Source: Phaeobacter sp. J2-8 (GTDB lineage Bacteria > Pseudomonadota > Alphaproteobacteria > Rhodobacterales > Rhodobacteraceae). Taken from it: 64,000 nucleotides of DNA. The stretch covers positions 1 to 64,000 of the forward strand of contig NZ_JALIEC010000011.1 of NCBI RefSeq assembly GCF_022867865.1, read 5' to 3'. A program made the translations under genes and the position numbers. Of this stretch, positions 1 through 64,000 are shown in pieces. Position 1 is the stretch's first letter. The number at the start of each line of letters is the position of its first letter. The notes under the pieces were generated by a model. It was not told the DNA's origin and made no database searches. It worked only from the letters and a program-made list of their open reading frames with translations.

Positions 1-792
1 CAGGACCGGGTGTGCATCCTCCCGTTCCGCTTCGGAACGGACTGCGGGAAGGACGTGTTCGGGCCCGTACATGTCGTGATACGGCGCGGGCACGATATAG
101 GGCCAGTGCGGCTTGATATAACTCAGATGCAGACACCAGGGCTGATCGCCCGCGTCCTCGATAAATTGCATTGCCCGCGTAGTGGAATAGGGCGTTTCCG
201 AATGCTCCTCGGCCACGCGCGCGGGTTTGTCGGCATTTTCGTAAAGCCAGCCGGACAGGATATTGCCCTCTGCGTCCTCGGCAGAGTTGGCCGCATCCTC
301 CCACGGGTTTTCCACGTTATACCCCTTGGCGCGGAGGTAGTCGTTGTAATGGCTCGGGACCTTACCACCTGTCGGGTGCAGACCGTCCAGCCGGTCCCAG
401 ACTTCGAAGCCGCATTCGGCGATGCGGCGGCCCTTTTCCGATTTCGGGTCGATCCCAAGGCGCTTCATGCCGTCTATGTCGGCTGTCATGTGGGTCTTGC
501 CGCAGAGCGCCGTACGCACACCAAGTGGTTCGAGGTGATCACCCAGCGTCATCTCCCCAACCCGCAGGGGAAAATTGTTCCAGGTCGCACCGTGTGAGCG
601 GACATAGCGCCCGGTGTAGGTCGACATGCGTGATGGGCCGCAGATCGGCGACTGGACATAGGCCTTGTCGAACCGGACCCCGCGCGCGGCAAGCGCGTCG
701 ATATTGGGTGTTTTCAGGAACGGGTGACCGGCGCAGCCGAGATAGTCGAAGCGCAACTGGTCGCACATGATGAAAAGGACGTTCTTGGCCAT
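1..792 (-). CDS. sulfatase-family hydrolase, N-terminal part (C-terminus outside window)
   Basis: The minus-strand frame from ATG at 792 stays open to base 1 (264 codons). It starts MAKNVLFIMCDQLRFD, the metal-binding N-terminus of alkaline-phosphatase-superfamily sulfatases. About residue 50 it carries CGPSR within PICGPSRMSTYTGR, the C-x-P-S-x-R-type signature whose cysteine is converted to formylglycine. A second metal/substrate segment with PHWPY lies near residue 230. These enzymes hydrolyse sulfate esters; the PHWPYIVPAPYHDMY segment also resembles phosphonate monoester hydrolases of the same superfamily, so the substrate is open. It is the last visible gene of the operon, 9 bp after the formylglycine-generating enzyme that would activate it. 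Confidence 0.85.
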   Translation of the reverse strand, partial: MAKNVLFIMCDQLRFDYLGCAGHPFLKTPNIDALAARGVRFDKAYVQSPICGPSRMSTYTGRYVRSHGATWNNFPLRVGEMTLGDHLEPLGVRTALCGKTHMTADIDGMKRLGIDPKSEKGRRIAECGFEVWDRLDGLHPTGGKVPSHYNDYLRAKGYNVENPWEDAANSAEDAEGNILSGWLYENADKPARVAEEHSETPYSTTRAMQFIEDAGDQPWCLHLSYIKPHWPYIVPAPYHDMYGPEHVLPAVRSEAEREDAHPVL

Positions 793-801
793 GTTGGTTC
801 C

Positions 802-1749
802 TCACCTGTCCCAGACGACACGAAAGCCGTGGTGGGTCGTTGCGCTGTCCGGCGAGGTGCCGGAACGAGCAGCGATGCGGTAGCGATAGCAATAACTGCG
901 ATGGCACAAGAACGAGCCGCCCTTGGACAGCTTGTAGCCTTTCATTTCGCTCAGGCGCTTCTTGACAGTCTTCTTCAGCGACCTGATACGATAGCTATTC
1001 GAAGTCCACTCCCAGACATTTCCGACCATATTGTAGAGACCGTAGCCGTTCGGCTGGAAGGACTGCGCAGGCGCCGTCGTTACGTAACCATCACGCGCTG
1101 TATTCAACTCGGGAAATCGTCCCTGCCAGATATTGCAGGGCATGAAGTCGTGGTCGTTTGGCGCGGCGTCTCCCCAAGGGAAGGGCACGTCACCCAGCCC
1201 ACCGCGTGCGGCATGCTCCCATTCCGCCTCGGTTGGCAGCCGGCCGCCGACCCAGTTGCAATAGGCCCGGGCATCGTTCCACGAAACATGTACGACAGGA
1301 TGGTCGGGGTGGCAGACGTCTTCGGTGCCGGGGCCGTTCGGCGCGGACCAGATTGCCCCCTCGACGCGCCGCCACCATTCGACCGCGACCACACCTTCAG
1401 TGGGGCCATAGCTCTCGGGCACCTGCGCCCAGAACACGAAGGACCAGCCGAACCTTTCGGCCTCGGTGACATATCCGGTCGCCGCGACGAAATCGGCGAA
1501 TTCGGCATTGGTGACGGCCGTCGCCCCCATCGCGAAGTCTTGCACCCGGACCCGACGCAGGGGGCTTTCGCCGTCACCCGGGATCTGCGGTGCACTGGTG
1601 CCGACAAGCGCCGTGCCGCCCGGAATAGCCACGGCATGGTCGGCCAGCCGTCTTTCGGCGGCGCGGCCCGCCGACCGCGCGGCGGGAGGTGCAGACGTTT
1701 CGCGCGATGGACCACAGCAGCCCTTGCCGGTCGTCAGGCTGTCACTCAT
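802..1749 (-). CDS. formylglycine-generating enzyme (sulfatase-modifying factor)
   Basis: 315 aa with the FGE-sulfatase fold. The C-terminus contains GGSFLCHRSYCYRYRIAARS, matching the conserved block with the two active-site cysteines (C-HRSY-C) that bind copper and oxidise the target cysteine of sulfatases to formylglycine. VTNAEFADFV and LPTEAEWEHAARGG are further family hallmarks. The start overlaps the preceding oxidase stop by 8 bases, so it is translationally coupled. It should mature the three Cys-type sulfatases of this operon. The N-terminus carries KGCCGPSRE, which looks like the sulfatase recognition motif itself (see findings). Function call is firm; specificity is inferred from the neighbours. 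Confidence 0.93.
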   Translation of the reverse strand: MSDSLTTGKGCCGPSRETSAPPAARSAGRAAERRLADHAVAIPGGTALVGTSAPQIPGDGESPLRRVRVQDFAMGATAVTNAEFADFVAATGYVTEAERFGWSFVFWAQVPESYGPTEGVVAVEWWRRVEGAIWSAPNGPGTEDVCHPDHPVVHVSWNDARAYCNWVGGRLPTEAEWEHAARGGLGDVPFPWGDAAPNDHDFMPCNIWQGRFPELNTARDGYVTTAPAQSFQPNGYGLYNMVGNVWEWTSNSYRIRSLKKTVKKRLSEMKGYKLSKGGSFLCHRSYCYRYRIAARSGTSPDSATTHHGFRVVWDR

Positions 1750-2879
1750 CTCTCTTCACGTCCCGGAGCGTCCTGGCGCCCATCTGTATCATGTTGTTTT
1801 CAAGGTCCTGCTTCAGGACAGAATAGGCATGGTTGCCGCCCTTGTCGCCAAGCGCTGCGACTGCATAGAGGAAGCCCCGGCCTAGCAGGCAGAAATCCGC
1901 CCCGCGCGAAAGCGCCCGCAGTATGTCCAGCCCCCAAAGAACGCCGCTGTCAAACAGAACAGGCGCCCGCCCGGCCACTTTCTCTGCCACCACCGGCAGC
2001 GCGTCGATCGCGGCTTGCGCGGCGTCGAACTGCCGACCTCCGTGGTTGGAAACGACCACGCCATCCGCACCACAATCAATGGCCTTTTCGGCTTCATCCG
2101 GCCTCAGTAGCCCTTTGACCACCAGGTTGCCTTGCCATTGCTGCCGCAGCCGGGAAACGGTGTTCCAGTCGGGCCGCCCATCGACGATCGTGCCCACCAT
2201 CTTGGCGCTGTCGGCCATGGCGGAAGCGGGGAAATATTCTTCCAGCGTCCGGAACCTTGGTTGACCATGCCGCAGAGTTCTTCAGGGCCCAGACGGGCCG
2301 CTGCGCGACCCGCCACAAGGTCAGCGGCGTGACTTTCGGAGGCACTGTCAGGCCCGCCGCCAGCTGGCGTTCGCGGCGGCTTCCGACCGGGACGTCCAGC
2401 GTGACCACCAGGGTCCGGATACCGGCAGAGGCGGCACGGGCCAGAAGATCGTCCTCGATCTCGGGCTCTTTCAAGGGATAGAGTTGGAACCACGCATTCT
2501 CGCCACCGGCCTCCGCCACCGCTTCGGGCGTCTCGTTGGCAACCATGCTGAGCGTATAGGGAAAGCCGTTCTCCCGCGCCGCGCGGGCCAGGATGAGTTC
2601 GGCGCCCGGCCAGATGAGGCCCGACATCCCAACCGGGGCGGCGCCGAACGGAACGCTGTAGTGCTTGCCGAAAAGGCTGGTGCTGGTGTCGGGCTGATAG
2701 CGGCCTTGCGCCACTTTGGGCGGCAGCAGGACCCGGTCCAGCGCTGCGCGGTTCTCGCCGACCAGCCGTTCCGCGCCGGTGCCGCTGGCAAGGTATTCCC
2801 ATGCAAAGAACGGCACCCGCCGCCGCGCGCGCGGAATCAGGTAGCCTAGGGCGGGGTATTTTGCCTCGGACGTTGGCAT
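1742..2879 (-). pseudogene. FMN-dependent alpha-hydroxy-acid oxidase, frameshifted as read
   Basis: Two overlapping frames together give one full FMN-dependent 2-hydroxyacid dehydrogenase (lactate dehydrogenase/glycolate oxidase family). The first frame (start 2879) gives MPTSEAKYPALGYLIPRARR through ALKNSAAWSTKV. The second continues RTLEEYFPASAMADSAKMVG to the stop at 1742 and holds the active-site SNHGGRQFD and the FMN-phosphate region GLDILRALSRGADFCLLGR. The frame changes at about 2246-2256, where one extra base would explain it. Members oxidise L-2-hydroxyacids to 2-oxoacids with FMN. It lies 3' of a FAD-linked hydroxyacid oxidase and 5' of the FGE gene. The disruption could be an assembly indel or a real mutation. 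Confidence 0.8.
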
Positions 2880-4307
2880 TTAGCCTGCCTCCAGCATCAC
2901 ACCGGGGTTAAGCAAGCCGAGTGGATCAAAGACCTGTCTGATGCCGTGCATGAGGCCGAGTTGGGCGGAGTCTTTCCGCGCTGCCAGCGTTGCGACTTTG
3001 GTTCGCCCGATCCCGTGTTCCGCGCTGAAAGAGCCGCCCATCTCGGCCAGAATGTCGCCTACCCGCATCCCGAACCCCTTGCTGTCCAGCGCGTCCCAGT
3101 CGCACCCCTGGGCGGCGACCACCGCGTAGTGGACGTTACCGTCTCCGAGATGCGCGACCAGAAGCGGACGCAGATTGGCCGTATCGGCCAGCGGAGCAAC
3201 GCGGTCGATGAACTCGGCAACCCGCGCCAGCGGCAGTGAAGCATCGAGCGACAGGAAGGGTCCCTCGGCCTGAATGGTTTCCAGCACCGCCTCGCGAAGC
3301 GACCACAGGTCGATACGCTGTTGTTCGGAGGTAGCAAAGAACCCGTCAGTCACAAGTTCATCCTCCATCAGCCCTTCCACTGTCTCCAGCATCAGCGCGT
3401 CCAGCCTGACGGTGCCGGTATCGTCGGCCCCGGCGTCCGAGCGCCGCGTCGAGGCCAGTTCGACCAGGACCCCATGTTCGGGCAGAACGTCAAGCGGCGC
3501 GCGCAGGGCGCTGTTGTGGCGCAGGATGGTGCGTATTGTTTCAGCCGGGAGCCATTCGAAGGCCTCCACCAGCCCGCCCGACGCATCCTGTAGCGCGTTG
3601 AGAACATCCAGCGCCGCCTTCAGGTCGGGCACCGCCAGAAAGGCAGTGGAGCGCACCTTGGGTGTCGGCACCAGTTTCAGTACGGCTGCGGTGATGATAC
3701 CAAGGGTGCCTTCCGAACCGATCAGCAGGTTCTTCAGGTCATAGCCGGTATTGTCCTTGCGCAGCCCGGTCAGGCCATGAACGACCTCGCCGTTGGGCAG
3801 CACCGCCTCAACCCCGAGACAGAGATCCCTAGCGTTTCCATAGCGAAGAACGTTGGAGCCGCCCGCATTGGTGGCCAATGCGCCGCCGACGGTGGCCGAC
3901 CCGCGAGCGCCGAACATCAGCGGATAGTCGAGCCCCTCGGGCGCCACCGCGTCCTGCACGCTTTGAATGATGGCACCGGCATCGACGGTCACGGTGCGGG
4001 CCCGCGCGTCGATTGACCGGACCCGGTTCATCCGGGCTAGCGAGAGCAGCAGACCGCCTTCCTCCTGTCCCGGCACGCTGCCGCCCGCGACCGAGGTGTT
4101 GCCACCCTGCACGGTCACCGGCACACCTTGCGCGCCCGCCAGATTGACTACGGCCGCCACCTCTGCGGTGCTGCCTGGTCTGACCACCGCACGCGCCGCG
4201 CCGGTCCATTGCCCTGTCCAGTCGGTCAGGTATCCTGCCGCGTCTGATCCGGTCAGCACATGTGCCGCGCCGACGATGTCGGAAAGCTGCTTTGTCAGGT
4301 CTGTCAT
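2880..4307 (-). CDS. FAD-binding oxidoreductase (GlcD / D-2-hydroxyacid dehydrogenase type)
   Basis: 475 aa of the FAD-linked oxidase family (VAO-type FAD domain, then the FAD-oxidase C-terminal domain). The N-terminal part has VTVQGGNTSVAGGS and GARGSATVGGALATNAGG, the FAD-pyrophosphate loops. The C-terminus has LLVAHLGDGNVHY and AEHGIGRTK, which in D-lactate, glycolate and D-2-hydroxyglutarate dehydrogenases hold the metal and substrate carboxylate. It should oxidise a D-2-hydroxyacid to a 2-oxoacid. Its ATG overlaps the stop of the upstream sulfatase (4304), and its stop is directly followed by the FMN oxidase. One operon therefore has oxidases that could serve both stereoisomers. The exact substrate is not readable. 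Confidence 0.88.
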   Translation of the reverse strand: MTDLTKQLSDIVGAAHVLTGSDAAGYLTDWTGQWTGAARAVVRPGSTAEVAAVVNLAGAQGVPVTVQGGNTSVAGGSVPGQEEGGLLLSLARMNRVRSIDARARTVTVDAGAIIQSVQDAVAPEGLDYPLMFGARGSATVGGALATNAGGSNVLRYGNARDLCLGVEAVLPNGEVVHGLTGLRKDNTGYDLKNLLIGSEGTLGIITAAVLKLVPTPKVRSTAFLAVPDLKAALDVLNALQDASGGLVEAFEWLPAETIRTILRHNSALRAPLDVLPEHGVLVELASTRRSDAGADDTGTVRLDALMLETVEGLMEDELVTDGFFATSEQQRIDLWSLREAVLETIQAEGPFLSLDASLPLARVAEFIDRVAPLADTANLRPLLVAHLGDGNVHYAVVAAQGCDWDALDSKGFGMRVGDILAEMGGSFSAEHGIGRTKVATLAARKDSAQLGLMHGIRQVFDPLGLLNPGVMLEAG

Positions 4308-5830
4308 CCTGGCCCCACTGGCGTTCTGTTGGGTCCGATATCGTTTGGACGTGATTGCAGATATGCCGTCAATGCAGCCTGCATGTCCGCGTGATCGGGA
4401 TCGTCGAACAGGTTCGACATTTCGTCGGGGTCGGTGGCCAGGTCGTACATCTCGCCCGCGCCGGACCGCAGGTCCATCGTCAGCTTGGCGTCACGTGTGC
4501 GAACCGTGCGCAGCGACAGAGCAACTCCGACGCGGTTGGGCAATAGTTCCCATTCCATCATCGCGAAGTCGCGTGCCGCATCGCCCTCAAATTGCGGGCG
4601 CAGGGACTGGCCGTGCTGTTCAAGCCCGGGCGCGACACCGGAATAGTCATAGAGCGTGGCGGCGATGTCGAGCGTCGAGACCGGTTCGGCCACTACCGCC
4701 CCGGCCCGAACACCAGGGCCCTTGGCCAGCAATGGCACGCGCAACAGCCCCTCGTAGGGCATCGGTCCTTTCAGAATATGCCCGTGGTCGCCCAGCCAGT
4801 CACCGTGATCCGAGGTGTAGATGACGATGGTGTTTTCGGCCAGACCGGTCTCTTCCAGCAGGGTCAGGATGCGGCCCACCTGTTCGTCGATAAATGCGAT
4901 CTGGCCATAGGTATTGGCGATGATCTCGCGCAGCTGATCGTCGGTCTGCGGTTCGATCCGGGAATAGTTCGAGCGCACGGCAACCTCGGCAGCATCGCCC
5001 TTCGGCGTGTTCTCGACAGCGGCGCGGTGCCACCACGGACGTTTGTCGAGGTCGCGCGTCCGATGTTCCGGCAGGTCAACCTCGGCCGGGTCGTGCAGGC
5101 GTGACCAGGGTTCGGGGCAGTCGAAGGGATGATGCGGATCGACAAAACTGACCCAGGCACAGAATGGTTTGTCAGCGTCACGCCCATGCCGCAGCCATTC
5201 CATCGCGCGGTCCGCCGTCCAGGGCGTGTAATGCCAGTTTGTCGGCAATTGCGAATGCCAGGTCTGGGCAGCACCCTTGGTATCGCCACGGCCCTCGTGA
5301 TAAAGCTGCGCTTTCTCGGGCCCATGGCCGTCGGCATGGAAGAAATGCTCGTAGTGGAGCCCCCGAGGCGGTGCCAGCGGCGGATGGTTCGACGGGCCCG
5401 AGAGCATGAGCTCCACATGCCCGAATCCCATGTAGGGGCCGAACCAGTCCGGCCCGAAATCGGCCGAAGACAGGATCGCTTCGGGCCGCCCGGTGGGTTC
5501 GCGCGCGTCGTAGCTCGAAAAGTGCGCCTTGCCGAAATAACCTGTGTCGTATCCCGCGCGGGCCAGGGTTCCGGCAAAGCCTTTTTCGCCCGTCTCCTCG
5601 TCAAGGTCGATGCCATTATCATGCACGCCATGCGTCCGGCACAGCTGGCCCGTCAGGATCGAGGCGCGCGCCGGCTGGCAGACAGGAGCGGGGCAGATTG
5701 CAGCGGTAAAGCGAGTGCCGTCCCGCGCCATGCGGTCCAGGTTGGGCGTGCGGACCTTGCGGCCTTCGATGCCAAGACAATCGCCGCGATGCTGGTCGGC
5801 ACTGATGATCAGGAAATTGGGCCGGGTCAC
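4304..5830 (-). CDS. sulfatase
   Basis: 508 aa, full-length type I sulfatase. The N-terminal metal motif is NFLIISADQHRGD. The formylglycine site is CQPAR in APVCQPARASILTGQ at about residue 50, followed by GYFGKAHF. The second metal site is YTSDHGDWLGDHG near residue 310. It hydrolyses a sulfate ester to alcohol and sulfate. No signal peptide is visible, so it should act in the cytoplasm after import, which fits the transporter genes upstream. The start sits 14 bp after the stop of the universal stress gene. Choline-sulfatase-like and aryl-sulfatase-like substrates cannot be distinguished from sequence alone. Confidence 0.9.
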   Translation of the reverse strand: MTRPNFLIISADQHRGDCLGIEGRKVRTPNLDRMARDGTRFTAAICPAPVCQPARASILTGQLCRTHGVHDNGIDLDEETGEKGFAGTLARAGYDTGYFGKAHFSSYDAREPTGRPEAILSSADFGPDWFGPYMGFGHVELMLSGPSNHPPLAPPRGLHYEHFFHADGHGPEKAQLYHEGRGDTKGAAQTWHSQLPTNWHYTPWTADRAMEWLRHGRDADKPFCAWVSFVDPHHPFDCPEPWSRLHDPAEVDLPEHRTRDLDKRPWWHRAAVENTPKGDAAEVAVRSNYSRIEPQTDDQLREIIANTYGQIAFIDEQVGRILTLLEETGLAENTIVIYTSDHGDWLGDHGHILKGPMPYEGLLRVPLLAKGPGVRAGAVVAEPVSTLDIAATLYDYSGVAPGLEQHGQSLRPQFEGDAARDFAMMEWELLPNRVGVALSLRTVRTRDAKLTMDLRSGAGEMYDLATDPDEMSNLFDDPDHADMQAALTAYLQSRPNDIGPNRTPVGPG

Positions 5831-5843
5831 GGGACGCGCCTCC

Positions 5844-6668
5844 TCAGTATGAAATCATGACGGGAATTCTGGCATTCGCGAGCACGTGGCGGGTGGCGCC
5901 GCCCAAAAGCTCTTCGCGAAAGATGCCCTGCTCATAGACGCCCATGAACAGCACGCCGGCATCGACCTTGTCGCAATAGGCCAGAAGCTCTTCGCCGAAA
6001 TGACGGCTGCCGCCGGGCAGGCGGATCCTGTCCGCCTTGACGCCGTGACGCGCCAGCAGATCGGTCGCGCCGATGCTGTTGGCAGGCTTGTACATCTTCT
6101 CGCCGGAACTGACGATGTCCACCTGGGACTTGGTTTCGAGATAGAGCATGGCGTCGTGGATCACCCGCGAGGCTGCCTTGCGCCCGTCGAAGGCGACGAC
6201 CGCGCGCTTGTCCAAGCTGGCCGGGTCAAAAGGCGAGGGCACCACGAGGATCGGACGGCCGCTTTTCAGCGCCACCCGTTCTGGGTGCAAATCGATTGCA
6301 GGATCCGACTTGCGGGCGTTCGGGCCCATGATCCCCACGTCGTACATCACCACATACTTGGCGAGCGTATCGTCCGGCTCACCGCTCAGCGCCAACCAGT
6401 GCAGCTTGTCAGCCGGCACCCGGCCCTCGACGGAGGCACGGAAGCCCTGTTCCACCACCGCTTCCTTCTGGCGAATGCCATCGTCCATGATCGTGCGCAC
6501 ATTGTCCGGCACCCAGTTCTCAGCCGCGAACCGGTCTCGGTGGCCATAGTGCACCAGCATGCCGGTCAAATGCGCGTCGTATTTCGCCTGCATCAGCAGC
6601 GCCGCTTCGACAGCGCTCTTGGACCCGGTACTTTCGTTGACGGCAACGAGGATGTTCTTGACAGCCAT
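5844..6668 (-). CDS. universal stress protein, two Usp domains
   Basis: 274 aa from the ATG at 6668, which overlaps the tctA stop as ATGA. A longer frame exists upstream, but it runs inside tctA. It starts MAVKNILVAVNESTGSKSAVEAAL (Usp domain 1). A second Usp-like half follows, with AVVAFDGRKAASRVIHDAM, and ends in the nucleotide-binding-like segment GVYEQGIFREELLGGATRHVL. Universal stress proteins bind ATP or other ligands and tune stress survival or transporter activity. Usp genes are often linked to TRAP/TTT transporters, as here. The exact role is unknown. Confidence 0.85.
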   Translation of the reverse strand: MAVKNILVAVNESTGSKSAVEAALLMQAKYDAHLTGMLVHYGHRDRFAAENWVPDNVRTIMDDGIRQKEAVVEQGFRASVEGRVPADKLHWLALSGEPDDTLAKYVVMYDVGIMGPNARKSDPAIDLHPERVALKSGRPILVVPSPFDPASLDKRAVVAFDGRKAASRVIHDAMLYLETKSQVDIVSSGEKMYKPANSIGATDLLARHGVKADRIRLPGGSRHFGEELLAYCDKVDAGVLFMGVYEQGIFREELLGGATRHVLANARIPVMISY

Positions 6669-8272
6669 CAGGCATCCCTTTCTGCTTCGACGGCTTTGTT
6701 GGCCGCGGGTTTCTTGGGGCGGGAGAAGAAGATGACAACGGCAACGGAGAGCGCGAGGAAGAACAGCGACATCGGGCTCTTGAACAGAAACCATGGATCG
6801 CCCCCGGAGACAGCGAAAGCCTGCCGAAACGCATGTTCGAGGTTGCCCGCCAGGATGAAGGCAATCACGAAGGGAAGCGTCGGAATCCTCAGCTTCCGCA
6901 AGAGGTACCCGAGGACGGCGAAGGCCAAGGCGAAATAGATGGCGACGAAACTGGTTTCCTGGGCGTAGATCGCCGTCAGGGTCAGCAGCAGCACCATCGG
7001 CAGCAGCACCTGGTTAGGGATCTTCGACATGATGCCACAGGCTGCCATGATCCGCCCGCCGATCACCCAGTTGAAGATGTTGGCAAGCATCATCGCGGTG
7101 AACAGACCGAAGGCGATCACCAGTTCCGGGTTCACCTCTGACGTTGTGAACCGAAAGACAGTCGGCCCGGGATTGAAACCGCCGATCGATTCAGCGGCAA
7201 GGATGATGAAGACCGCGCCGACATTGCCGGGGATGCCGAGTGAGAGAACCGGGATCAGGTTGGAGCCGGAGACCGCGCTATTGGCCGCCTCAGTCGAGGC
7301 GATGCCTTCGGGCGTGCCTTGGCCGAATTTTACCGGACCCTTGTGCATCTTTTCGCCGGTGGCATAGCCGAGCGTCGCCGCCAGAGTCGAACCGATACCC
7401 GGCAGGGCGCCGATGATCGTGCCGACGAGAGCCGAGATGCCGATGAAGGGCATCAATGCCTTGCGCTCTTTCCAGCTCAGGTGGTTGTCACCGGACTGGG
7501 CCACCTCCTTGATCTGTGATTGCGAGCGCCGCTCGCGCCACATGTTTTCAAAAGCGACCAGCACTTCGCCGAGGATCAGCACGCCCATGACGGCGGCGAT
7601 CAGCGGCACGCCGGATGCCAAGACCTCGGTGCCCAGTGACAGGCGGGAATAGAAATCCTCGCCGGTGCCGATTGAGGCGACCAGCAGCCCCAGAAAGGCG
7701 GCGATCATTCCTTTCATCGGCGACACGCCGACCACGGCCGCAATGAAGGCCATGGAGAGAATTATGAGCGCCGCTTTTTCCCCGAAGCCCAGGTAGGCTT
7801 CGACGATGATCGCAAGGAAGGGAGCGCAGGTGAAGAGCACGAGATCAGAAAAAGTATCTCCGGAGACCGAGGCGAAATGCGCGGTCCTGAGGGCCTTGCC
7901 GGCCTGGCCCTTCTGCGCCATCGGATAGCCGTCGAGCGTGGTCATCATCGCATCCGGCGTGCCGGGCGTGTTGAACAGGATCGCGGGCACCGAACCGCCG
8001 ACCGTCGCGCCTTTCATCACGCCGACGAGAAACCCAAGAACCGGCAGCAGCGCATCCGGCGTGAAGCCAAAGATCGACAGCAGGATCGGCAGCGACACCG
8101 CCATCAGGAAGGGACCAGCTAGGCCGGGCGTGGCCCCGCCCACGACCCCCAAAAGGAACCCGCCGAACACCATCAGCAGGGTGATCGGAATGCCGACGCC
8201 GAAAATCTCGAACGCGGCGGGTCCGGCAATGACAGCCATCACTCCGGCCCAGACATATTCAAGCGGGGACAT
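6668..8272 (-). CDS. tctA: tripartite tricarboxylate transporter, large permease TctA
   Basis: 534 aa, strongly hydrophobic throughout, with the TctA family landmarks: GVVGGATPGLAGPF near the N-terminus, KGATVGGSVPAILFNTPGTPDA, and the mirrored repeat GALPGIGSTLAATLGYATGEK in mid-protein. It forms the 12-TM inner-membrane channel of a secondary, binding-protein-dependent importer for carboxylates. The start overlaps tctB by ATGA (8270-8274) and its stop overlaps the Usp gene the same way. A full tctC-tctB-tctA set lies in a row, so the transporter is complete. The substrate of this system is unknown, but the surrounding sulfatases and hydroxyacid oxidases suggest a sulfated or hydroxylated carboxylate. 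Confidence 0.95.
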   Translation of the reverse strand: MSPLEYVWAGVMAVIAGPAAFEIFGVGIPITLLMVFGGFLLGVVGGATPGLAGPFLMAVSLPILLSIFGFTPDALLPVLGFLVGVMKGATVGGSVPAILFNTPGTPDAMMTTLDGYPMAQKGQAGKALRTAHFASVSGDTFSDLVLFTCAPFLAIIVEAYLGFGEKAALIILSMAFIAAVVGVSPMKGMIAAFLGLLVASIGTGEDFYSRLSLGTEVLASGVPLIAAVMGVLILGEVLVAFENMWRERRSQSQIKEVAQSGDNHLSWKERKALMPFIGISALVGTIIGALPGIGSTLAATLGYATGEKMHKGPVKFGQGTPEGIASTEAANSAVSGSNLIPVLSLGIPGNVGAVFIILAAESIGGFNPGPTVFRFTTSEVNPELVIAFGLFTAMMLANIFNWVIGGRIMAACGIMSKIPNQVLLPMVLLLTLTAIYAQETSFVAIYFALAFAVLGYLLRKLRIPTLPFVIAFILAGNLEHAFRQAFAVSGGDPWFLFKSPMSLFFLALSVAVVIFFSRPKKPAANKAVEAERDA

Positions 8273-8847
8273 CAGAAATCTCCATTCGGCGGCAAGAGGA
8301 TCGTGTCAAAGGGCACGTCAAAGATGAGGATGAGCCCTAGCACGGCGAGGATCGAACTGATGACACGCACCCATCTGATCCGGCCTTCGATCAGCGAGGT
8401 CAGCCCGAAGACCAGGGTGAACCCGCCCAGCACGAAACCGATGTATTTCCAGGGGAAGGTCGACCGCATCTGGCGGTAGGTCACAGAGTCGTCGCCCGAT
8501 GGTCCAAAAAGCGCCAGCGCCAGCGGACCTGCCCAGAACATCACGATCAGCGATAGCGCCAGCAAACCGCCGAAAGACGCGTAGAAAAACAGGGTCAGAC
8601 GGTCGAACGGCGGATCGACGTCCTCATCCTGCAGGCGGCGCAACTGGAGCATCAGGTGAACAACCGAGAACAGCAAGATGCCGCTACCTGCCACCATCGG
8701 CAACATCGCGTCACCGATGTTTACCTGACGGCGGAATTCATAGATCGCGGCGGTTTCACTGTCGAGCGGTGCCCAGACAAAGGCGGTCAGCGCGGCAAAG
8801 ACAGCAAAGAATATGGCAAGCCAGATTTCGACCCTGCGAGAATGCAT
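8272..8847 (-). CDS. tctB: tripartite tricarboxylate transporter, small permease TctB
   Basis: 191 aa with four hydrophobic segments (IWLAIFFAVFAALTAFVW, MVAGSGILLFSVVHLML, FFYASFGGLLALSLIVMFW, and a C-terminal IGFVLGGFTLVFGLTSL followed by ISSILAVLGLILIF), the layout of TctB. This poorly conserved 4-TM subunit pairs with TctA in the inner membrane. Identification relies on topology and position between tctC and tctA more than on motifs. It is translationally coupled to tctA through an ATGA overlap. Confidence 0.88.
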   Translation of the reverse strand: MHSRRVEIWLAIFFAVFAALTAFVWAPLDSETAAIYEFRRQVNIGDAMLPMVAGSGILLFSVVHLMLQLRRLQDEDVDPPFDRLTLFFYASFGGLLALSLIVMFWAGPLALALFGPSGDDSVTYRQMRSTFPWKYIGFVLGGFTLVFGLTSLIEGRIRWVRVISSILAVLGLILIFDVPFDTILLPPNGDF

Positions 8848-8910
8848 GGCGGATACTCCCGGTGGTTGGGGATGGGCCGACCCGCTGCAGACCGGCCCAT
8901 AGGGGCAGGA

Positions 8911-9867
8911 TCACTCGGCGGATGCGTCGAGCAGCCCGGTGGCGGCGTCGTAGCTTTCCTGCATGAGCGCCTCCAACTCGGCGCCCTGCACCACGACCGG
9001 TCCGGCGAAGGCCCTGTTGGTGAATTGCGCCAGCTTGCTCTCCGGGTCGTTCAGGATTTCCGCAATGTGGTGCTGCCAAGTTTCACGCGCCTCTTCCGGG
9101 ATGCCCGCGGGCGCAACGACGATGAATTTCACACCGAAATCGTAGGGCAGGTTGAAGTCCTGCACCTGCGGCGCGTCGGGCTGCATCAGAAGCGGCTCGA
9201 CCTCGGCGCTGGCGAGGTTGGTGATCTCGCCCGCCTTGACCGCCGCGGTCTGGGCACCGGCCGACCAGGCTATATCGACGTCATCGGCCACCACTGCGTT
9301 CAGGCTGGCCTTGCCACCGCCGGTCATGACCGTAGTGAATTCGACCCCGTTGTTCTTGCCCAGAACATAGGTGGCGTCGGCCAGCCGCTGGCTCATCGCT
9401 CCAACGGTGATCTGCTCGCCAGCCTTGGCCGCCTCGATCACGTCCGCCAGCGTTTCCCAGCCGCGCGACGGCTTGGCGATTATGCCCATCTGTGTTCCCG
9501 CCAGGGTCGAGAGATAGGTGAAATCGTCCAGCTGGTAGGGCGGGTTCGGCATTGTTTGAATGGCGTAGGTCGTGGCCTCCGACACGGTCACGCCAATCGA
9601 GTGGCCGTCGGCCGGTTCGCCTTTCAGCGCCACCGCCATGGTCAGACCGCCCTTGCCTGCGGCGTTTTCCGGAATGATTTCCCAGCCGTAGCGTGTGCCG
9701 ATCTCTTCCGCCAGCAGGCGGCCGAGTGTGTCGGCGCCACCGCCGGCGGCAAAAGCGATCATCATCTTGACCGGGCCTTGTGGTTCCCAATTCTGCGCCT
9801 GGGCACCGGTTGCTGCGGTCATCATGGTGAGCGCGGCAGCCGCACTTTTGAACGTTGCGAATTTCAT
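8911..9867 (-). CDS. tctC: tripartite tricarboxylate transporter substrate-binding protein TctC/Bug
   Basis: 318 aa. The N-terminus MKFATFKSAAAALTMMTAATGAQAQ is a Sec signal peptide, so the mature protein is periplasmic. The Bug/TctC fold is shown by PVKMMIAFAAGGGADTLGRLLAEE, the glycine-rich ligand loop, and by PNPPYQLDDFTYLSTLAG in mid-protein. It delivers a carboxylate to TctAB. A strong GGAGGAGGAAACC precedes the ATG. The gene is 33 bp after the third sulfatase gene and heads the transporter part of the operon. Ligand unknown. Confidence 0.93.
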   Translation of the reverse strand: MKFATFKSAAAALTMMTAATGAQAQNWEPQGPVKMMIAFAAGGGADTLGRLLAEEIGTRYGWEIIPENAAGKGGLTMAVALKGEPADGHSIGVTVSEATTYAIQTMPNPPYQLDDFTYLSTLAGTQMGIIAKPSRGWETLADVIEAAKAGEQITVGAMSQRLADATYVLGKNNGVEFTTVMTGGGKASLNAVVADDVDIAWSAGAQTAAVKAGEITNLASAEVEPLLMQPDAPQVQDFNLPYDFGVKFIVVAPAGIPEEARETWQHHIAEILNDPESKLAQFTNRAFAGPVVVQGAELEALMQESYDAATGLLDASAE

Positions 9868-9900
9868 GGTTTCCTCCTCCTTGTTCGCGTTCGATCTTTT

Positions 9901-11336
9901 TCAGGTTCCGGGGACAGGCGTGGCACCCGACGGCCCGGTGTGGAAAGCTTTCTCCGGCCCGCCGAAGCGTGCGACGAGCTTGTCCTGATCGGCCTTGGCC
10001 CGGGCATCGACACTTTCGGGATCGCAGATATCGTGAAGGGCGCTGCGCATGCGGTACTCCTGCTCCGCATAGGCGGGATCTCCGGCCAGATTGCGCCGCT
10101 CAAGCGGATCGCTCTCCAGGTCGAAAAGCTCGGGCGCGAAGCCGACGTATTCGTGGTATTTCCAGCGCGCATCCGCGACCATGAAGCCGCCGCTCGGCGA
10201 ATTGGCCGCGTGGTACTCGGAAAAGACCAAGCGCCGGGGATCTTCGGGCGCGCTGGCAATGTCCGTCAGCGAGCGTCCCGACCAAGCCGGATCCGCCGGC
10301 AGGCCAAAGGCTTGGCTGATGGTCGGCGGGATATCCATTAAGGACACCGGCGTGTGAACCTGTCCGCCCGCGACGACGCCCGGCCCGGCCAGGATCATCG
10401 GGACCTGCGTCGATTCACGATAGAGCAGGGACTTCCCCCACCGCCCGCGCATGCCGAGGTTTTCGCCATGATCCGAGGTGTAGATGATCAGGGTGTCGTC
10501 GGCCTGCCCCGAGGCGTCGAGCGCTTTGAGAACCTTGCCGATTTGGTCGTCGACAAAGGTGCAGAGGGCATAATAGGCCGCGATCGCTTCGCGGCGCCGC
10601 TGGTCGCTTCCCAGCTCGGTATCGCTGTCCTCGATATCGCCCATCCGCGCCGCCCAGGGGTGCGCTTCATAGCCATCGACGCCGGGCCGCACCGGGGGCA
10701 GCGGCATGTCGTCGGCCGGATACAAGTCCAGGTATTTCTGCGGTACCGTCAGCGGGAAATGCGGTGCCACAAAACTGACAAATGCGGCCCAGGGGAATTG
10801 GCGCGGGCAGGCTGTTGCAGCCATTTCGCCGCCGCATCGGCAACATCCATGTCATACTGGTTGTACTTCGACAATCCGGCCCCGATTTGGCCTAGCATGC
10901 CGCCGCCCTTGTTCTGCTTGGGAAGCGGATTGCGCACCGACCCCCAGACCTGACCGATGCCGTTCAGGATATGAATGGGCAGGATCTGGCGATCGAACCC
11001 GGTGCTGTCCTCGGCGTTACGGTAGTGCAGCTTGCCAATGCTGGTGACGGATACGCCACCGGCCTGAAGAACGTGACCCCAGCTGGGGATGGCTCCGTCA
11101 TAGGCCAAGGCGTTGTCCCAATAGCCGCTTTGATGCGGGTAGCGTCCGGTCGCCAACGCGGCGCGCGCCGGCACGCAGATCGGACTGGGGGTGTAGGCAT
11201 TTCGGAAAACCGAGCCTCGCGCCGCGAGTTGATCAAGGTTCGGCGTTTTGACGTGGCTGTGACCCAGGATCGACAACGTGCCGGCCTGATGCTCGTCGGC
11301 CATGATAAACAAGACGTTTTTCGGCGAAGTCGTCAC
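9901..11336 (-). pseudogene. sulfatase, first gene of the operon, frameshifted as read
   Basis: The N-terminal frame (start 11336) gives NVLFIMADEHQAGTLS and the formylglycine site CVPAR in PSPICVPARAALATGR, then breaks after DAAAKWLQQPAR. The C-terminal frame resumes at about 10815 with RQFPWAAFVSFVAPHFPLTVP, holds IIYTSDHGENLGMRG and GRWGKSLLYRESTQVP, and stops at 9901. Together they make a normal sulfatase of about 480 residues. The frame change is confined to roughly 10803-10818. This is the promoter-proximal gene opposite marR. The disruption may be an assembly indel, because both halves remain free of further damage. Confidence 0.82.
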
Positions 11337-11381
11337 TTTTCCACAAGTCCCGATATTGATGCTTTTTCTTCAACTGCCAGA

Positions 11382-11422
11382 GTGATAGCATATTCAAACA
11401 AATATCGCAACGTTAATGTTGC
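11382..11422 (-). promoter_or_regulatory. promoter and candidate MarR operator of the sulfatase operon
   Basis: On the minus strand TTGCGA (11405-11410) and TATCAC (11382-11387) are 17 bp apart, a fair sigma-70 promoter, with the first sulfatase ATG about 45 bp downstream. The dyad GCAAC-6 nt-GTTGC (11407-11422) overlaps the -35 box and is the size of a MarR-family operator. It lies between the operon and the divergent marR gene. Read directly from sequence; binding is inferred. Confidence 0.45.
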
Positions 11423-11442
11423 ATACTCAACAAGGATGAACG

Positions 11443-11910
11443 ATGCATCTTTCTGCCAAGACACTCGAAGAACAGCTGGAGCGCGTTCGAACCCTTGAAT
11501 CCAGATTGACCTTTCGGCTCTCTGTGCTCAGCAAACTGCTGGATCAACAGGCGCAAGCAATGCTGGACGGAACAGGGATCAACTTGACAGGCTACCGGAT
11601 CCTCAATGTCATCAACACGCTCGGCAGCACGTCGATCTCTGATATCAGCCGTTTTTGCGGCATCGATCGCGCGCAGGTCAGCCGTAGCGCGACCGAGCTT
11701 GAAAAGCAGGGGCTTGTGCAGTTCGAGGACGATGCTGTCAGCAAGCGCAAGAAGCTGGTTGCGATTTCGCCCGACGGTCGCGCGCTCCTCGAGGCAGTCA
11801 AACCCGCGTTCGTCGAGAGGAACGAGAAACTGGACGAACTTCTCGGACCCGAGAGAAAGGCCGCGGTCACCGAAGCCATCAACCTGATGACCGAGCATGT
11901 TCTTCCCTGA
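11443..11910 (+). CDS. MarR-family transcriptional regulator
   Basis: 155 aa winged-helix protein. It contains INLTGYRILNVINTLGSTSISDISRFCGIDRAQVSRSATELEKQGLV, the typical MarR helix-turn-helix with recognition helix DRAQVSRSATEL. The wing follows (FEDDAVSKRKKLVAISPDGRALLE), and helices suited to dimerisation lie at both ends. It is divergent from the sulfatase/TTT operon with about 100 bp between the starts, so it probably represses that operon, and itself, until an organic ligand from the pathway binds. The ligand is unknown. Confidence 0.88.
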   Translation: MHLSAKTLEEQLERVRTLESRLTFRLSVLSKLLDQQAQAMLDGTGINLTGYRILNVINTLGSTSISDISRFCGIDRAQVSRSATELEKQGLVQFEDDAVSKRKKLVAISPDGRALLEAVKPAFVERNEKLDELLGPERKAAVTEAINLMTEHVLP

Positions 11911-11936
11911 TCGGAAACAGGTCCAGGCTGCGCGCA

Positions 11937-12785
11937 TCATAACTCCAGCACCATCAGGTCTTCGCCAATCACGATGTCTCCCGGAAAGACCTCTGCCATT
12001 TCGCTGACAATTCTCTGGTGGACGCCCGGTGCATCCATGTGCGGTCTCAGGTGGGTCAGCACGACACGCCTAATGCCTGCGTCCCTTGCGGTCCGCGCGA
12101 TTTCCAGATGCCCCGAGCTGCCGGCGACCCACTCCGGTCCGCGCGCCTCCTGACTCAGATTGAAGCACATGTGAACGAGGACATCCGCGCCTTCGGCCAG
12201 TGTCGTCAGCGCATCGCAGGGTCCACTGTCCCCTGAATAGACAAAGGACGCGTACGGCGTATCCACCCGGAAGCCCATACAGGTCAGAAAGGGCTGCGCA
12301 TGGGGCACCTCGACCGAACGCAGGTGCCAGCCGTCGCCCGGCATCTCGAAGCCCGGTGCGATCTCGGTGATATCCGGCGCGGGCCATGCTCTTGGAAGCG
12401 TGCCGCCACGTTCGACCCAGATTTCCTTGCTGGGCGCGTGTTCCGTCCGCGCGGTCAAGTCCGCAAACAGCGCACCCTCGGAGCCGAACAACCGGTCTGA
12501 CACGGTTCTGATTGGCGCAGGTCCGAAAACCGGGAGATCGACACCGCCCTTATCCCAGATCGCGTGCACCAACCGGGCGTAATCCAGCATGTGATCGGAA
12601 TGCAGGTGGCTGAGGAACAGCCGGTCCAGATCGGTCGGGCGCCGCCCGGCTTCGAGAAGGCGACCGAAACTGCCGCCGCCGCAATCGAATTGCAGCGTCT
12701 CGTCGCCGATGTCGAGCAGGTAACCGGAAGACGCGCGCCGCGCGTAGGGTTCCGGGGTGCCTGTGCCCAGCAAGGTGACTTTCAT
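11937..12785 (-). CDS. metallo-beta-lactamase-fold hydrolase (RNase Z/PqsE-like group)
   Basis: 282 aa. It starts MKVTLLGTGTPEPYARRASSG, has the zinc motif LSHLHSDHMLDY (HxHxDH) near residue 60, a later zinc ligand region GDSGPCDAL (Asp), and a C-terminal LTHLRPHMD. This is the ElaC/RNase-Z-like arrangement used by many small-molecule hydrolases and arylsulfatase-type (AtsA) enzymes. It is the last gene of the homogentisate operon, 10 bp after the CoA-transferase gene. The chemical role is unknown; lactone, thioester or sulfate-ester hydrolysis are all possible. Confidence 0.8.
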   Translation of the reverse strand: MKVTLLGTGTPEPYARRASSGYLLDIGDETLQFDCGGGSFGRLLEAGRRPTDLDRLFLSHLHSDHMLDYARLVHAIWDKGGVDLPVFGPAPIRTVSDRLFGSEGALFADLTARTEHAPSKEIWVERGGTLPRAWPAPDITEIAPGFEMPGDGWHLRSVEVPHAQPFLTCMGFRVDTPYASFVYSGDSGPCDALTTLAEGADVLVHMCFNLSQEARGPEWVAGSSGHLEIARTARDAGIRRVVLTHLRPHMDAPGVHQRIVSEMAEVFPGDIVIGEDLMVLEL

Positions 12786-12794
12786 CCCGGCCCC

Positions 12795-14720
12795 CTATGC
12801 CTGGTCAAGAAAACGGCGCGCATCCTCGGCCGATTCGAAGATATGCGCATTCTTCGAACGCCCGAACGACTTGCCCAGTTTCATGCGCAAGAAGGCCGAT
12901 CCGGAATACCGCGTGGTCGAGCGATAGAACGTGTCCTCAAGCCGCTGCACTGCGGACACGTAGTCCTCTTCGATCTCGGGATAGATCGTGGTGCCGTCGT
13001 AGTTCACGATGGCATCCACCTTGTGATCCAGCGGTCCGCAGATCGCCTCGACGCGCGCGATGATGCGCGCCACGTCGGCCGCGTTGCGGATGCGCAGCTT
13101 TTCGAGGTTGATGAACAGTTGTTGCCGGTCCGCGGCGAGGGCAATCCGCGCATCGAGATCGAGCGCCAGCAGGTCCACGTCGAGCGCCATCGGCTCGTCG
13201 CGAAATATCCGCCCGTCCATTTCGATCACGTTCTCAAGCCCGGGCACGAACTCCATGTGCCCGAGGATATCGCGCTCCAGATCGACGCCGGGGGCGACCT
13301 CGATCAGGTCCAGTCCGCTTTCGCCCAGTCGAAAGACCGCCCGTTCCGTCACGAACAGGACCGGCTGGCCGAGACGGGCGGACCGGGGCCCGCTGAAGGT
13401 CTCGTGCTGGATCTGCTCGACGAATTTGCCGACCTTGCCTTCCGACCGGATCGACAGCGCGCCATTTTCGACACTCAGATCAAGCGCGACGGAGGTGAAG
13501 GAGCCGGTAAACACCACCTTGCGCGCGTTCTGGCTGATATTGATGAAACCGCCCGCGCCGGCCAGCCGCGGCCCGAATTTGGACACGTTGACGGAGCCGC
13601 GCGCATCGACCTCTGCCATGCCCAGTATTGCGATGTCGAGGCCACCGCCATCGTAGAAATCGAACTGCTGGTTCTGGGCGATTACCGCATCGGTATTGAC
13701 CGCGGCACCGAAATCCAGTCCCGAGGCGGGCTGGCCGCCGATCACGCCCGGCTCGGCGGTCAGCGTCAGGTGCTCAAGCAGGCGTTCTTCGGCCGCGACG
13801 GCGGCCACGCCCTCGGGCATTCCGATCCCCAGATTGACGATCCCGTTCACCGGCAACTCAAAGGCGGCGCGGCGGGCGATCACCTTGCGAACATCCAGCG
13901 GCATCGCCTCTGCCGCTTCGGCCGGCATACGGTAACGACCTGTGAAGGCGGGAGAGAATGGCGTCCGGAAGGTCTGCATGTGATCGCCGGGCTCGGCCAG
14001 CACCACGGCATCGACCAGCGCGCCGGGGATTTCCACGTCGCGCGGGTTGAGCGCGCCGCGGGCGACGACCTGCTCGACCTGCACGATCACCATGCCGCCC
14101 GAGTTCTTGGCCGCCATCGCCTGGGCGAGGTTGTCGATGGTCAGCGCCTCGTTTTCCATCGTGACGTTGCCCGCCGTATCCGCCGTCGTGCCCCGCAGGA
14201 GCGCCACGTCGATCGGGATCGCGGGATAGAAGAGGCACTCCTCCCCGTCGATCTCCATCAGCCGGACGACATCCCCGATCGTGATATCGTTCAGTTTGCC
14301 GCCGCCCTTGCGCGGGTCGACGAATGTTTCCAGCCCGACCCTCGACAGCGTGCCGGGCTTGCCCGCCGCAATGTCGCGGAACATCTGGCTGATGACTCCT
14401 TGCGGAAGGTTATAGGCTTCGATCCGGCCTTCGGCCGCGAGCTTTCCGACCTTGGGGATCAACCCCCAGTGCCCGCCGATCACGCGGCTCAGCAGACCGT
14501 CTGCCGAAAGGTGATTGAGTTCCCTGTCCCTGCCGTCGCCCTGCCCCGCGGAAAAAAACAGGGTCAGGTGGCGCGGGGAATTCGTACTCTCGAACCGCCG
14601 CGCGACCGCCTTGAGCAAGGTCTCGGGCACGCCGATTCCGACGAAGCCCGATGTGGTGACGGTATATCCGTCCTCGATAAGGGCTGCGGCGGCATCGGCG
14701 GAAACGATTTTGTTCGGCAT
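12795..14720 (-). CDS. acyl-CoA:carboxylate CoA-transferase (fused alpha+beta subunits, extended C-terminus)
   Basis: 641 aa. The first half has GYTVTTSGFVGIGVPETLLKA, the alpha-type CoA-transferase fold. The second half has NGIVNLGIGMPEGVAAVAAE and TAEPGVIGGQPASG, where the Glu of TAEPG is in the position of the catalytic glutamate that forms the glutamyl-CoA thioester. Fusion of both halves is as in propionate/acetate CoA-transferase (Pct, YdiF, about 520-530 aa). Here about 100 extra residues follow (from around residue 540, LAADRQQLFINLEKLRIRN onward) that look like a separate small domain of unknown use. In this operon it could move CoA onto acetoacetate, the product of fumarylacetoacetate cleavage. 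Substrate inferred only. Confidence 0.85.
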   Translation of the reverse strand: MPNKIVSADAAAALIEDGYTVTTSGFVGIGVPETLLKAVARRFESTNSPRHLTLFFSAGQGDGRDRELNHLSADGLLSRVIGGHWGLIPKVGKLAAEGRIEAYNLPQGVISQMFRDIAAGKPGTLSRVGLETFVDPRKGGGKLNDITIGDVVRLMEIDGEECLFYPAIPIDVALLRGTTADTAGNVTMENEALTIDNLAQAMAAKNSGGMVIVQVEQVVARGALNPRDVEIPGALVDAVVLAEPGDHMQTFRTPFSPAFTGRYRMPAEAAEAMPLDVRKVIARRAAFELPVNGIVNLGIGMPEGVAAVAAEERLLEHLTLTAEPGVIGGQPASGLDFGAAVNTDAVIAQNQQFDFYDGGGLDIAILGMAEVDARGSVNVSKFGPRLAGAGGFINISQNARKVVFTGSFTSVALDLSVENGALSIRSEGKVGKFVEQIQHETFSGPRSARLGQPVLFVTERAVFRLGESGLDLIEVAPGVDLERDILGHMEFVPGLENVIEMDGRIFRDEPMALDVDLLALDLDARIALAADRQQLFINLEKLRIRNAADVARIIARVEAICGPLDHKVDAIVNYDGTTIYPEIEEDYVSAVQRLEDTFYRSTTRYSGSAFLRMKLGKSFGRSKNAHIFESAEDARRFLDQA

Positions 14721-14726
14721 GGCTCC

Positions 14727-15380
14727 CTACTCCCTGGGGGGTCCGACACGGTCGGGGTGGGCCGCGATGAATGCAGGCAAGGCGCGTGCGGACTCGGCGG
14801 CCCGGCTCAGACGCGGATGCCCGGAATAATCCACGCCCCAGCGGTCGGCATTGTAGAGCTGCGGGACAAGGCAACAGTCGGCCATCGTCGGCGCATCGCC
14901 GACACAGAAACTGCCGGTCTCGCCCTGCGTCAGAAGCGCCTCGAAATCCGCCAGTCCCTTGGCAATGAAATGCTGCATCCAGGCTGTCTTGCCCGCGTCG
15001 CCGCTCCCGGTCAGCGTGGTGACATGCGCGGCAACGCCAAGATTGCAGATCGGGTGGATTTCCATCGCGATGGCATAGGACAGCTGGCGCACGCGATGCT
15101 GCCCGACCGGATCGACGGGCAACAGAGGCGATCCTTCGGTCGTTGTGTGCAGGTACTCGATGATCGCAAGCGACTGGGTCAGTGTCCGCCCGTCGATCAC
15201 CAGCGCGGGCAGGATGCCCTGCGGATTGATCGCGCGATACTTGGGCGCCCGATGCGCGCCGGTCAGCAGGTTCACCTGCCGGGCCTCGTAGTCCCGGCCC
15301 AGCAGGTTGAGCGCGATCCGCACGCGGTAGCTTGCCGAGGACCGCCAGTAATCGAACAGGACCGAAAGGCCCGACATCAT
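14727..15380 (-). CDS. maiA: maleylacetoacetate isomerase (zeta-class GST)
   Basis: 217 aa, GST fold. The N-terminal thioredoxin-like domain has [20 protein letters not shown], the SSxxxxVR zeta-class glutathione site, and [13 protein letters not shown]. The C-terminal helical domain ends with [20 protein letters not shown], the zeta-GST signature. It isomerises maleylacetoacetate to fumarylacetoacetate with glutathione in tyrosine catabolism. The start overlaps the bfr stop as an ATGA-type overlap. A second zeta GST lies at 16888-17541; which one does the canonical reaction cannot be decided here, but this one keeps the more typical [11 protein letters not shown] motif. Confidence 0.88.
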
Positions 15381-15862
15381 TCGAGCTCGTCGGTCGGTTT
15401 GGCGTTGAGCGCGCCGTAGTTCTGCGCACCGATCTGGTCGTAGAGGTCCATCTGCGTCTCGATAAAGTCGATATGCCCTTCTTCATCGCTCATCAGCCGT
15501 TCGAAGAGCCGCATCGACACGTAGTCCCCCGACTCGTCACAGGCTTCGCGGGCTTCCTTGTAGAGCGCACGGGCCTCGTATTCGATCTTGAGGTCGGCCT
15601 CGAAGACCTCGCTGACATTTTCGCCGATGCGCAGCGGGTTCATGTGTTGCAGGTTGGGGTGGCCCTCAAGAAAGATTATGCGTTCAATGAGATGATCGGC
15701 ATGCACCATTTCTTCGATGGATTCCTTGCGCCATGTCGCGCCCAATTTCTGATAGCCCCAGTCGTCCAGCAACCGGTAATGCAGCCAGAACTGGTTGACC
15801 GCCGTCAGCTCGTGCTTGAGCGCGCTGTTGAGATATTCGATGACTTTTTCGTTGCCCTTCAT
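15377..15862 (-). CDS. bfr: bacterioferritin
   Basis: 161 aa, the normal length. Ferroxidase ligands are visible: E in [26 protein letters not shown] (E-x-x-H), the central [10 protein letters not shown], and [11 protein letters not shown] (E-x-x-H). The heme-binding Met is the one in EEMVHAD (about residue 52). It forms 24-mer heme-containing iron-storage shells in the cytoplasm. It is directly coupled to the bfd gene by ATGA. Placement inside a homogentisate operon is unusual; homogentisate dioxygenase and HPPD both need Fe(II), so iron supply to these enzymes is an attractive inference. Confidence 0.95.
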
Positions 15863-16101
15863 TTCTTCAATCTCCTTGGAATTTCGCCGCCGCGCAGCAT
15901 TCCGCTCAGAGTGACTTCACTGGAAATGCGCGTGATCTTGTGGTTCGGAAGCGGCGCGCAATCGGTGCAATCTGGCCTGACGCCCAATTCCTTGAACAAC
16001 CGGTTCTGGGTCACCTGAGCTTTCGGTTTTTTTTCCAGAAGCGCCCGGATGGCTTTTTCCAAATCGCTTTCTCGGATGACGGCGCATTGGCAAATGATCA
16101 T
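15859..16101 (-). CDS. bfd: bacterioferritin-associated ferredoxin (Bfd-like)
   Basis: 80 aa starting [18 protein letters not shown], with cysteine pair CQC at residues 4 and 6 and a second pair CTDC near residue 45-48. Together these form the Bfd [2Fe-2S] site (C-x-C...C-x2-C). Bfd reduces Bfr to release stored iron. The ATG overlaps the dehydrogenase stop (16098-16101, ATGA), and its own stop overlaps the bfr start. A longer upstream frame exists but lies within the dehydrogenase gene and is not supported. Confidence 0.88.
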
Positions 16102-16886
16102 TGCGCCGTCCACCCGCCGTCGATGGGCAGTGCCGCGCCGGAGATTGACGCTGCGTTGTCCGACGCGAGGAAGACCGCCAAGGCGCCGAGTTCCTGCAGC
16201 CCGACGAATTTCTTGGTGGGCTGCCCGGCCAGCATGACGTCGCGGACAACTTCTTCCTCCGAAATACCGCGCGCCTTTGCCGTGTCCGGGATCTGGGCTT
16301 CGACCAGCGGCGTACGCACATAGCCGGGACAGATCGCATTGGCGGTGATACCCGCCTGGGCAACCTCCAGCGCCACGGTCTTGGTCATACCGACCACCCC
16401 ATGTTTCGCCGTGACATAGGCCGATTTGAACGGCGACGCGATAAGGCCATGGGCCGAGGCAACGTTGATGATCCGGCCCCATCCGCGCGATTTCATACCC
16501 GGTAGTGCGGCGCGGGTGGTATGAAAGGCCGAGGACATGTTGATTGCGATGATCGCGTCCCACTTGTCCAGCGGAAATTCATCGATCGGCGCGACATGCT
16601 GTATGCCCGCATTGTTGACGACGATGTCGACCGCGCCATGCCGCGTTTCCGTCTCGGCCACCATGTCGGCGATCTCCTGCGCTTTGGTCATGTCGGCGTC
16701 GTTGTAAGAGGCAGAGATACCGTGATTGGCTTCAAGCCCGGCGCGTGTCTTTTCGATCTGGTCCGGATCTCCGAAGCCGTTCAGCACCACGTCCGCCCCG
16801 GCACGGGCAAAGGCTTCGGCAATGGCAAGCCCGATCCCGCTGGTCGAACCGGTCACGAGCGCTGTTTTGCCCTTCAGTTGAGCCAT
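16098..16886 (-). CDS. 3-hydroxybutyrate dehydrogenase (SDR)
   Basis: 262 aa from MAQLKGKTALVTGSTSGIG at 16886 (GAAAGGAAACTGACATG gives a good ribosome site; 12 extra upstream codons are unlikely). Short-chain dehydrogenase: TGSTSGIG cofactor loop, NNAGIQHV, and catalytic S...YVTAK in SAHGLIASPFKSAYVTAK. The IQHVAPIDEFP and GYVRTPLVEAQIPDTAK segments are typical of D-3-hydroxybutyrate dehydrogenases. These interconvert acetoacetate and 3-hydroxybutyrate with NAD(H). Since homogentisate cleavage ends in fumarate plus acetoacetate, it links the pathway to the ketone-body/PHB pool. Coupled to bfd by ATGA. Confidence 0.88.
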   Translation of the reverse strand: MAQLKGKTALVTGSTSGIGLAIAEAFARAGADVVLNGFGDPDQIEKTRAGLEANHGISASYNDADMTKAQEIADMVAETETRHGAVDIVVNNAGIQHVAPIDEFPLDKWDAIIAINMSSAFHTTRAALPGMKSRGWGRIINVASAHGLIASPFKSAYVTAKHGVVGMTKTVALEVAQAGITANAICPGYVRTPLVEAQIPDTAKARGISEEEVVRDVMLAGQPTKKFVGLQELGALAVFLASDNAASISGAALPIDGGWTAQ

Positions 16887-16887
16887 G

Positions 16888-17541
16888 TCAGTTTCCTTTC
16901 GAGGTTTCGGCCGGAGCCACACGATCTGGGTGGGTTTCGGAAAAGCCGGGATGGGTGAGGCAGCGCTCCTGGATCGCGGCGATCCGTGGCCATTCCGCCA
17001 GTTCGATCCCGGCCCTCACGGCGTTGCAGGCCTGGGGCACTAGGCAGCAATCGGCCATGCCCGGCGTATCTCCGTGGCAGAAGTCACCCGTGTCGGGATG
17101 ATCAATTTGCGCCTCGAAGGCGTCCAGCCCGCGCCGGAGATAGCGATGCACCCACTCGCTCACCTCGCCGCCACCAGACGCATCGCGCGCGACGTCCATA
17201 TTGGTCACCACATGGGTTTCCATCGCGATAATAAACGACAACATCCGGACCCGCGCCCGGGTCGCGGCATCCTTCGGCAAGAGGCGCGGCCCGTCCCTTG
17301 TCTCCTCGATGTATTCTAGGATCGCCAGCGACTGCGGGATGACCAGACCGTCGATTTCCAACACTGGCACCGTGCCCTGCGGGTTCAGCGCCATGAAGGC
17401 CGGCGTGCGATGCGGCTTGCCGATGATCTCATGCATCCGCGTGGCGTGGTCGATGCCTTTGAGCCGAAGCCCCGCCCTCACCCGCCACGCAGCCGAAGAT
17501 TGCCAGCTGTCATGGAAGATAGGTGTCGACGCTGAACACAT
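16888..17541 (-). CDS. second zeta-class glutathione S-transferase / maleylacetoacetate isomerase-like
   Basis: 217 aa from ATG 17541. The GST N-domain has FHDSWQSSAAWRVRAGLRLKG (SSxxxxVR site) and NPQGTVPVLEIDG, and the C-domain has [20 protein letters not shown]. Length and layout match the other maiA-like gene in this operon, but the two differ widely in the active-site flanks, so this is an old duplication or a separate acquisition. It may be the maleylacetoacetate isomerase, or act on a related cis-dienoate such as maleylpyruvate. It sits 1 bp upstream of the dehydrogenase start and 5 bp after the esterase stop. Confidence 0.85.
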   Translation of the reverse strand: MCSASTPIFHDSWQSSAAWRVRAGLRLKGIDHATRMHEIIGKPHRTPAFMALNPQGTVPVLEIDGLVIPQSLAILEYIEETRDGPRLLPKDAATRARVRMLSFIIAMETHVVTNMDVARDASGGGEVSEWVHRYLRRGLDAFEAQIDHPDTGDFCHGDTPGMADCCLVPQACNAVRAGIELAEWPRIAAIQERCLTHPGFSETHPDRVAPAETSKGN

Positions 17542-17546
17542 AGGCC

Positions 17547-18350
17547 TTACCCCGCCACCGCGACGAGGGTGTCTGCGGTCAGCTGGCCATCGATCGCCAT
17601 CACATCGTGGTGCCCGTCGATGTCCACCACCGTGAAATCGTCTCTCGCCTCGATATCCGCGCGGATCTTCTTGAAAAGCGGGTTCGGGTTCTGCGCCGCC
17701 TTGACGAAGGTTCGCGGCATGGCCCGGGCAAAAGGATCGCCAGTGACCGTGTCGAGGAAGGTGCGCGGCGGATGTGGCACAAGCCGGGGTTTGGCGAAGT
17801 CGGCCAGATCTCCGGACAGCCCCCACATATCCTCCCACGCTTCCTTGGGACGAACCGGCAGCAACTTGCCGGCCTCCGCTGCCGCCTGCATCCCTGCGCG
17901 AACTTCATCGGGAACAAAGCTGGAAAGGCCTTGGCCATCGCCGGGAACGAGAGCATCGAAATAGATCGCATGTGCAATGCGATCCTCACCCTGCCCCAGA
18001 AGATCGGACAGGACGCAACCGGCATAGGAATGCGCCACAAGGACGACATTCTTGAGATCGTGCATGAACAGGTGGTCCCTGATCGCCGTGGTGTGGTCCG
18101 CCAAGCCGATGTCGGCACTTGCCTCGGCGCGTCTGTCACCCATTCCGGGAAGATCCGGAGCTGTCACCTTGTGTCCCATGGTCCGCAGGGCGGTGACAGT
18201 TGGTCCCCAGGCCCAGCCGCCATGCCATGCCCCATGGACAAGGCAGAACGTATTGGGGTTTTTTGCCTGGGCCTTGATCTGGCGGGGTGCGGCAAGTGCA
18301 GCCCCGCCGATCACGGCGGCCGAAAGGGCCGCGCGACGAGTGAGTTTCAT
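17547..18350 (-). CDS. alpha/beta hydrolase with Tat-type signal peptide
   Basis: 267 aa from MKLTRRAALSAAVIGGAALAA; GGGAGGAAGAAAATG gives a clear ribosome site. The twin-arginine N-terminus plus hydrophobic stretch indicates Tat export. The core has FCLVHGAWHGGWAWG (oxyanion region), nucleophile elbow VVLVAHSYAGC (AxSxG), and catalytic His in DGHHDVMAIDG. It resembles the salicylate-esterase/hydroxynitrile-lyase-like esterases. Location in the periplasm and placement in an aromatic degradation operon suggest it frees an aromatic acid from an ester outside the cytoplasm. Substrate unknown. Confidence 0.82.
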   Translation of the reverse strand: MKLTRRAALSAAVIGGAALAAPRQIKAQAKNPNTFCLVHGAWHGGWAWGPTVTALRTMGHKVTAPDLPGMGDRRAEASADIGLADHTTAIRDHLFMHDLKNVVLVAHSYAGCVLSDLLGQGEDRIAHAIYFDALVPGDGQGLSSFVPDEVRAGMQAAAEAGKLLPVRPKEAWEDMWGLSGDLADFAKPRLVPHPPRTFLDTVTGDPFARAMPRTFVKAAQNPNPLFKKIRADIEARDDFTVVDIDGHHDVMAIDGQLTADTLVAVAG

Positions 18351-18381
18351 TTTCTTCCTCCCTGTTGATGGATGGCGGTGT

Positions 18382-18753
18382 TCAGACTGCACCTGAATCG
18401 CCAACCAGAATCGATTGGCCTTCGTAGGCGACCGGGATCCGGTCCAGGCATTCTCCGATACCCAACCCTTCGACCCCTTCGCCGGTCGTGGCGGAAAACC
18501 CCGCTGCATGGTTTGTACATCGCAAGATCGTCTTGTCGGCCGAGATCAACTTGTCGCCCTTGTGGTCGAGCGGCAGGTATTGGTGTGGGCAGGCGTTGAC
18601 ATAGGCACGCACATCATCGCCAAGCCGAACGAGCAGAATTGGAAAGCCATCGAGGTCGAGGCAAAGGGTGTTTTCGTTCGGAATGTCGGACAGAGCACAA
18701 ATCCGTGTTCCTGCTTGCGGAGCGCCCCGATATCTCTTCCACGCCTCCGCCAT
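18382..18753 (-). CDS. Rieske-type [2Fe-2S] protein
   Basis: 123 aa from ATG 18753, which overlaps the fahA stop as ATGA. The Rieske motif is complete: CPHQYLPL then, 18 residues on, CTNHAAGF (C-x-H...C-x2-H). The size suits a ferredoxin-like electron carrier rather than a full oxygenase alpha subunit, and no oxygenase is nearby. Small Rieske proteins of this kind recur between fahA and maiA-like genes in homogentisate clusters; their job there is not established. It could deliver electrons or keep a dioxygenase iron reduced. Confidence 0.85.
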   Translation of the reverse strand: MAEAWKRYRGAPQAGTRICALSDIPNENTLCLDLDGFPILLVRLGDDVRAYVNACPHQYLPLDHKGDKLISADKTILRCTNHAAGFSATTGEGVEGLGIGECLDRIPVAYEGQSILVGDSGAV

Positions 18754-20024
18754 CACGAAATCCCGAAATCGACGGCGGGCAGGATCGTTCCGTCGCAATT
18801 GCCGAAGCCGATGCGGTATGCGCCCTCGCACCAGCCGGTGATCGCCACGGTGTCGCCGTCCTCGAGGAAGGTGCGAGTGCCGCCATCGACCTCAACCGGA
18901 TCGCGGCCGTTCCAGGTCAGTTCCAGCATCGACCCGAAGCTGTCCGGCGTCGGGCCCGAGATGGTGCCGGACCCCAGAAGGTCGCCGGTCTCCATCGCGC
19001 AGCCGGACGAGGCATGATGCACCAGCTGCAGCGCAGACGAATAGTACATGTACTTGTAGTTGGTGCGGCTGATCACCGTCGCGTCCTGCCCCTTCGGAGC
19101 TAACGCCACTTCCATCCGGATGTCGAAGTTGTTCGGCGTCTCCTCGTGCAGATAGGGCAACAGCGGCTGGACCCGTTCGGGCGCAGGCGCACGGAACGGC
19201 TCCAGCGCCTCGCGGGTCACGATCCAGGGGCTGATCGTGGTGCCGAAGGCCTTGGACTGGAACGGCCCCAGCGGCTGGTATTCCCAGACCTGGATGTCGC
19301 GCGCCGACCAGTCGTTGATCAGCACGTAGCCGAAGATGTTGTCATAGGCCTCGGCCGCGCCGACCGGTTGACCCATGGGGTTGGGCGTGCCGACCAACGC
19401 GCCCAGTTCCAGTTCGATGTCCAGCTTCTGGCAGGCCCCAAACCGCGGTGCGTCGTCCTGCGGCCCCTTCAACTGGCCGTTCGGGCGGTGCACCGGCGTG
19501 CCCGAGACCACCACGGTCGAGGCCCGCCCGTTATAACCGATCGGAATGTGCAGCCAGTTGGGCATCAGCGCGTTGTCCGGATCGCGGAACATGCAGCCGA
19601 CATTGGTGGCGTGTTCTTTCGAGGCATAGAAATCGGTGTAAGAGCGGACAAAGACCGGCAGATGCAGCTGGGCCGCAGACCGGGCGACCAGCGGGAGGGA
19701 AGGGTCGCCGCCCTCGGCGTCGAGCAGATCAGCGATCTTCGCCCGCGTCTGAGACCAGACAGTCTGCGCCAGCCCCATGAAAGGGTTCAGCACGCCCTGG
19801 TCAAAGACCTTTGTGTCACCGCCAGGGGTCAGCTTTCCACCTACCTCCAACGCCGTCAGGTCGAGAATCATATCTCCAATGGCCACACCGACACGGCGCG
19901 GGCCCTCGCCTTCCGAGAACACGCCAAAGGGCAGGTTCTGGATCGGGAAATCCGTGTCTGTGGAGTTGGCGGTATCGACCCAGCTCTTGCGCTTCGGATC
20001 ATGTGTCGGATTCAAGCCGGTCAT
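18753..20024 (-). CDS. fahA: fumarylacetoacetase
   Basis: 423 aa from MTGLNPTHDPKRKSWVDTAN (ATG 20024). The FAH catalytic set is visible: DFYASKEHATNVG (Asp and catalytic His), DIELELGALVG (two metal Glu), NDWSARDIQVWEYQPLGPF (metal Asp) and QSKAFGTTISPW (Lys). It hydrolyses fumarylacetoacetate to fumarate and acetoacetate, the last step of tyrosine degradation. The start has good agreement with family N-termini (SWV..AN....DFPIQNLPFG). Downstream it is coupled to the Rieske gene. The upstream open frame beyond 20024 is not supported. Confidence 0.96.
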   Translation of the reverse strand: MTGLNPTHDPKRKSWVDTANSTDTDFPIQNLPFGVFSEGEGPRRVGVAIGDMILDLTALEVGGKLTPGGDTKVFDQGVLNPFMGLAQTVWSQTRAKIADLLDAEGGDPSLPLVARSAAQLHLPVFVRSYTDFYASKEHATNVGCMFRDPDNALMPNWLHIPIGYNGRASTVVVSGTPVHRPNGQLKGPQDDAPRFGACQKLDIELELGALVGTPNPMGQPVGAAEAYDNIFGYVLINDWSARDIQVWEYQPLGPFQSKAFGTTISPWIVTREALEPFRAPAPERVQPLLPYLHEETPNNFDIRMEVALAPKGQDATVISRTNYKYMYYSSALQLVHHASSGCAMETGDLLGSGTISGPTPDSFGSMLELTWNGRDPVEVDGGTRTFLEDGDTVAITGWCEGAYRIGFGNCDGTILPAVDFGIS

Positions 20025-20058
20025 CGGATCATCCCTCGCTTGGTTTTTCAGTGTTTGT

Positions 20059-21018
20059 TCAATTCGCCGACAAAAGGGCATGCCAAAATGCCTTGTCGTC
20101 AAAGGCACTCGGCGGTGGTGGCGGAGTTGCTTCCATGCGAACCAGCACGAAATCCCAGTCGGGCACGACATAAATCCTGGTGTTGTTGCCTCCGAGGGCG
20201 ACGTAGAACTCATCGGGGATGTCGTCGCGCGCCGCCATCACAGGCAGGAAATCGCCGGTAAACGCGGCAAATTCCGCCCCTGCATCAATCGGTTCATCAC
20301 TTAGCAGCCACCAGCCCAGACCATATGCCGGGTTCGCGGAAACTGGTGTGAAGACCGCCGCAAAGGCATCTGGGTCGACCAGTTGTTTCCCGTCAACAGC
20401 TCCGCCGGTGAGCACGAATTCTCCCCATGTGGCTAGCTCGGTCGCTGTCAGGAACGCGCTTGATGGCATGCGCGGAAAGCCGTCTGTTTCGGTCGGCCAG
20501 CGTTCTGGTTCGATGTCCAGAGGATCAAAGAGCCTGTCCTGAAGATAAGAGACCGCATGGGGATGATCGGGGTCCAGCTTCCGCCGCGCCCATTCCCCGA
20601 ATACCTGAAAAGACGATGGCCGATAGTGAAAGCGTTCCCCTGGGGCCGCCAGCGACGGAGCCGCCAGCGATTCCGCGTAGGTTTCCACCGGTCCTGGCCC
20701 GAGTGGCACACCATCCAGTCCTGCGGTCAACGACAAAAGTTGATCGACAGTGATCTGTGACTTGAGCGGATCATCCGCCCATTCGTGAATGGTCAAAGCC
20801 ACAGGCTCGTTTAGCTCGGCAAGACCGTCCTGTACCATGGCCGCCAGCACAAGGCCCCAGAAGCTCTTGTTGACCGACGCCACGAGCGCCGCAGTTTCGG
20901 ACGTGGCGCCGTTTCCATAGACCTCAAAGACGGTCTGGCCTCCAACCCGAGCAAGAAGTGCAGACCCTTTCTCGCTTTTGCTGTAGGAGGCCGCCGCTTC
21001 GAAATTCAGCACTGGCAT
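20059..21018 (-). CDS. serine hydrolase, beta-lactamase class C fold; N-terminus uncertain
   Basis: About 319 aa from the ATG at 21018. The class C/esterase motif SxxK is ASVNKSFWG. Also typical are TVDQLLSLTAGLDGV (the LLSxTSG-type loop) and a C-terminal NPAYGLGWWLLSD. Family members are esterases, DD-peptidases or beta-lactamases. The start is doubtful: at 21072-21086 a good GGAG precedes an ATG that meets TAG after two codons, and a signal-peptide-like stretch (LSCLGALFIGAAV) is in a different frame just downstream. The true N-terminus may therefore be broken by indels. It lies between hmgA and fahA; its link to homogentisate is unknown. Confidence 0.72.
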   Translation of the reverse strand: MPVLNFEAAASYSKSEKGSALLARVGGQTVFEVYGNGATSETAALVASVNKSFWGLVLAAMVQDGLAELNEPVALTIHEWADDPLKSQITVDQLLSLTAGLDGVPLGPGPVETYAESLAAPSLAAPGERFHYRPSSFQVFGEWARRKLDPDHPHAVSYLQDRLFDPLDIEPERWPTETDGFPRMPSSAFLTATELATWGEFVLTGGAVDGKQLVDPDAFAAVFTPVSANPAYGLGWWLLSDEPIDAGAEFAAFTGDFLPVMAARDDIPDEFYVALGGNNTRIYVVPDWDFVLVRMEATPPPPPSAFDDKAFWHALLSAN

Positions 21019-21128
21019 CTCGGCGATGGCGGCACCGCCGCGCCGATGAACAGCGCCCCAAGACAAGACAGGAATGTCTAATTCATTGAATTCTCCGGAT
21101 TCTAGAGGCAAAAAATTGCTTTCGTTTC

Positions 21129-22499
21129 CTATTCGCCGTTCCAGACCGGCCGCTTCGGATCGAAATGGTTGCGCAGCGGCTTCCAGACCTCGGGATACTT
21201 GACCTGAAGCGTATCGAGCCCCGCCGCATACTTGGTCAGTTGCTGCGGAAAGCGGGTCTCGAACATGAAGGCGATGGTGTTGTCGAGCTTCTCGGGTTCG
21301 AGATCCTTCAGCGAGGCCGCATAAAAGGCATCCGCATCCGGCCCGTGCGGCAGCATCATGTTGTGGCACGACATGCCGCCGGGCACGAAGCCCTCGGGCT
21401 TGGCGTCGTAGACCCCCTCGATCAGCCCCATGAACTCGGACATGATGTTCATGTGGTACCAGGGCGGACGGAACGAATTCTCGGCCACCAACCAGCGCGG
21501 CGGGAAGATCACGAAGTCAATGTTCGCCGTTCCGGGTTCGCCGCTCGGTGCCGTGAGCACCGTGAAGATCGACGGATCAGCATGATCATTGCGGATCGGG
21601 CCGACCGGCGAATAGTGCCGCAGGTTGTACTTGTAAGGTGCATAGTTGCCGTGCCAGGCCACCACGTCGAGCGGGCTGTGGTCGATCTCGCAGGCGTGGA
21701 ACTGGCCGCACCACTTGGTCACAACGCGGTGGGTCACGCCGTCCTTCTGTTCGTAGGCCGCCACGGGGCTGAGGAAATCGCGCGGGTTGGCCATGCAGTT
21801 GGCGCCGATGGGCCCACGCTCGGGCACCGTGAAGACGGCGCCGTAGTTCTCGCAGATGTAGCCGCGCGCTTTGTCGTTGCCGTTCAGCAGCACCTTATAC
21901 TTTACGCCGCGCGGGATGCAGACGATCTCGCCGGGGGCGACGTCGATGATCCCGAACTCGGTGAAGAAGCGCAGCGCGCCGACCTCCGGCACGATCAGCA
22001 TTTCACCGTCGGCGTTATAGAAGACCTCGGCCTCCATGCTTTCGGTGACGGCATAGGTGTGGATCGCGTAGCCCACCTGGGTCAGCACGTCACCGCCGGT
22101 GAAGATCGTGCGCATCCCATCCAGCCAGGTCCCGGCATCGTCGGGGATCGGCGCCGGATCCCAGCGCATGGGCGCCAGCGGCAGCCCGCTCTCGTCCACG
22201 GTGGGCGCCGAGCGGAAATGCGGCAGCTCGAAGCGTACCATGTCCGAGATGTGCTGCACCGTCGGGCGCATCCGATAGAGCCATGAGCGTTCGTTCGAGA
22301 TCCGCGGGGCGGTAAAGGGCGAGCCGGAGAGCTGTTCGGCATAGAGGCCGTAGGGGCAACGCTGCGGGCTGTTTTGCCCGATCGGCAGCGCACCTTCGAC
22401 GGCTTCGGTCTCGAAGTCGTTGCCGAAGCCGGGCATGTAGCCCGAGTTGTACTGAGCGCGGCTCTTTGCGATCACGAAATCGGTCTGTGGCTTGTTCAT
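21129..22499 (-). CDS. hmgA: homogentisate 1,2-dioxygenase
   Basis: 456 aa, full length. It begins with the family-typical [44 protein letters not shown]. The cupin iron site is near the C-terminus: [16 protein letters not shown] gives His and Glu ligands, and MMLPHGPD the second His. It opens the homogentisate ring with O2 to maleylacetoacetate using Fe(II). The start is 3 bp after the hppD stop, so the two are co-transcribed and probably coupled. Confidence 0.97.
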
Positions 22500-22502
22500 C
22501 TC

Positions 22503-23609
22503 TTAGCCCTCCGCCTTCAGGACGCCGCGCTGGATCTGGTCTTCCTCGATGGACTCGAAGAGCGCCTTGAAGTTGCCCTCGCCGAAACCGTCGTCGCCCT
22601 TGCGCTGGATGAACTCGAAGAAGATCGGCCCGATCACCGTCTTGGAGAAGATCTGCAGCAGGATGCGGGTCATGCCGCCCTTCACCACGCCTTCGCCGTC
22701 GATCAGGATGCCGTGTTTCTTCATGCGGTCGAGCGGCTCCTCGTGGCCCTGAACGCGGTCGTAGCTCTTGTCGTAGTAGATCTCGGGCGGCGGCGGCATG
22801 AACTCGATACCGTTCGCACCGATCTGGTCGGTCGAGGCGTAGATGTCCTCAGACGCGACGGCGATGTGCTGGATGCCCTCGCCCTTGTATTCCTTGAGGT
22901 ATTCCTCGATCTGGCTCTGGTCATCAGAGCTTTCGTTGATCGGGATGCGGATCTTGCCGCAAGGCGAGGTCAGCGCGCGGCTGGTCAGCCCGGTGATCTT
23001 GCCCTTGATGTCGAAGAACTTGATCTCGCGGAAATTGAATGCCGTGGCATAGAATCTGTACCACGTATCCATGTTGCCCTGCATCACGTTGTGGGTCAGG
23101 TGGTCGATGTAGTAAAAGCCGGCGCCCTCGGGTTTCGGGTCGCGCTCGCCGATCCATTCGTAGTCGGCGTCATATGGGTTCTTGCCGTTATCGTAATCCT
23201 CGATGAAGTAGAGCAGCGAGCCGCCGATGCCGACAACCGCGGGCACGTCGATGGATTTGCCGTCGCCGGTGTATTCCTCGGCGCCATAGTCGAGTGCGCA
23301 TTTCAGGGCGTGCTGCGCATCGACAACGCGCCAGGCCATTGCGGGCGCGCAGGGGCCGTGATCCTTCACGAATTGCGCCGCGTGGCCGTCGGGGTCTCGG
23401 TTGACAATGTAATTCACGTTGTCCTGGCGGTAGACCGAGATGTCCTTGGTCTTGTGACGGGCAACCTCGACATAGCCCATCTTGGTGAACAGGTCTTCCA
23501 GAACGCCCGGCTCGGGGTGCGCGAACTCGACGAATTCGAACCCGTCGGTGCCGGCAATATTCAACTCGTCGATCTTGGCTTTCGGTGCTTCGTGCGGAAA
23601 CGGTCCCAT
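22503..23609 (-). CDS. hppD: 4-hydroxyphenylpyruvate dioxygenase
   Basis: 368 aa, two vicinal-oxygen-chelate domains. Fe(II) ligands are seen in YIDHLTHNV (His), EGIQHIAVAS (His) and FFEFIQRKGDDGFGEGNF (Glu), the last being the highly conserved C-terminal block. It converts 4-hydroxyphenylpyruvate to homogentisate and is the first gene of the operon. The about 200-bp gap to the divergent sulP gene holds a palindrome that overlaps a plausible promoter for this gene. Confidence 0.97.
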   Translation of the reverse strand: MGPFPHEAPKAKIDELNIAGTDGFEFVEFAHPEPGVLEDLFTKMGYVEVARHKTKDISVYRQDNVNYIVNRDPDGHAAQFVKDHGPCAPAMAWRVVDAQHALKCALDYGAEEYTGDGKSIDVPAVVGIGGSLLYFIEDYDNGKNPYDADYEWIGERDPKPEGAGFYYIDHLTHNVMQGNMDTWYRFYATAFNFREIKFFDIKGKITGLTSRALTSPCGKIRIPINESSDDQSQIEEYLKEYKGEGIQHIAVASEDIYASTDQIGANGIEFMPPPPEIYYDKSYDRVQGHEEPLDRMKKHGILIDGEGVVKGGMTRILLQIFSKTVIGPIFFEFIQRKGDDGFGEGNFKALFESIEEDQIQRGVLKAEG

Positions 23610-23717
23610 AAGACTCTCCTGCTGTCTGCTGCGTGGATTCCGTGCCCCCCACGCGTTTCAAGCATTCCCCGGCCCGCGGGGTGCCGGGCTCATCGATTCC
23701 CCAGCGCAATACTTTTA

Positions 23718-23741
23718 TGATCATTTATTGATGCATGATCA
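23718..23741. promoter_or_regulatory. operator-like palindrome upstream of hppD
   Basis: TGATCAT and ATGATCA form perfect 7-bp arms around a 10-bp centre, in an AT-rich patch between hppD and sulP. On the minus strand TTGATC within the right arm is about 18 bp from ATAAAA, a possible -35/-10 pair for hppD, so a protein bound here would block it. No dedicated regulator gene is adjacent. Binding is inferred. Confidence 0.4.
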
Positions 23742-23809
23742 ACATTATTATTGACTACGACCACTTCGTCTGAAAAAAACCCGGTCCTGTCGAACCCGGA
23801 GGATGCGCG

Positions 23810-25580
23810 ATGACGCCACTGCTTCAGAGAACACTACGCCGCCTGTCGCCCGTCCGCCCGTGGTTCGAGGACGTCTCGCGTGACAGCCTTCGTGACGATG
23901 CGCTTGCAGGCCTCACCAACGCCGCGATCGTCCTGCCTCAAGGCGTTGCCTTTGCAATCATCGCCGGGCTGCCGCCGGAATACGGGTTGTTCACCGCCAT
24001 CGTTGTCTGTGCCGTCGCGGCACTGTGGGGGGCGTCCATGGTCATGGTGTCCGGCCCCACCACGGCGATCTCGGCCGTCGTGTTTGCAACCCTGTCGCAA
24101 TTCGCCCTGGCCGGCACGGAACAGTTCGTGGCGCTGGCGCTCGTCATGACGCTGATGGTCGGGTTTCTGCAACTGATGGCCAGGCCTGGCCGGTCTCGGA
24201 GGGCTGATCGCCTTCGTATCGCACTCGGTCATCATCGGATTTACCGCGGCGGCGGCATTGCTCATCGCAACCTCACAATTGCCCGGCGCGCTCGGGATCG
24301 TCACCGAAGGCGGCGGGGGCGCGTTTGAAAGGCTGGAACGGGTTGTCGCTCAGATCGGCGCGGCAAACAGCGCCGCGTTTCTGGTGTCGCTCGTCACGCT
24401 GGCAACGATACTTGCGGTGGTACGGATCGATAAACGCATTCCGGCTTATATCTTCGCGCTGGCGACTGGAAGCGTCACGGCCTGGATGTTGGGCGGCGAG
24501 GCCGCGGGGCTGCACTTGTTCGAACCTCTCGCCAGCGTCGTTCCGGCGGTCACCGTGCCCGACCTGTCGCCATCGGTCATGGGGCAATTGTTTCCCGGCG
24601 CGGTCGCTGTGGCCTTTGTCGGCCTTCTCGAAGCCATTTCGATCGGCAAGTCCTTCGCCCTGCGCCGGGGCGAACGCTACGATTCCAACCAGGAGATCAT
24701 CGGGCAAGGGCTTTCCAACATGGCGGGGTCCTTTCTGCAATCCTATGCCGGCTCGGGGTCCTTCACCCGGTCCGGACTGAACGCCGAAAGCGGCGCACGG
24801 ACACCGATGGCCGCCCTTTTCGCCGCGGGAATCCTGTTGGCGGGGCTGTTTCTGGTGGCACCGCTGGTGCGATTTGTGCCGGTGCCCGCCATGGCGACCA
24901 TCATCCTTTATGTGGCCTGGAAACTGGTGAACATCGCTGAAATCCGCCACATCGTGACCTCCAGCCGAAGCGAGACGCTGATCCTGCTGGCAACATTTCT
25001 GACCGGCGTCCTGTCAGAGCTGGACTTCGCCATCCTCGTCGGCGTGCTCGCCTCGCTGGCGGTCTTCATCAACAAGAGCGCCCACCCGTCGATCGGTGTC
25101 GGGGCGCCCATGGAAAAGGACGGTCGCAGGGTGTTCCGGAACGCCTATGCCAACGATCTGAAGGAGTGCCCCCAGATCGCCAATCTCAGGATCGAGGGGC
25201 CCCTGTTTTTTGGCTCGGTCGAGCATGTCGACGAAAAGTTTCGCGAAATCGAAGATCATTTCGGCCGGAAACGCGGCACTGTCCTGAACCTCAAGGGCGT
25301 GGGCAAGATCGACCTGACCGGAGCGGATTTTATCGTCAACGAATGCCGCGCTGCCCGCAAACGCGGGCAAGATTATCACCTCATCGCATCGCACAAATCC
25401 TCCCGCGATGCCCTGCGCCGGTTGCACGTCATCGACGTCGTCGGCGAAGACCACGTGCATTTCACCAAGTCCGATGCGATCCGGTATGCGGTCGACAAGG
25501 CCGATGACGACATCTGCCGCACCTGCGCGGCGCGCATCTTCCACGAATGCTCCGGAAAGCCGGGACCGGACATTGCTTGA
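23810..25580 (+). pseudogene. SulP-family anion permease with STAS domain, frameshifted as read
   Basis: The first frame starts at 23810 after GGAGGATGCGCG and gives LPQGVAFAIIAGLPPEYGLFTAI, the SulP signature, up to FLQLMA. A one-base excess at about 24182 then shifts the frame; the second frame continues GLAGLGGLIAFVSHSVIIGFTAAAALL and ends at 25580. Together they make about 590 residues: 10-12 membrane segments, then a cytoplasmic STAS domain (FFGSVEHVDEKF...VLNLKGVGKIDLTGADF). SulP proteins carry sulfate, bicarbonate or dicarboxylates. Next to a sulfatase operon, sulfate is an obvious but unproven substrate. The frame break could be an assembly indel. Confidence 0.82.
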
Positions 25581-26389
25581 ACCGAAAACCAAATTCGGTG
25601 ATCGCCAGCGTGGCGGCTCACCGTGGGCATGTCGCGGGATCGTGCCGCCCGAGGTTCCGAATTGCGCCGCCTTAGCCTCGCAGTCCAAGGGGCTTTTCCA
25701 GCAAGGGACCGAGTGCCGTCGGCGCGGATTTTTTAACGACAATCGCGAAGACTGACCGTACGGGTTGTCCGTAAGATGCGGAACGCGTCTATCGATGTGA
25801 TCCCTGGTTCGGAAGGCGTGTCAGAATCGGGCAGACTGTAGCGCGATTGAATTCTGATGACTGGAACACGCGGCACAGCCACTGTGCTTTTGTCCGTCCT
25901 CCCCCCGCCATCGGCGCTATGGTACTTCTGAACTGGAAACAGGTCGCGGCCCGCATGGGTGCCCTGGAGCTTTATTATTGTTGATGTGATCGACGTTCTG
26001 ATGCTCGGGTTGGCGTTCCTGTTTTGGCACGAATTACAGAGCGTGTTCGCAACTGCCGCTCCATGTGCCTCAAATCTTTTGGAACGGGGCACGGCACGGT
26101 CTGATTTCCAATGCCCTCTTACCTGTCCGCCGCATGGTAAAGAATTCCAAAACCCGCCTGATTTTAAGCCCATCTCAGATCCATTCGGAACGACAACTGA
26201 TATTGAATGTCAGTTTTCGGACAAAGTGCGAGCGACCAGAGCGCCCGCAGCGAACTTCCGCTTTCCCGAAGGATTGACCAAAGCTTCGCAATTGCAGCAC
26301 GCGTCGGGTCTGGCTTGAATCGAATGGCAGAAAACCTGTGTTGCCTTCGACGGTCTTGCGGCGAATCCAGAAGGCCTGATGGCGGTGGA
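25581..26389. other. 809-bp gene-poor stretch with an IS remnant
   Basis: No convincing gene. Near the left end is a transposase C-terminal remnant (separate entry). The rest has short frames without starts, ribosome sites or family motifs. A segment near 26250-26275 (CAGCGAACTTCCGCTTTCCC) resembles the short AACGTCCGCTT-type intergenic sequence seen again at 40344-40356. This stretch separates the catabolic genes from the replication region and may be an old junction. Confidence 0.5.
25665..25733 (-). pseudogene. IS3-family OrfB C-terminal remnant
   Basis: The minus strand reads NPRRRHSVPCWKSPLDCEAKAA. The intact IS3 transposase at 37295-38152 ends NPRRRHSSLGGKSPLAFERKAA. The match covers only the last about 22 residues; nothing else of the element is recognisable. 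It is a relic of a related IS3-family insertion. Confidence 0.65.
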
Positions 26390-27466
26390 TCAAAGCGTCT
26401 CGACCGCGATGCGCCACATTCTGTAGCGGCCCTGCCGTGTCACCTCGCGGGTCAGGCCCTGCTCTTCCATCCAGGTCAGGTTCCGTTGAACGGCCGCGCG
26501 ACTTGCGCCAGCCAGGACCTCCGCCATCGGGGCTGACACCAAAGGCCATTCCGTCAATACCGAGCGGAGAGCGGCAGGCGTGCGGCCGGAGAGCCGGACC
26601 ATCGCGTCTTCTGCCCGAGTTCCCCATGCTTCGATGTCGTTGAGATGGCGCATCGCCGTCAGAACGGCGCTGTTCATCCCGTCCAGCCAGCCGACAAGAC
26701 GGTCAGTTGGCAAGCCGGTGGCGCGCAGCCCCCCTGCCCCACCCATGGCCAACGGTGCGAAGACCGCACCACTTCCCTCGCTGGCCGCGATCCTTGCTGC
26801 GGTGACGGCGGCTTCCATCTGGTCGCCGTGCTGTCCGAGGCCGGCCAGGCTCCAGAGATGAAAGCCCATGCAAGCCCGCGTGATTGGGTGGAGCTCGGCT
26901 GCTGCGGCCATTACGTCCAGCCATCCGCTCGCGCGATCTTCGAAACGCTCAGCGCTGCCTTCAATGATCTCGGGATCGCGGCGATCCAGGAAGGCGGCCA
27001 AGTCAGCCTTCGGTCCGGGACCGCCTGTCAGACGCCGAACAGCCCATCCAACTCTTGCCAGGGCATTTGGGTCATCCTGTGCACCTGACAGCCGCATCGA
27101 TACCCAAAGGGCCAGACGATCAGCACTGACCCGATCCCCTGCGAACCAGCTGAGGTCTGCCGCCTCGATCAGTGCGAGGCGGTGCCGCCAGCCTTCAGGA
27201 CCGCGCAGCAGGCGGTCATCCAGAGCACCCAGGCGTCCAGCCACTCTTGCCAGTCGCGCAGCGTGAACGCCTTCTGCCTTTGCCCAGTCTTCGATGACGG
27301 CAGTGTCCGGCGGTTCTGCCCGTGGCCCGGGAGGCAAATCATCTGGTTCTTCTTCGAGTGGTCCCGGCAGAAACCAGAGATCCTCTTCGTGAGCCTCTTC
27401 ATCCTCCTCGATGTTGATGAGGGGGTCATTGAAATCATCATTTAAAGCGGATGCTTGGGCCTTCAT
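26390..27466 (-). CDS. DUF1612/helix-turn-helix protein (RHE_PE00001-like)
   Basis: 358 aa. The N-terminus is acidic (INIEEDEEAHEEDLWFLPGPLEEEPDD). The middle has WRHRLALIEAADLSWFAGDRVSADRLALWVSMRLSG, typical of the DUF1612 plasmid proteins of rhizobia and rhodobacters. The C-terminus is a winged HTH (MAEVLAGASRAAVQRNLTWMEEQGLTREVTRQGRYRMWR). Function is not known; the HTH suggests a DNA-binding regulator. The ATG directly abuts a perfect 28-bp palindrome and has no Shine-Dalgarno, so it may be autoregulated and leaderless. It lies beside the replicon as in other repABC plasmids. Confidence 0.78.
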   Translation of the reverse strand: MKAQASALNDDFNDPLINIEEDEEAHEEDLWFLPGPLEEEPDDLPPGPRAEPPDTAVIEDWAKAEGVHAARLARVAGRLGALDDRLLRGPEGWRHRLALIEAADLSWFAGDRVSADRLALWVSMRLSGAQDDPNALARVGWAVRRLTGGPGPKADLAAFLDRRDPEIIEGSAERFEDRASGWLDVMAAAAELHPITRACMGFHLWSLAGLGQHGDQMEAAVTAARIAASEGSGAVFAPLAMGGAGGLRATGLPTDRLVGWLDGMNSAVLTAMRHLNDIEAWGTRAEDAMVRLSGRTPAALRSVLTEWPLVSAPMAEVLAGASRAAVQRNLTWMEEQGLTREVTRQGRYRMWRIAVETL

Positions 27467-27494
27467 ATGTGCAAAATACTATTCTTTTGCACAT
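27467..27494. promoter_or_regulatory. perfect 10-bp-arm palindrome at the start of the DUF1612 gene
   Basis: ATGTGCAAAA and TTTTGCACAT are perfect inverted arms around TACTATTC. The palindrome touches the ATG of the minus-strand HTH gene (27464-27466). A protein bound here would cover the transcription and translation start. Likely an autoregulatory operator; the protein that binds is inferred. Confidence 0.55.
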
Positions 27495-27692
27495 TACCCA
27501 AGTGATTTTGTGGCGGTTGCTTTTGCTCTTTATATAGTATGCGCGCACGACTGCTGGTGGAACCTCTCAGATCGCGCTCAGCGCAAGGAAACCAAGGGTT
27601 TTCGGGCGAGCACGACGAGAAAGCACTTACTTGCATTCGTTTACAAACGGTCGTTTATTGACGATAGATAGAACTGCAAACGGCCTGTTTTG

Positions 27693-28577
27693 ATGCCTTT
27701 GATCGGCTACGCGCGCGTCTCGACCGAAGATCAGACCCCCCTGCCTCAGTCGCAGGCCCTGAAATCTGCGGGCTGCGTCGAGATCCATGAGGAGCAGGCC
27801 TCGGGCGGCAACCGCGCGCGACCCGTGCTGGCCCGCGTACTCGAGCGGATTAGCAAGGGCGACACGCTGGTTGTGGTGCGTATCGACCGCTTGGCGCGGT
27901 CGCTCTCGCATCTTCTTGAGGTGATCGAGCGGCTGGAGGCCAAGGGCGCCTTCTTCCGCTCGCTGACTGATCCAATCGACACGTCCTCCCCGCAGGGCAA
28001 GTTCACCCTCCAGGTCCTCGGCGCCGCGGCCGAGTTCGAGCGGGCCCTGATACGCGAACGCACCAAGGCCGGCCTGGCCAGCGCAAAAACCAAAGGCCGG
28101 GTTGGCGGCAATCCTGGCCTGCGCGCCCGGGATCCGGCGGCGCTGCGCAAGGTGCGGCTGGCCCGGCAGGACGGCTATATGGAACGCCTAAACGAGACGG
28201 CGCAGGACTGGGTGCCCCATGTCCGCCGCCTGCGGCCCGACTTAGCCTGGGAAGATGTGGTGCGCATCGTCAACGGCCCCCTGCCCCACGAACGTCAATG
28301 GACGCAAAGCCGGCTTTTGCGCGCGGTCAACGCCTATGTCCGGGACGGCTTCCTGCCGCCCACGGTACTGGACCGCGCCGGGCGCCGCGAAACCGACGAC
28401 CGCCTGCCCGCGATCGTTGCGGCCATCAAGGGCGCGGATCCCGACATCACGCTTCAGGCGATCTGCACCCGACTGGAAGCGATGCGCGAACGCACGCCCC
28501 GCGGGCGGACAAGCTGGCAGCCGTCTTCGGTAAGAATGCTGCTGGAGCGGGCCGAAAGGCTGGGCTTGCTCGACTGA
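27693..28577 (+). CDS. serine site-specific recombinase (resolvase/invertase family)
   Basis: 294 aa from ATG 27693 (a TTG codon directly before it is in frame). The N-terminal catalytic domain has GYARVSTEDQT with the nucleophilic Ser, VVRIDRLARSLSHLLEVIE, and a later ERALIRERTKAGL helix E. The C-terminal half is longer than in Tn3-type resolvases and differs from the usual HTH_7 tail, ending with LQAICTRLEAM..RTSWQPSSVRMLLERAERLGL, which looks like a winged-helix recombinase tail. It probably resolves multimers of the repABC replicon that starts 260 bp downstream. Upstream, AAACGGTCGTTT (27645-27656) and a second AAACGG (27679) may be part of its site. Confidence 0.88.
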   Translation: MPLIGYARVSTEDQTPLPQSQALKSAGCVEIHEEQASGGNRARPVLARVLERISKGDTLVVVRIDRLARSLSHLLEVIERLEAKGAFFRSLTDPIDTSSPQGKFTLQVLGAAAEFERALIRERTKAGLASAKTKGRVGGNPGLRARDPAALRKVRLARQDGYMERLNETAQDWVPHVRRLRPDLAWEDVVRIVNGPLPHERQWTQSRLLRAVNAYVRDGFLPPTVLDRAGRRETDDRLPAIVAAIKGADPDITLQAICTRLEAMRERTPRGRTSWQPSSVRMLLERAERLGLLD

Positions 28578-28782
28578 GATCCCCAAAGAATCGCTCATCC
28601 GATTCTGCCGACTGATTTCTCTACGCACTCACAATACATCTTGTGGTCACTGCGTAGCTGGCAACGAGGTGTTGAAGTAGAGTGAGAGCGCAGTCGCCCA
28701 AGACGCTGATTTTTAACAGTTTACCGTCGACAGAAATCGGTGCCTTCAACGCGCCCAGGCCGCTCAACGGTTTGGTCTGGAT

Positions 28783-28791
28783 TTATCCACA
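28783..28791 (+). promoter_or_regulatory. DnaA box upstream of repA
   Basis: TTATCCACA is an exact consensus DnaA box, 45 bp before the repA start in an AT-richer patch. It may link repABC expression or replication to host DnaA. Single copy, so chance occurrence is possible. Confidence 0.4.
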
Positions 28792-28835
28792 ATATCTGTT
28801 AAGCTTTGCAAAACAATAAAGACTTGAGGGCAGTG

Positions 28836-30017
28836 ATGAACGGGATACGGGCCTCCCAGAGATTTGAAGTCATGTCCAAGCGGCTTGGTAGTCGGTTGCG
28901 TGAACATGCGCAGGAAACCTTCCCACCGGACGCTCAGAAGGGCCTCCGCCGCTTCGCCATGAGGGAAGCGGCTGAACTGCTTCGCATTAATCAGAATACC
29001 TTTCGCCATCATGTGTCAAACCTCGAAGGCTTTCCCGAAGGTGTCCTGGAGGGCGGCAACCGCCGTAGCTTCTCTGCAGAAGAGATGGTCGAGGCACAGC
29101 GCGTACTTCTCGAGACTGGAAGGATCAAGCCCGAAGAACACCCGCACAGAAGACCGGGGGAGGCTTGTCAGGTCTTGACGATCTTCAACCTGAAGGGTGG
29201 TTCGGCCAAGACGTCATCTGTTGCCCATGTAGGGCAACTAATGGGTCTGCGCGGCTACCGGGTGTTACTGATCGACCTCGACAGCCAGGCAAGTCTGACA
29301 AACCTGTTCGGGGTTACTCCCGAGCTGGATCCGGATATGCCGACCTCATACGATCTTATCCGATCCGACGATCCACTGCCCGCAGCAGAGATCATTCGCA
29401 AAACGAACTTCCCGACCGTGGATCTGATCCCGGCGTCCATGGACATCATGGAGTACGAGTTCGAGGTCGCCCTGAGCTTCAGACACGGCGCCACCACGTT
29501 CCATAGCCGCATCCGAGAAGCGCTTGAGCCAGTCCTAAACCGATATGATGTGGTGATATTCGACACCCCACCGCAGCTGAACTTCTCGGTGATCTCTGCC
29601 CTCTTTGCTTCCACTGGGGTCCTGATCCCGCTCAACGCGTCCATGCTCGATGTCATGTCTCTGTCGAGCTTCCTGGGCATGGCGAGCAACCTGATGGGCG
29701 TCGTCGAAGCGCATGCACCTGAACACGGCCTGAACTTCGTGCGGGTGCTGATCACCCGCTACGAGAACACCGACGGTCCACAGGTCCAGATATCATCTCT
29801 GCTTCGGACTGTCCTTGGCGATGCGGTCCTGCCGGCCGAGTTCTTGAAGTCGACAGCGGTAGGTGATGCCGCCAACACGCAGCAGAGCATTTTTGAGGTC
29901 GAACCTCGCGACGTGAACCGTAGAACCTACGAGCGTGCGATCGAGTCCGTTTCACGCGTTACCGACGAAGTCGAGCGCGAAATCCTCAAGGCATGGGGGC
30001 GTAGCCATGGCGCGTAA
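28836..30017 (+). CDS. repA: plasmid partitioning ATPase RepA (ParA family)
   Basis: 393 aa from ATG 28836 (GAGGGCAGTGATG; a TTG start 10 codons upstream is less likely). N-terminal HTH-like region (MREAAELLRINQNTFRHHVSN) as in RepA/SopA-type ParA. Deviant Walker A FNLKGGSAKTSS at about residues 117-128, VLLIDLDSQASLTNLFG and VVIFDTPPQLNFSVISAL. It powers segregation of the replicon and represses its own operon in repABC systems. It overlaps repB by 11 bases, as is usual. Confidence 0.96.
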   Translation: MNGIRASQRFEVMSKRLGSRLREHAQETFPPDAQKGLRRFAMREAAELLRINQNTFRHHVSNLEGFPEGVLEGGNRRSFSAEEMVEAQRVLLETGRIKPEEHPHRRPGEACQVLTIFNLKGGSAKTSSVAHVGQLMGLRGYRVLLIDLDSQASLTNLFGVTPELDPDMPTSYDLIRSDDPLPAAEIIRKTNFPTVDLIPASMDIMEYEFEVALSFRHGATTFHSRIREALEPVLNRYDVVIFDTPPQLNFSVISALFASTGVLIPLNASMLDVMSLSSFLGMASNLMGVVEAHAPEHGLNFVRVLITRYENTDGPQVQISSLLRTVLGDAVLPAEFLKSTAVGDAANTQQSIFEVEPRDVNRRTYERAIESVSRVTDEVEREILKAWGRSHGA

Positions 30018-30936
30018 GGTCTTCGGAGATTCTCTCAAGAACGCGATGGGCAATGCTGCAACGCCGGACGAAGATGCGGATCTCGATCTGAAGCGCACAA
30101 GCCCAACTGTCGCTCGAGCGCAAGCATCCGTGCTGGAAGAAGACAAACACGCCACGCGCCTGATCGACCCGAGCACCGTGCGGATGTCCGCGGTCATGGA
30201 TCGTATCGATCCGAGCGATGGCCTCGAGGAACTTGTCTCCTCGATCCGGGAACATGGGCAAAAGGTTCCCATTCTCGTCCGCCGAACCCAAGATGGCGCA
30301 CTTGAGATCGTCTATGGGCGCCGTCGTCTTCTCGCCTGTCGTGAGCTTGGTCAGAAGGTGCGTGCGACGGTCATGGAGATGACCGAAGAGGAAGCTCTGA
30401 TCGCACAAGGCGTGGAGAACAATGCCCGCCAAGACCCCTCGTTTATCGAAAGGGCCTTGTTCGTCGCCGGGATCATTCGAGAACTTGGGAAAACCGACGA
30501 GACGCGCAAGAACGCTCAAACGATCGCGTATCGGGCACTTCAGATCGATAAATCGCTCGTCTCGCGAATGAACCGTATTGCGACCGGCATCCCGATGGAA
30601 CTGATCCAGGCTATCGGACCCGCACACGGCGTGGGTCGACGGGTTTGGGAAAAGCTCTTCAGGCTGTGCGAGAAGGACGTTGCGAGAGCCAAAGAAGCTG
30701 CCCACGAAATCCCCCACACCTTGCCAGGCCCAGACCGACTTGACGCAGCAATTACGCTGCTCACGTCCACCAAGGCACCTACACCCAAGGTTGAGCAAGG
30801 TGAGCGCGTGAAGATCGGCCGCAAAGGCAACCGCATCACTATCGATGTGGACGCTGATCTTGCCCCGCGCGTTGAGGAAGCCGTCCGAAAGCTGATCAGC
30901 GAGCTTCTTGACCGCGGTCAAGACGGCCCAGAGTGA
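30007..30936 (+). CDS. repB: plasmid partitioning protein RepB (ParB family)
   Basis: 309 aa from MARKVFGDSLKNAM (ATG 30007, GGGGGCGTAGCC before it). ParB N-terminal motifs are present: EELVSSIREHGQKVPILVRR, the GRRRLLACRELG (box II-like) segment, and ENNARQDPSFIERALF. The HTH follows (YRALQIDKSLVSRMNRIATGIP). RepB binds parS centromeres and works with RepA. One candidate parS lies inside its last codons and another directly downstream. Part of the repABC operon. Confidence 0.95.
   Translation: MARKVFGDSLKNAMGNAATPDEDADLDLKRTSPTVARAQASVLEEDKHATRLIDPSTVRMSAVMDRIDPSDGLEELVSSIREHGQKVPILVRRTQDGALEIVYGRRRLLACRELGQKVRATVMEMTEEEALIAQGVENNARQDPSFIERALFVAGIIRELGKTDETRKNAQTIAYRALQIDKSLVSRMNRIATGIPMELIQAIGPAHGVGRRVWEKLFRLCEKDVARAKEAAHEIPHTLPGPDRLDAAITLLTSTKAPTPKVEQGERVKIGRKGNRITIDVDADLAPRVEEAVRKLISELLDRGQDGPE
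30906..30923. repeat. candidate parS site 1 (within repB 3' end)
   Basis: An 18-bp perfect palindrome with core CTTGACCGCGGTCAAG. The same core recurs at 30945-30966 and 32267-32286 and was not noticed elsewhere in the window. The position around repB/repC is where repABC replicons keep RepB-binding centromeres. Confidence 0.75.
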
Positions 30937-30944
30937 CGACCCCG

Positions 30945-30966
30945 TGTCTTGACCGCGGTCAAGACA
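30945..30966. repeat. candidate parS site 2 (repB-repC intergenic)
   Basis: The longest copy: a 22-bp perfect palindrome extending the CTTGACCGCGGTCAAG core by three bases each side. It lies 8 bp after the repB stop, and 39 bp from site 1 start-to-start, so two RepB dimers could bind side by side. Confidence 0.75.
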
Positions 30967-31004
30967 TCAAGAGCAACGAGCAGAAAACGAAAGGAGGACC
31001 GGCT

Positions 31005-31044
31005 AGAAAAAGAAAGACCCCCCGAAAGCGGTGCTTCCGAAGGG
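31005..31044 (-). terminator. rho-independent terminator of the ctRNA
   Basis: On the minus strand arms 31044-31033 and 31029-31018 pair over 12 positions (three G-T wobbles) around a 3-nt loop, followed by TCTTTCTTTTTCT (31017-31005). On the plus strand no T tract follows, so it acts on the minus strand. Confidence 0.75.
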
Positions 31045-31061
31045 CCTCAATCAGTCTCGAC
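31005..31061 (-). ncRNA. counter-transcribed RNA (ctRNA/incA) of the repABC replicon
   Basis: Between repB and repC the minus strand has a promoter (31068-31096) and, about 20-55 nt downstream, a G/C-rich hairpin followed by a T-rich tract, giving a predicted transcript of about 57 nt. repABC plasmids encode such an antisense RNA here; it binds the repC leader and lowers RepC synthesis, setting copy number and incompatibility. Ends are inferred from the promoter and terminator. The class is well established; this copy is read from sequence only. Confidence 0.75.
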
Positions 31062-31067
31062 ACCTGA

Positions 31068-31096
31068 TTGATACCCCCAAAACGAATTCATTTCAA
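31068..31096 (-). promoter_or_regulatory. ctRNA promoter
   Basis: Minus strand TTGAAA (31096-31091), 17-bp spacer, TATCAA (31073-31068): a good sigma-70 promoter with optimal spacing. Predicted start near 31061. Confidence 0.7.
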
Positions 31097-31139
31097 CACC
31101 GCTCGCGGTGAACGGTGAAGCTTTTTCTTCCGAAACACC

Positions 31140-32264
31140 ATGAGACATGCACCTGAAACAACAACCGCCCTGGCGGAACGAACATCTTTGCCCTGCCCTA
31201 ATCCCTATCAGTTTCTGGGTCCGGTTCGCATTCTGAGGAGGGAGCTAGGTCTCACAACCAATGACCTCGCCGTTCTGACCGCGCTCATTAGCTTCCTGCC
31301 CCGCAAAGAACGTGAGATTCAGGACAGCCAGCGACTTACGCTCACTGTCGTGTTCCCATCGAACGCTTCTCTATCAGAGCGCGCCAATGGACTCGATGAG
31401 AGAACACTTCGACGCAGCTTGGGACGCCTCTCAGCTGCGGGACTGATCGAACGCAAGAACTCAGCAAATGGCAAACGCTTTCCGCTGCGGTATGGAGGCG
31501 TTATCAGAGATGCCTTCGGTATCGACCTGGAACCCTTGATCCAGAGGTACGGCTCGCTCGAAACACAAGCCTTGCAGCTCACCGAAGAACGCGAACGCTT
31601 GCGCTCGCTGAAGGCTGAGGCGTTGGCCCTACGTGCTTCGCTACTCCAACAGACACGCTTCGATGAAACAAAGCTCTCTACCCTCAACATGATCAGAAAT
31701 GTCCTGCGCCGAGCGACATTAACCGTTGATACAGTTCTGAGCGTTATCTCGGAACTGAGAGCCCTTGGAGCCAATACCGACGCAAACTACGGTGAACAGC
31801 ATGCGACGGCAAAAGCTGGTATCGAAGAAAATTTCGAAGCTGTCGAACACCGGCCTCATACACCTGATTCCAACGATCTGCCCGCCACAAACGGACAAAG
31901 TGTCCGGCACATAGAGTCTATAAAAAAAGATATTAAAGAGATTGCTCCCTCTACGGTCAATCGCGGCGAACAAACCAAATCCACCATGAACCGAGACCCA
32001 GCACGTATGGCGTGGGAAGATTTCACCCATGTTGCAGGATTTTTCCCAGAGCCACCGCGCACAGGAGAAGCCCTTACCCGCATTCTATACGACCTCGGTC
32101 GATTGCTTAGAATAAGCCAAGAAGAACTGCGACGTGGCATCCAGAAAGCTGGCGCAGGAAAACTGCTTCTCGTCTTCGACTACCTGATAGCAAGAGCCGA
32201 CACCATCAAACACCCTGACGCCTATTTCGAAAGGATCGTACGCACACACCTTGCTCCGACATGA
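31140..32264 (+). CDS. repC: replication initiator RepC
   Basis: 374 aa, close to the usual RepC length of about 400. N-terminal domain: LGPVRILRRELGLTTNDLAVLTALISFLP and VVFPSNASLSERANGLDERTLRRSLGRLSAAGLIERKNSANGKRFPLR, the RepC winged-HTH block. C-terminal domain: ARMAWEDFTHVAGFFP..ELRRGIQKAGAGKLLLVFDYLIARADTIKHPDAYF. It starts replication and, in known repABC plasmids, the origin is inside repC; an AT-rich stretch at about 31915-31955 is a candidate. A dyad upstream (CACCG-CTCG-CGGTG, about 31097-31110) and the ctRNA probably control translation; no strong ribosome site precedes the ATG. Confidence 0.95.
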   Translation: MRHAPETTTALAERTSLPCPNPYQFLGPVRILRRELGLTTNDLAVLTALISFLPRKEREIQDSQRLTLTVVFPSNASLSERANGLDERTLRRSLGRLSAAGLIERKNSANGKRFPLRYGGVIRDAFGIDLEPLIQRYGSLETQALQLTEERERLRSLKAEALALRASLLQQTRFDETKLSTLNMIRNVLRRATLTVDTVLSVISELRALGANTDANYGEQHATAKAGIEENFEAVEHRPHTPDSNDLPATNGQSVRHIESIKKDIKEIAPSTVNRGEQTKSTMNRDPARMAWEDFTHVAGFFPEPPRTGEALTRILYDLGRLLRISQEELRRGIQKAGAGKLLLVFDYLIARADTIKHPDAYFERIVRTHLAPT

Positions 32265-32266
32265 AC

Positions 32267-32286
32267 TTCTTGACCGCGGTCAAGAA
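32267..32286. repeat. candidate parS site 3 (after repC)
   Basis: A 20-bp perfect palindrome with the CTTGACCGCGGTCAAG core, 2 bp after the repC stop and next to the leader of the ParB-like gene. With sites 1 and 2 it brackets repC. Confidence 0.72.
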
Positions 32287-32289
32287 CCA

Positions 32290-32377
32290 CCGTGAGAGGG
32301 AAAGGAGTGTTGGTTTGAGGGTGACGGGAAATGAGATCGGGAGAGTGGCTTCCGACGCCCGTCGTGGAGAAAATCTG
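32290..32377 (+). promoter_or_regulatory. shared structured leader, copy A (before the ParB-like gene)
   Basis: GTGACGGG (32321-32328) can pair with CCCGTCGT (32358-32365), enclosing the hairpin GGGAG-AGTGG-CTTCC (32339-32353). The outer stem ends exactly 12 nt before the ATG, and GGAGA starts right after it. Copies B and C at 41465-41543 and 43312-43385 share the loop sequence, the spacings and the 12-nt distance. Probably a cis-acting RNA or operator; mechanism unknown. Confidence 0.6.
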
Positions 32378-34549
32378 ATGACGAAAGCTGTCCAGAAAAT
32401 CACCCTGTCCCCGTCCCGGGATATCCCTTTCGATAAGCTGATGCTGAGCCAATCCAACGTGCGGCGCATCAAGGCTGGCGTGTCCGTCGAGGAACTTGCT
32501 GAAGACATCGCCCGCCGCGGCCTTTTGCAGAGCCTGAGCGTGCGGCCTGTGGTGGCTGACGATGGGACCGAGACCGGCAAGTTCGAGATCCCGGCCGGTG
32601 GCCGCCGGTTCCAAGCGCTTTCACTGCTGGTGAAGCAGAAGCGTTTGGCGAAAACGACGCCCATTCCCTGCATCGTGCGGGTTGCGGGATCCGACATCCT
32701 CGCCGAGGACGATTCCTTGGCCGAGAACATGCAGCGCGTCGCCTTGCACCCACTCGACCAGTTCCGCGCGTTTGTGTCCCTGCGTGACAAGGGTCAGAGC
32801 GATGCAGAGATTGCTGCCGCCTTCTTCGTGACGCCGCAGATCGTGAAGCAGCGCCTCAAACTTGCCTCCGTCGCCCCTGCCCTGCTTGAGGTCTACGCCG
32901 AGGATGGCATGACACTGGAGCAGCTCATGGCCTTCACCGTGAACCCCGATCACGCGCGTCAGGTTCAGGTCTGGGATGCGATCAATTCATCCTGGAACAA
33001 GGAACCATTCCAGATCCGGCGCATGCTGACCGAGACCTCGGTCCGGGCGTCCGACCGACGCGCGATCTTTGTGGGTGTTGAGGCCTATGAAGCGGCGGGC
33101 GGCACGATGCTGCATGACCTCTTTCAGGGCGATGACGGTGGCTGGTTTGAGGACCCTGCCCTGCTCGATCGGCTGGTGTCGGAGAAACTCCAGGTCGAGG
33201 CTGAGACGGTTGCGGTTGAGGGCTGGAAGTGGATCGAGGTCGCGCTTGACCTGCCCTACGGCTACAGCCACGGGCTGCGGTCCCTGTCCGGTGATCCGGC
33301 TCCGATGACAGATGACGAAGGCGCGGCCCATGCCAAGCTGCTCGCCGAGTATCGAGCGCTGGAAGAGGAATACGAGGGGCAGGATGAATTTCCTGAAGAG
33401 ATCGATGCACGTCTTGGTGTGTTGGAGGTCGCCATGGAAAAACTCGAGGCCAGGCCATTGATCTTCGACGCGGAAGAGATCGGGCGGGCAGGGGCGTTCG
33501 TCACGCTCGACTGCTACGGCGCGCTGGCAGTCTATCGCGGCTATGTGCGTCCAGAGGATGAGCCCGTTGAGGAGACCGCGGTCCAGGACGGTGGAGATCC
33601 TGCGGTGGCGGGGCAGGGGGATGATCGTGATCTCGCCGATGGCCATGCCAGTGCCGCCCATATCGGAACCATCATCATGTCGGGAGGCCAGCCGATTGGC
33701 GGTGACCTGCCGGAGGATGACGGAGCGCTGAAGCCACTGCCCGAGCGCTTGGTCATGGAGTTGACGGCCCACCGGACGCTGGCGCTGCGTGAAGCGATCG
33801 GGCGCTCGCCCGACGTGGCGTTGACGCTCCTGCTCCTGAAGCTGGTGACGGACACCTTCCGCACCTCCTCTGCTTCGGGCAGCTGTCTCGAAGCCTCCGT
33901 GCGTCACGTCTACATGTCGGCGCAGGCGCCTGATCTGAAGGACAGCGTGGTCGCCAAGCTGGTCGACGAACGTCATGCAGAATGGGAGGCCGATCTGCCG
34001 CTTGGCGACGATGCAGCGCTCTGGGACTATCTGACAGTTCTCGACCAGGGCAGTCGGTTGGCCCTGCTGGCGCATTGCCTCAGCTTCGGCGTCAACGCGC
34101 TGCATGAAAAGGTGAACCCCTACGGGGCAGGCATCTCTGCTGGCGGTCTGACCCGGCGGATGGCGCATTCCGATCTCGTGGCGCGTGCGACAGATCTCGA
34201 CATGGTCGAGGCGGGCTGGGAGCCGACGATCGACACCTATCTCAACCGCGTGCCCAAGGCCCGCATCCTCGAGGCCGTGCGTGAGGCGAAAGGGGAGGGG
34301 ACTGCCCAGCTTCTCGATCACCTGAAGAAGGGCGAGATGGCCAGTGAAGCCGAGCGCTTGCTGAAGGGCAGCGGCTGGTTGCCCGAGGTCCTGCGCCGGA
34401 ACGATCTCGTGGCGCTGGACGGTGAGGACTGTGCCGAAGGGCAGGGGGCGGATGCCGAAGCGGCTGACAGCGTCAGTGAAGCTGACCTTCCTGCGTTCCT
34501 GGCGGATGACCTGCCTGCTGAAGGCGCGTCGATGCTGGCCGCGGAATAA
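32378..34549 (+). CDS. large ParB/Spo0J-like nuclease-domain protein
   Basis: 723 aa from MTKAVQKITLSPSRDIPFDKLML (ATG 32378, GGAGAAAATCTG ahead; codons further upstream overlap the parS site and are unlikely). Residues about 15-200 form a ParB N-terminal domain plus HTH: LSQSNVRRIKAGVSVEELAEDIARRGLLQSL, IPAGGRRFQALS, SLAENMQRVALHPLDQFRAF, FFVTPQIVKQRLKLA. The long C-terminal part is not one I can assign. Such proteins are common next to strawberry-notch and DUF932 genes on alphaproteobacterial plasmids and are distinct from the partition protein RepB. Role unknown; DNA binding or CTP/ATP hydrolysis is likely from the fold. Confidence 0.85.
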   Translation: MTKAVQKITLSPSRDIPFDKLMLSQSNVRRIKAGVSVEELAEDIARRGLLQSLSVRPVVADDGTETGKFEIPAGGRRFQALSLLVKQKRLAKTTPIPCIVRVAGSDILAEDDSLAENMQRVALHPLDQFRAFVSLRDKGQSDAEIAAAFFVTPQIVKQRLKLASVAPALLEVYAEDGMTLEQLMAFTVNPDHARQVQVWDAINSSWNKEPFQIRRMLTETSVRASDRRAIFVGVEAYEAAGGTMLHDLFQGDDGGWFEDPALLDRLVSEKLQVEAETVAVEGWKWIEVALDLPYGYSHGLRSLSGDPAPMTDDEGAAHAKLLAEYRALEEEYEGQDEFPEEIDARLGVLEVAMEKLEARPLIFDAEEIGRAGAFVTLDCYGALAVYRGYVRPEDEPVEETAVQDGGDPAVAGQGDDRDLADGHASAAHIGTIIMSGGQPIGGDLPEDDGALKPLPERLVMELTAHRTLALREAIGRSPDVALTLLLLKLVTDTFRTSSASGSCLEASVRHVYMSAQAPDLKDSVVAKLVDERHAEWEADLPLGDDAALWDYLTVLDQGSRLALLAHCLSFGVNALHEKVNPYGAGISAGGLTRRMAHSDLVARATDLDMVEAGWEPTIDTYLNRVPKARILEAVREAKGEGTAQLLDHLKKGEMASEAERLLKGSGWLPEVLRRNDLVALDGEDCAEGQGADAEAADSVSEADLPAFLADDLPAEGASMLAAE

Positions 34550-34561
34550 TGTGATCCAGCG

Positions 34562-34582
34562 GGGGGCGGAGATTCCGCCCCC
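34562..34582. terminator. hairpin after the ParB-like gene
   Basis: GGGGGCGGA-GAT-TCCGCCCCC, a perfect 9-bp stem 12 bp after the stop. No T tract follows, so termination is plausible but not certain. Confidence 0.5.
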
Positions 34583-34648
34583 AATCACCTTATAGTGTAA
34601 CAATATCAATGAGATGAGTGCGATTGCTCGCATTCAGGATGAGAAATC

Positions 34649-35122
34649 ATGTCTGCAACAACCATCATCGACACCGCACCCCTCGGGGCGCTCATTCGCT
34701 ACACTGACGGCAGCCCCAAGCCACCGGCACGCTTCACCAAGAAGCTGGCGGCCTGGGAGCGCTCGAACGGCGTCGGCCGTCTTGTGAAGAAGGAACCACC
34801 CCGGCCTTACGCGACCTGGACGGCACCTGCGTCGTTCACGCTGCATGAGGGCAACTTCTCCTCGGAAGGGGTGATCCTCGTGACCATCATGCGCAGCCAT
34901 TCGGCTGACAGCGCCCTGGTCTTCGAGGTGGCCGAGGAGCCGAAGCCGGGGCAGGTGCGTGTGCTTCTCGACTTCGGTGGCAACACGGAGCTGCTGCATT
35001 TGGCAACGTCCGTCACCGCTGCCGAGCTCTGGATCGCCAAGGAAGGATACCGCAACGCGCGGCTCGAGATCGTCGGTGCCGAGGACGGCGATAGGGCAGG
35101 GGGCGCGGACCTGGCCGCCTGA
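34649..35122 (+). CDS. hypothetical plasmid protein
   Basis: 157 aa, starting MSATTIIDTAPLGALIRYTDGSPKPPARFTKKLAAWERSNGVGRL. No signal peptide or membrane segment. The N-terminal third is basic, and the middle (ASFTLHEGNFSSEGVILVTIMRSHSADS) looks like a beta-sheet domain. A ribosome site (AGGATGAGAAATC) precedes the ATG. It follows the ParB-like gene on the same strand and ends before a strong hairpin. I recognise it only as a protein type that travels with this plasmid gene set; no function can be given. Confidence 0.7.
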   Translation: MSATTIIDTAPLGALIRYTDGSPKPPARFTKKLAAWERSNGVGRLVKKEPPRPYATWTAPASFTLHEGNFSSEGVILVTIMRSHSADSALVFEVAEEPKPGQVRVLLDFGGNTELLHLATSVTAAELWIAKEGYRNARLEIVGAEDGDRAGGADLAA

Positions 35123-35506
35123 GCCCAACTGAAACCGAGGGGCCCGCCCAAGCGCGGGCCTCTCAACCATCACAACCTTGTCCTTTGAGTTCTCGGGGCA
35201 CCAAAGGATCCATCCCCAAGGAAGGACGTCTTCAACCAAGATCCTGGCCGGGAGGTTGGAGGCAAAAGCATCAGCCGGACGACAGGCTCCAGTCACCAGG
35301 GCACCATCCCCCGCTCGCCATTCCCTTCCTTGGCCCAAATCCTGTCTTCGAGATCAACCCGCGAGGGGTCGGACTACGGGCAAGCCCGTGCCGCCGGGCG
35401 GATTCGGACGAGCCGAACGCACCCGGTGATGTCAGCCAGTCTTCGGGCCTGCGGGGTCCTGTCGCGCGGGGGATGGTCCCCCGCCTCCAAGACAGGAGCC
35501 AAACAG
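35123..35506. other. 384-bp intergenic stretch with two hairpins
   Basis: At 35137-35164 GAGGGGCCCGC and GCGGGCCTCTC form a terminator-like stem for the upstream gene. At 35458-35496 CCTGTC pairs with GACAGG around an inner GCGGGGGA-TGG-TCCCCCGC hairpin; the outer right arm runs into the ribosome site (AGGAG) of the next small gene. Between them no coding sequence is seen. Confidence 0.55.
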
Positions 35507-35671
35507 ATGTCCCGCAAAGATGCTCACGCCTTCGCCGCCTCCCTCGCCGCCACGCTCATGGTCTCAATCGTCGTCTTCCAAGCGGGGGATGGAACCTTCG
35601 GCGCCGTCCCCGCCGATGAAATCGACGGCGACGAGGTCGTGATCGTTTCGGAATACGATCCCTTCGGGTGA
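35507..35671 (+). CDS. small single-membrane-segment protein, 54 aa
   Basis: ATG 35507 follows GACAGGAGCCAAACAG. The product has a basic N-terminus (MSRKDAHAF), one hydrophobic stretch (AASLAATLMVSIVVF) and an acidic tail (EIDGDEVVIVSEYDPFG). It could be a secreted or membrane micro-protein. Its ribosome site lies at the edge of a strong hairpin, so translation may be controlled. No family is recognised. Confidence 0.5.
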   Translation: MSRKDAHAFAASLAATLMVSIVVFQAGDGTFGAVPADEIDGDEVVIVSEYDPFG

Positions 35672-37294
35672 GGCTTCGGCCTCACTTACCGAGGGCCCGG
35701 CAGGGCGCAGGCGCGCCCCCGGGCCTATCGCCGACAGAGTGATCGGCGGTGCCGATCTGAAGAACGCTTGTGTGCCGCCAGCGCAGATCGTAGTGCTTAC
35801 AAGGGCTAAAGCACGCGAAAATTGACTTGGAGAGAGCACGCTAGGATAAGTGGGAAAAACAAATCGTTACATGATTGAGGAACGACAGTGACGCTGGATA
35901 TCCGCGGTAGCCTGAAAAACACGCGCATCAGTAAGAATCCATTGGTGGTCGTGGATGAGCTACTGGCGAACTCGATCGACGCGTTCCTGATCCGAAAGAG
36001 GGATGAGGCCGACGCGGTTGCCCTGGAAGTGACGCTCAAGGTGAAAGCTACTAAAGCGGACTTGCTCGGCGAGGTGTACGACCTTGAGATCACCTGCGAG
36101 GACAACGGGTGCGGTGTTGGGCCAGAGCAGCGCAAGGCCTTCCTGACTAAGGACACCTCCTACAAGGATGACCTCAACATCCCTGGCATCGGGAAGTGCA
36201 AAGGAACCGGTCGCGTCCAGTTCTTCCACCACTTCACGGCAGTCTCACTGTCATCAATCTACAGAGAGGGAGACCGATTAAAGCACATCTCGCTTCCTTT
36301 ACTGCGCGACCGAAAGACCATCGAAGAGACCGATTTCACGATAGAGGATCGGGACACCGGCGACGTCGGGACCCATATACGACTTTCGCACGTGGTGCCG
36401 AAGCTGCGCGAGACCATCCTATCCGTCGCCAGCGTGCACAGGACGTTCACTGCCGAGGCGATCCGACAGCACGTTCTCTTCAACCTGCTGCAACGGTTCG
36501 TCAGCCTTAAGGATGACCTCGGCGACTTCCAGATTAAGTTCGTCAGCGACCTTGGGGGCACCAAGTCTGAAGAAACCTTGACGCCGGCAGCTATCCCCAA
36601 GCACACGTCCGTCACGCCGATCACCGTCGAACACGTCGAAGGTAAGGACAAGGTATCGGCCCACTTCACCATAACGCACTACAAGCTGGACGAGACGCAG
36701 TACCCGTTGCCTCGCAACATCATAGGCTTGTGCGCCAAGGCGTCTATCGCTGAGCTCATCACCGGTCGTTACCTCAAGACCAAGACGCTCGAAAACAACG
36801 CGATTGACGGTCACTACCACATCGTCCTGGTCGAGGGGCCCCTGTTGGATGATGGTGTCAACGAGCAACGCGATGGGTTTGACAAGATACCACTGGACAA
36901 CGGCTCAGGAGACCTCTTCGAAGGGATGCAGGTCACCTTCGAGGACATATTCTCGGTTCTCGACGACAAGGTGCAGGAGCTCATAACGCCGCCTGATTGG
37001 TCTAGGGATACGATCGTGAAAGACGTGGCGAAGGACTTCGGCGTGTCTGAGGAGATGCTCTCTTACTCAAACACGCGCGTGAAGTTCGGGGACACCCCGA
37101 ACGAGGTCGCGAAGCGTGTCTTGACGAACCTTCAGGAGCAGGTGGTCAACGAGACGTCCAGCCTCTCGGCCATGAAGGAGGCCATCAAGGGCCTCGCCCC
37201 GGACAGCGATGACTTCCGACGCAAGATCGACGATCTTTCGTCGGAATTCGCCTCCTTGGTCTTGTCGCGCTTAAGTTCCGGTCTCCCAACTCAT

Positions 37295-38152
37295 TTAGGC
37301 AGCCTTTCGTTCGAAGGCCAAGGGGCTTTTTCCACCCAGCGATGAGTGGCGGCGGCGCGGATTGTAGAACCCGTTTATATACTGGAAGATAGCGGCTTCG
37401 GCTTGTCGTCTGGTTTTCCAGCGGTTGCGCCAGATCAGCTCAGCCTTGATGGATTTGAAGAACGTTTCCACCATGGAATTGTCATAGCAATTGCCCTTAC
37501 CGCTCATGGATACTTTGAAGCCATGCCTTGAAAGGCGCTTCTGATAGTCATGTGAACAGTATTGAGAGCCACGATCCGTGTGGTGAATGCAGCCCTCCGC
37601 CGGCTGTCGCAAAGCCACGGCCATGTCCAGCGCCCGGATCGCCAGGTCCCGCTTCATACGGTTGCTGACGGCCCAGCCGATGACCCGGCGTGAATAAAGA
37701 TCGATAATCACAGCCAGATAGAGCCAACCTTCACTGGTCCAGATATAGGATATGTCGCCCGCCCACTTCTGGTTTGGACTCTCAGCCGAGAAGTCCTGAT
37801 CCAGCAAGTTGGGCCCGATGTTGAACGCATGGTTGCTGTCCGTGGTCACCTTGTATTTCTGGGTTCTGACGATCTTAATGTCGTTCTCACGCATCAAGCG
37901 GCCTACGCGTCGGTGCCCGACCTTCAGTCCCAGCTCCTGTAATTCCTCGGTCATCCGCGGCGTGCCATAACTTTGTAGGCTCAGGCGGTGCTGTTCGCGG
38001 ATATGAGCCAAGATCACCATATCATCGCGTTGTCGTTGGCTCATGGGTCGAGCCCTCCAGGCACGAAAGCCGCGCGATGTTACCCGCATAACTCGGCACA
38101 GAAATTCGACTGACCATTCTTCTTTCCAGACTTCGATGAACGCAAATCTCAC
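37295..38152 (-). CDS. IS3-family transposase OrfB (DDE integrase core)
   Basis: 285 aa. HTH_21-type N-terminus (RMTEELQELGLKVGHRRVGRLMRENDIK) then the rve core with D in WAGDISYIW, D in HTDRGSQY and E in NSMVETFFKSIKAEL, 35 residues after the second Asp. It ends FYNPRRRHSSLGGKSPLAFE. It is normally made as an OrfAB fusion by -1 frameshifting on the A7G run at 38188-38181. From the slip the orfB frame is open through KPVRFAFIEVW, which supports the fusion. Confidence 0.94.
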   Translation of the reverse strand: MRFAFIEVWKEEWSVEFLCRVMRVTSRGFRAWRARPMSQRQRDDMVILAHIREQHRLSLQSYGTPRMTEELQELGLKVGHRRVGRLMRENDIKIVRTQKYKVTTDSNHAFNIGPNLLDQDFSAESPNQKWAGDISYIWTSEGWLYLAVIIDLYSRRVIGWAVSNRMKRDLAIRALDMAVALRQPAEGCIHHTDRGSQYCSHDYQKRLSRHGFKVSMSGKGNCYDNSMVETFFKSIKAELIWRNRWKTRRQAEAAIFQYINGFYNPRRRHSSLGGKSPLAFERKAA

Positions 38153-38424
38153 CGGCTTTGGCCTGCAAAGAAGATTGCCGCTTTTTTTAACACTTCCCTC
38201 TCCTCGCGCAGCAGGCGGACTTCTTTGCGGAGACGTTCGTTCTCTTTTTCAACGTCCTCGTGCGGTCCGGACATCAAATCGTTATGCTGATGCTTTTGGA
38301 CCCACTTGTTCAGTGTCGAAAGCCCAACCCCCAAATCAGAGGCCGCTTGTGGTCGTGTCAGTCCACTGGTCGTTGCGATGCGCACTGCATCACGGCGAAA
38401 CTCGTCTGTGTATCTCCTTGCCAT
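38149..38424 (-). CDS. IS3-family OrfA (HTH, leucine-zipper)
   Basis: 91 aa. The HTH is MARRYTDEFRRDAVRIATTSGLTRPQAASDLGVGLSTLNKWV, followed by a coiled coil ENERLRKEVRLLREEREVLKKAA. It binds the IS ends and, alone, moderates transposition. The slippery TTA-AAA-AAA-G lies near its end, and the frame overlaps orfB by 4 bases. Confidence 0.93.
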   Translation of the reverse strand: MARRYTDEFRRDAVRIATTSGLTRPQAASDLGVGLSTLNKWVQKHQHNDLMSGPHEDVEKENERLRKEVRLLREEREVLKKAAIFFAGQSR

Positions 38425-39091
38425 TCTTAATCTCCTTCATAGCAAACATTGCTCGAAAGAGACCGGAACTAAACCGTGGCAAGACCAACAACGGCCAAAG
38501 CCTCTTTGAAGCCGACGTCGATGAGGCCGTTGGCGAGTTGCTAAACCGGATAGGTGAGGAGAACGGGGGCTGCCGCCCGGATATAGCGCTGTTCCACGAG
38601 GAAGGCTCCGTTGTGATCGTCGAGTTCAAGGCGCCCGGCGTCAGTCTCGACGAGCACGACAACGACCTGATGGAATACGCCACAATCTTGGCCGCGAAGT
38701 CCAACGGAAGGCTGAAGAAGTTCTACGGATACCTGATAGGGGATACCATCAATCCGATCCGCCTGAGAGGCTACAATCGCTTGCCCGGCGAGAACGGCTT
38801 CTTCAGCACCAACGATGTGAAGGAGCCGAAAAGCCAGGCTACACTTGGGCAGCTGTACTCGGAGCTTCTTTTCTACGGGGACATCGTGGATCGTGCTCGC
38901 AAACGCATCGGAGTATATAGGGAGCGCCTGAAGCTACCGCCGCTTTGATCAAGGTCGGCTTGGTTCCGCTCCGCCGCCGGCACCCACCAAAAATGCTGCA
39001 GGATGGACGAATGACCGGTTCTGTGAAGCTACGTGGCAGCGCCCGGCTGTGAGGCGAATGGAGCTCTGGGCCGATTGCCAAGATCAAGCCT

Positions 39092-39412
39092 TCAACTGAT
39101 GGCTAGGTCGCTCGCGGTCTTTCCTGCCGCCAACGCCTCCACGAACCACTGCGGTTTCCGCCCCCGGCCGGACCAGGTGAGTGCCGGGTTCTCAGGGTGC
39201 CGGTATTTCGCCGCGGCAGGCGCGCGCGCGGTTTTCGCCTCGGTGTTAACAAGCTCGGCCAGAGAGTAGCCCAGATCCCGGGCGAGAGCCTCCACCTTGG
39301 CGCGGGCTTCCGCCTTCTGCCGATCCTCGAATGTGGAAATCGCCCTTGCGACGTCCTTCTGCATTTTCTTCAGTTCGCTGAGCGACAGTGCCTCGAGATC
39401 GTAATCAGCCAT
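39092..39412 (-). CDS. H-NS-family nucleoid protein (HvrA-like)
   Basis: 106 aa from MADYDLEALSLSELKKMQKDV (ATG 39412). The N-terminal coiled coil (SLSELKKMQKDVARAISTFEDRQKAEARAKVEALARDLG) serves oligomerisation; the C-terminus has the H-NS DNA-binding core TWSGRGRKPQWFVEALAAG. It binds AT-rich DNA and silences acquired genes. Plasmid-borne copies often limit the cost of the plasmid to the host. It is divergent from ssb. A longer upstream frame is not supported. Confidence 0.9.
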   Translation of the reverse strand: MADYDLEALSLSELKKMQKDVARAISTFEDRQKAEARAKVEALARDLGYSLAELVNTEAKTARAPAAAKYRHPENPALTWSGRGRKPQWFVEALAAGKTASDLAIS

Positions 39413-39838
39413 TGATGTGGTCCGTGTCCTGAATGTTCCGGTATCGATAGCCCGGGGCGGTCGGGCGCCGCAACTCCCGGAATGCAAAGGCAGGGGTGGA
39501 AAAGGCTGGTGATCGCCGCTTTAGCCGCCAGGAAGGTGCTGAACTGGGGGTCAGGCTGTCGCAATCGGCAGGGGTGACATGTTCTGGCATAGGCTCCCCG
39601 CGCATCTCTGCCTCCCGGGCCATCCCTTCGACTGACAATCCCCTAATCCCGTTCGGTCTCCTGCGCGCAACCCCGCGTCAGTCCGGGCCGTGTTGCCCCT
39701 TTGGGGCTGCCCGCTCCACCCCGGTCCTCTGGGGGTTTCCGGCGTCCGTTCCGTCCACCGTGCACGCGTCACCCGACGGGCTTTTTCAGGGTCTTGTCGA
39801 AGGGGCGGTCCCGAAGACAGGAAACACAGGAGCTAATC
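39413..39838. other. 426-bp divergent intergenic region between the H-NS gene and ssb
   Basis: No gene. It should hold the promoters of both divergent genes. Near ssb, GTCTT (39791-39795) can pair with AAGAC (39814-39818) around a GGG...CCC hairpin, and CACAGGAGCTAATC is the ssb ribosome site. Nothing else stands out. Confidence 0.45.
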
Positions 39839-40243
39839 ATGCAAAACATCGTCATCCTCGCCGGCAACATCGGTCAGAAACCCGAAACCCGCACCACCCA
39901 GGGCGGCACCAACATCACCAACTTCAGCCTCGCCACCTCCCGCCCCCGCCTCTCGGAAGGTCGTGTCCTGCGCGACGAGAATGGCTACCGGATCATGGAC
40001 ACTGAATGGCACCGCATCACCTGCTTCAACGGTCTCGGCAAGACGGTCGCGGAGCATTGCGAAAAGGGCATGAAGGTCCTCGTCCACGGCCGCATCCACT
40101 ACAGCAAGTGGATCGACAGCATGGGCAACGACCGCTACGGCTGCGAGATCATCGCCGAGAAGGTCGACTTCCTGAGCCGCCCGAAGTCGGCCGAGAACGA
40201 AAACCCCGAGCTGGTCGACCGTGACGACGAGATCCCGTTCTGA
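39839..40243 (+). CDS. ssb: single-stranded DNA-binding protein
   Basis: 134 aa, ATG 39839 after ACAGGAGCTAATC. OB-fold motifs: MQNIVILAGNIGQKPETRTTQGGTNITNFSLATS, TEWHRITCFNGLGKTVAEHCEKGMKVLVHGRIHYSKW, and the acidic tip DDEIPF that recruits repair and replication proteins. It is shorter than chromosomal SSB (about 165 aa) in the linker, as is usual for plasmid copies. A GC hairpin follows at about 40267-40290. Confidence 0.95.
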   Translation: MQNIVILAGNIGQKPETRTTQGGTNITNFSLATSRPRLSEGRVLRDENGYRIMDTEWHRITCFNGLGKTVAEHCEKGMKVLVHGRIHYSKWIDSMGNDRYGCEIIAEKVDFLSRPKSAENENPELVDRDDEIPF

Positions 40244-40430
40244 GGAACGGGGTCTCCCCCTTGGACCCGGCGGGGAAACCCGCCGGGTTCGCTGCGCCGC
40301 CGCAAGGCAGCTTCGAGCCCAATTCGACTGATGCTGCGCTAACAACGAACGTCCGCTTGACGGCCCGCCGCCGGCACTAGAAAATTCTCATCAGTGTCTT
40401 TTGTAGAATTAATAAGAAGAGTAACAATGG

Positions 40431-41339
40431 ATGGCATATGACTTAGAATTTGGGTTCCGTCCATTAGCCATGGATGTGATCGCGGGCCCAATCACGATAG
40501 AAACTCTAGATGGCCTTGAGGATCGAGTTGCCGAAGTAGAGCAGTCAGATCAGAAATACCAAGATTGGATTTATTCGCCGCGTCAGAAGATCAAGCACCT
40601 AGGTACTGGCGAGATCTATTACGCACCGTATGCTGCGCGGGTTTTTGGCCTGCCCAACACGCATATCATTCGCCACATTGAAGATGTTGGGCTGGGACAT
40701 CTTCAATTTCACATTTGGTCGCTGGGGTTCTTCACAGGCCAGAGATTGAGCGCGACAGAAGCCGGTTTTCTAGATGCTACACCGCTGAAACCGGGGAAGC
40801 TAAACGATTTTGAATTATTGGGTGACAGTTTGCCGAAAGCAGTTCAATTGGCTGAAGCTTACTGGCTAGACAATATGCATGACCGAAAGCAGCTTGCGCG
40901 CTTTGAAGCTGCCATTCATGCGCTATTTCTCGCACAAAACCCGAGGCTTTTGCAGTTCGAAGCGTTTATGTTTCTCTACACTGCGCTTGATGCATGTTTT
41001 AAGATGATGAAAGAGAGCCTTTCTGGACCGCACCCAAGAACACACGGGGAACGAACCATATGGATGTGTGAGCAATATGGCGTTCCGGTACCTGAATGGG
41101 CAGAGCCGGATGGGGGGACAGAAATCGCAGACCTGCGAAACCCGGCTATCCACGAAGGCCTGTATGTCGGGGAACCGCTTGGTTTTGCGGTTGAGGGTCA
41201 GGGGGCAAATCGTAACCTCAATTTGCAAATGCAGGCGGTCGTGTGCCGCCTGTTGGTAGCTATCGTCGGCGGGGCTGAAACGGACTATGTGAAGTCGGAT
41301 GTGACATCTCGGCAGCGCCATGGTCTCAGGCTACCGTGA
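40431..41339 (+). CDS. hypothetical protein with HEPN-like motif
   Basis: 302 aa, no close family recognised. Near the C-terminus EIADLRNPAIHEGLYVG contains R-x4-H, the arrangement of HEPN RNase catalytic residues, preceded by helices (LQFEAFMFLYTALDACFKMMKE) that suit an ApeA/RiboL-PSP-like HEPN bundle. Base composition is visibly AT-richer than the neighbours and codon use differs, a sign of separate acquisition. HEPN proteins are toxins or defence ribonucleases; here that is inference. It stands alone between ssb and the DUF932 gene. Confidence 0.6.
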   Translation: MAYDLEFGFRPLAMDVIAGPITIETLDGLEDRVAEVEQSDQKYQDWIYSPRQKIKHLGTGEIYYAPYAARVFGLPNTHIIRHIEDVGLGHLQFHIWSLGFFTGQRLSATEAGFLDATPLKPGKLNDFELLGDSLPKAVQLAEAYWLDNMHDRKQLARFEAAIHALFLAQNPRLLQFEAFMFLYTALDACFKMMKESLSGPHPRTHGERTIWMCEQYGVPVPEWAEPDGGTEIADLRNPAIHEGLYVGEPLGFAVEGQGANRNLNLQMQAVVCRLLVAIVGGAETDYVKSDVTSRQRHGLRLP

Positions 41340-41464
41340 CGCTCAGGATTATTTGCATAAAGAGCATCAATCCTCCAAACGACGAAATTTCAAGCGGACT
41401 TTCAATTTCGCAGGTTCTAGGCCCGCTTTGTCCGCGTTGCTGCCATTCGCGTTCCGGCTGAAGA

Positions 41465-41543
41465 GTGAGAGGAGTGCCGGTTTCCCGGTGACGGGTTGAG
41501 GGTTGGGAGAGTGGCTCCCGGCGCCTGTCACGGGAGATAGCCG
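41465..41543 (+). promoter_or_regulatory. shared structured leader, copy B (before the DUF932 gene)
   Basis: GTGACGGG (41488-41495) pairs with CCTGTCAC (41524-41531), enclosing GGGAG-AGTGG-CTCCC (41505-41519). The outer stem ends 12 nt before the ATG and GGGAGA follows it. Relative to copy A, the pairing is kept although bases in the right arm differ. Confidence 0.6.
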
Positions 41544-42744
41544 ATGGGCGTTGTAGAAGTTCTGGATCCGGTGCAGCCGGCGCGGGCTGGTGGCTGGAAA
41601 GTGGATGTGAGCCGGGGTGAGCGGAACGGACGGGTGTCGTCCGAATGGTTCAACCGGCCCGATGATGAGCGGTATCTGTCGCTCGATGATCTCTGGGCCA
41701 GTGTGAAGGGTCGGTCCGAGCGCAGCCGCAGCCGTGTGGTGCAGACGGCGGAAATCCGGGTGGAGGCCGCGCGCGATAACCCCGAGCGGTTGCATCTGAT
41801 GCTGCCGAAAGCGCAGGAGCCCGTCGCGCCCACGCACTGGGCCTTTGGCCAGCTTGCCAGCATCGTCGGCGCACCGGCGTCTTACCTTCGGCAGCTGCCC
41901 GCGCCGCTGGCGGGGATCAACCTGCAATACGGTTTGACCAACCACCGCGCCGAGCAGGTGAAGACATTCGAGACCGAGGATGGCCGCACGGAACTGCGCG
42001 CCGTGACCGGTCCCGACTACGGCCGCATCCATGACTTCGAGCTTGTCGAGGCGGTGCAGCGCATCGCGGGCAATGGTACGGGCGATACGCGTTGGAAGGT
42101 GCCGGGTGTGCTGGATTGGTCGACCGGGGTCTACAACCCCGATGTCGAAATCAGCCGCGACACGACCACGCTCTACGCCTCTGACCGCGACGTCTTCCTG
42201 TTCCTGGTCGACGATCGCAACCCGATCGAAGCGGGCAAGCTGCCCGACGGCTCCCCCGATCTCTACTTCCGGGGTTTCTATTGCTGGAACTCCGAGGTCG
42301 GAGCCAAGACGCTTGGCATGGCGAGCTTCTACCTGCGGGCCGTCTGCCAGAACCGGAACCTATGGGGCGTCGAGGATTTCCAGGAGATCCGGATCCGGCA
42401 TTCGAAATACGCCGCCTCGCGCTTTGCCCATGAGGCGGCGCCGGCGCTGACGCGGTTTGCCAATTCTTCGCCGCAGGGCTTCGTGAACGGCATCAAGGCG
42501 GCGCGGCAGCAGATCGTGGCACGCAGCGACGGGGATCGCGCAGATTTCCTGCGCAAGCGGGGTTTCTCGAAAGCCGAGTTCTGGCAAGATCATCGAGAAG
42601 GTGCTGATGGAAGAGGGCCGACCGCCCGAGAGCATCTTCGACTTCGTGCAGGGCATCACGCGGCTTGCGCGCGACAAGACCCAGCAGGATGCGCGCCTCG
42701 ACATGGAAGGCCGCGCCAAGAAGCTCCTCGACCGAGTGGGGTGA
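41544..42744 (+). pseudogene. DUF932 (phage/plasmid-like TIGR03299-type) protein, frameshifted near the end
   Basis: The main frame from ATG 41544 runs about 345 residues: LDDLWASVKGR, FGQLASIVGAPASYLRQLPAPLAGINLQYGL, VTGPDYGRIHDFELVEAV, FRGFYCWNSEVGAKTLGMASFYLRAVCQNRNLWG, all DUF932 features. At about 42579-42585 the frame slips; the other frame then gives GKIIEKVLMEEGRPPESIFDFVQGITRLARDKTQQDARLDMEGRAKKLLDRVG, the proper tail, stopping at 42744. Function unknown; DUF932 proteins are phage/plasmid accessory proteins. The slip could be an assembly indel. Confidence 0.82.
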
Positions 42745-42838
42745 CCTGAGTTGGGGCGCCTCGCTGGCGCCCCACTGAAATCGCCGTGAAGAGCCCATTT
42801 CGCCAGATGCTGCGCAGTAGACGGGTGGACTTTTCCGG

Positions 42839-43174
42839 CTAACTTCCCATAAACCTCTGTCTTGCCTCTACTGCTATGTTGTAGCGTTGCTGCAGGTCGG
42901 CGATCAGGGCCATTGCAACGCGTTTGGCGTCATCGCCCTCTGCTTCCCTGTAGCTTTGCTTCGCTGCCTCCAGCAGCTTCTTGATCTTGAATTCCTCGGG
43001 CAGTGCGCCTGCTTCGGCCATGATGCGGACCGCCACTGCTGTCGCCATGTCGGTAAACGCCTCGCCCGAGCGGTCGGGCAGCGGTTTCCCTTCGCCTTCA
43101 AGGCCGCGTAATTTGCCCTCTGCGAGGGCTTTCAGGATTTGCCGTTCCACGAGCCGGCGAAGGGACTGGGTCAT
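42839..43174 (-). CDS. DUF1992 (DnaJ-homologue C28 domain) protein
   Basis: 111 aa from MTQSLRRLVERQILKALAEGKLRGLEGEGKPLP (ATG 43174). This N-terminal segment is the DUF1992 signature, and FKIKKLLEAAKQSYREAE with a helical tail follows. The family is widespread in bacteria and corresponds to the conserved domain of eukaryotic DNAJC28; its role is not known. It is the only minus-strand gene in this stretch of the plasmid block. Confidence 0.85.
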   Translation of the reverse strand: MTQSLRRLVERQILKALAEGKLRGLEGEGKPLPDRSGEAFTDMATAVAVRIMAEAGALPEEFKIKKLLEAAKQSYREAEGDDAKRVAMALIADLQQRYNIAVEARQRFMGS

Positions 43175-43311
43175 GCTGTATTCCTGCTTTCTTCCTGATG
43201 CCGCCAAGGCGACTATAGCTTAGAACCAAAACCGACTTTGGAAGTTCTGCGCTGAACGGCGGAAAAGTTCGCATTGCCGACATAAGCTTTCATCATCCGC
43301 TGCCCCTTCGA

Positions 43312-43385
43312 GGAAGAGAGCGGCGGTTTGGTCTTTGACGAATGAGGCGGGGAGAGTGGCTTCCCGCGCCGTCGGATATGCTGCC
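43312..43385 (+). promoter_or_regulatory. shared structured leader, copy C
   Basis: GACG (43337-43340) pairs with CGTC (43370-43373), enclosing GGGAG-AGTGG-CTTCC (43350-43364). Loop AGTGG and the 12-nt distance to the ATG are the same as in copies A and B. The upstream purine-rich stretch GAGGAAGAGAGCGGCGGTTT also resembles those copies. Confidence 0.55.
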
Positions 43386-43904
43386 ATGTTTGACCTTCCC
43401 CTGCCGATCCAGCCGAGCACACGCCCGATGGGCCCCGTTCCAAATGGCGCGACTGTCGCTCCTGATCCCAGCCTGCCTTTCGCGCTGACGCGGATGCATC
43501 GGACGGCGGCAGCCCTGATGTCGGGCTCCGCTGCCCCCGTGGTCGTTGAGCGTTTTGCGACCTTGGCCGATGCGATGCAGGGGGCGTTTGAGCTTGCTGA
43601 GGACAACGGCTCCGATCCAGCGCTGCAGTTTCTGGCCATCCTTGATTACGACCAGCGCCTGGTTCTTGCCGGGGCCGCCAGTCATGGCGCTGTGGCTTGG
43701 TGCCACCCTGTCGCCAATGCTCTTGAGGCGCGGGCCGTCGTGACCGAGGCAGTTCAACTTCGCGCCCAGGCTGGCCGTGCCACTGACTGGCACGAGTCTG
43801 AACTGGCGCAGCGGCTGCGCCACCGCGCTGATCTTCTGGATGCCCGGCTTGTCGACCCGCTCTGGCGCGCTTTTGCCGCCCGGGCGCTGCAGATTGCGGC
43901 GTGA
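43386..43904 (+). CDS. hypothetical plasmid protein
   Basis: 172 aa from MFDLPLPIQPSTRPMGPVPNG (ATG 43386). This start is chosen because it places the shared leader at exactly the same distance as in two other genes; 17 more codons are open upstream. The N-terminus is proline-rich, and the rest mostly helical (LADAMQGAFELAEDNGSDPALQFLAILDYDQRLVLAG; LRAQAGRATDWHESELAQRLRHRADLLDARLVDPLWRAFAARAL). No family or function recognised. Confidence 0.65.
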   Translation: MFDLPLPIQPSTRPMGPVPNGATVAPDPSLPFALTRMHRTAAALMSGSAAPVVVERFATLADAMQGAFELAEDNGSDPALQFLAILDYDQRLVLAGAASHGAVAWCHPVANALEARAVVTEAVQLRAQAGRATDWHESELAQRLRHRADLLDARLVDPLWRAFAARALQIAA

Positions 43905-44005
43905 CGCCCAAGAGACAGAGGAGGGCTGGGAGGGGTTTGAGCCTTCGGGGGCAGAAGAGTGCGCCACCCGGGGGTCTGACCTGTCCTCACCGAACGGAGA
44001 TATCC

Positions 44006-44515
44006 ATGACCCAGACTGAACCCACTCTGGCCGCACCGCTGCGGCCTTCCACCGTCGATTTCGGGGCGATCCTTGCCGCACATGCCGAACGCACCGCCCG
44101 GATCCTCGCCCTGCGCCCCGGCAACAAGGACCGCCTTTTCGACGGCCTCACGGCCGCCGACATCACTCATGTCACTGTCACCTTCGATGGTGCTGGAGAC
44201 AGCGGACAGATCGAAAGCATCGGCGCATGGTCCGGCGAGACCGCCGTCGACTGCCCCGAAACCGAGATCGAATACGCGGCGCTGACCTGGGATGACCCCG
44301 AGGTCGAGATGCGGCAGCTCTCGCTGGAGGATGTCGTCGAGCAGCTCGCCTACGATTTCCTCTCGGACACGCATGGCGGCTGGGAGAACAACGACGGCCC
44401 CTGGGGCGAATTCTGCTTCGACGCTTCCGCCCGCTGCATCCATCTGGAGTTCAACGAGCGGATCGAGGCGCTGGTCGATCCGCATCTCGCTTCGCCCGTG
44501 GTCGAGGTCAGCTGA
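44006..44515 (+). CDS. DUF6878-like protein
   Basis: 169 aa from MTQTEPTLAAPLRPSTVDFG (ATG 44006 after ACGGAGATATCC). The C-terminal block FLSDTHGGWENNDGPWGEFCFDASARCIHLEFNER is the recognisable part of the DUF6878 plasmid proteins. It is followed after 1 bp by a small gene on the same strand. Acidic, soluble, no known function. Confidence 0.75.
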   Translation: MTQTEPTLAAPLRPSTVDFGAILAAHAERTARILALRPGNKDRLFDGLTAADITHVTVTFDGAGDSGQIESIGAWSGETAVDCPETEIEYAALTWDDPEVEMRQLSLEDVVEQLAYDFLSDTHGGWENNDGPWGEFCFDASARCIHLEFNERIEALVDPHLASPVVEVS

Positions 44516-44516
44516 G

Positions 44517-44714
44517 ATGACCGATCCCGCATACCTGCGCCTCGGTCTGCCGCTGACGGCCTCGCCCCTGACAGTTCTGCGCGCGGCGGTCCGGGCGCTC
44601 CACCCCGACACGCGCGCCGTGCGCAGCTTCCGGACGGCGCGCAAACGCTTCTACCGACAGATGCTCTGTGCGCATGCAGCGCGTCAGGCGGCGGGCGACA
44701 TACCGTCCGGCTGA
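44517..44714 (+). CDS. small basic protein, 65 aa
   Basis: The ATG lies 1 bp after the previous stop (TGAGATG), so it is probably translationally coupled. Sequence MTDPAYLRLGLPLTASPLTVLRAAVRALHP then the Arg-rich RAVRSFRTARKRFYRQMLCAHAARQA. The basic character suggests nucleic-acid contact. It is not in any family I know. Confidence 0.55.
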   Translation: MTDPAYLRLGLPLTASPLTVLRAAVRALHPDTRAVRSFRTARKRFYRQMLCAHAARQAAGDIPSG

Positions 44715-44788
44715 TCGCCCCAACCTGCCACTCATCCCAATCCAGCACCTGGCCACTCGGCCGGGTCTTTCCCATTGAGGAGGTTCCC

Positions 44789-45208
44789 ATGGCGGATTAC
44801 TTCACCCATTTCTCATGCCTGATCGACGTCGGCACTCCCGACAAGGCTGAACGCGCACTCGCGCTGTTCCAGGAACTCCGCGCTGCGGATCAGGACACCG
44901 ACGACCCGGAGGTCGCAGGCCTCACACTCGCGCGCCAGGACGCGCCCGAGGGCAGCACCCTCTGGATCCATGACGACGAGCACGGCGATGTCGAGGCGGT
45001 TATCCGCTTCGTGCTGCGCCTGGCCGAAGACCTCGACCTCATTGGCCTCTGGGGGTTCCAGTATGCGCTGACCTGTTCCCGTCCTCGCCTCGACGCCTTC
45101 GGCGGCGGCGCGCATGTCATCGATCTCGGCGCGCGCAAATCCATCGGCTGGACCAGCACGCAACAATGGCTGGCGGCCGCGCTGAACGGGGAGGATTTCG
45201 ATGCCTGA
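44789..45208 (+). CDS. hypothetical plasmid protein
   Basis: 139 aa, ATG 44789 after a strong GAGGAGGTTCCC. Starts MADYFTHFSCLIDVGTPDKAERALALFQEL; contains TLWIHDDEHGDVEAVIRFVLRLAEDLDL and GFQYALTCSRPRLDAFGGGAHVIDLGARK. This protein type recurs beside DUF6878 and strawberry-notch genes in alphaproteobacterial plasmids. It overlaps the next gene by 8 bases. Function unknown. Confidence 0.72.
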   Translation: MADYFTHFSCLIDVGTPDKAERALALFQELRAADQDTDDPEVAGLTLARQDAPEGSTLWIHDDEHGDVEAVIRFVLRLAEDLDLIGLWGFQYALTCSRPRLDAFGGGAHVIDLGARKSIGWTSTQQWLAAALNGEDFDA

Positions 45209-45845
45209 GGTCATCTGCACAACCGTCTACCAGTTCCCTGAACTCTCGGATGTCGCCAAGGAAAAGGCCCGCAGCTGGTATCGTGAGCTCGCCCCCCACG
45301 ACGATTGGTGGGACGCGGTCTACGAGGATTTCGAGCGGGTCTGCGATATTCTCGGCGTCCGGCTCAAAACCACCCCCGTGCGGCTGATGGGCGGAGGGAC
45401 GCGGGCCAAGCCCTGCATCTGGTTTTCAGGGTTCTGGAGTCAGGGGGATGGCGCATGTTTTGAAGCATACCTCAGCCACGCCAAGGGCGCGGCCGCGCGC
45501 ATCCGGGACTACGCGCCCCAGGACGCAGCGCTGCACGGCATCGCCGACCGCCTGCAGGCCATCCAGCGGCGGAACTTCTACCAGCTCGCTGCCGAGGTCA
45601 GCCATCGTGGCCGCTACTACCACGAATACACCATGTCGGTTGACGTCACGCGCGACAGCCCGACCTGGCAGCCACCGACCGAGGACGCCGAGGAGATCGT
45701 GACCGAGGCGCTGCGGGATCTGGCCCGCTGGCTCTACCGCCAGCTTGAGGCTGAATACGATCACCTCACCTCGGACGAGGCCGTCGAAGAAGGGATCATC
45801 ATCACCGAGTACACCTTCACCGAAGGAGGGCGCCGGTTCGGGTGA
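45201..45845 (+). CDS. hypothetical plasmid/phage-type protein
   Basis: 214 aa, starts MPEVICTTVYQFPELSDVAKEKARSWYRE, with WFSGFWSQGDGACFEAYL and a helical C-terminus (EEIVTEALRDLARWLYRQLEAEYDHLTSDEAVEEGI). Relatives are found in phages and plasmids and are sometimes labelled antitoxin, without evidence I know of. Translationally coupled to the gene before it. No function assigned. Confidence 0.7.
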   Translation: MPEVICTTVYQFPELSDVAKEKARSWYRELAPHDDWWDAVYEDFERVCDILGVRLKTTPVRLMGGGTRAKPCIWFSGFWSQGDGACFEAYLSHAKGAAARIRDYAPQDAALHGIADRLQAIQRRNFYQLAAEVSHRGRYYHEYTMSVDVTRDSPTWQPPTEDAEEIVTEALRDLARWLYRQLEAEYDHLTSDEAVEEGIIITEYTFTEGGRRFG

Positions 45846-45848
45846 GGT

Positions 45849-46454
45849 CTATCGGGCGAGCGATCTGACGAGCGCCACCAAGGGGTCAAAATCGTGCTGA
45901 TCAGCCGCCCGCAAGGCCGCGATATAGGCCGTGCGGTGGTCACTGTCGGCATTCAGCGTGCCGTCGCCGGACCAGTCGAGGAAGATGTCTGGTTCGATCC
46001 TTGCCAGGTAGGCGTCTGCCATGATCCGCGCCCAACGTCCGTTGCCGTTGGCGAAAGGATGGATCCAGACCAGACGGTGATGCAGGCGCGCCGTGGCTTC
46101 CAGCGGGTCAAAGCTCCTGTGGTCGCCCCAGTACCGGGCGTCATCAAGGCAGGTGCGCAGTTCGGTCGAAATGTGCCAAACCGGCACGCCGATGTTCTTC
46201 TCGGTCAGGCGGTAGACGCCCGCCCAATCCCAGACCTCGCCGAAAAGGCGCTTGTGGATCTCGCGGACGGCAGCATTGGTCAGCAGATCGAACGATTTGG
46301 GCCGTCGGTCGAGCCAGGTCAGGCCAGCGATGATGTTCTCCCCTTCGAGTTCGTTCAACTCGCCACGGGTCGCAATGTGCTTGGCCTTGAGGCCAAGCAA
46401 TTCGTCGGGTGTCAGGGGCGTCGCCCCGGCGGGTTCATGAAGCTCCAGCGTCAT
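45849..46454 (-). CDS. Fic/DOC-domain protein (mobile mystery protein B)
   Basis: 201 aa. The Fic motif is complete: HPFANGNGRWARI (HPFx2GNGR), preceded by the flap region ISTELRTCLDDARYWGDHR. Fic enzymes transfer AMP or similar groups to hydroxyls of target proteins. Gene pair and size match the mobile mystery protein A/B module of mobile elements, which is thought to be toxin-antitoxin-like. Its ATG overlaps the stop of the partner HTH gene as ATGA. An inhibitory (S/T)xxxE(G/N) helix is not obvious, so the partner may provide control. Confidence 0.88.
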   Translation of the reverse strand: MTLELHEPAGATPLTPDELLGLKAKHIATRGELNELEGENIIAGLTWLDRRPKSFDLLTNAAVREIHKRLFGEVWDWAGVYRLTEKNIGVPVWHISTELRTCLDDARYWGDHRSFDPLEATARLHHRLVWIHPFANGNGRWARIMADAYLARIEPDIFLDWSGDGTLNADSDHRTAYIAALRAADQHDFDPLVALVRSLAR

Positions 46455-46912
46455 TGCCAGAAATCCCGGCGGCCTTCGCGGATGATGTCGGCTGCAAGTT
46501 CCTCCACCATCTCGGCCTCGCTCCGCAGCCCCTCGCTCTGCTCTTCGAGCGCCATGTGCGCGCGTGTGCGCTTGATGATGCGGCGGGCTTTCGCGCGCGC
46601 TTGGGCCAGGACGATCTCCTCGACCGGTCCCTCGCGCGGGACGATGGCGTAGACGACACGTCCACCCATGGCCTCGGCAATTTTCTCAAGCTGGTTTAGC
46701 GAGATCGTTCCCGCCTGCTCATTCTTGATTGATGCGTAAACTGTGTTGCGCGAGACCTCGAGGCGTTCGGCGAGGGCGGGCGCGTTCATCCCGATCGCTT
46801 CCTGAAACGTGGCGATCCAGCCGCCGACCGGCTTCGCAAGCGACTTGGCCAAGCTGGCGGCCTGGTTGATCCTGTCTTGGGCCTGACGTTGCTTTGCGCG
46901 AGTGACGGACAT
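46451..46912 (-). CDS. HTH regulator (mobile mystery protein A)
   Basis: 153 aa from MSVTRAKQRQAQDRINQAASLAKSLAKPVGGWIATFQEAIGM (ATG 46912). The XRE-type HTH is MNAPALAERLEVSRNTVYASIKNEQAGTISLNQLEKIAEAMGGRVVYAIVP. It is coupled to the Fic gene downstream, the usual mobile mystery A-B order. Probably an autorepressor and antitoxin partner; a TTGCAT...ATGCAA dyad lies just upstream. Confidence 0.87.
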   Translation of the reverse strand: MSVTRAKQRQAQDRINQAASLAKSLAKPVGGWIATFQEAIGMNAPALAERLEVSRNTVYASIKNEQAGTISLNQLEKIAEAMGGRVVYAIVPREGPVEEIVLAQARAKARRIIKRTRAHMALEEQSEGLRSEAEMVEELAADIIREGRRDFWQ

Positions 46913-47235
46913 GTGCCAACCTGAGAGTTTGCATTCGTGCAGTGTATGCAATGCCACAATATGACAAAACTTCCATGCTTGCAACATTATAGATATGCAT
47001 AAAGCCTTGTTTCGCCCTATCATAGATTTGCAAGCGTCGTGGTTTTGCCAAGCTGCGATGTGGCACACGGTTGAGCCCTGATCATGTCCCCGGCACTCTT
47101 CGCCCTGATCGGCGCTCTCACGGGTCCCCGTCGACGTCGTCATCCGCTTCGTGCGACGCCTTGCCATGAGCAGATCGTAGTCATGGCGTGTGGACCTAAA
47201 AAGTTCTATTCAGAACAAAGGCCTGTGGCTGTCGG
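46913..47235. other. 323-bp divergent region upstream of the mobile mystery operon
   Basis: The part next to the HTH gene is AT-rich and holds the TTGCAT/ATGCAA dyad (46929-46951) and more TTGCAA/ATGCAT-type hexamers (about 46976-47000 and 47029-47034). The remainder up to the next gene shows no coding sequence or clear promoter. Confidence 0.45.
46929..46951. promoter_or_regulatory. operator-like dyad of the mobile mystery A/B genes
   Basis: TTGCAT and ATGCAA, perfect 6-bp arms 11 bp apart, 17 bp upstream of the HTH gene start. Related hexamers repeat further upstream, so several repressor dimers could bind. Inferred autoregulation. Confidence 0.4.
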
Positions 47236-48597
47236 ATGCAGAGAATGGACATATCGCGCGAGGAGCTTTTTGCTCTCATTTGGGAGAAGCCGACCGTCGA
47301 GGTCGCGCGTGACATGGGCATATCGGACGTTGCTGTTGCCAAGCTCTGCGCGCGCCTTCAAGTGCCGAAGCCGCCCCGAGGATATTGGGCGCGCGTAGAA
47401 GCAGGCCAAGCGCCACGCCGTCCTCCGCTGCGTGCATTTCGCGAGGAAATCGAGGAACGCCGAAAGGCTCTCGCACGACCGCGTCCGCGTCCGGGCGCCG
47501 TCAGCCTGTCGCCGATTCAGCGCATGTTCGTCGATCAGGCGCTTCTGGAGTTCGTGGCGAAGGGGGGCAACCTCGGGACCACAAAGGTCGTGTCCAACCA
47601 GATCAGGGATATGCCTCCCGAAATCGCCACACAGCTGCTGCTCCTTATCCAGAACCGCTACCTCGTCTGGGTAAAGAACGGGGATGTCGATGTCGCGTTG
47701 AGCCATGGCGTCAGGCAAAGCCTTGCGGGGCTCGTCGACAAGATGCTTCCGGTGGCAAAGCCACAGGTCCTTGTACTGTCCCGCGCTGGCCGCTGCTTCG
47801 ATGAGGACCGCAAGGAACCTTCTATCCTGATCCGACTGACGGCACATCTGCAGGAGCGGATAGCCCAGCTGGCGATGTTGGTCCGCGACCAAAAGCTTGC
47901 GCATGTCGTCATGCCGCTCGCCACGCTCGATCATGCCTGGTCAGCGCATCACGTCTATTCTTCGGAAAACTACACGACAGCCCGCAGTAAGCTTTGCCTA
48001 TCGGCCACCGAACTCTGGGTGGATTGCACCATGACCGCACCTCATTACCGCGGTGCTGACACCGAGACCTTCAAGACCGATAAGGTCGCCTTGCGGGACA
48101 TCATGCCGATCGACTTGATGCCATCGAAGGAAGTGGAGATCCCGCCAGCGATTGGCCGAGTGCGGATCAGACAGCATTGGCCCCGTCTACGGGCCCTGAT
48201 CGAGGCCGAACGTGTGCACGAGATGTTGGAGCGCAGCACCTATGCCTTGGAACGGGATATCCCGGATGACCAGATCGCCATCGCGGATCGCATCTGGTTC
48301 GGGGGAGATCGCCCGATGCTGAATGCGCGAAGGGCATGGGACCGACTGTCCGACGAGATGGAGCGTTGGGGTGAAGAGATCGAGGCCGAACGAGCTGATT
48401 TGTGCTGCTCCATTCTGGGCATCGCACTGGGCGACATTCTGGTTCAATCACACAAAGGCCAGATAACGCGCATTCAAGTCTCACGGACGAGCATGAACAT
48501 CACCGAAAACCGGTCATTCTTCATCGTTGAAGGACAACGGTTCCGGAAAGATGGTACGGTGGGCAAACGCATTGAGGCCATTTGGATCGACTTCTGA
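47236..48597 (+). CDS. hypothetical protein with N-terminal HTH-like region
   Basis: 453 aa. The start is ATG 47236 or the in-frame ATG at 47245; no strong ribosome site marks either. The N-terminus has SREELFALIWEKPTVEVARDMGISDVAVAKLCARLQVPKPPRGYWARVEAG, a segment found at the head of many uncharacterised bacterial proteins and looking like a HTH. The rest (about 400 aa) is mixed alpha/beta with no catalytic motif I can name. Often found on mobile elements. Function unknown. Confidence 0.72.
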   Translation: MQRMDISREELFALIWEKPTVEVARDMGISDVAVAKLCARLQVPKPPRGYWARVEAGQAPRRPPLRAFREEIEERRKALARPRPRPGAVSLSPIQRMFVDQALLEFVAKGGNLGTTKVVSNQIRDMPPEIATQLLLLIQNRYLVWVKNGDVDVALSHGVRQSLAGLVDKMLPVAKPQVLVLSRAGRCFDEDRKEPSILIRLTAHLQERIAQLAMLVRDQKLAHVVMPLATLDHAWSAHHVYSSENYTTARSKLCLSATELWVDCTMTAPHYRGADTETFKTDKVALRDIMPIDLMPSKEVEIPPAIGRVRIRQHWPRLRALIEAERVHEMLERSTYALERDIPDDQIAIADRIWFGGDRPMLNARRAWDRLSDEMERWGEEIEAERADLCCSILGIALGDILVQSHKGQITRIQVSRTSMNITENRSFFIVEGQRFRKDGTVGKRIEAIWIDF

Positions 48598-48624
48598 AGG
48601 GAATGCAGTCCCGCTGATCCGCGC

Positions 48625-48918
48625 TCACTTGTTCCCGTCAATCCACTTCGACATCAGCCCCTTGTCGCGGAAACACTCATCCGGGACGGCGCGGCGTTTG
48701 ATGCGGGCGAGACGCTCGGCGAAGGCGACCTGCTTTGATGTCGGGCGGCTTTCCTTCACGCCCGGGTTCATCTTGGCTTGTGCGTCGATCCAGGCGCTCA
48801 AGGAGCGCCGATCTTGCTTAACCTCCCACGGCAGAAGCGTCTGATTGCGCAGGGCCAGAGCGCGCGCATAGGCGATCTGCTTTGGCGTCGCGGGCAGGGC
48901 GTAAGCGGTGGTTTCCAT
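48625..48918 (-). CDS. small protein with duplicated KQ-AYA...WID module
   Basis: 97 aa from METTAYALPATPKQIAYARAL (ATG 48918). Two copies of one module: TPKQIAYARALALRN..LP....D..SLSAWID (residues about 11-46) and TSKQVAFAERLARIK..VP....DKGLMSKWID (about 60-95). Such modules occur on alphaproteobacterial plasmids near strawberry-notch genes. A short SPKQ/TxKQ helix of this kind also occurs in proteins that contact DNA, but no function is established. Confidence 0.7.
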   Translation of the reverse strand: METTAYALPATPKQIAYARALALRNQTLLPWEVKQDRRSLSAWIDAQAKMNPGVKESRPTSKQVAFAERLARIKRRAVPDECFRDKGLMSKWIDGNK

Positions 48919-49027
48919 CGGGGGTCTCCCTTCTTAGCGTGGTTCATAAAATAGAACAGAACAGGAACAAAAGCAAGCTGCCTGCACAAATGATAGGGTT
49001 TGAGAGGAAGAGGAGGGCCGGGGAAGG

Positions 49028-49067
49028 TCAGGCCTGAAGCTGCCCGAAAGAGGGTGTCCGGGCCTGA
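49028..49067 (+). repeat. inverted repeat in the leader of the helicase gene
   Basis: TCAGGCC (49028-49034) and GGCCTGA (49061-49067) are perfect 7-bp arms 26 nt apart, 27 nt before the helicase ATG. The stretch just upstream (GAGAGGAAGAGGAGGGCCGG) resembles the 5' part of leaders A-C, so this may be a diverged member of the same leader family. Confidence 0.4.
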
Positions 49068-49094
49068 TCCTGTCCCTCATTCCGGAGTTTCCCG

Positions 49095-52000
49095 ATGACC
49101 CATCTCGCCCCTTTCGCGTCCGAGCGCGCACTTGCGCCTGTTGTCCCCATCCCGTCCCGCAATACGGCCGTCGCGGTCTTGAGCGTGGCCGAGGCGCTGC
49201 AGCCTGATCTGGCGCAAGGGTTTCAGATCGACGCGCTGCGTCTGCGCGCTGAAATGGAGCGCGCCTTCGGCGGCTCCGATGCAGAGGGCGCATGGGATTG
49301 GAAGCTGGCCTATGAGGCGGGCGAGGCAGCGCTGGTCCTGTTCCTGCGGAAGTTCGGCCGCGCGCTCTTGGCCCGGACCGGCTCGCCCACTGCGCTGCTG
49401 CCGATCCTTGCCAAGGTGGCGGGCCTCTTGCCGACCCATACGCGGCGGTCGGAGGAGATGGAGCGCTTCCAGCAATTCTCGACGCCGCTCCCCATGGGGC
49501 TGGCGGCACTGGCTGCCGCACAGATCACTGCGCACGATCTGGTGCTGGAGCCATCGGCTGGGACAGGCCTTCTGGCGGTCCTCGCAGAAATCGCGGGCGG
49601 CAGCCTCGCGCTGAACGAGCTTGCCGACACCCGCGCTGATCTCCTCCGTCGCTTGTTTCCGGGCCGGCCTGTCACGGGCTTTGACGCAGCCCAGATCGAC
49701 GATCATCTGGACGCAGGGTTGCGCCCGAGCGTGATCCTGATGAACCCGCCGTTCTCGGCGGTGGCCAATGTCGATGCCCGCAGCACCGAGGCGACAGCGC
49801 GGCATCTGCGCTCTGCGCTCGCGCGCCTGGTCCTCGGCGGACGGCTGGTCGCCATCACCGGTGCCAGTTTCGCGCCCGATTCCCCGGCTTGGGCCGAAAC
49901 CTTTGGCCGCCTGACCGAGACCGCCCATCTGGTCTTTACAGGTGCCATATCCGGTGCCGCGTTTGTCAAACATGGCACCAGCTTCGAGACGCGGATTTCG
50001 GTCTTCGACAAATGCCGCGGCGGTGAGCCGGGCGGCATTACAGCAGATCTGGCGCGCCCGATATCGCCTGATGTGGCCAGCCTGCTGTCGCTGATCACCA
50101 CTCACGTCCCGCCGCGCCTCGCGTTTGAGCAGGCTGATCCAACAGGGCAGGGCCCCTCTTCCTCCTTCCCGGGAAATCCCGTCCGCACCGTGCGCACGGC
50201 CGTCAGCACATCGCGCAACAAGCCCGCAACACCCGCCACCAACACCGCCGCGCAGATCGATGCCGCGGACCTCGCCTACACCCTGCGAGATGCTACTGAG
50301 GACGGCGTCAGCGCGTGCCTGTCGGATGCCATTTATGAAACCTTCCGTCTGCAGGCGATCGACATCCCCGAGGCGGAACCGCACCCGACCAAGCTGGTGC
50401 AATCGGCTGCGATGGCCTCAGTCGCGCCTCCGAAACCTTCCTACCGCCCCAAACTGCCGCCAGCCGTCAAGTGCTGTGGCCTGCTCTCTGACGCACAGCT
50501 TGAGACCGTGATCTACGCCGGTGAGGCACATGGCGCATTTCTCGCGGGGTCTTGGACCGTCAATGAAACCGGCGACATGGTCTCCGCTGCGCCCGACGAT
50601 GCTGCGGACGCCGTCAGCTTCCGCCGTGGCTTCTTCCTTGGCGATGGCACCGGTGCGGGCAAGGGCCGCCAGTCAGCCGGGATCCTGCTCGACAACTGGG
50701 CGCAGGGTCGGCGCAAGGCGCTCTGGATTTCCAAGAGCGACAAGCTTCTCGAGGACGCTCAGCGCGACTGGTCGGCGCTTGGCCAGGAGCGGCTGCTGGT
50801 CACGCCGCTGTCGCGTTTTGCACAAGGCCGCGACATCCCGCTCTCCGAGGGCATCCTGTTCACCACCTACGCTACGCTGCGCTCGGAAGAGCGCGGGGCC
50901 AAAAAGTCCCGCGTCGACCAGATCGTGGACTGGCTTGGGGCGGATTTCGACGGAGTGATTTTGTTCGATGAAAGCCATGCCATGGCGAATGCTGCCGGGG
51001 GCAAAGGCGAGCGGGGCGATACCATGGCCTCGCAGCAGGGCAGGGCGGGTCTGCGTCTGCAGCACAAACTTCCGAATGCCCGCGTGGTCTATGTCTCGGC
51101 CACCGGCGCGACCTCGGTTCATAACCTCGCCTATGCGCAGCGCCTTGGTCTCTGGGGCGGGGAAGACTTTCCCTTCGCCACCCGGGCAGAATTCGTCGAG
51201 GCGATCGAGGCAGGTGGCGTGGCAGCGATGGAGGTCCTCGCCCGCGACCTGCGGTCCCTTGGCCTCTACACCGCCCGGTCGCTCTCCTATGACGGCGTCG
51301 AGTACGAAATGCTGGAACATGCGCTGACCCCCGAGCAGCGCGGCATCTACGACGCCTACGCCGGGGCCTTCGCCATCATCCACAACAACCTCGCCGCTGC
51401 GATGGAGGCCGCCAACATCACGGGGGATGCTGGCACGCTGAACCGGCAGGCCAAGTCCGCCGCGCGCTCGGCTTTTGAGTCCGCCAAGCAGCGCTTCTTC
51501 GGCCATCTGCTGACGTCGATGAAAACCCCCACGCTTATCGCGAGCATTGAGGCCGATCTGGGGGGGGCCATGCCGCAGTCATCCAGATCGTCTCCACCGG
51601 CGAGGCGCTGATGGAACGTCGCTTGTCGGAGATCCCGACCGACGAGTGGAACGACATCCGCGTCGATATCACCCCGCGCGAATACGTCATGGACTACCTC
51701 ACCCATTCTTTCCCGGTGCAGCTCTATGAGCCTTTCACTGACAGCGAGGGCAATCTCTCGTCCCGGCCTGTCACGCGCGACGGCCAACCAGTAGAATGTC
51801 GAGAGGCCGCCCGCAGGCGCGACGCGCTGATCGAAAAGCTGGCATCACTGCCGCCCGTGCCGGGGGCGCTCGACCAGATCGTCCAGCGCTTCGGCACCGA
51901 TCTCGTGGCCGAAGTCACGGGTCGGTCGCGGCGCATCGTGCGGAAGGGCGAGGGCCCTGCAGCGCGGCTTGTCGTCGAAAGCCGGGCGGGCTCTGCCAAC

Positions 52001-53473
52001 CTCGCGGAAACCGCCGCCTTCATGGATGACCAGAAGCGCATCCTGATCTTCTCGGATGCCGGCGGCACGGGGCGCAGCTATCACGCCGATCTCGGGGCGA
52101 AGAACCAGCGCCTGCGTGTCCATTATCTCCTCGAGCCGGGCTGGAAGGCCGATGCTGCCATCCAAGGCCTTGGCCGCACCAACCGCACCAATCAGGCGCA
52201 ACCGCCGCTGTTTCGGCCAGTGGCCACGGACGTGAAGGCGGAAAAGCGGTTCCTGTCGACTATCGCGCGCCGTCTCGACACGCTGGGTGCCATCACGCGG
52301 GGTCAGCGCCAGACCGGCGGGCAGGGGCTGTTCCGGCCCGAGGACAACCTCGAAAGCCCCTATGCCCGCGACGCCCTGCGCCAACTCTACCGCCGCATCT
52401 ATCGCGGCGATGTGGCGGGCTGTTCACTCGGGGCGTTCGAGGATGCGACCGGCCTCAGTCTGACCGACGACAACGGGCTGAAAGATGACCTGCCGCCGAT
52501 CACAACCTTCCTCAATCGTCTGCTTGCGCTGACGATCGACATGCAGGCCGTGCTCTTCTCGGCCTTCGAGGAACTTCTCGATCAGCGGATCGAGGGTGCC
52601 ATCGCCGCCGGGGTCTACGACCTCGGGCTCGAGACGCTGCGCGCCGAGAGTTTCCGCGTCAACTACGCCCGCGTCATCTACACCCATCCCGGCTCTGGCG
52701 CAGAAACTCAGCTCCTGACCATCGCGGAAAAGCGGCGCAACACACCGACCGCGCTCGCGGACGCGCTGGACTGGCTCGATGATCCGAAGGCGCGGCTGCT
52801 GGTCAACAGCCGATCTGGCCGGGCGGCGGTGCAGGTGCCCGCCACCAGCCTGATGCTGGATGACGGCACCATCGAACCCCGCTTGCGGCTGATCCGCCCG
52901 ACGGAGGCAAGCACCGTGCCTGCTAAGATCATGGAAGACACCCATTGGCTGGAGGCAGATCGGGCGGCCTTCGCTGCCGCCTGGACTGCGGAACTCTCCG
53001 AGGTGCCGGAGTTCTCGGAGGCCACGCTGCACATCGTCGCGGGCCTTCTGCTGCCGATCTGGAAGCAACTGCCGCAGGATGAGACCCGCGTCTACCGGCT
53101 GCAAACCGATGACGGCCAGCGGATCATCGGTCGCCGGGTCTCACCCGCCTGGGTCGCGACCACGCTGGCAGATGAGGCCCCAAGGCTTACGGCAGCGCAG
53201 GTGCATGCCCTCGTTCTGGAGGGCAAGACGGTGGTGCGGCTTGCCGAAGGGATGGAGTTGCACCGGTCCCGCGTCATGGGGGTGAACCGGATAGAACTGT
53301 CGGGCTTTTCCGAAGCCGCCAAGGACCGGCTCAAGGCAGATGGGTTCTTTTCGGAGATCATCGCCTGGAAGCTGCGGCTCTTCTGCCCAGCAGACTCGAG
53401 CGGCATCGCAGTGCTTGATCGTCTGCTTGCACGTTGTCCTGTGACGGGACTACATGCACGCGGAGGGTGTTGA
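49095..53473 (+). pseudogene. methyltransferase-strawberry notch helicase fusion, frameshifted in a G8 run
   Basis: About 1,460 codons. N-terminal N6-type methyltransferase domain: LEPSAGTGLLAVLAEIAGG (SAM loop, about residue 155) and VILMNPPFSAVAN (NPPF). Central SNF2-like helicase domain: FFLGDGTGAGKGRQSAG (Walker A), ILFDESHAMAN (DESH box) and VVYVSATGATSV. C-terminal helicase half: IFSDAGGTGRSYHADLGAKNQ and GLGRTNRTNQAQPP. One base is missing in the run of eight G at 51560-51567; the second frame continues GHAAVIQIVSTGEALMERRL to the stop at 53473. Domains on both sides are intact, so an assembly indel is likely. A conserved plasmid gene of unknown role. Confidence 0.88.
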
Positions 53474-53476
53474 GCC

Positions 53477-54502
53477 ATGTATTCCGAGACTGAAGATGTG
53501 ATCCGCGCACTCGCGGAGAACGCCGAAAGCGTTTGTCGCCAATACCTTCCCGCCGGACGGCGGGAAGGGTCCTACTGGATCGTGGGCGATCTGCAGAACA
53601 ACCCTGGCCGGTCGCTTTTCGTGCGGCTGACCGGGCCTGCCTCGGGGCCGGGTGCTGCCGGTAAGTTCACCGACGGCGCCACGGGCGAGCATGGCGATCT
53701 TCTGGACATCATCCGTGAGCGAACCGGGATCTCACGCTTTCCCGACCTTCTGGCCGAGGCCCGAGCGCATCTCGGCCGTCCGCAGCCGGTCCTCCCGGAT
53801 GTCCCAGTGCCAAAGAAGACCAAAGCCCCCGGTGGCACGCCAGAGGCGGCGGCGCGGCTGTTCGCAGTCTCAGTGCCGGTCGCAGGCACGCTGGCTGACA
53901 CCTACCTCCGCTCCCGGGGCCTGACCCAAGGCGGCACGATGAGCGCGCTGCGCTTCCACCCGAAGTGCTGGCATCGGGATGAGGGTCAGACCCGGAGCAT
54001 CCCCAGACCGGCGCTGATCGCAGCGGTCACCGATGGGGCAGGGGCCTTGCGGGGCGTGCATCGCACCTGGCTGGCACCTGACGGACAGGGAAAAGCAGCC
54101 GTTGAGACCCAGCGGCGTGCCATGGGTCACCTCCTCGGCAATGCCGTCAGGCTGACCCCGCATGACGACATCCTCGTGGTCGGCGAAGGCATCGAGACCA
54201 TGCTGTCCTTGGTCGAGGCAGTGCCCGGCCTTCCCGTCTGGGCGGCGCTCTCATCGGCTCACCTCGGGGCCGTTCTGCTGCCGGAGGGGCTTCAGCGCCT
54301 CTACATCGCCATCGACCGCGATCCGGCGGGGCAACGTGCGGCAGAGAGGTTGAGCGCCAGAGCCCTTGATGCCGGGATTGCCGTACGGGTGCTGGAACCA
54401 CGGCTCGGAGATTTCAACGATGATCTCCGGGCGACCGGCAAAGAGGCGCTGCGCCAGCATCTGGCAGGACAGATCGGGCCTGAGGATCAGCATCGCTTGT
54501 AG
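53477..54502 (+). CDS. Toprim-domain protein (DUF7146/primase-like)
   Basis: 341 aa, 3 bp after the helicase gene. N-terminal region as in DUF7146 (YWIVGDLQNNPGRSLFVRLTG; GKFTDGATGEHGDLLDII). Toprim core near the C-terminus: DDILVVGEGIETMLSLVEA (GEGxET, catalytic Glu) and LYIAIDRDPAGQRAAERL (D-x-D). Similar to plasmid and phage primase-associated proteins. Being coupled to a helicase-methyltransferase, it probably handles DNA during plasmid replication or transfer (inference). Confidence 0.88.
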   Translation: MYSETEDVIRALAENAESVCRQYLPAGRREGSYWIVGDLQNNPGRSLFVRLTGPASGPGAAGKFTDGATGEHGDLLDIIRERTGISRFPDLLAEARAHLGRPQPVLPDVPVPKKTKAPGGTPEAAARLFAVSVPVAGTLADTYLRSRGLTQGGTMSALRFHPKCWHRDEGQTRSIPRPALIAAVTDGAGALRGVHRTWLAPDGQGKAAVETQRRAMGHLLGNAVRLTPHDDILVVGEGIETMLSLVEAVPGLPVWAALSSAHLGAVLLPEGLQRLYIAIDRDPAGQRAAERLSARALDAGIAVRVLEPRLGDFNDDLRATGKEALRQHLAGQIGPEDQHRL

Positions 54503-54874
54503 GGCTGAGCAACGTCGCAACGGGCGGATCGAGGCTGCGGGGGCAGGGGCCCTGCAGTCCTGTCGCGGGTATGGATCATCACCCTTGCCTCTTCCCTGGC
54601 ACTCTCATCCACCCGTCACCCGCCCGGCCTTCAAGAGATGGGCAGGCGGCCGTCAAAGGGGACGCCCCATCAAGGGCGGCAGGCAAGCTATTTCCGCCGC
54701 GGGGGACGAGCCCCCGCTTTGCATCGCGAAACAAATAGCTTGCCTGCCGCCCTCCTCCACATGCGTTCCGGCCCCGAAGGCGGGGTGAAGGCGCGTCCCC
54801 AGTGACAGCTTTCGCAGCCCATGAAGGCCGCGCGGGATGACGCGCGGACGAGACATGCCCGGAGGCAAGAACCG
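54503..54874. other. 372-bp non-coding stretch with a long cruciform
   Basis: No gene is supported here. The main content is the 79-nt inverted repeat described separately. The left part is GC-rich filler; the right end contains the GGAGGCAAGAACCG ribosome site of the next gene. Confidence 0.5.
54674..54752. repeat. long hairpin: 20-bp perfect arms with an inner hairpin
   Basis: Bases 54674-54693 (ending GGCAAGCTATTT) are perfectly complementary to 54733-54752 (starting AAATAGCTTGCC). The 39-nt centre holds a second hairpin, GCGGGGG-ACGAG-CCCCCGC. Outside coding sequence and far stronger than chance or a normal terminator. It could be a structured RNA, a cruciform protein target, or the relic of a small inverted-repeat element. 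Confidence 0.75.
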
Positions 54875-55807
54875 ATGACGATCCACACCCACGACGACGC
54901 GTATGAACCCGCCCACACCGCATCCCAGACTGCCCATGCGCTCGACGAGCTGCAACTCTACGGCTTCCGCCCCTTTGATGAGCCCGATCCGCGCCCGATG
55001 CCCGATGGGCAGCGCCTCGCGGTCGCCGTCGCCGACATCTTCGATGCCCTCGTCGCGACCCTGGAAGACACCCGCATGGAACCCGATCTCGAAGAGGTGC
55101 TCTGGGGCCAGGTCAACCTCTTCCACCGCGCCACGGCCCGGGTCGAGCGGTCGCTCGATGAAAACGAGCAGGCGCAGCGCCGCCTCCAGCGCGAGCAGGA
55201 CGGCTCTGAGGTGAAATCCACCGAACTCGAGCGCCTGACGGCCGAAGGTCTGACGCTGATCGAACGGCGCAACTGCATGGACATGATGCGCGATCACGCC
55301 GCCACCGAGTTCGTCCATCACACGGGATCGACCTGGCGCCCCCGTACCGGCTCGATGGTGAACCGCCAGCACATGACCGCAGCGCTTATCGACAGCCGTG
55401 ACTTCCTGGCCGCCAGGCGCCGCGCGGAGACCGAGGTGATGCTCCCCGCTGGCCCCAAGGTCGCCCTCACCGGCGGCACCGACTTCAGCGATCACCGCCT
55501 GATCTGGGGCAAGCTCGACCAGGTTCGGACCAAGTATCCCGACATGGTCCTTCTGCATGGCGGAAGCCCGAAGGGCGCAGAGCTGATCGCCGCCAAATGG
55601 GCCGAGGCCCGGAGCGTGACGCAGGTGGCCTTCAAGCCTGACTGGACCAAGCATGCCAAGGCCGCCCCCTTCAAGCGCAACGACGCGATGCTCGAGGTGC
55701 TGCCGGTGGGTGTTCTGGTCTTCCCGGGCACTGGCATCCAGGAAAACCTCGCCGACAAGGCCAAAAAGCTCGGCATCCCGGTCATGAAGTTCGAGAAGGG
55801 GGCGTGA
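54875..55807 (+). CDS. DUF2493 (SLOG/YspA-like) protein
   Basis: 310 aa from MTIHTHDDAYEPAHTASQ (ATG 54875 after GGAGGCAAGAACCG). The N-terminal two thirds are helical. The C-terminal Rossmann-like DUF2493 domain reads PKVALTGGTDFSDHRLIWGKLDQV, VLLHGGSPKGAELIAAKWAEARSV and VLVFPGTGIQENLADKAKKLGIPV, with the GG and PGT loops of SLOG nucleotide-binding proteins. SLOG domains sense or process nucleotide ligands, some in conflict systems. It closes the helicase-Toprim block; function unknown. Confidence 0.87.
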   Translation: MTIHTHDDAYEPAHTASQTAHALDELQLYGFRPFDEPDPRPMPDGQRLAVAVADIFDALVATLEDTRMEPDLEEVLWGQVNLFHRATARVERSLDENEQAQRRLQREQDGSEVKSTELERLTAEGLTLIERRNCMDMMRDHAATEFVHHTGSTWRPRTGSMVNRQHMTAALIDSRDFLAARRRAETEVMLPAGPKVALTGGTDFSDHRLIWGKLDQVRTKYPDMVLLHGGSPKGAELIAAKWAEARSVTQVAFKPDWTKHAKAAPFKRNDAMLEVLPVGVLVFPGTGIQENLADKAKKLGIPVMKFEKGA

Positions 55808-55891
55808 GCCCCCGACTTCAATCCGGGACAGAACATTGTGGAAACGTCAAAGAGCGCTTGATATTGTGGTCTCGAGAGAGGCATCAACAAC

Positions 55892-56158
55892 ATGTTCGAC
55901 ACATCGCAGCAAATGGAAGTGTTCCCGACGACGGTCGATCTCAAGCGGATCGACCCGTCTCTCAACATGCGGCGCTTCTATCGAATGAGCGTTCAGCCGG
56001 ACCTGTTTGGCGGCGCATGCCTCGTGCGGGAATGGGGCCGTATCGGGTTTCGAGGGCAGATGCTAATCGAACGGCACCCGGACGAGGGGCATGCTGTGAC
56101 CGCCCTATTGAAGCTCGCAGCGACGAAGCATCGCCGAGGATACTTACGTTCTAGCTAG
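55892..56158 (+). CDS. WGR-domain protein
   Basis: 88 aa, almost only the domain: LNMRRFYRMSVQPDLFGGACLVREWGRIGFRGQMLIERHPDEGHAVTALLKLAATKHRRGY, with the name-giving WGR (REWGRIG). WGR domains bind nucleic acid ends in PARP1 and occur alone on plasmids. It follows the DUF2493 gene by about 80 bp and is the last gene before the BREX locus. Role unknown. Confidence 0.88.
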   Translation: MFDTSQQMEVFPTTVDLKRIDPSLNMRRFYRMSVQPDLFGGACLVREWGRIGFRGQMLIERHPDEGHAVTALLKLAATKHRRGYLRSS

Positions 56159-56300
56159 CTGATCTTTTGGGCTCTGATAGTCCAAGACCAGTCCCTGGGG
56201 TATCGACGCCTGAATGGTCGACTTCCACGGCAACGCCTTGAAATTCGATTGATAATCTCGGTGTCACTCCCTAAGGTTGTCGCAGGCCCAGAAAATGGGC

Positions 56301-56319
56301 GCGCATAGTTACAATGCGC
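56301..56319. promoter_or_regulatory. candidate operator of the BREX regulator
   Basis: GCGCAT and ATGCGC are perfect inverted arms 7 bp apart, about 25-40 bp before the WYL-regulator start; AATGCGCATT (56313-56322) is itself palindromic. BrxR-type regulators are known to bind inverted repeats upstream of their own gene. Binding here is inferred. Confidence 0.4.
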
Positions 56320-56341
56320 ATTGGGATACCGGGAGGCCAGG

Positions 56342-57238
56342 GTGGATAGCGACAGGTCAGAACTTCGATGGGGAGTCGAGCAACGTCTCGAGTTCATAGA
56401 GTTCCGCTTGTTCTGGGAGGGGCATGTAAACCGGAGTGACCTCATGGATCAGTTCGGTGTCTCGGTCAACCAAGCGTCCACTGACCTAAATCGCTACATC
56501 GGCTTTGCTCCGGCGAACATGGTCTACGACAAGAGTGCGCGGACTTATGTGCGAGGCAGTGCTTTCCAACCACAATTTCTGGAACCTGATGCCAGTCGCT
56601 ATCTAGCTCAGCTACGGTCCGTGGCCGAAAACATTCTTGACCGTGAAGACTCTTGGATCGCTAATCTTCCGTCCTTTGCCTCTGCGCCGACGCCGGTCCG
56701 TGGGGTTGACCCCGTGACGCTTCGGTCCGTTGTGGGAGCGATCAGGCGATCCGAAGAGGTCGAGATCCGATACCAGTCCCTTTCCAGCCCAGATCCGCGA
56801 TGGCGGTGGATTGCGCCTCACGCGATTGCCTTCGATGGATTTCGCTGGCACGCCCGCGCGTTTTGTCTAACCGACGAGTGTTTCAAGGATTTCCTTCTTT
56901 CCCGGATGATTGAGATTCGTGGCTCACGCGAAAGCGGGACATCGGCCGATGATGATCTCGACTGGAATTCAGAAGTCGTCCTTGAAGTGGCTCCTCATCC
57001 CGAACTGTCAGAAACGCAGGCTAAGGTCATTGCCCTCGACTACGGGATGCGTGGCGGCAGCGCGAAGATAAAGGTGCGCCGCGCGCTGCTCTACTACGCG
57101 CTGAGGCGCTTGGGATTGGATACAGATCCCGCCGCCCGGCGCCCGCAAGACCAACAGATTGTCCTTATGAACGCCCCCGAAATCGGGCACTCGACACCGA
57201 GGGTCTCGGCGCCTGTGAGCGGAGGCGTAAACGGATGA
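56342..57238 (+). CDS. brxR: WYL-domain transcriptional regulator (BrxR-like)
   Basis: 298 aa from GTG 56342 (GGGAGGCCAGG before it; a TTG 7 codons upstream is also in frame). The N-terminal winged HTH is LEFIEFRLFWEGHVNRSDLMDQFGVSVNQASTDLNRYIG. The WYL domain has VEIRYQSLSSPDPRWRWIAPHAIAFDGFRWHARAFCLTDECFKDF, and a C-terminal extension follows. Size and layout match BrxR, the autorepressor that stands first in many BREX and other defence loci and responds to an unknown ligand. Its stop overlaps the next ATG as ATGA, so it is part of the operon. Confidence 0.87.
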   Translation: MDSDRSELRWGVEQRLEFIEFRLFWEGHVNRSDLMDQFGVSVNQASTDLNRYIGFAPANMVYDKSARTYVRGSAFQPQFLEPDASRYLAQLRSVAENILDREDSWIANLPSFASAPTPVRGVDPVTLRSVVGAIRRSEEVEIRYQSLSSPDPRWRWIAPHAIAFDGFRWHARAFCLTDECFKDFLLSRMIEIRGSRESGTSADDDLDWNSEVVLEVAPHPELSETQAKVIALDYGMRGGSAKIKVRRALLYYALRRLGLDTDPAARRPQDQQIVLMNAPEIGHSTPRVSAPVSGGVNG

Positions 57239-57693
57239 TCGAGGCACTTGAACGCGTTGTTGACGATCTTGCTGTGGTGAACAGCAAACTATTGCTGCTG
57301 ATTGGCGCGCCAAATTCCGGGAAAAGCGACTTGCTTCGCCAACTGGCTGGACACCGAAAGCTGCACATCCTCAACATTGGAGCTGCCCTCGGGCGAGAAC
57401 TGCTGACAATCCCGAGCCCCAGGAGACACCTTCAAGCAGCCGACCTTCTGAAAGGGTTGGCGGATGAGTTTTCGCGGGAAGGACTTCTCCTCATGGACAA
57501 TCTCGAACTCCTGTTCGATCAGGAGTTGAAGCTAAGTCCGCTCGATTTGCTCCGGCGGCACTCTCAGGCGCGGCGCGTTGTTGCCGCTTGGCCGGGGACG
57601 CTCATAGACAACAGGCTGTCGTATGCAACGACAGGGCATCCAGAATATCAGGACTACAGCTGTGATGGCGTGGTTCCGTTCAGAGTTAATTGA
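57235..57693 (+). CDS. brxF: BREX type 3 protein BrxF (small ATPase)
   Basis: 152 aa. P-loop LLLLIGAPNSGKSDLLRQLAG (about residues 20-40) and Walker-B-like EGLLLMDNLELLFDQ (about 82-96). Small size, P-loop and position directly before a BrxC-type ATPase match BrxF, found in BREX type 3. Its exact job in BREX is not known. Coupled to the regulator by ATGA. Confidence 0.85.
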   Translation: MIEALERVVDDLAVVNSKLLLLIGAPNSGKSDLLRQLAGHRKLHILNIGAALGRELLTIPSPRRHLQAADLLKGLADEFSREGLLLMDNLELLFDQELKLSPLDLLRRHSQARRVVAAWPGTLIDNRLSYATTGHPEYQDYSCDGVVPFRVN

Positions 57694-57707
57694 AAGGAAA
57701 TCTCGAG

Positions 57708-60700
57708 ATGGCAATGCGTTACGGCGATCTCATTCAATTTGAGCCCATTGAATCGGTTATTCAGCTTCTCGATGCAGATCGTCCAGACGAAGCCAAGAAG
57801 CTTGTGTCCACCTATGTCATCTCGGATGACATGGCCGAACGCATTGCCAAGCTCATGATCCCGCAGCTCTCATTTGATGAGGCTGTGGACCACAAAGGCG
57901 TCTTGGTGGTCGGGAACTACGGCACTGGTAAGTCGCACTTGATGTCAGTGCTGTCACTTGTCGCCGAGGATGCGGCATATCTGCCGATGATCCAGCACCC
58001 CAAAGTGGCCGAGGCTGCAAAGACAATTGCGGGCCGCTTCAAAGTGCATCGGATTGAGATTTCGAGTCAGATGTCATTGCGCGACATCATCACCCAACAG
58101 CTTGAGGTGTTCCTAGAAAAGCACGGCGTGACATATGCGTTCCCGCCTGCCGACAAGGTCATCAATAACAAGGCTGCGTTCGAGGAGATGATGTCGGCTT
58201 TTGCGGAGGTCCACCCTGATCAAGGTGTTCTCCTCGTTGTCGATGAGTTTCTCGAGTACCTGCGGTCGCGCAAGGACCACGAACTTGTGCTCGACTTGTC
58301 CTTCCTCCGCGAGATCGGGGAGGTTACCAAACATCTCCGTTTCCGTTTCGTTGCAGGCGTTCAGGAAGCGATCTTCGATAGCAGCCGCTTTCAACATGTG
58401 GCGGATAGCCTGCGGAGGGTGAAGGACCGCTTCACTCAGGTCTTGCTGGCAAGACAAGATGTCAGTTTCGTTGTCGCGGAACGTCTCTTGAAGAAGTCCG
58501 CGGACCAGCAGGACAAGATCCGCGCTTACCTTGCACCATTCTCGAAATTCTATGGCTCAATGAATGAGCGGATGGACGAGTATGTGCGTTTGTTCCCAGT
58601 ACACCCAGACTACATCGGGACGTTTGAGCGCCTGGTTTTCACCGAGAAGCGGGGCGCGTTGGTGACCTTGCGTGATCAGATCCAGGCAATCCTTGACGAT
58701 GAAGTTCCTTCAGATCGGCCTGGTCTAATCGGCTTCGACAAGTTTTGGGACACTGTCGCAACAAACTCCGTCTTGCGCTCAGATCCGAATATCGGGCCAG
58801 TGCTCAAGGTCTCAGAAGTGCTTGCGGAGAGGGTCTCCAAGGCGTTCACTCGGCCGGCCTATAAGCCGATGGCGCTTCGCATCATTGACGGCCTTTCAGT
58901 CCACCGCCTGACGACGGGCGGGGACATCTATGTGCCGGTCGGACCGACGGCCGAGGAACTGCGCGACACGCTTTGCCTGTTTCAGCCGGGTATTGAAGAC
59001 ATGGGTGGCGACCCGTCTGACGACCTACTCACCGCGGTCCAGACCACGCTTCGAGAGACCCTCAAGACGGTAAACGGTCAGTTCATCTCCAAGGCGCCAG
59101 ACACCGAGCAATACTATCTCGACCTGAAAAAGGACGTCGACTACGACGCGCAAATCGAGAAGCGGGCCGAGGCTCTTTCGGAGGATGCGCTTGATCGTGC
59201 TTACTACGGCGCCATTCGCCAACTCATGGAGCGCACGGACGAGTCCAGTTACGTGACGGGACACCAGATTTGGCAATACCAGATCGAGTGGCAGGAACGT
59301 CGCGTCGAACGGATTGGCTATCTATTCTTTGGTGCGCCGAACGACCGGCCGACCGCTCAGCCAGAGCGGGATTTCTATTTGTACTTCATCCAGCCCTTTG
59401 ATCCCCCGCGTTTCCGTGATGAGCAGAAGCCCGACGAGGTCTTCTTCCGTCTGAAAGCACCAGACGAAACCATCAAGCGATTGCTGAGCTTCTACGCCGC
59501 CGCCCAGGAACTGGCCTCCACGGCAAGTGGTGGCGCGAAAGGCGTGTATCTCGACCGCGGTCGCGATGCGCTGCGCGAAATGAGCAAATGGCTGCAGGAA
59601 AAACAGCTGGAGGCATTCGAGGTCACGTTCCAAGGCAAGTCCAAGACACTTCGTGACTGGACCAAAGGTATTTCACTCAGGGATAAAGCGCGCTTGGGGC
59701 CGGACGAGCGCATCAACTTCCGCGACGTCGTCAACGTGATCGCGGGGATCGCGCTAAGCAGCCGGTTCGCCGATGTTTCGCCCGAATACCCAACATTCTC
59801 GGCGCTCGTGACGGAGTCCAACCGAAAGCAGCTCATTGGAAATGCGCTTCGTGCTCTCACGGGGAGCAACCGTACGAAAGACGCTGTGATCGTCCTGGAT
59901 GGCCTCGAAATGCTCGATGGTGATCGCATCGACCCCGTTCAATCTCGATACGCTCAGGAGGTTCTCGCGCGGCTGAAGGCCAAAGGTCATGGGCAAGTGC
60001 TTAACCGCAGTGAGTTGCTCGTTGGAAATGCGGATATCGAATATTTCAGCCCTGACAAGTACCGGCTCGAGACCGACCTATTGGTCACGGTGCTTGGGTC
60101 ACTGGTCTATTCCGGTGACATTGTCCTCGCGATTACCGGGGACAAAATTGACTCCGGCAAGATCGGGCTTCTCGCGGATCGTCCGCTCGATAAGTTGAAG
60201 CAGTTCAAGCATGTTGAAGCGCCGAAGGAGATCAACGTTGCCGTGCTCCGGTCACTCTTCGAGATGCTGGAGTTGCCGCCGGGTCTCGCGCAGCAAGCAA
60301 CTCAAGGCTCGGATGAACCGGTCAAGGCGCTTCAGGAGGAAGTCAGCAAGCTCACAAAACGTGTGCTTGCAGCCTCCACCGACATGGCAAACCGGCTTAG
60401 CTTTTGGGGCCAGCCTCTCCTGCGCGAGGAAGAAATCCGCGACTGGAGATCGAAGCTCGACGAGCTCAAGGCCTTCTCGGAAAGCCTGTCGCCCTACAAC
60501 ACGGTCGGCAAGCTCAAGAACCTGCGCATTGGGTCTGATGATATCGCAGCCCAGAAAAAGAACCTTGAGGTTCTGAACTCCGTGGAAGGACTCATCAGCC
60601 TGATCGGCGAACTTGGGAACACGGCAAGCTATCTTGGCCAGGCCGAGATGGTGCTGCCGTCTGACCACGCATGGGTGAAGCAGGCTCAGGATACGCGCAA

Positions 60701-61439
60701 GCAGGTCCTCGACGCATTGTCGGCGAGCCGAACTGGACAGAATGGATCTGAACACCGGCAGACGCTCGCCAAGCTCAAAAAGGACTATGTGACGGCTTAT
60801 GTCAGCCTGCACAGCAAGGCGCGTCTAGGAGTGTCCGAGGACAAGACGAAGACCGCGCTGCGCAAAGACTCTCGGCTCGTCGCCATGCGGGCTTTGGCGA
60901 ATATCTCGCTGATGCCGACAAGCCAGCTCACCACGTTCGAGGAGAAGCTCGACAAGTTGAAGAGCTGTGCCTCGCTGATCGACTCCGAACTGGCGGCGAG
61001 CCCGGTTTGCCCGCACTGCAACTTCCGCCCGGCGAATGAGCAGGGCGACATGCTGCCCGCGGCCAATGTGCTCAAGCAACTCGATGACGAGCTTGATCAG
61101 CTGCTGGACGGGTGGGTGCAGACGCTTCTCGACAACCTCGAGGACCCGATCATCCAGTCCAACTTTGAACTTCTGAAGGAAGGGTCGCGCAAGATCGTCA
61201 CCGGCTTTGTCGACAGCAAGTCATTGCCCGATCCGGTCACGCCCGAGTTCATCAGTGCAGTGCAAGAGGCGCTGTCCGGCCTCGACAAGGTCGTCGTTTC
61301 GGGAAGCGACATTCGGCAGGCCTTGCTTCAGGGCGGATCGCCCGCGACACCCGAAGACCTGCGCAAGCGGTTCGAGGCGTTCCTGACCGACCGCTGCAAG
61401 GGCAAGGACACCACCAAGCTGCGCTTCGTGGTCGAGTGA
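57708..61439 (+). CDS. brxC: BREX type 3 ATPase BrxC (DUF6079 family)
   Basis: 1,243 aa from MAMRYGDLIQFEPIESVIQLLD (ATG 57708, GAAAGGAAATCTCGAG ahead). P-loop VLVVGNYGTGKSHLMSVLS near residue 70, Walker B GVLLVVDEFLEYLRSRKDHEL near 175, a long central part, coiled-coil segments (QSRYAQEVLARLKAKG; VKALQEEVSKLTKRV; RKQVLDALSASR), and a C-terminal CPHCNFRP near residue 1100. BrxC is the large AAA+-type protein common to BREX systems; this length and the DUF6079-type sequence are those of type 3. It works with the methyltransferase and PglZ to block phage replication. Confidence 0.88.
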   Translation: MAMRYGDLIQFEPIESVIQLLDADRPDEAKKLVSTYVISDDMAERIAKLMIPQLSFDEAVDHKGVLVVGNYGTGKSHLMSVLSLVAEDAAYLPMIQHPKVAEAAKTIAGRFKVHRIEISSQMSLRDIITQQLEVFLEKHGVTYAFPPADKVINNKAAFEEMMSAFAEVHPDQGVLLVVDEFLEYLRSRKDHELVLDLSFLREIGEVTKHLRFRFVAGVQEAIFDSSRFQHVADSLRRVKDRFTQVLLARQDVSFVVAERLLKKSADQQDKIRAYLAPFSKFYGSMNERMDEYVRLFPVHPDYIGTFERLVFTEKRGALVTLRDQIQAILDDEVPSDRPGLIGFDKFWDTVATNSVLRSDPNIGPVLKVSEVLAERVSKAFTRPAYKPMALRIIDGLSVHRLTTGGDIYVPVGPTAEELRDTLCLFQPGIEDMGGDPSDDLLTAVQTTLRETLKTVNGQFISKAPDTEQYYLDLKKDVDYDAQIEKRAEALSEDALDRAYYGAIRQLMERTDESSYVTGHQIWQYQIEWQERRVERIGYLFFGAPNDRPTAQPERDFYLYFIQPFDPPRFRDEQKPDEVFFRLKAPDETIKRLLSFYAAAQELASTASGGAKGVYLDRGRDALREMSKWLQEKQLEAFEVTFQGKSKTLRDWTKGISLRDKARLGPDERINFRDVVNVIAGIALSSRFADVSPEYPTFSALVTESNRKQLIGNALRALTGSNRTKDAVIVLDGLEMLDGDRIDPVQSRYAQEVLARLKAKGHGQVLNRSELLVGNADIEYFSPDKYRLETDLLVTVLGSLVYSGDIVLAITGDKIDSGKIGLLADRPLDKLKQFKHVEAPKEINVAVLRSLFEMLELPPGLAQQATQGSDEPVKALQEEVSKLTKRVLAASTDMANRLSFWGQPLLREEEIRDWRSKLDELKAFSESLSPYNTVGKLKNLRIGSDDIAAQKKNLEVLNSVEGLISLIGELGNTASYLGQAEMVLPSDHAWVKQAQDTRKQVLDALSASRTGQNGSEHRQTLAKLKKDYVTAYVSLHSKARLGVSEDKTKTALRKDSRLVAMRALANISLMPTSQLTTFEEKLDKLKSCASLIDSELAASPVCPHCNFRPANEQGDMLPAANVLKQLDDELDQLLDGWVQTLLDNLEDPIIQSNFELLKEGSRKIVTGFVDSKSLPDPVTPEFISAVQEALSGLDKVVVSGSDIRQALLQGGSPATPEDLRKRFEAFLTDRCKGKDTTKLRFVVE

Positions 61440-61474
61440 ACTTCCGCCAACCGATATTGAGATGAGACGAACCG

Positions 61475-64000
61475 ATGACTGAACAATTGAAGATGGGTGG
61501 CGGCAAGAACGACGGGCCGATCGAATGCCTGGGTATGACGTTCCCGAGCGATGACGCGCGCCGGGAGCACTTCTTGAAGCTCTTGGCCGAGAAGCTTAAA
61601 GAGCCTGAGTTCCGTGCGCGTGAGGGGTTTCCGAAGGGATCAGACGACGCAATCCTCGCGATGTCCGACCCGCCGTACTACACCGCTTGCCCCAATCCCT
61701 GGTTGACGGATTTTGTTGACCACCATGGGAAGCCCTATGATCCAGAGCGCGAGTACTCTCGCGAACCCATGGCAATTGACGTTTCGGTTGGAAAGACCGA
61801 CGCAATCTATAAGGCGCACTCCTACCATACCAAGGTGCCGCATCTGGCTATTGTGCCTTCGATCCTTCACTTCACCGAGCCAGGTGACATTGTGCTCGAC
61901 GGCTTTGCCGGATCAGGCATGACCGGTGTTGCGGCGCAGTGGTGCGGTACAGCACCGGCTGCATACCGTCATCAGCTAGAAATGGAATGGAAAAAGGCAG
62001 GTATGGCGGCGCCAAAGTGGGGCGCGCGTCGTGCTGTCCTAAACGATCTTTCCCCGGCGGCCACGTTTATCGGTGCCAATTATAACCTTCCGTTTGACGT
62101 CGACGGCTTCGCCAAGGCGGGCAAGCAGTTGCTCGCCGAAGTCGAGCGTGAAATCGGTTGGATGTATGAGACGCTTCATACCGATGGAAAGACAAAGGGC
62201 AGGATCGAATTCACGGTTTGGAGCCAACTCTACAGCTGTCCCGAATGCTCTGGTGAGATCAACTTTACCGAAGAGGCGCTGGATGAAGATACCAAACGTG
62301 TAAAAGACAGCTTTCCCTGTCCACATTGTGGAGCTGAGCTCAAGAAGGTAAAACTGGAGCGGCTACTTACAGCAAAGCTCGACCCGGCGACTGGAAAAAC
62401 GCTCGATGTTCCTAAGCGAGAACCTGCCTTAATCTCATACAGTATTGGGAAGACACGCTACGAGAAGCGACCGACTGCTGAAGATATAGCATTGCTAGAT
62501 CGCATCGAGGCTATGTCGCTTCCTCCAACGATGCCTACAATCGAAATTCCGCCCATGCATATGACACACGAGCGTGCGCGTATGGACTACTCTGGTGTAA
62601 CTCATATCCATCATTTTTTCCTTCCGCGTGCGGCTCAAGCGATGGGCTTGCTATGGGAAAAAGCGAGTGCCCATCCGAGTAGAAGAATACGCGCATTTCT
62701 TCTGTTCATGGTGGAGCAGTCGATTTGGGGCTTTTCAATCTTGAACCGATACAGTCCATCTCACTTCTCTCAGGTTAACCGTGCTCTCAATGGGGTTTAC
62801 TATGTTGCTTCTCAAACCTCTGAATGTAGTCCGCAGTATAATCTTGGCGGAAAACTAAACCGCCTAGTCAAAGCGTTTCAGACCTTCAGGGTCAAATCGA
62901 CTTTTGCTGCAGTTACGACTGGCACAGCCGCTAAGCTACCTTTGCCGGCCGCAAGCATCGACTATATCTTCACGGATCCGCCGTTTGGCGAGAATATCTA
63001 CTACGCGGATCTGAACTTCCTTGTGGAATCTTGGCATGGTGTCACAACAGATGCCGAGCCAGAGGCGATTATTGATCGCTTCAAAAAGAAGGCGTTGCCC
63101 GACTATCAACGTCTGATGCAGCAATGCTTTGCGGAATATAACCGTGTCCTCAAGCCGGGTCGCTGGATGACGGTGGTGTTCTCAAACAGCAAGGCCTCGG
63201 TCTGGAATGCCATCCAGGTTGCGCTTCAGCAGGCAGGTTTCGTCGTTGCAGAGGTGAATGCGCTCGACAAAGTCCAAGGCAGTTACCGTCAGGTGACATC
63301 CACAACCGCGGTAAAGCAGGACCTTGTCATTTCTGCATACAAACCGAATGGCGGTCTGGAGAAACGGCTCGCAGAACGAGGTGCCGCTCCCGACTCAGCA
63401 TGGGATTTCGTCGGAACCCACCTTCGTCAGTTGCCAGTTACCAAGGGTAAAGGCGGTTTGCTCGAGATGGTCGTGGAACGCGACCCGCGCCGGATCTACG
63501 ATCGCATGGTTGCGTGGTTTGTTCGCCATGATTATCCGGTCCCTCTGTCTACAGAGGAATTTCTGGACGGGCTGCGAAGCCGGTACCCCGAGCGCGACGG
63601 CATGGTCTTCTTGCCCGAGCAGGTGGCAGAGTATGACCGCAAACGTGCTCAAGCGGCTCAAGCTCCGCAGATGGAACTGTTCGTTTCGGATGAGCGCTCG
63701 GCGATCGACTGGCTGACCGATTTCCTGCGCAAGCGGCCTTCGACCTATCAAGAGGTGCATCCCGAATTCACGACCCAGGTCGGTGCCGGCTGGAAAAAGC
63801 ACGAAGAGAAGCCCGAGCTCTCTGCGTTGCTTGAAGACAACTTCCTGCGCTTCGACGGCAACGGCGACGTGCCGAGCCAGATCCACAGCTACCTCTCAAC
63901 CAATTTCAAGGATCTCCGGGGTCTTGAGAAGGAAGACCCGCGCCTGAAGGCAAAGGCGAAGGACCGCTGGTATGTGCCCGATCCGAACAAGGCGAAGGAT
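61475..64000 (+). CDS. pglXI: BREX type 3 adenine-specific DNA methyltransferase PglXI (Zn-ribbon, COG1743-like), 3' end outside window
   Basis: 842 codons from ATG 61475, open to the window end. N-terminal AMSDPPYYTACPNPW near residue 64, SAM-binding loop VLDGFAGSGMTGVAAQ near 141, a zinc ribbon CPEC...CPHC at about 254-284, and catalytic IFTDPPFGENIYYADLNFLVESW near 498. This order is that of DUF1156/COG1743 adenine methylases. In BREX the enzyme marks host DNA, which is then spared. The middle (about 62340-62960) is AT-richer with different codon use, possibly an exchanged recognition part. Helicase, PglZ and BrxA would be expected beyond the window. Confidence 0.88.
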   Translation, partial: MTEQLKMGGGKNDGPIECLGMTFPSDDARREHFLKLLAEKLKEPEFRAREGFPKGSDDAILAMSDPPYYTACPNPWLTDFVDHHGKPYDPEREYSREPMAIDVSVGKTDAIYKAHSYHTKVPHLAIVPSILHFTEPGDIVLDGFAGSGMTGVAAQWCGTAPAAYRHQLEMEWKKAGMAAPKWGARRAVLNDLSPAATFIGANYNLPFDVDGFAKAGKQLLAEVEREIGWMYETLHTDGKTKGRIEFTVWSQLYSCPECSGEINFTEEALDEDTKRVKDSFPCPHCGAELKKVKLERLLTAKLDPATGKTLDVPKREPALISYSIGKTRYEKRPTAEDIALLDRIEAMSLPPTMPTIEIPPMHMTHERARMDYSGVTHIHHFFLPRAAQAMGLLWEKASAHPSRRIRAFLLFMVEQSIWGFSILNRYSPSHFSQVNRALNGVYYVASQTSECSPQYNLGGKLNRLVKAFQTFRVKSTFAAVTTGTAAKLPLPAASIDYIFTDPPFGENIYYADLNFLVESWHGVTTDAEPEAIIDRFKKKALPDYQRLMQQCFAEYNRVLKPGRWMTVVFSNSKASVWNAIQVALQQAGFVVAEVNALDKVQGSYRQVTSTTAVKQDLVISAYKPNGGLEKRLAERGAAPDSAWDFVGTHLRQLPVTKGKGGLLEMVVERDPRRIYDRMVAWFVRHDYPVPLSTEEFLDGLRSRYPERDGMVFLPEQVAEYDRKRAQAAQAPQMELFVSDERSAIDWLTDFLRKRPSTYQEVHPEFTTQVGAGWKKHEEKPELSALLEDNFLRFDGNGDVPSQIHSYLSTNFKDLRGLEKEDPRLKAKAKDRWYVPDPNKAKD

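What the first reader, a model, noticed from the sequence alone, without database searches (positions are those of the whole stretch)
56301..64000. Start of a type 3 BREX phage-defence locus on a repABC replicon
Seen: WYL regulator, 152-aa P-loop protein, 1,243-aa DUF6079-like ATPase and a Zn-ribbon adenine methyltransferase, tightly packed and partly ATGA-coupled. Known: BREX type 3 is brxF-brxC-pglXI-brxHII-pglZ-brxA. Inference: brxHII, pglZ and brxA lie just right of the window. Plasmid carriage makes the defence transferable, and the BrxR-like gene is inside the operon, so it may control itself and the defence together.
Basis: partly seen in the sequence, partly recalled or inferred. Interest (0 to 1): 0.72.

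Follow-up and report, generated by a model that had tools for sequence, protein, structure and literature searches.

The report
Plasmid BREX-3 locus with swapped methyltransferase
This is a type 3 BREX phage-defence locus on a plasmid, with two of its genes broken in this assembly, and comparison with relatives shows that the part of its methyltransferase thought to read the DNA target is traded between otherwise matching loci, which could let such a defence change its target in one step.

Summary
Past the window edge the same contig carries brxHII, pglZ and brxA, so all six core genes of type 3 BREX are present in the canonical order, on a contig with repABC and conjugation genes.
(1) In this assembly brxHII has a frameshift and pglZ an in-frame TGA. 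Two close relatives have both genes intact. The locus is probably inactive here; sequencing error is not excluded.
(2) PglXI residues ~81-660 (methyltransferase with nested target-recognition insert) do not share the history of the rest of the operon. The nearest relatives are about 97% identical in DNA before and after the module, but the module is 45% identical in protein. In 41 operons its pairwise identity is unrelated to that of BrxC (rho 0.00), against 0.84 for PglZ and 0.65 for BrxHII.
The locus lies in a slot between WGR and Fic genes that holds different, mostly defence-type cargo in 9 related plasmids read. Promoter-like sequence and two inverted repeats precede the WYL gene.

The parts
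56249..56277 (+). Promoter-like pair TTGATA / TAAGGT, 17-base spacing, before the WYL gene
   Evidence: sequence; similar pairs seen by eye in aligned upstream regions of relatives
56286..56300 (+). Inverted repeat 1, 5-base arms (possible WYL operator)
   Evidence: 73 of 100 arm cells paired over 20 loci, 10-41 of 100 when slid by 1-3 columns
56301..56319 (+). Inverted repeat 2, 6-base arms (possible WYL operator)
   Evidence: 79 of 120 arm cells paired over 20 loci, 12-42 when slid
56321..57238 (+). WYL-domain regulator (likely start 56342)
   Evidence: PF13280 40 bits; PADLOC WYL 53.7 bits
57235..57693 (+). brxF, 152 aa
   Evidence: NF033453 173.5 bits, cut-off 50; PADLOC BrxF 130 bits
57690..61439 (+). 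brxC (DUF6079 ATPase), 1,243 aa from ATG 57708
   Evidence: PF19557 1991.7 bits; PADLOC BrxC 1794.6
61475..64000 (+). pglXI (brxXI) methyltransferase, 842 of 923 aa in the window; the gene ends at 64246 of the contig. After it, outside the window and in contig C3 numbering: brxHII in two frames (64243-65235, 65157-67055), pglZ with an in-frame stop (67052-67636, 67685-69076), brxA (69045-69761)
   Evidence: PADLOC PglXI 1231 bits for the part in the window; full ORF and following genes on the contig
61715..63454 (+). Exchanged module: PglXI residues 81-660, methyltransferase with nested insert (about 232-480)

Best explanation
A type 3 BREX defence operon (WYL-brxF-brxC-pglXI-brxHII-pglZ-brxA) lies as cargo in a variable slot, between WGR and Fic genes, of a repABC plasmid with conjugation genes, of a kind found in Rhodobacterales. 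In intact copies PglXI would methylate one DNA motif on the host, and the other BREX proteins would block unmethylated phage DNA carrying it (established for type 1; inferred for type 3). The WYL protein probably represses its own promoter, and so the operon, through two inverted repeats (inferred). The specificity part is modular: PglXI residues ~81-660 are exchanged between operons (shown by sequence comparison), probably by homologous recombination in the conserved flanks (inferred), so one event would change the methylated and the attacked motif together (inferred). The C-terminal ~60-200 residues tend to stay with the operon and probably tie PglXI to the other BREX proteins (inferred). 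In this assembly the copy is probably dead, because brxHII and pglZ are broken.
For: Gene content and order. Plasmid: and the conjugative MOBP / MPF_T typing of the 97% relative. Module exchange: this contig (C3) against L009 is 97.0% identical in DNA from 55720 to 61702, 46.9-63.0% in the six 300-base windows from 61700 to 63499, and 93.3-99.3% in the windows from 63800 on. BrxC of C3, L009 and L052 is 99.4-99.6% identical, yet their modules are 44.5, 45.1 and 52.8% identical. In 41 loci with all four proteins, rank correlation with BrxC identity: module 0.00 (Mantel p 0.44), PglX 721-920 0.59, PglX 861-920 0.73, BrxHII second piece 0.65, PglZ later part 0.84 (p 0.0005 each). In 66 loci, 17 of 18 pairs with BrxC at 97% or more have modules under 65%, and 23 pairs have modules at 80% or more at BrxC 71-98%, among them L081/L106 (BrxC 73%, module 97%). 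AU test against C3+L009+L052 as one clade in the module tree: p 1.3e-38; the BrxC tree groups them at 95% SH-aLRT. Tree splits shared with BrxC in the 41 loci: module 2 of 38, BrxHII 21, PglZ 20. Broken genes.
Against: No function was tested. The PglX segment 721-920 shares only 5 of 38 splits with the BrxC tree, and residues 14-76 are only weakly linked to BrxC (rho 0.15, p 0.017), so the borders are blurred and differ between pairs. The brxHII frameshift could be a sequencing error: it is a one-base length difference in a short run, and this contig has somewhat more split-like ORF pairs (9 in 106 kb, 8.5 per 100 kb) than the rest of the genome sampled (6.0). The slot was read in 14 of 23 matching plasmid records only, and its cargo is named by annotation.
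Confidence: 0.82

Rival explanations
1. The locus is intact and active in the living strain; the frameshift in brxHII and the stop in pglZ are assembly or sequencing errors.
For: The brxHII and Fic breaks are one-base length differences in short runs. Other genes on C3 also look split (strawberry notch, Fic, a sulfatase, a SulP-like transporter). C3 has 9 split-like overlaps in 106 kb (8.5 per 100 kb), above the 6.0 of the other contigs sampled. Assembly completeness is 95.5%.
Against: No general excess in the genome: 12 in 200 kb of C1 and 12 in 200 kb of other contigs (6.0 per 100 kb) against 20 in 340 kb of a genome of the same genus (5.9 per 100 kb); a count of in-frame-stop-like pairs was 8, 12 and 28. 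The pglZ stop differs from the codon of two relatives at two of three bases with no length change, which is not a run-length error. Some C3 overlaps are natural, as L009 has the same one at the relaxase.
Confidence: 0.35
2. The PglXI module evolves fast in place (arms race) rather than being exchanged.
For: Recognition domains are known to diverge quickly; the insert region is the least conserved part (40-residue window means 0.31-0.43 for windows within residues 261-500).
Against: Distant operons share near-identical modules (L081/L106 97% at BrxC 73%; C3/L090 82% at BrxC 80%), and the conserved catalytic parts change with the insert as one block. Fast evolution alone gives neither.
Confidence: 0.04
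3. Whole pglX genes, or pglX with its neighbours, are replaced rather than a module inside pglX.
For: Residues 14-76 correlate only weakly with BrxC (rho 0.15), and PglX 721-920 shares only 5 of 38 splits with BrxC.
Against: In the C3/L009/L052 trio both ends of pglX match (residues 14-60 91.5-95.7%, residues 800-923 98.4-100%) and only the middle differs.
Confidence: 0.15

Closest known systems
BREX type 3 operon of Leisingera thetidis plasmid pBMJM1_5 (NZ_CP109792.1, L009)
   Same: Same gene order, same slot beside Fic-MipZ-MobC-relaxase, 97% DNA identity over 87% of the query
   Different: PglXI module 44.5% identical; brxHII and pglZ annotated as full genes; an IS66 element lies between brxA and Fic
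BREX type 3 of Thioclava dalianensis DLFJ1-1 (L052)
   Same: BrxC 99.5% identical; full ORFs for WYL, brxC, pglX, brxHII, pglZ and brxA; brxF 98% identical over its length
   Different: A third PglXI module, 45.1% identical to this one
Type 3 BrxXI (PglXI) as described in PMC12839542 (abstract, section 25 part 1 and searched passages seen)
   Same: Methyltransferase with a large insert carrying four cysteines, and a C-terminal helical part
   Different: Word searches of that paper gave no 'recombin' and no 'exchange'; it proposes that the C-terminal HTH domains may add target specificity, whereas here the last part tends to follow the operon, not the insert
Type 1 BREX PglX/BrxX (PMC11341690, PMC11842806, PMC9009780; passages seen)
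   Same: PglX sets the motif for methylation and defence; the recognition domain is the most variable part; pglX diverges locally between E. coli and Salmonella loci
   Different: There the recognition domain follows the methyltransferase domain; here it is nested inside it, and the two move together
BrxR family WYL regulators (PMC9122601, passages seen)
   Same: WYL regulator at a BREX locus, with inverted repeats upstream
   Different: Whether this protein belongs to that family, and its repeats to the described boxes, was not tested

Membership tests
BREX type 3 | BrxF | tested here: met
   NF033453 173.5 bits against cut-off 50
BREX type 3 | BrxC of the DUF6079 kind | tested here: met
   PF19557 1991.7 bits over the whole length; it misses the cut-off of the general NCBIfam BrxC model (56.2 against 400)
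BREX type 3 | PglXI/BrxXI methyltransferase with nested four-cysteine insert | tested here: met
   PADLOC PglXI 1231 bits; cysteines 255, 258, 282, 285 invariant in 63 sequences; model of residues 1-842 with insert about 232-480
BREX type 3 | BrxHII helicase gene | tested here: met
   PADLOC model PDLC02500 (BrxHI|BrxHII, described as BrxHI) 493 + 877.5 bits in two pieces; the model described as BrxHII, PDLC02504, 100 + 153.5 bits; present but frameshifted
BREX type 3 | Type 3 PglZ gene | tested here: met
   NF033449 464.3 bits, cut-off 250, for the part after the stop and 196.8 bits for the part before it
BREX type 3 | BrxA gene | tested here: met
   PADLOC BrxA 206 bits; no NCBIfam hit
BREX type 3 | All core genes intact, as a working system would need | tested here: not met
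   brxHII frameshift and pglZ in-frame TGA in this assembly; this lowers 'it works', not the filing
BREX type 3 | Phage restriction and host methylation | not testable with these tools
   needs phage assays and a methylome
DUF499-centred BREX-related systems | DUF499 ATPase | tested here: not met
   the ATPase matches DUF6079; no DUF499 family among Pfam hits up to E 0.001
repABC replicon | repA, repB and repC in a row | tested here: met
   ParA-type AAA_31 at 28806-30017, ParB_N at 30004-30936, RP-C at 31140-32264
BrxR family | WYL protein that binds inverted repeats before its own promoter | tested here: inconclusive
   WYL domain and conserved repeats; binding not testable

The most novel reading that the evidence does not exclude
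BREX-3 specificity is a trading cassette: because the recognition domain is nested inside the methyltransferase fold, operons swap the whole methyltransferase core as one piece. The pool of cassettes is shared across alpha-, beta- and gammaproteobacteria, and the conserved C-terminal part of PglXI acts as the universal adaptor to the rest of BREX. The near-identical operons of this contig, Leisingera and Thioclava with three different cores are a natural swap experiment.
Probability: 0.6. Interest if true: 0.66.

Novelty: new member of a known kind. Interest (0 to 1): 0.5.

Why it matters
Where target recognition sits in type 3 BREX, and which part of PglXI talks to the other BREX proteins, has been proposed from structure prediction (PMC12839542) but, in what I saw, not tested. 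Operons about 97% identical outside the core but with different cores make both testable by module swaps and methylome sequencing. If the core is a cassette, BREX can change its self-mark and its target in one recombination step, which would bear on how phages and plasmids meet this defence. The plasmid slot shows one route by which it can spread.

Tried and rejected
General indel noise in the assembly as the cause of the breaks: no excess of split ORFs in 400 kb of other parts of this genome against 340 kb of a congener. The test is crude and does not clear this contig, whose own count is somewhat higher (8.5 against 6.0 per 100 kb).

Fast evolution in place as the cause of PglXI divergence: rejected because distant operons share near-identical modules.

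Pervasive breakage of pglX in relatives: 11 of 79 PglX hits looked short inside the locus, but in 8 of the 11 the contig ends inside pglX. Contig ends fall inside pglX in 9 of 24 cut loci, which hints at variable alleles but is weak.

Independent exchange of the recognition insert alone: the window-by-window matrix shows residues 81-660 as one block, without a clear separate insert block.

Fold search of the PglXI model against the PDB: 15 matches at E 0.001 or better, all weak matches of methyltransferase domains (best TTHA0409, E 1.9e-4; CcrM, 2.3e-4; TM-scores by query length 0.10-0.13). No help with the insert or the C-terminal part.

Contig circularity: the contig ends show no overlap at seven lengths from 15 to 127 bases, so a complete plasmid is not shown.

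PMC10164179 (passages) held nothing on variation of BREX genes.
Full report
What is there. The window is bases 1-64000 of contig C3 (106,394 bases) of the held assembly. Past the edge the contig continues with the rest of the pglXI gene, then brxHII, pglZ and brxA. All six core genes of type 3 BREX are therefore present in the order brxF-brxC-pglXI-brxHII-pglZ-brxA, with a WYL gene in front. The ATPase matches DUF6079 over its whole length (1991.7 bits), and no DUF499 family is among its Pfam hits.

Two genes are broken in this assembly; both lie past the window edge, and contig numbering is used. brxHII is in two pieces in different frames (64243-65235 and 65157-67055), with a one-base length difference to the relative near 65124. 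pglZ (67052-67636 and 67685-69076) has an in-frame TGA at 67634-67636, where L009 and L052 have a sense codon; L050 and L010 could not be aligned there. brxA follows at 69045-69761. Among the loci compared, brxHII is intact in 53, cut by the locus end in 4, and short inside the locus only in L060 (a 33% match) and here; pglZ, judged through its later part, is intact in 40, cut in 5, and short inside only in L111 and here. No second copy of either was found in the genome: the other hits of a full BrxHII query are weak (E 2e-7 or worse), and the later part of PglZ matched only this place. A crude split-ORF count shows no general excess in this genome (6.0 per 100 kb against 5.9 in a congener), though C3 itself is somewhat higher (8.5). 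I judge real decay more likely than error, but reads are needed. In type 1 systems PglX activity needs BrxB, BrxC and PglZ (PMC13326643, passages), so the locus is probably silent for both methylation and defence.

Where it sits. repA, repB and repC lie at 28806-32264, and relaxase, coupling protein, VirB11-type and VirB4-type genes lie to the right. The nearest plasmid is Leisingera thetidis pBMJM1_5, typed conjugative MOBP / MPF_T. Of 23 plasmid records that matched the region, I read stretches of 14. In 9 of the 14, the WGR gene (or its DNA) and the Fic gene (or its DNA) flank the cargo as they do here; for L011 the WGR side, and for L139 the Fic side, rest on DNA matches rather than annotation. 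With this contig that makes 10 slots. By annotation their cargo is BREX-3 (2), type I restriction-modification-like genes (2), restriction endonuclease with an ATP-binding protein (1), methyltransferase with helicase (1), N-6 methylase (1), RES/Xre pair with a restriction endonuclease (1), ThiF/multiubiquitin with macro/DUF4433 and HigA genes (1), and no defence-type gene (1, Ponticoccus). Of the other five, L010 carries BREX-3 next to WGR but only a short Fic-like DNA match on the other side, and L129, L133, L136 and L137 have Fic with no WGR in the stretch read. Nine records were not read. BREX-3 is sparse in the family: BrxC at 83% identity or more in 4 of 295 genomes including this one; six further weak hits had E values of 2e-4 or worse.

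The methyltransferase core has its own history. Against L009 the contig is 95.7-99.7% identical in DNA in the 300-base windows from 56300 to 61399 and 94.7-99.3% in those from 64100 on, but 46.9-63.0% in the six windows from 61700 to 63499 and 72.7% in the next. Protein identities for C3/L009, C3/L052 and L009/L052 are: BrxC 99.4, 99.5, 99.6; PglXI 14-60 93.6, 91.5, 95.7; PglXI 81-660 44.5, 45.1, 52.8; PglXI 800-923 100, 98.4, 98.4. The right-hand border differs between pairs (about residue 726 for C3/L009, about 776-800 for the pairs with L052). Three cores in three near-identical operons need at least two exchanges. The closest cores to this one lie in unlike operons, for example Roseospira (L065: BrxC 84.6%, core 85.7%) and Thauera (L090: BrxC 79.8%, core 82.1%), and in L010 (BrxC 95.0%, core 82.9%).

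Is this general? One scan of a genome collection with a BrxC alignment gave 80 loci (the best 80 of 156). With L009, L010 and this contig that is 83 sequences, of which 79 had a PglX hit; 66 with an open frame of 800-1150 residues were kept and 13 dropped. In the 41 with all four proteins (BrxHII by its second piece and PglZ by its later part, as they stand here), the rank correlation of pairwise identity with BrxC was 0.84 for PglZ, 0.65 for BrxHII, 0.73 for PglX 861-920, 0.59 for PglX 721-920, 0.15 for PglX 14-76 (p 0.017), and 0.00 for PglX 81-660 (Mantel p 0.44). All 14 windows of 40 residues inside 81-660 lay between -0.08 and 0.11; the lowest windows were 0.23 of 31 for BrxC, 0.17 of 17 for BrxHII and 0.44 of 11 for PglZ. 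Of 18 pairs with BrxC at 97% or more among the 66 loci, 17 have cores under 65% identical. Trees of the 41 (quick searches) agree: splits shared with BrxC are 21 of 38 for BrxHII, 20 for PglZ, 5 for PglX 721-920 and 2 for the core. The low number for PglX 721-920 means that the C-terminal part is not perfectly tied to the operon either. Holding C3, L009 and L052 together in the core tree of 66 is rejected (p-AU 1.3e-38; L009 has a long branch there). The loci were chosen by BrxC patterns, so the choice does not favour any PglX type.

How it probably works. The predicted structure covers residues 1-842, the part in the window (mean pLDDT 82, pTM 0.79; the window protein with 62 of the 63 copies located, L111 left out). 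It shows a methyltransferase fold with a long insert at about 232-480 and a mostly helical part from about 627 on, which is modelled with low confidence between about 730 and 780. This matches the published description of type 3 BrxXI, with a nested target-recognition insert carrying four cysteines and three HTH-like domains at the C-terminus (PMC12839542 section 25). Windows across 81-660 correlate with each other: as the insert is inside the catalytic fold, it is hard to replace without taking catalytic parts along. I infer that homologous recombination in the conserved stretches on both sides replaces the core as one cassette. By analogy with type 1, where PglX sets the motif for both methylation and defence (PMC11341690, passages), this would change the self-mark and the target at once. 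That the C-terminal end ties PglXI to the other BREX proteins is inference.

Regulation. A pair TTGATA/TAAGGT with 17-base spacing (56249-56277) and two adjacent inverted repeats (56286-56300, 56301-56319) precede the WYL gene. In 20 loci with a WYL protein at least 60% identical, this one included, 73 of 100 and 79 of 120 arm cells are paired, against at most 41 and 42 when slid, and some arm changes are matched on both sides. The repeats were defined on this contig, three of the 20 are near-identical, and the more distant loci fit poorly (1-3 pairs in several), so this leans towards the reading. It suits a self-repressing WYL protein like BrxR (PMC9122601, passages), but binding was not tested.

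What is new. The locus is a new, apparently broken, member of a known kind. The exchange of the PglXI core is the part I did not find in print: searches (listings), and word searches inside PMC12839542, PMC11341690, PMC11842806 and PMC9009780. PMC9009780 remarks on local divergence within pglX between two type 1 loci, and PMC11842806 finds the recognition domain the most variable part in type 1. Searches for the plasmid slot listed no paper that describes it in title or abstract start; none of those papers was opened. The library holds open-licence papers only, so earlier reports may exist. The class names alpha-, beta- and gammaproteobacteria are recalled; one search gives families.

Noticed in passing
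contig C3 78396-81897 (beyond the window): A second defence candidate between the conjugation genes: PD-Lambda-2 B (258.8 bits) and C (123 bits) with a weakly matching upstream gene (PDC-M63A, 28.7 bits) and an opposed cll-like gene (101 bits).
   Followed up: partly
contig C3 93868-101021 (beyond the window): Three large minus-strand genes: 97737-101021 matches MkoA/MkoC models (159 and 109 bits, best stretch near its C-terminus), 95175-97733 weakly matches a type II restriction-enzyme model (56 bits), 93868-95220 matched nothing in PADLOC.
   Followed up: no
window 49095-53473; contig C3 69797-70923; window 9901-11336; window 23810-25580: Other genes that look split on this contig: strawberry notch protein (one 1,459-aa ORF in L010), Fic, and, by ORF layout and recalled family only, a sulfatase and a SulP-like transporter. 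The coupling-protein gene differs by one base in length from L009 near 77952.
   Followed up: partly
L010 13781-15649: In Roseicitreum pRA04 a gene for an RNA-binding-domain protein is inserted between brxC and pglX.
   Followed up: no
L069 13772-17810; L123 19290-23737: pglX is interrupted by about 1.3 kb of other sequence in L069, and its match is in three pieces about 1.2-1.3 kb apart in L123.
   Followed up: no
loci with contig ends in the operon: Of 24 loci cut by a contig end within 10 kb after brxC, 9 are cut inside pglX, as if assemblers met several pglX alleles.
   Followed up: partly
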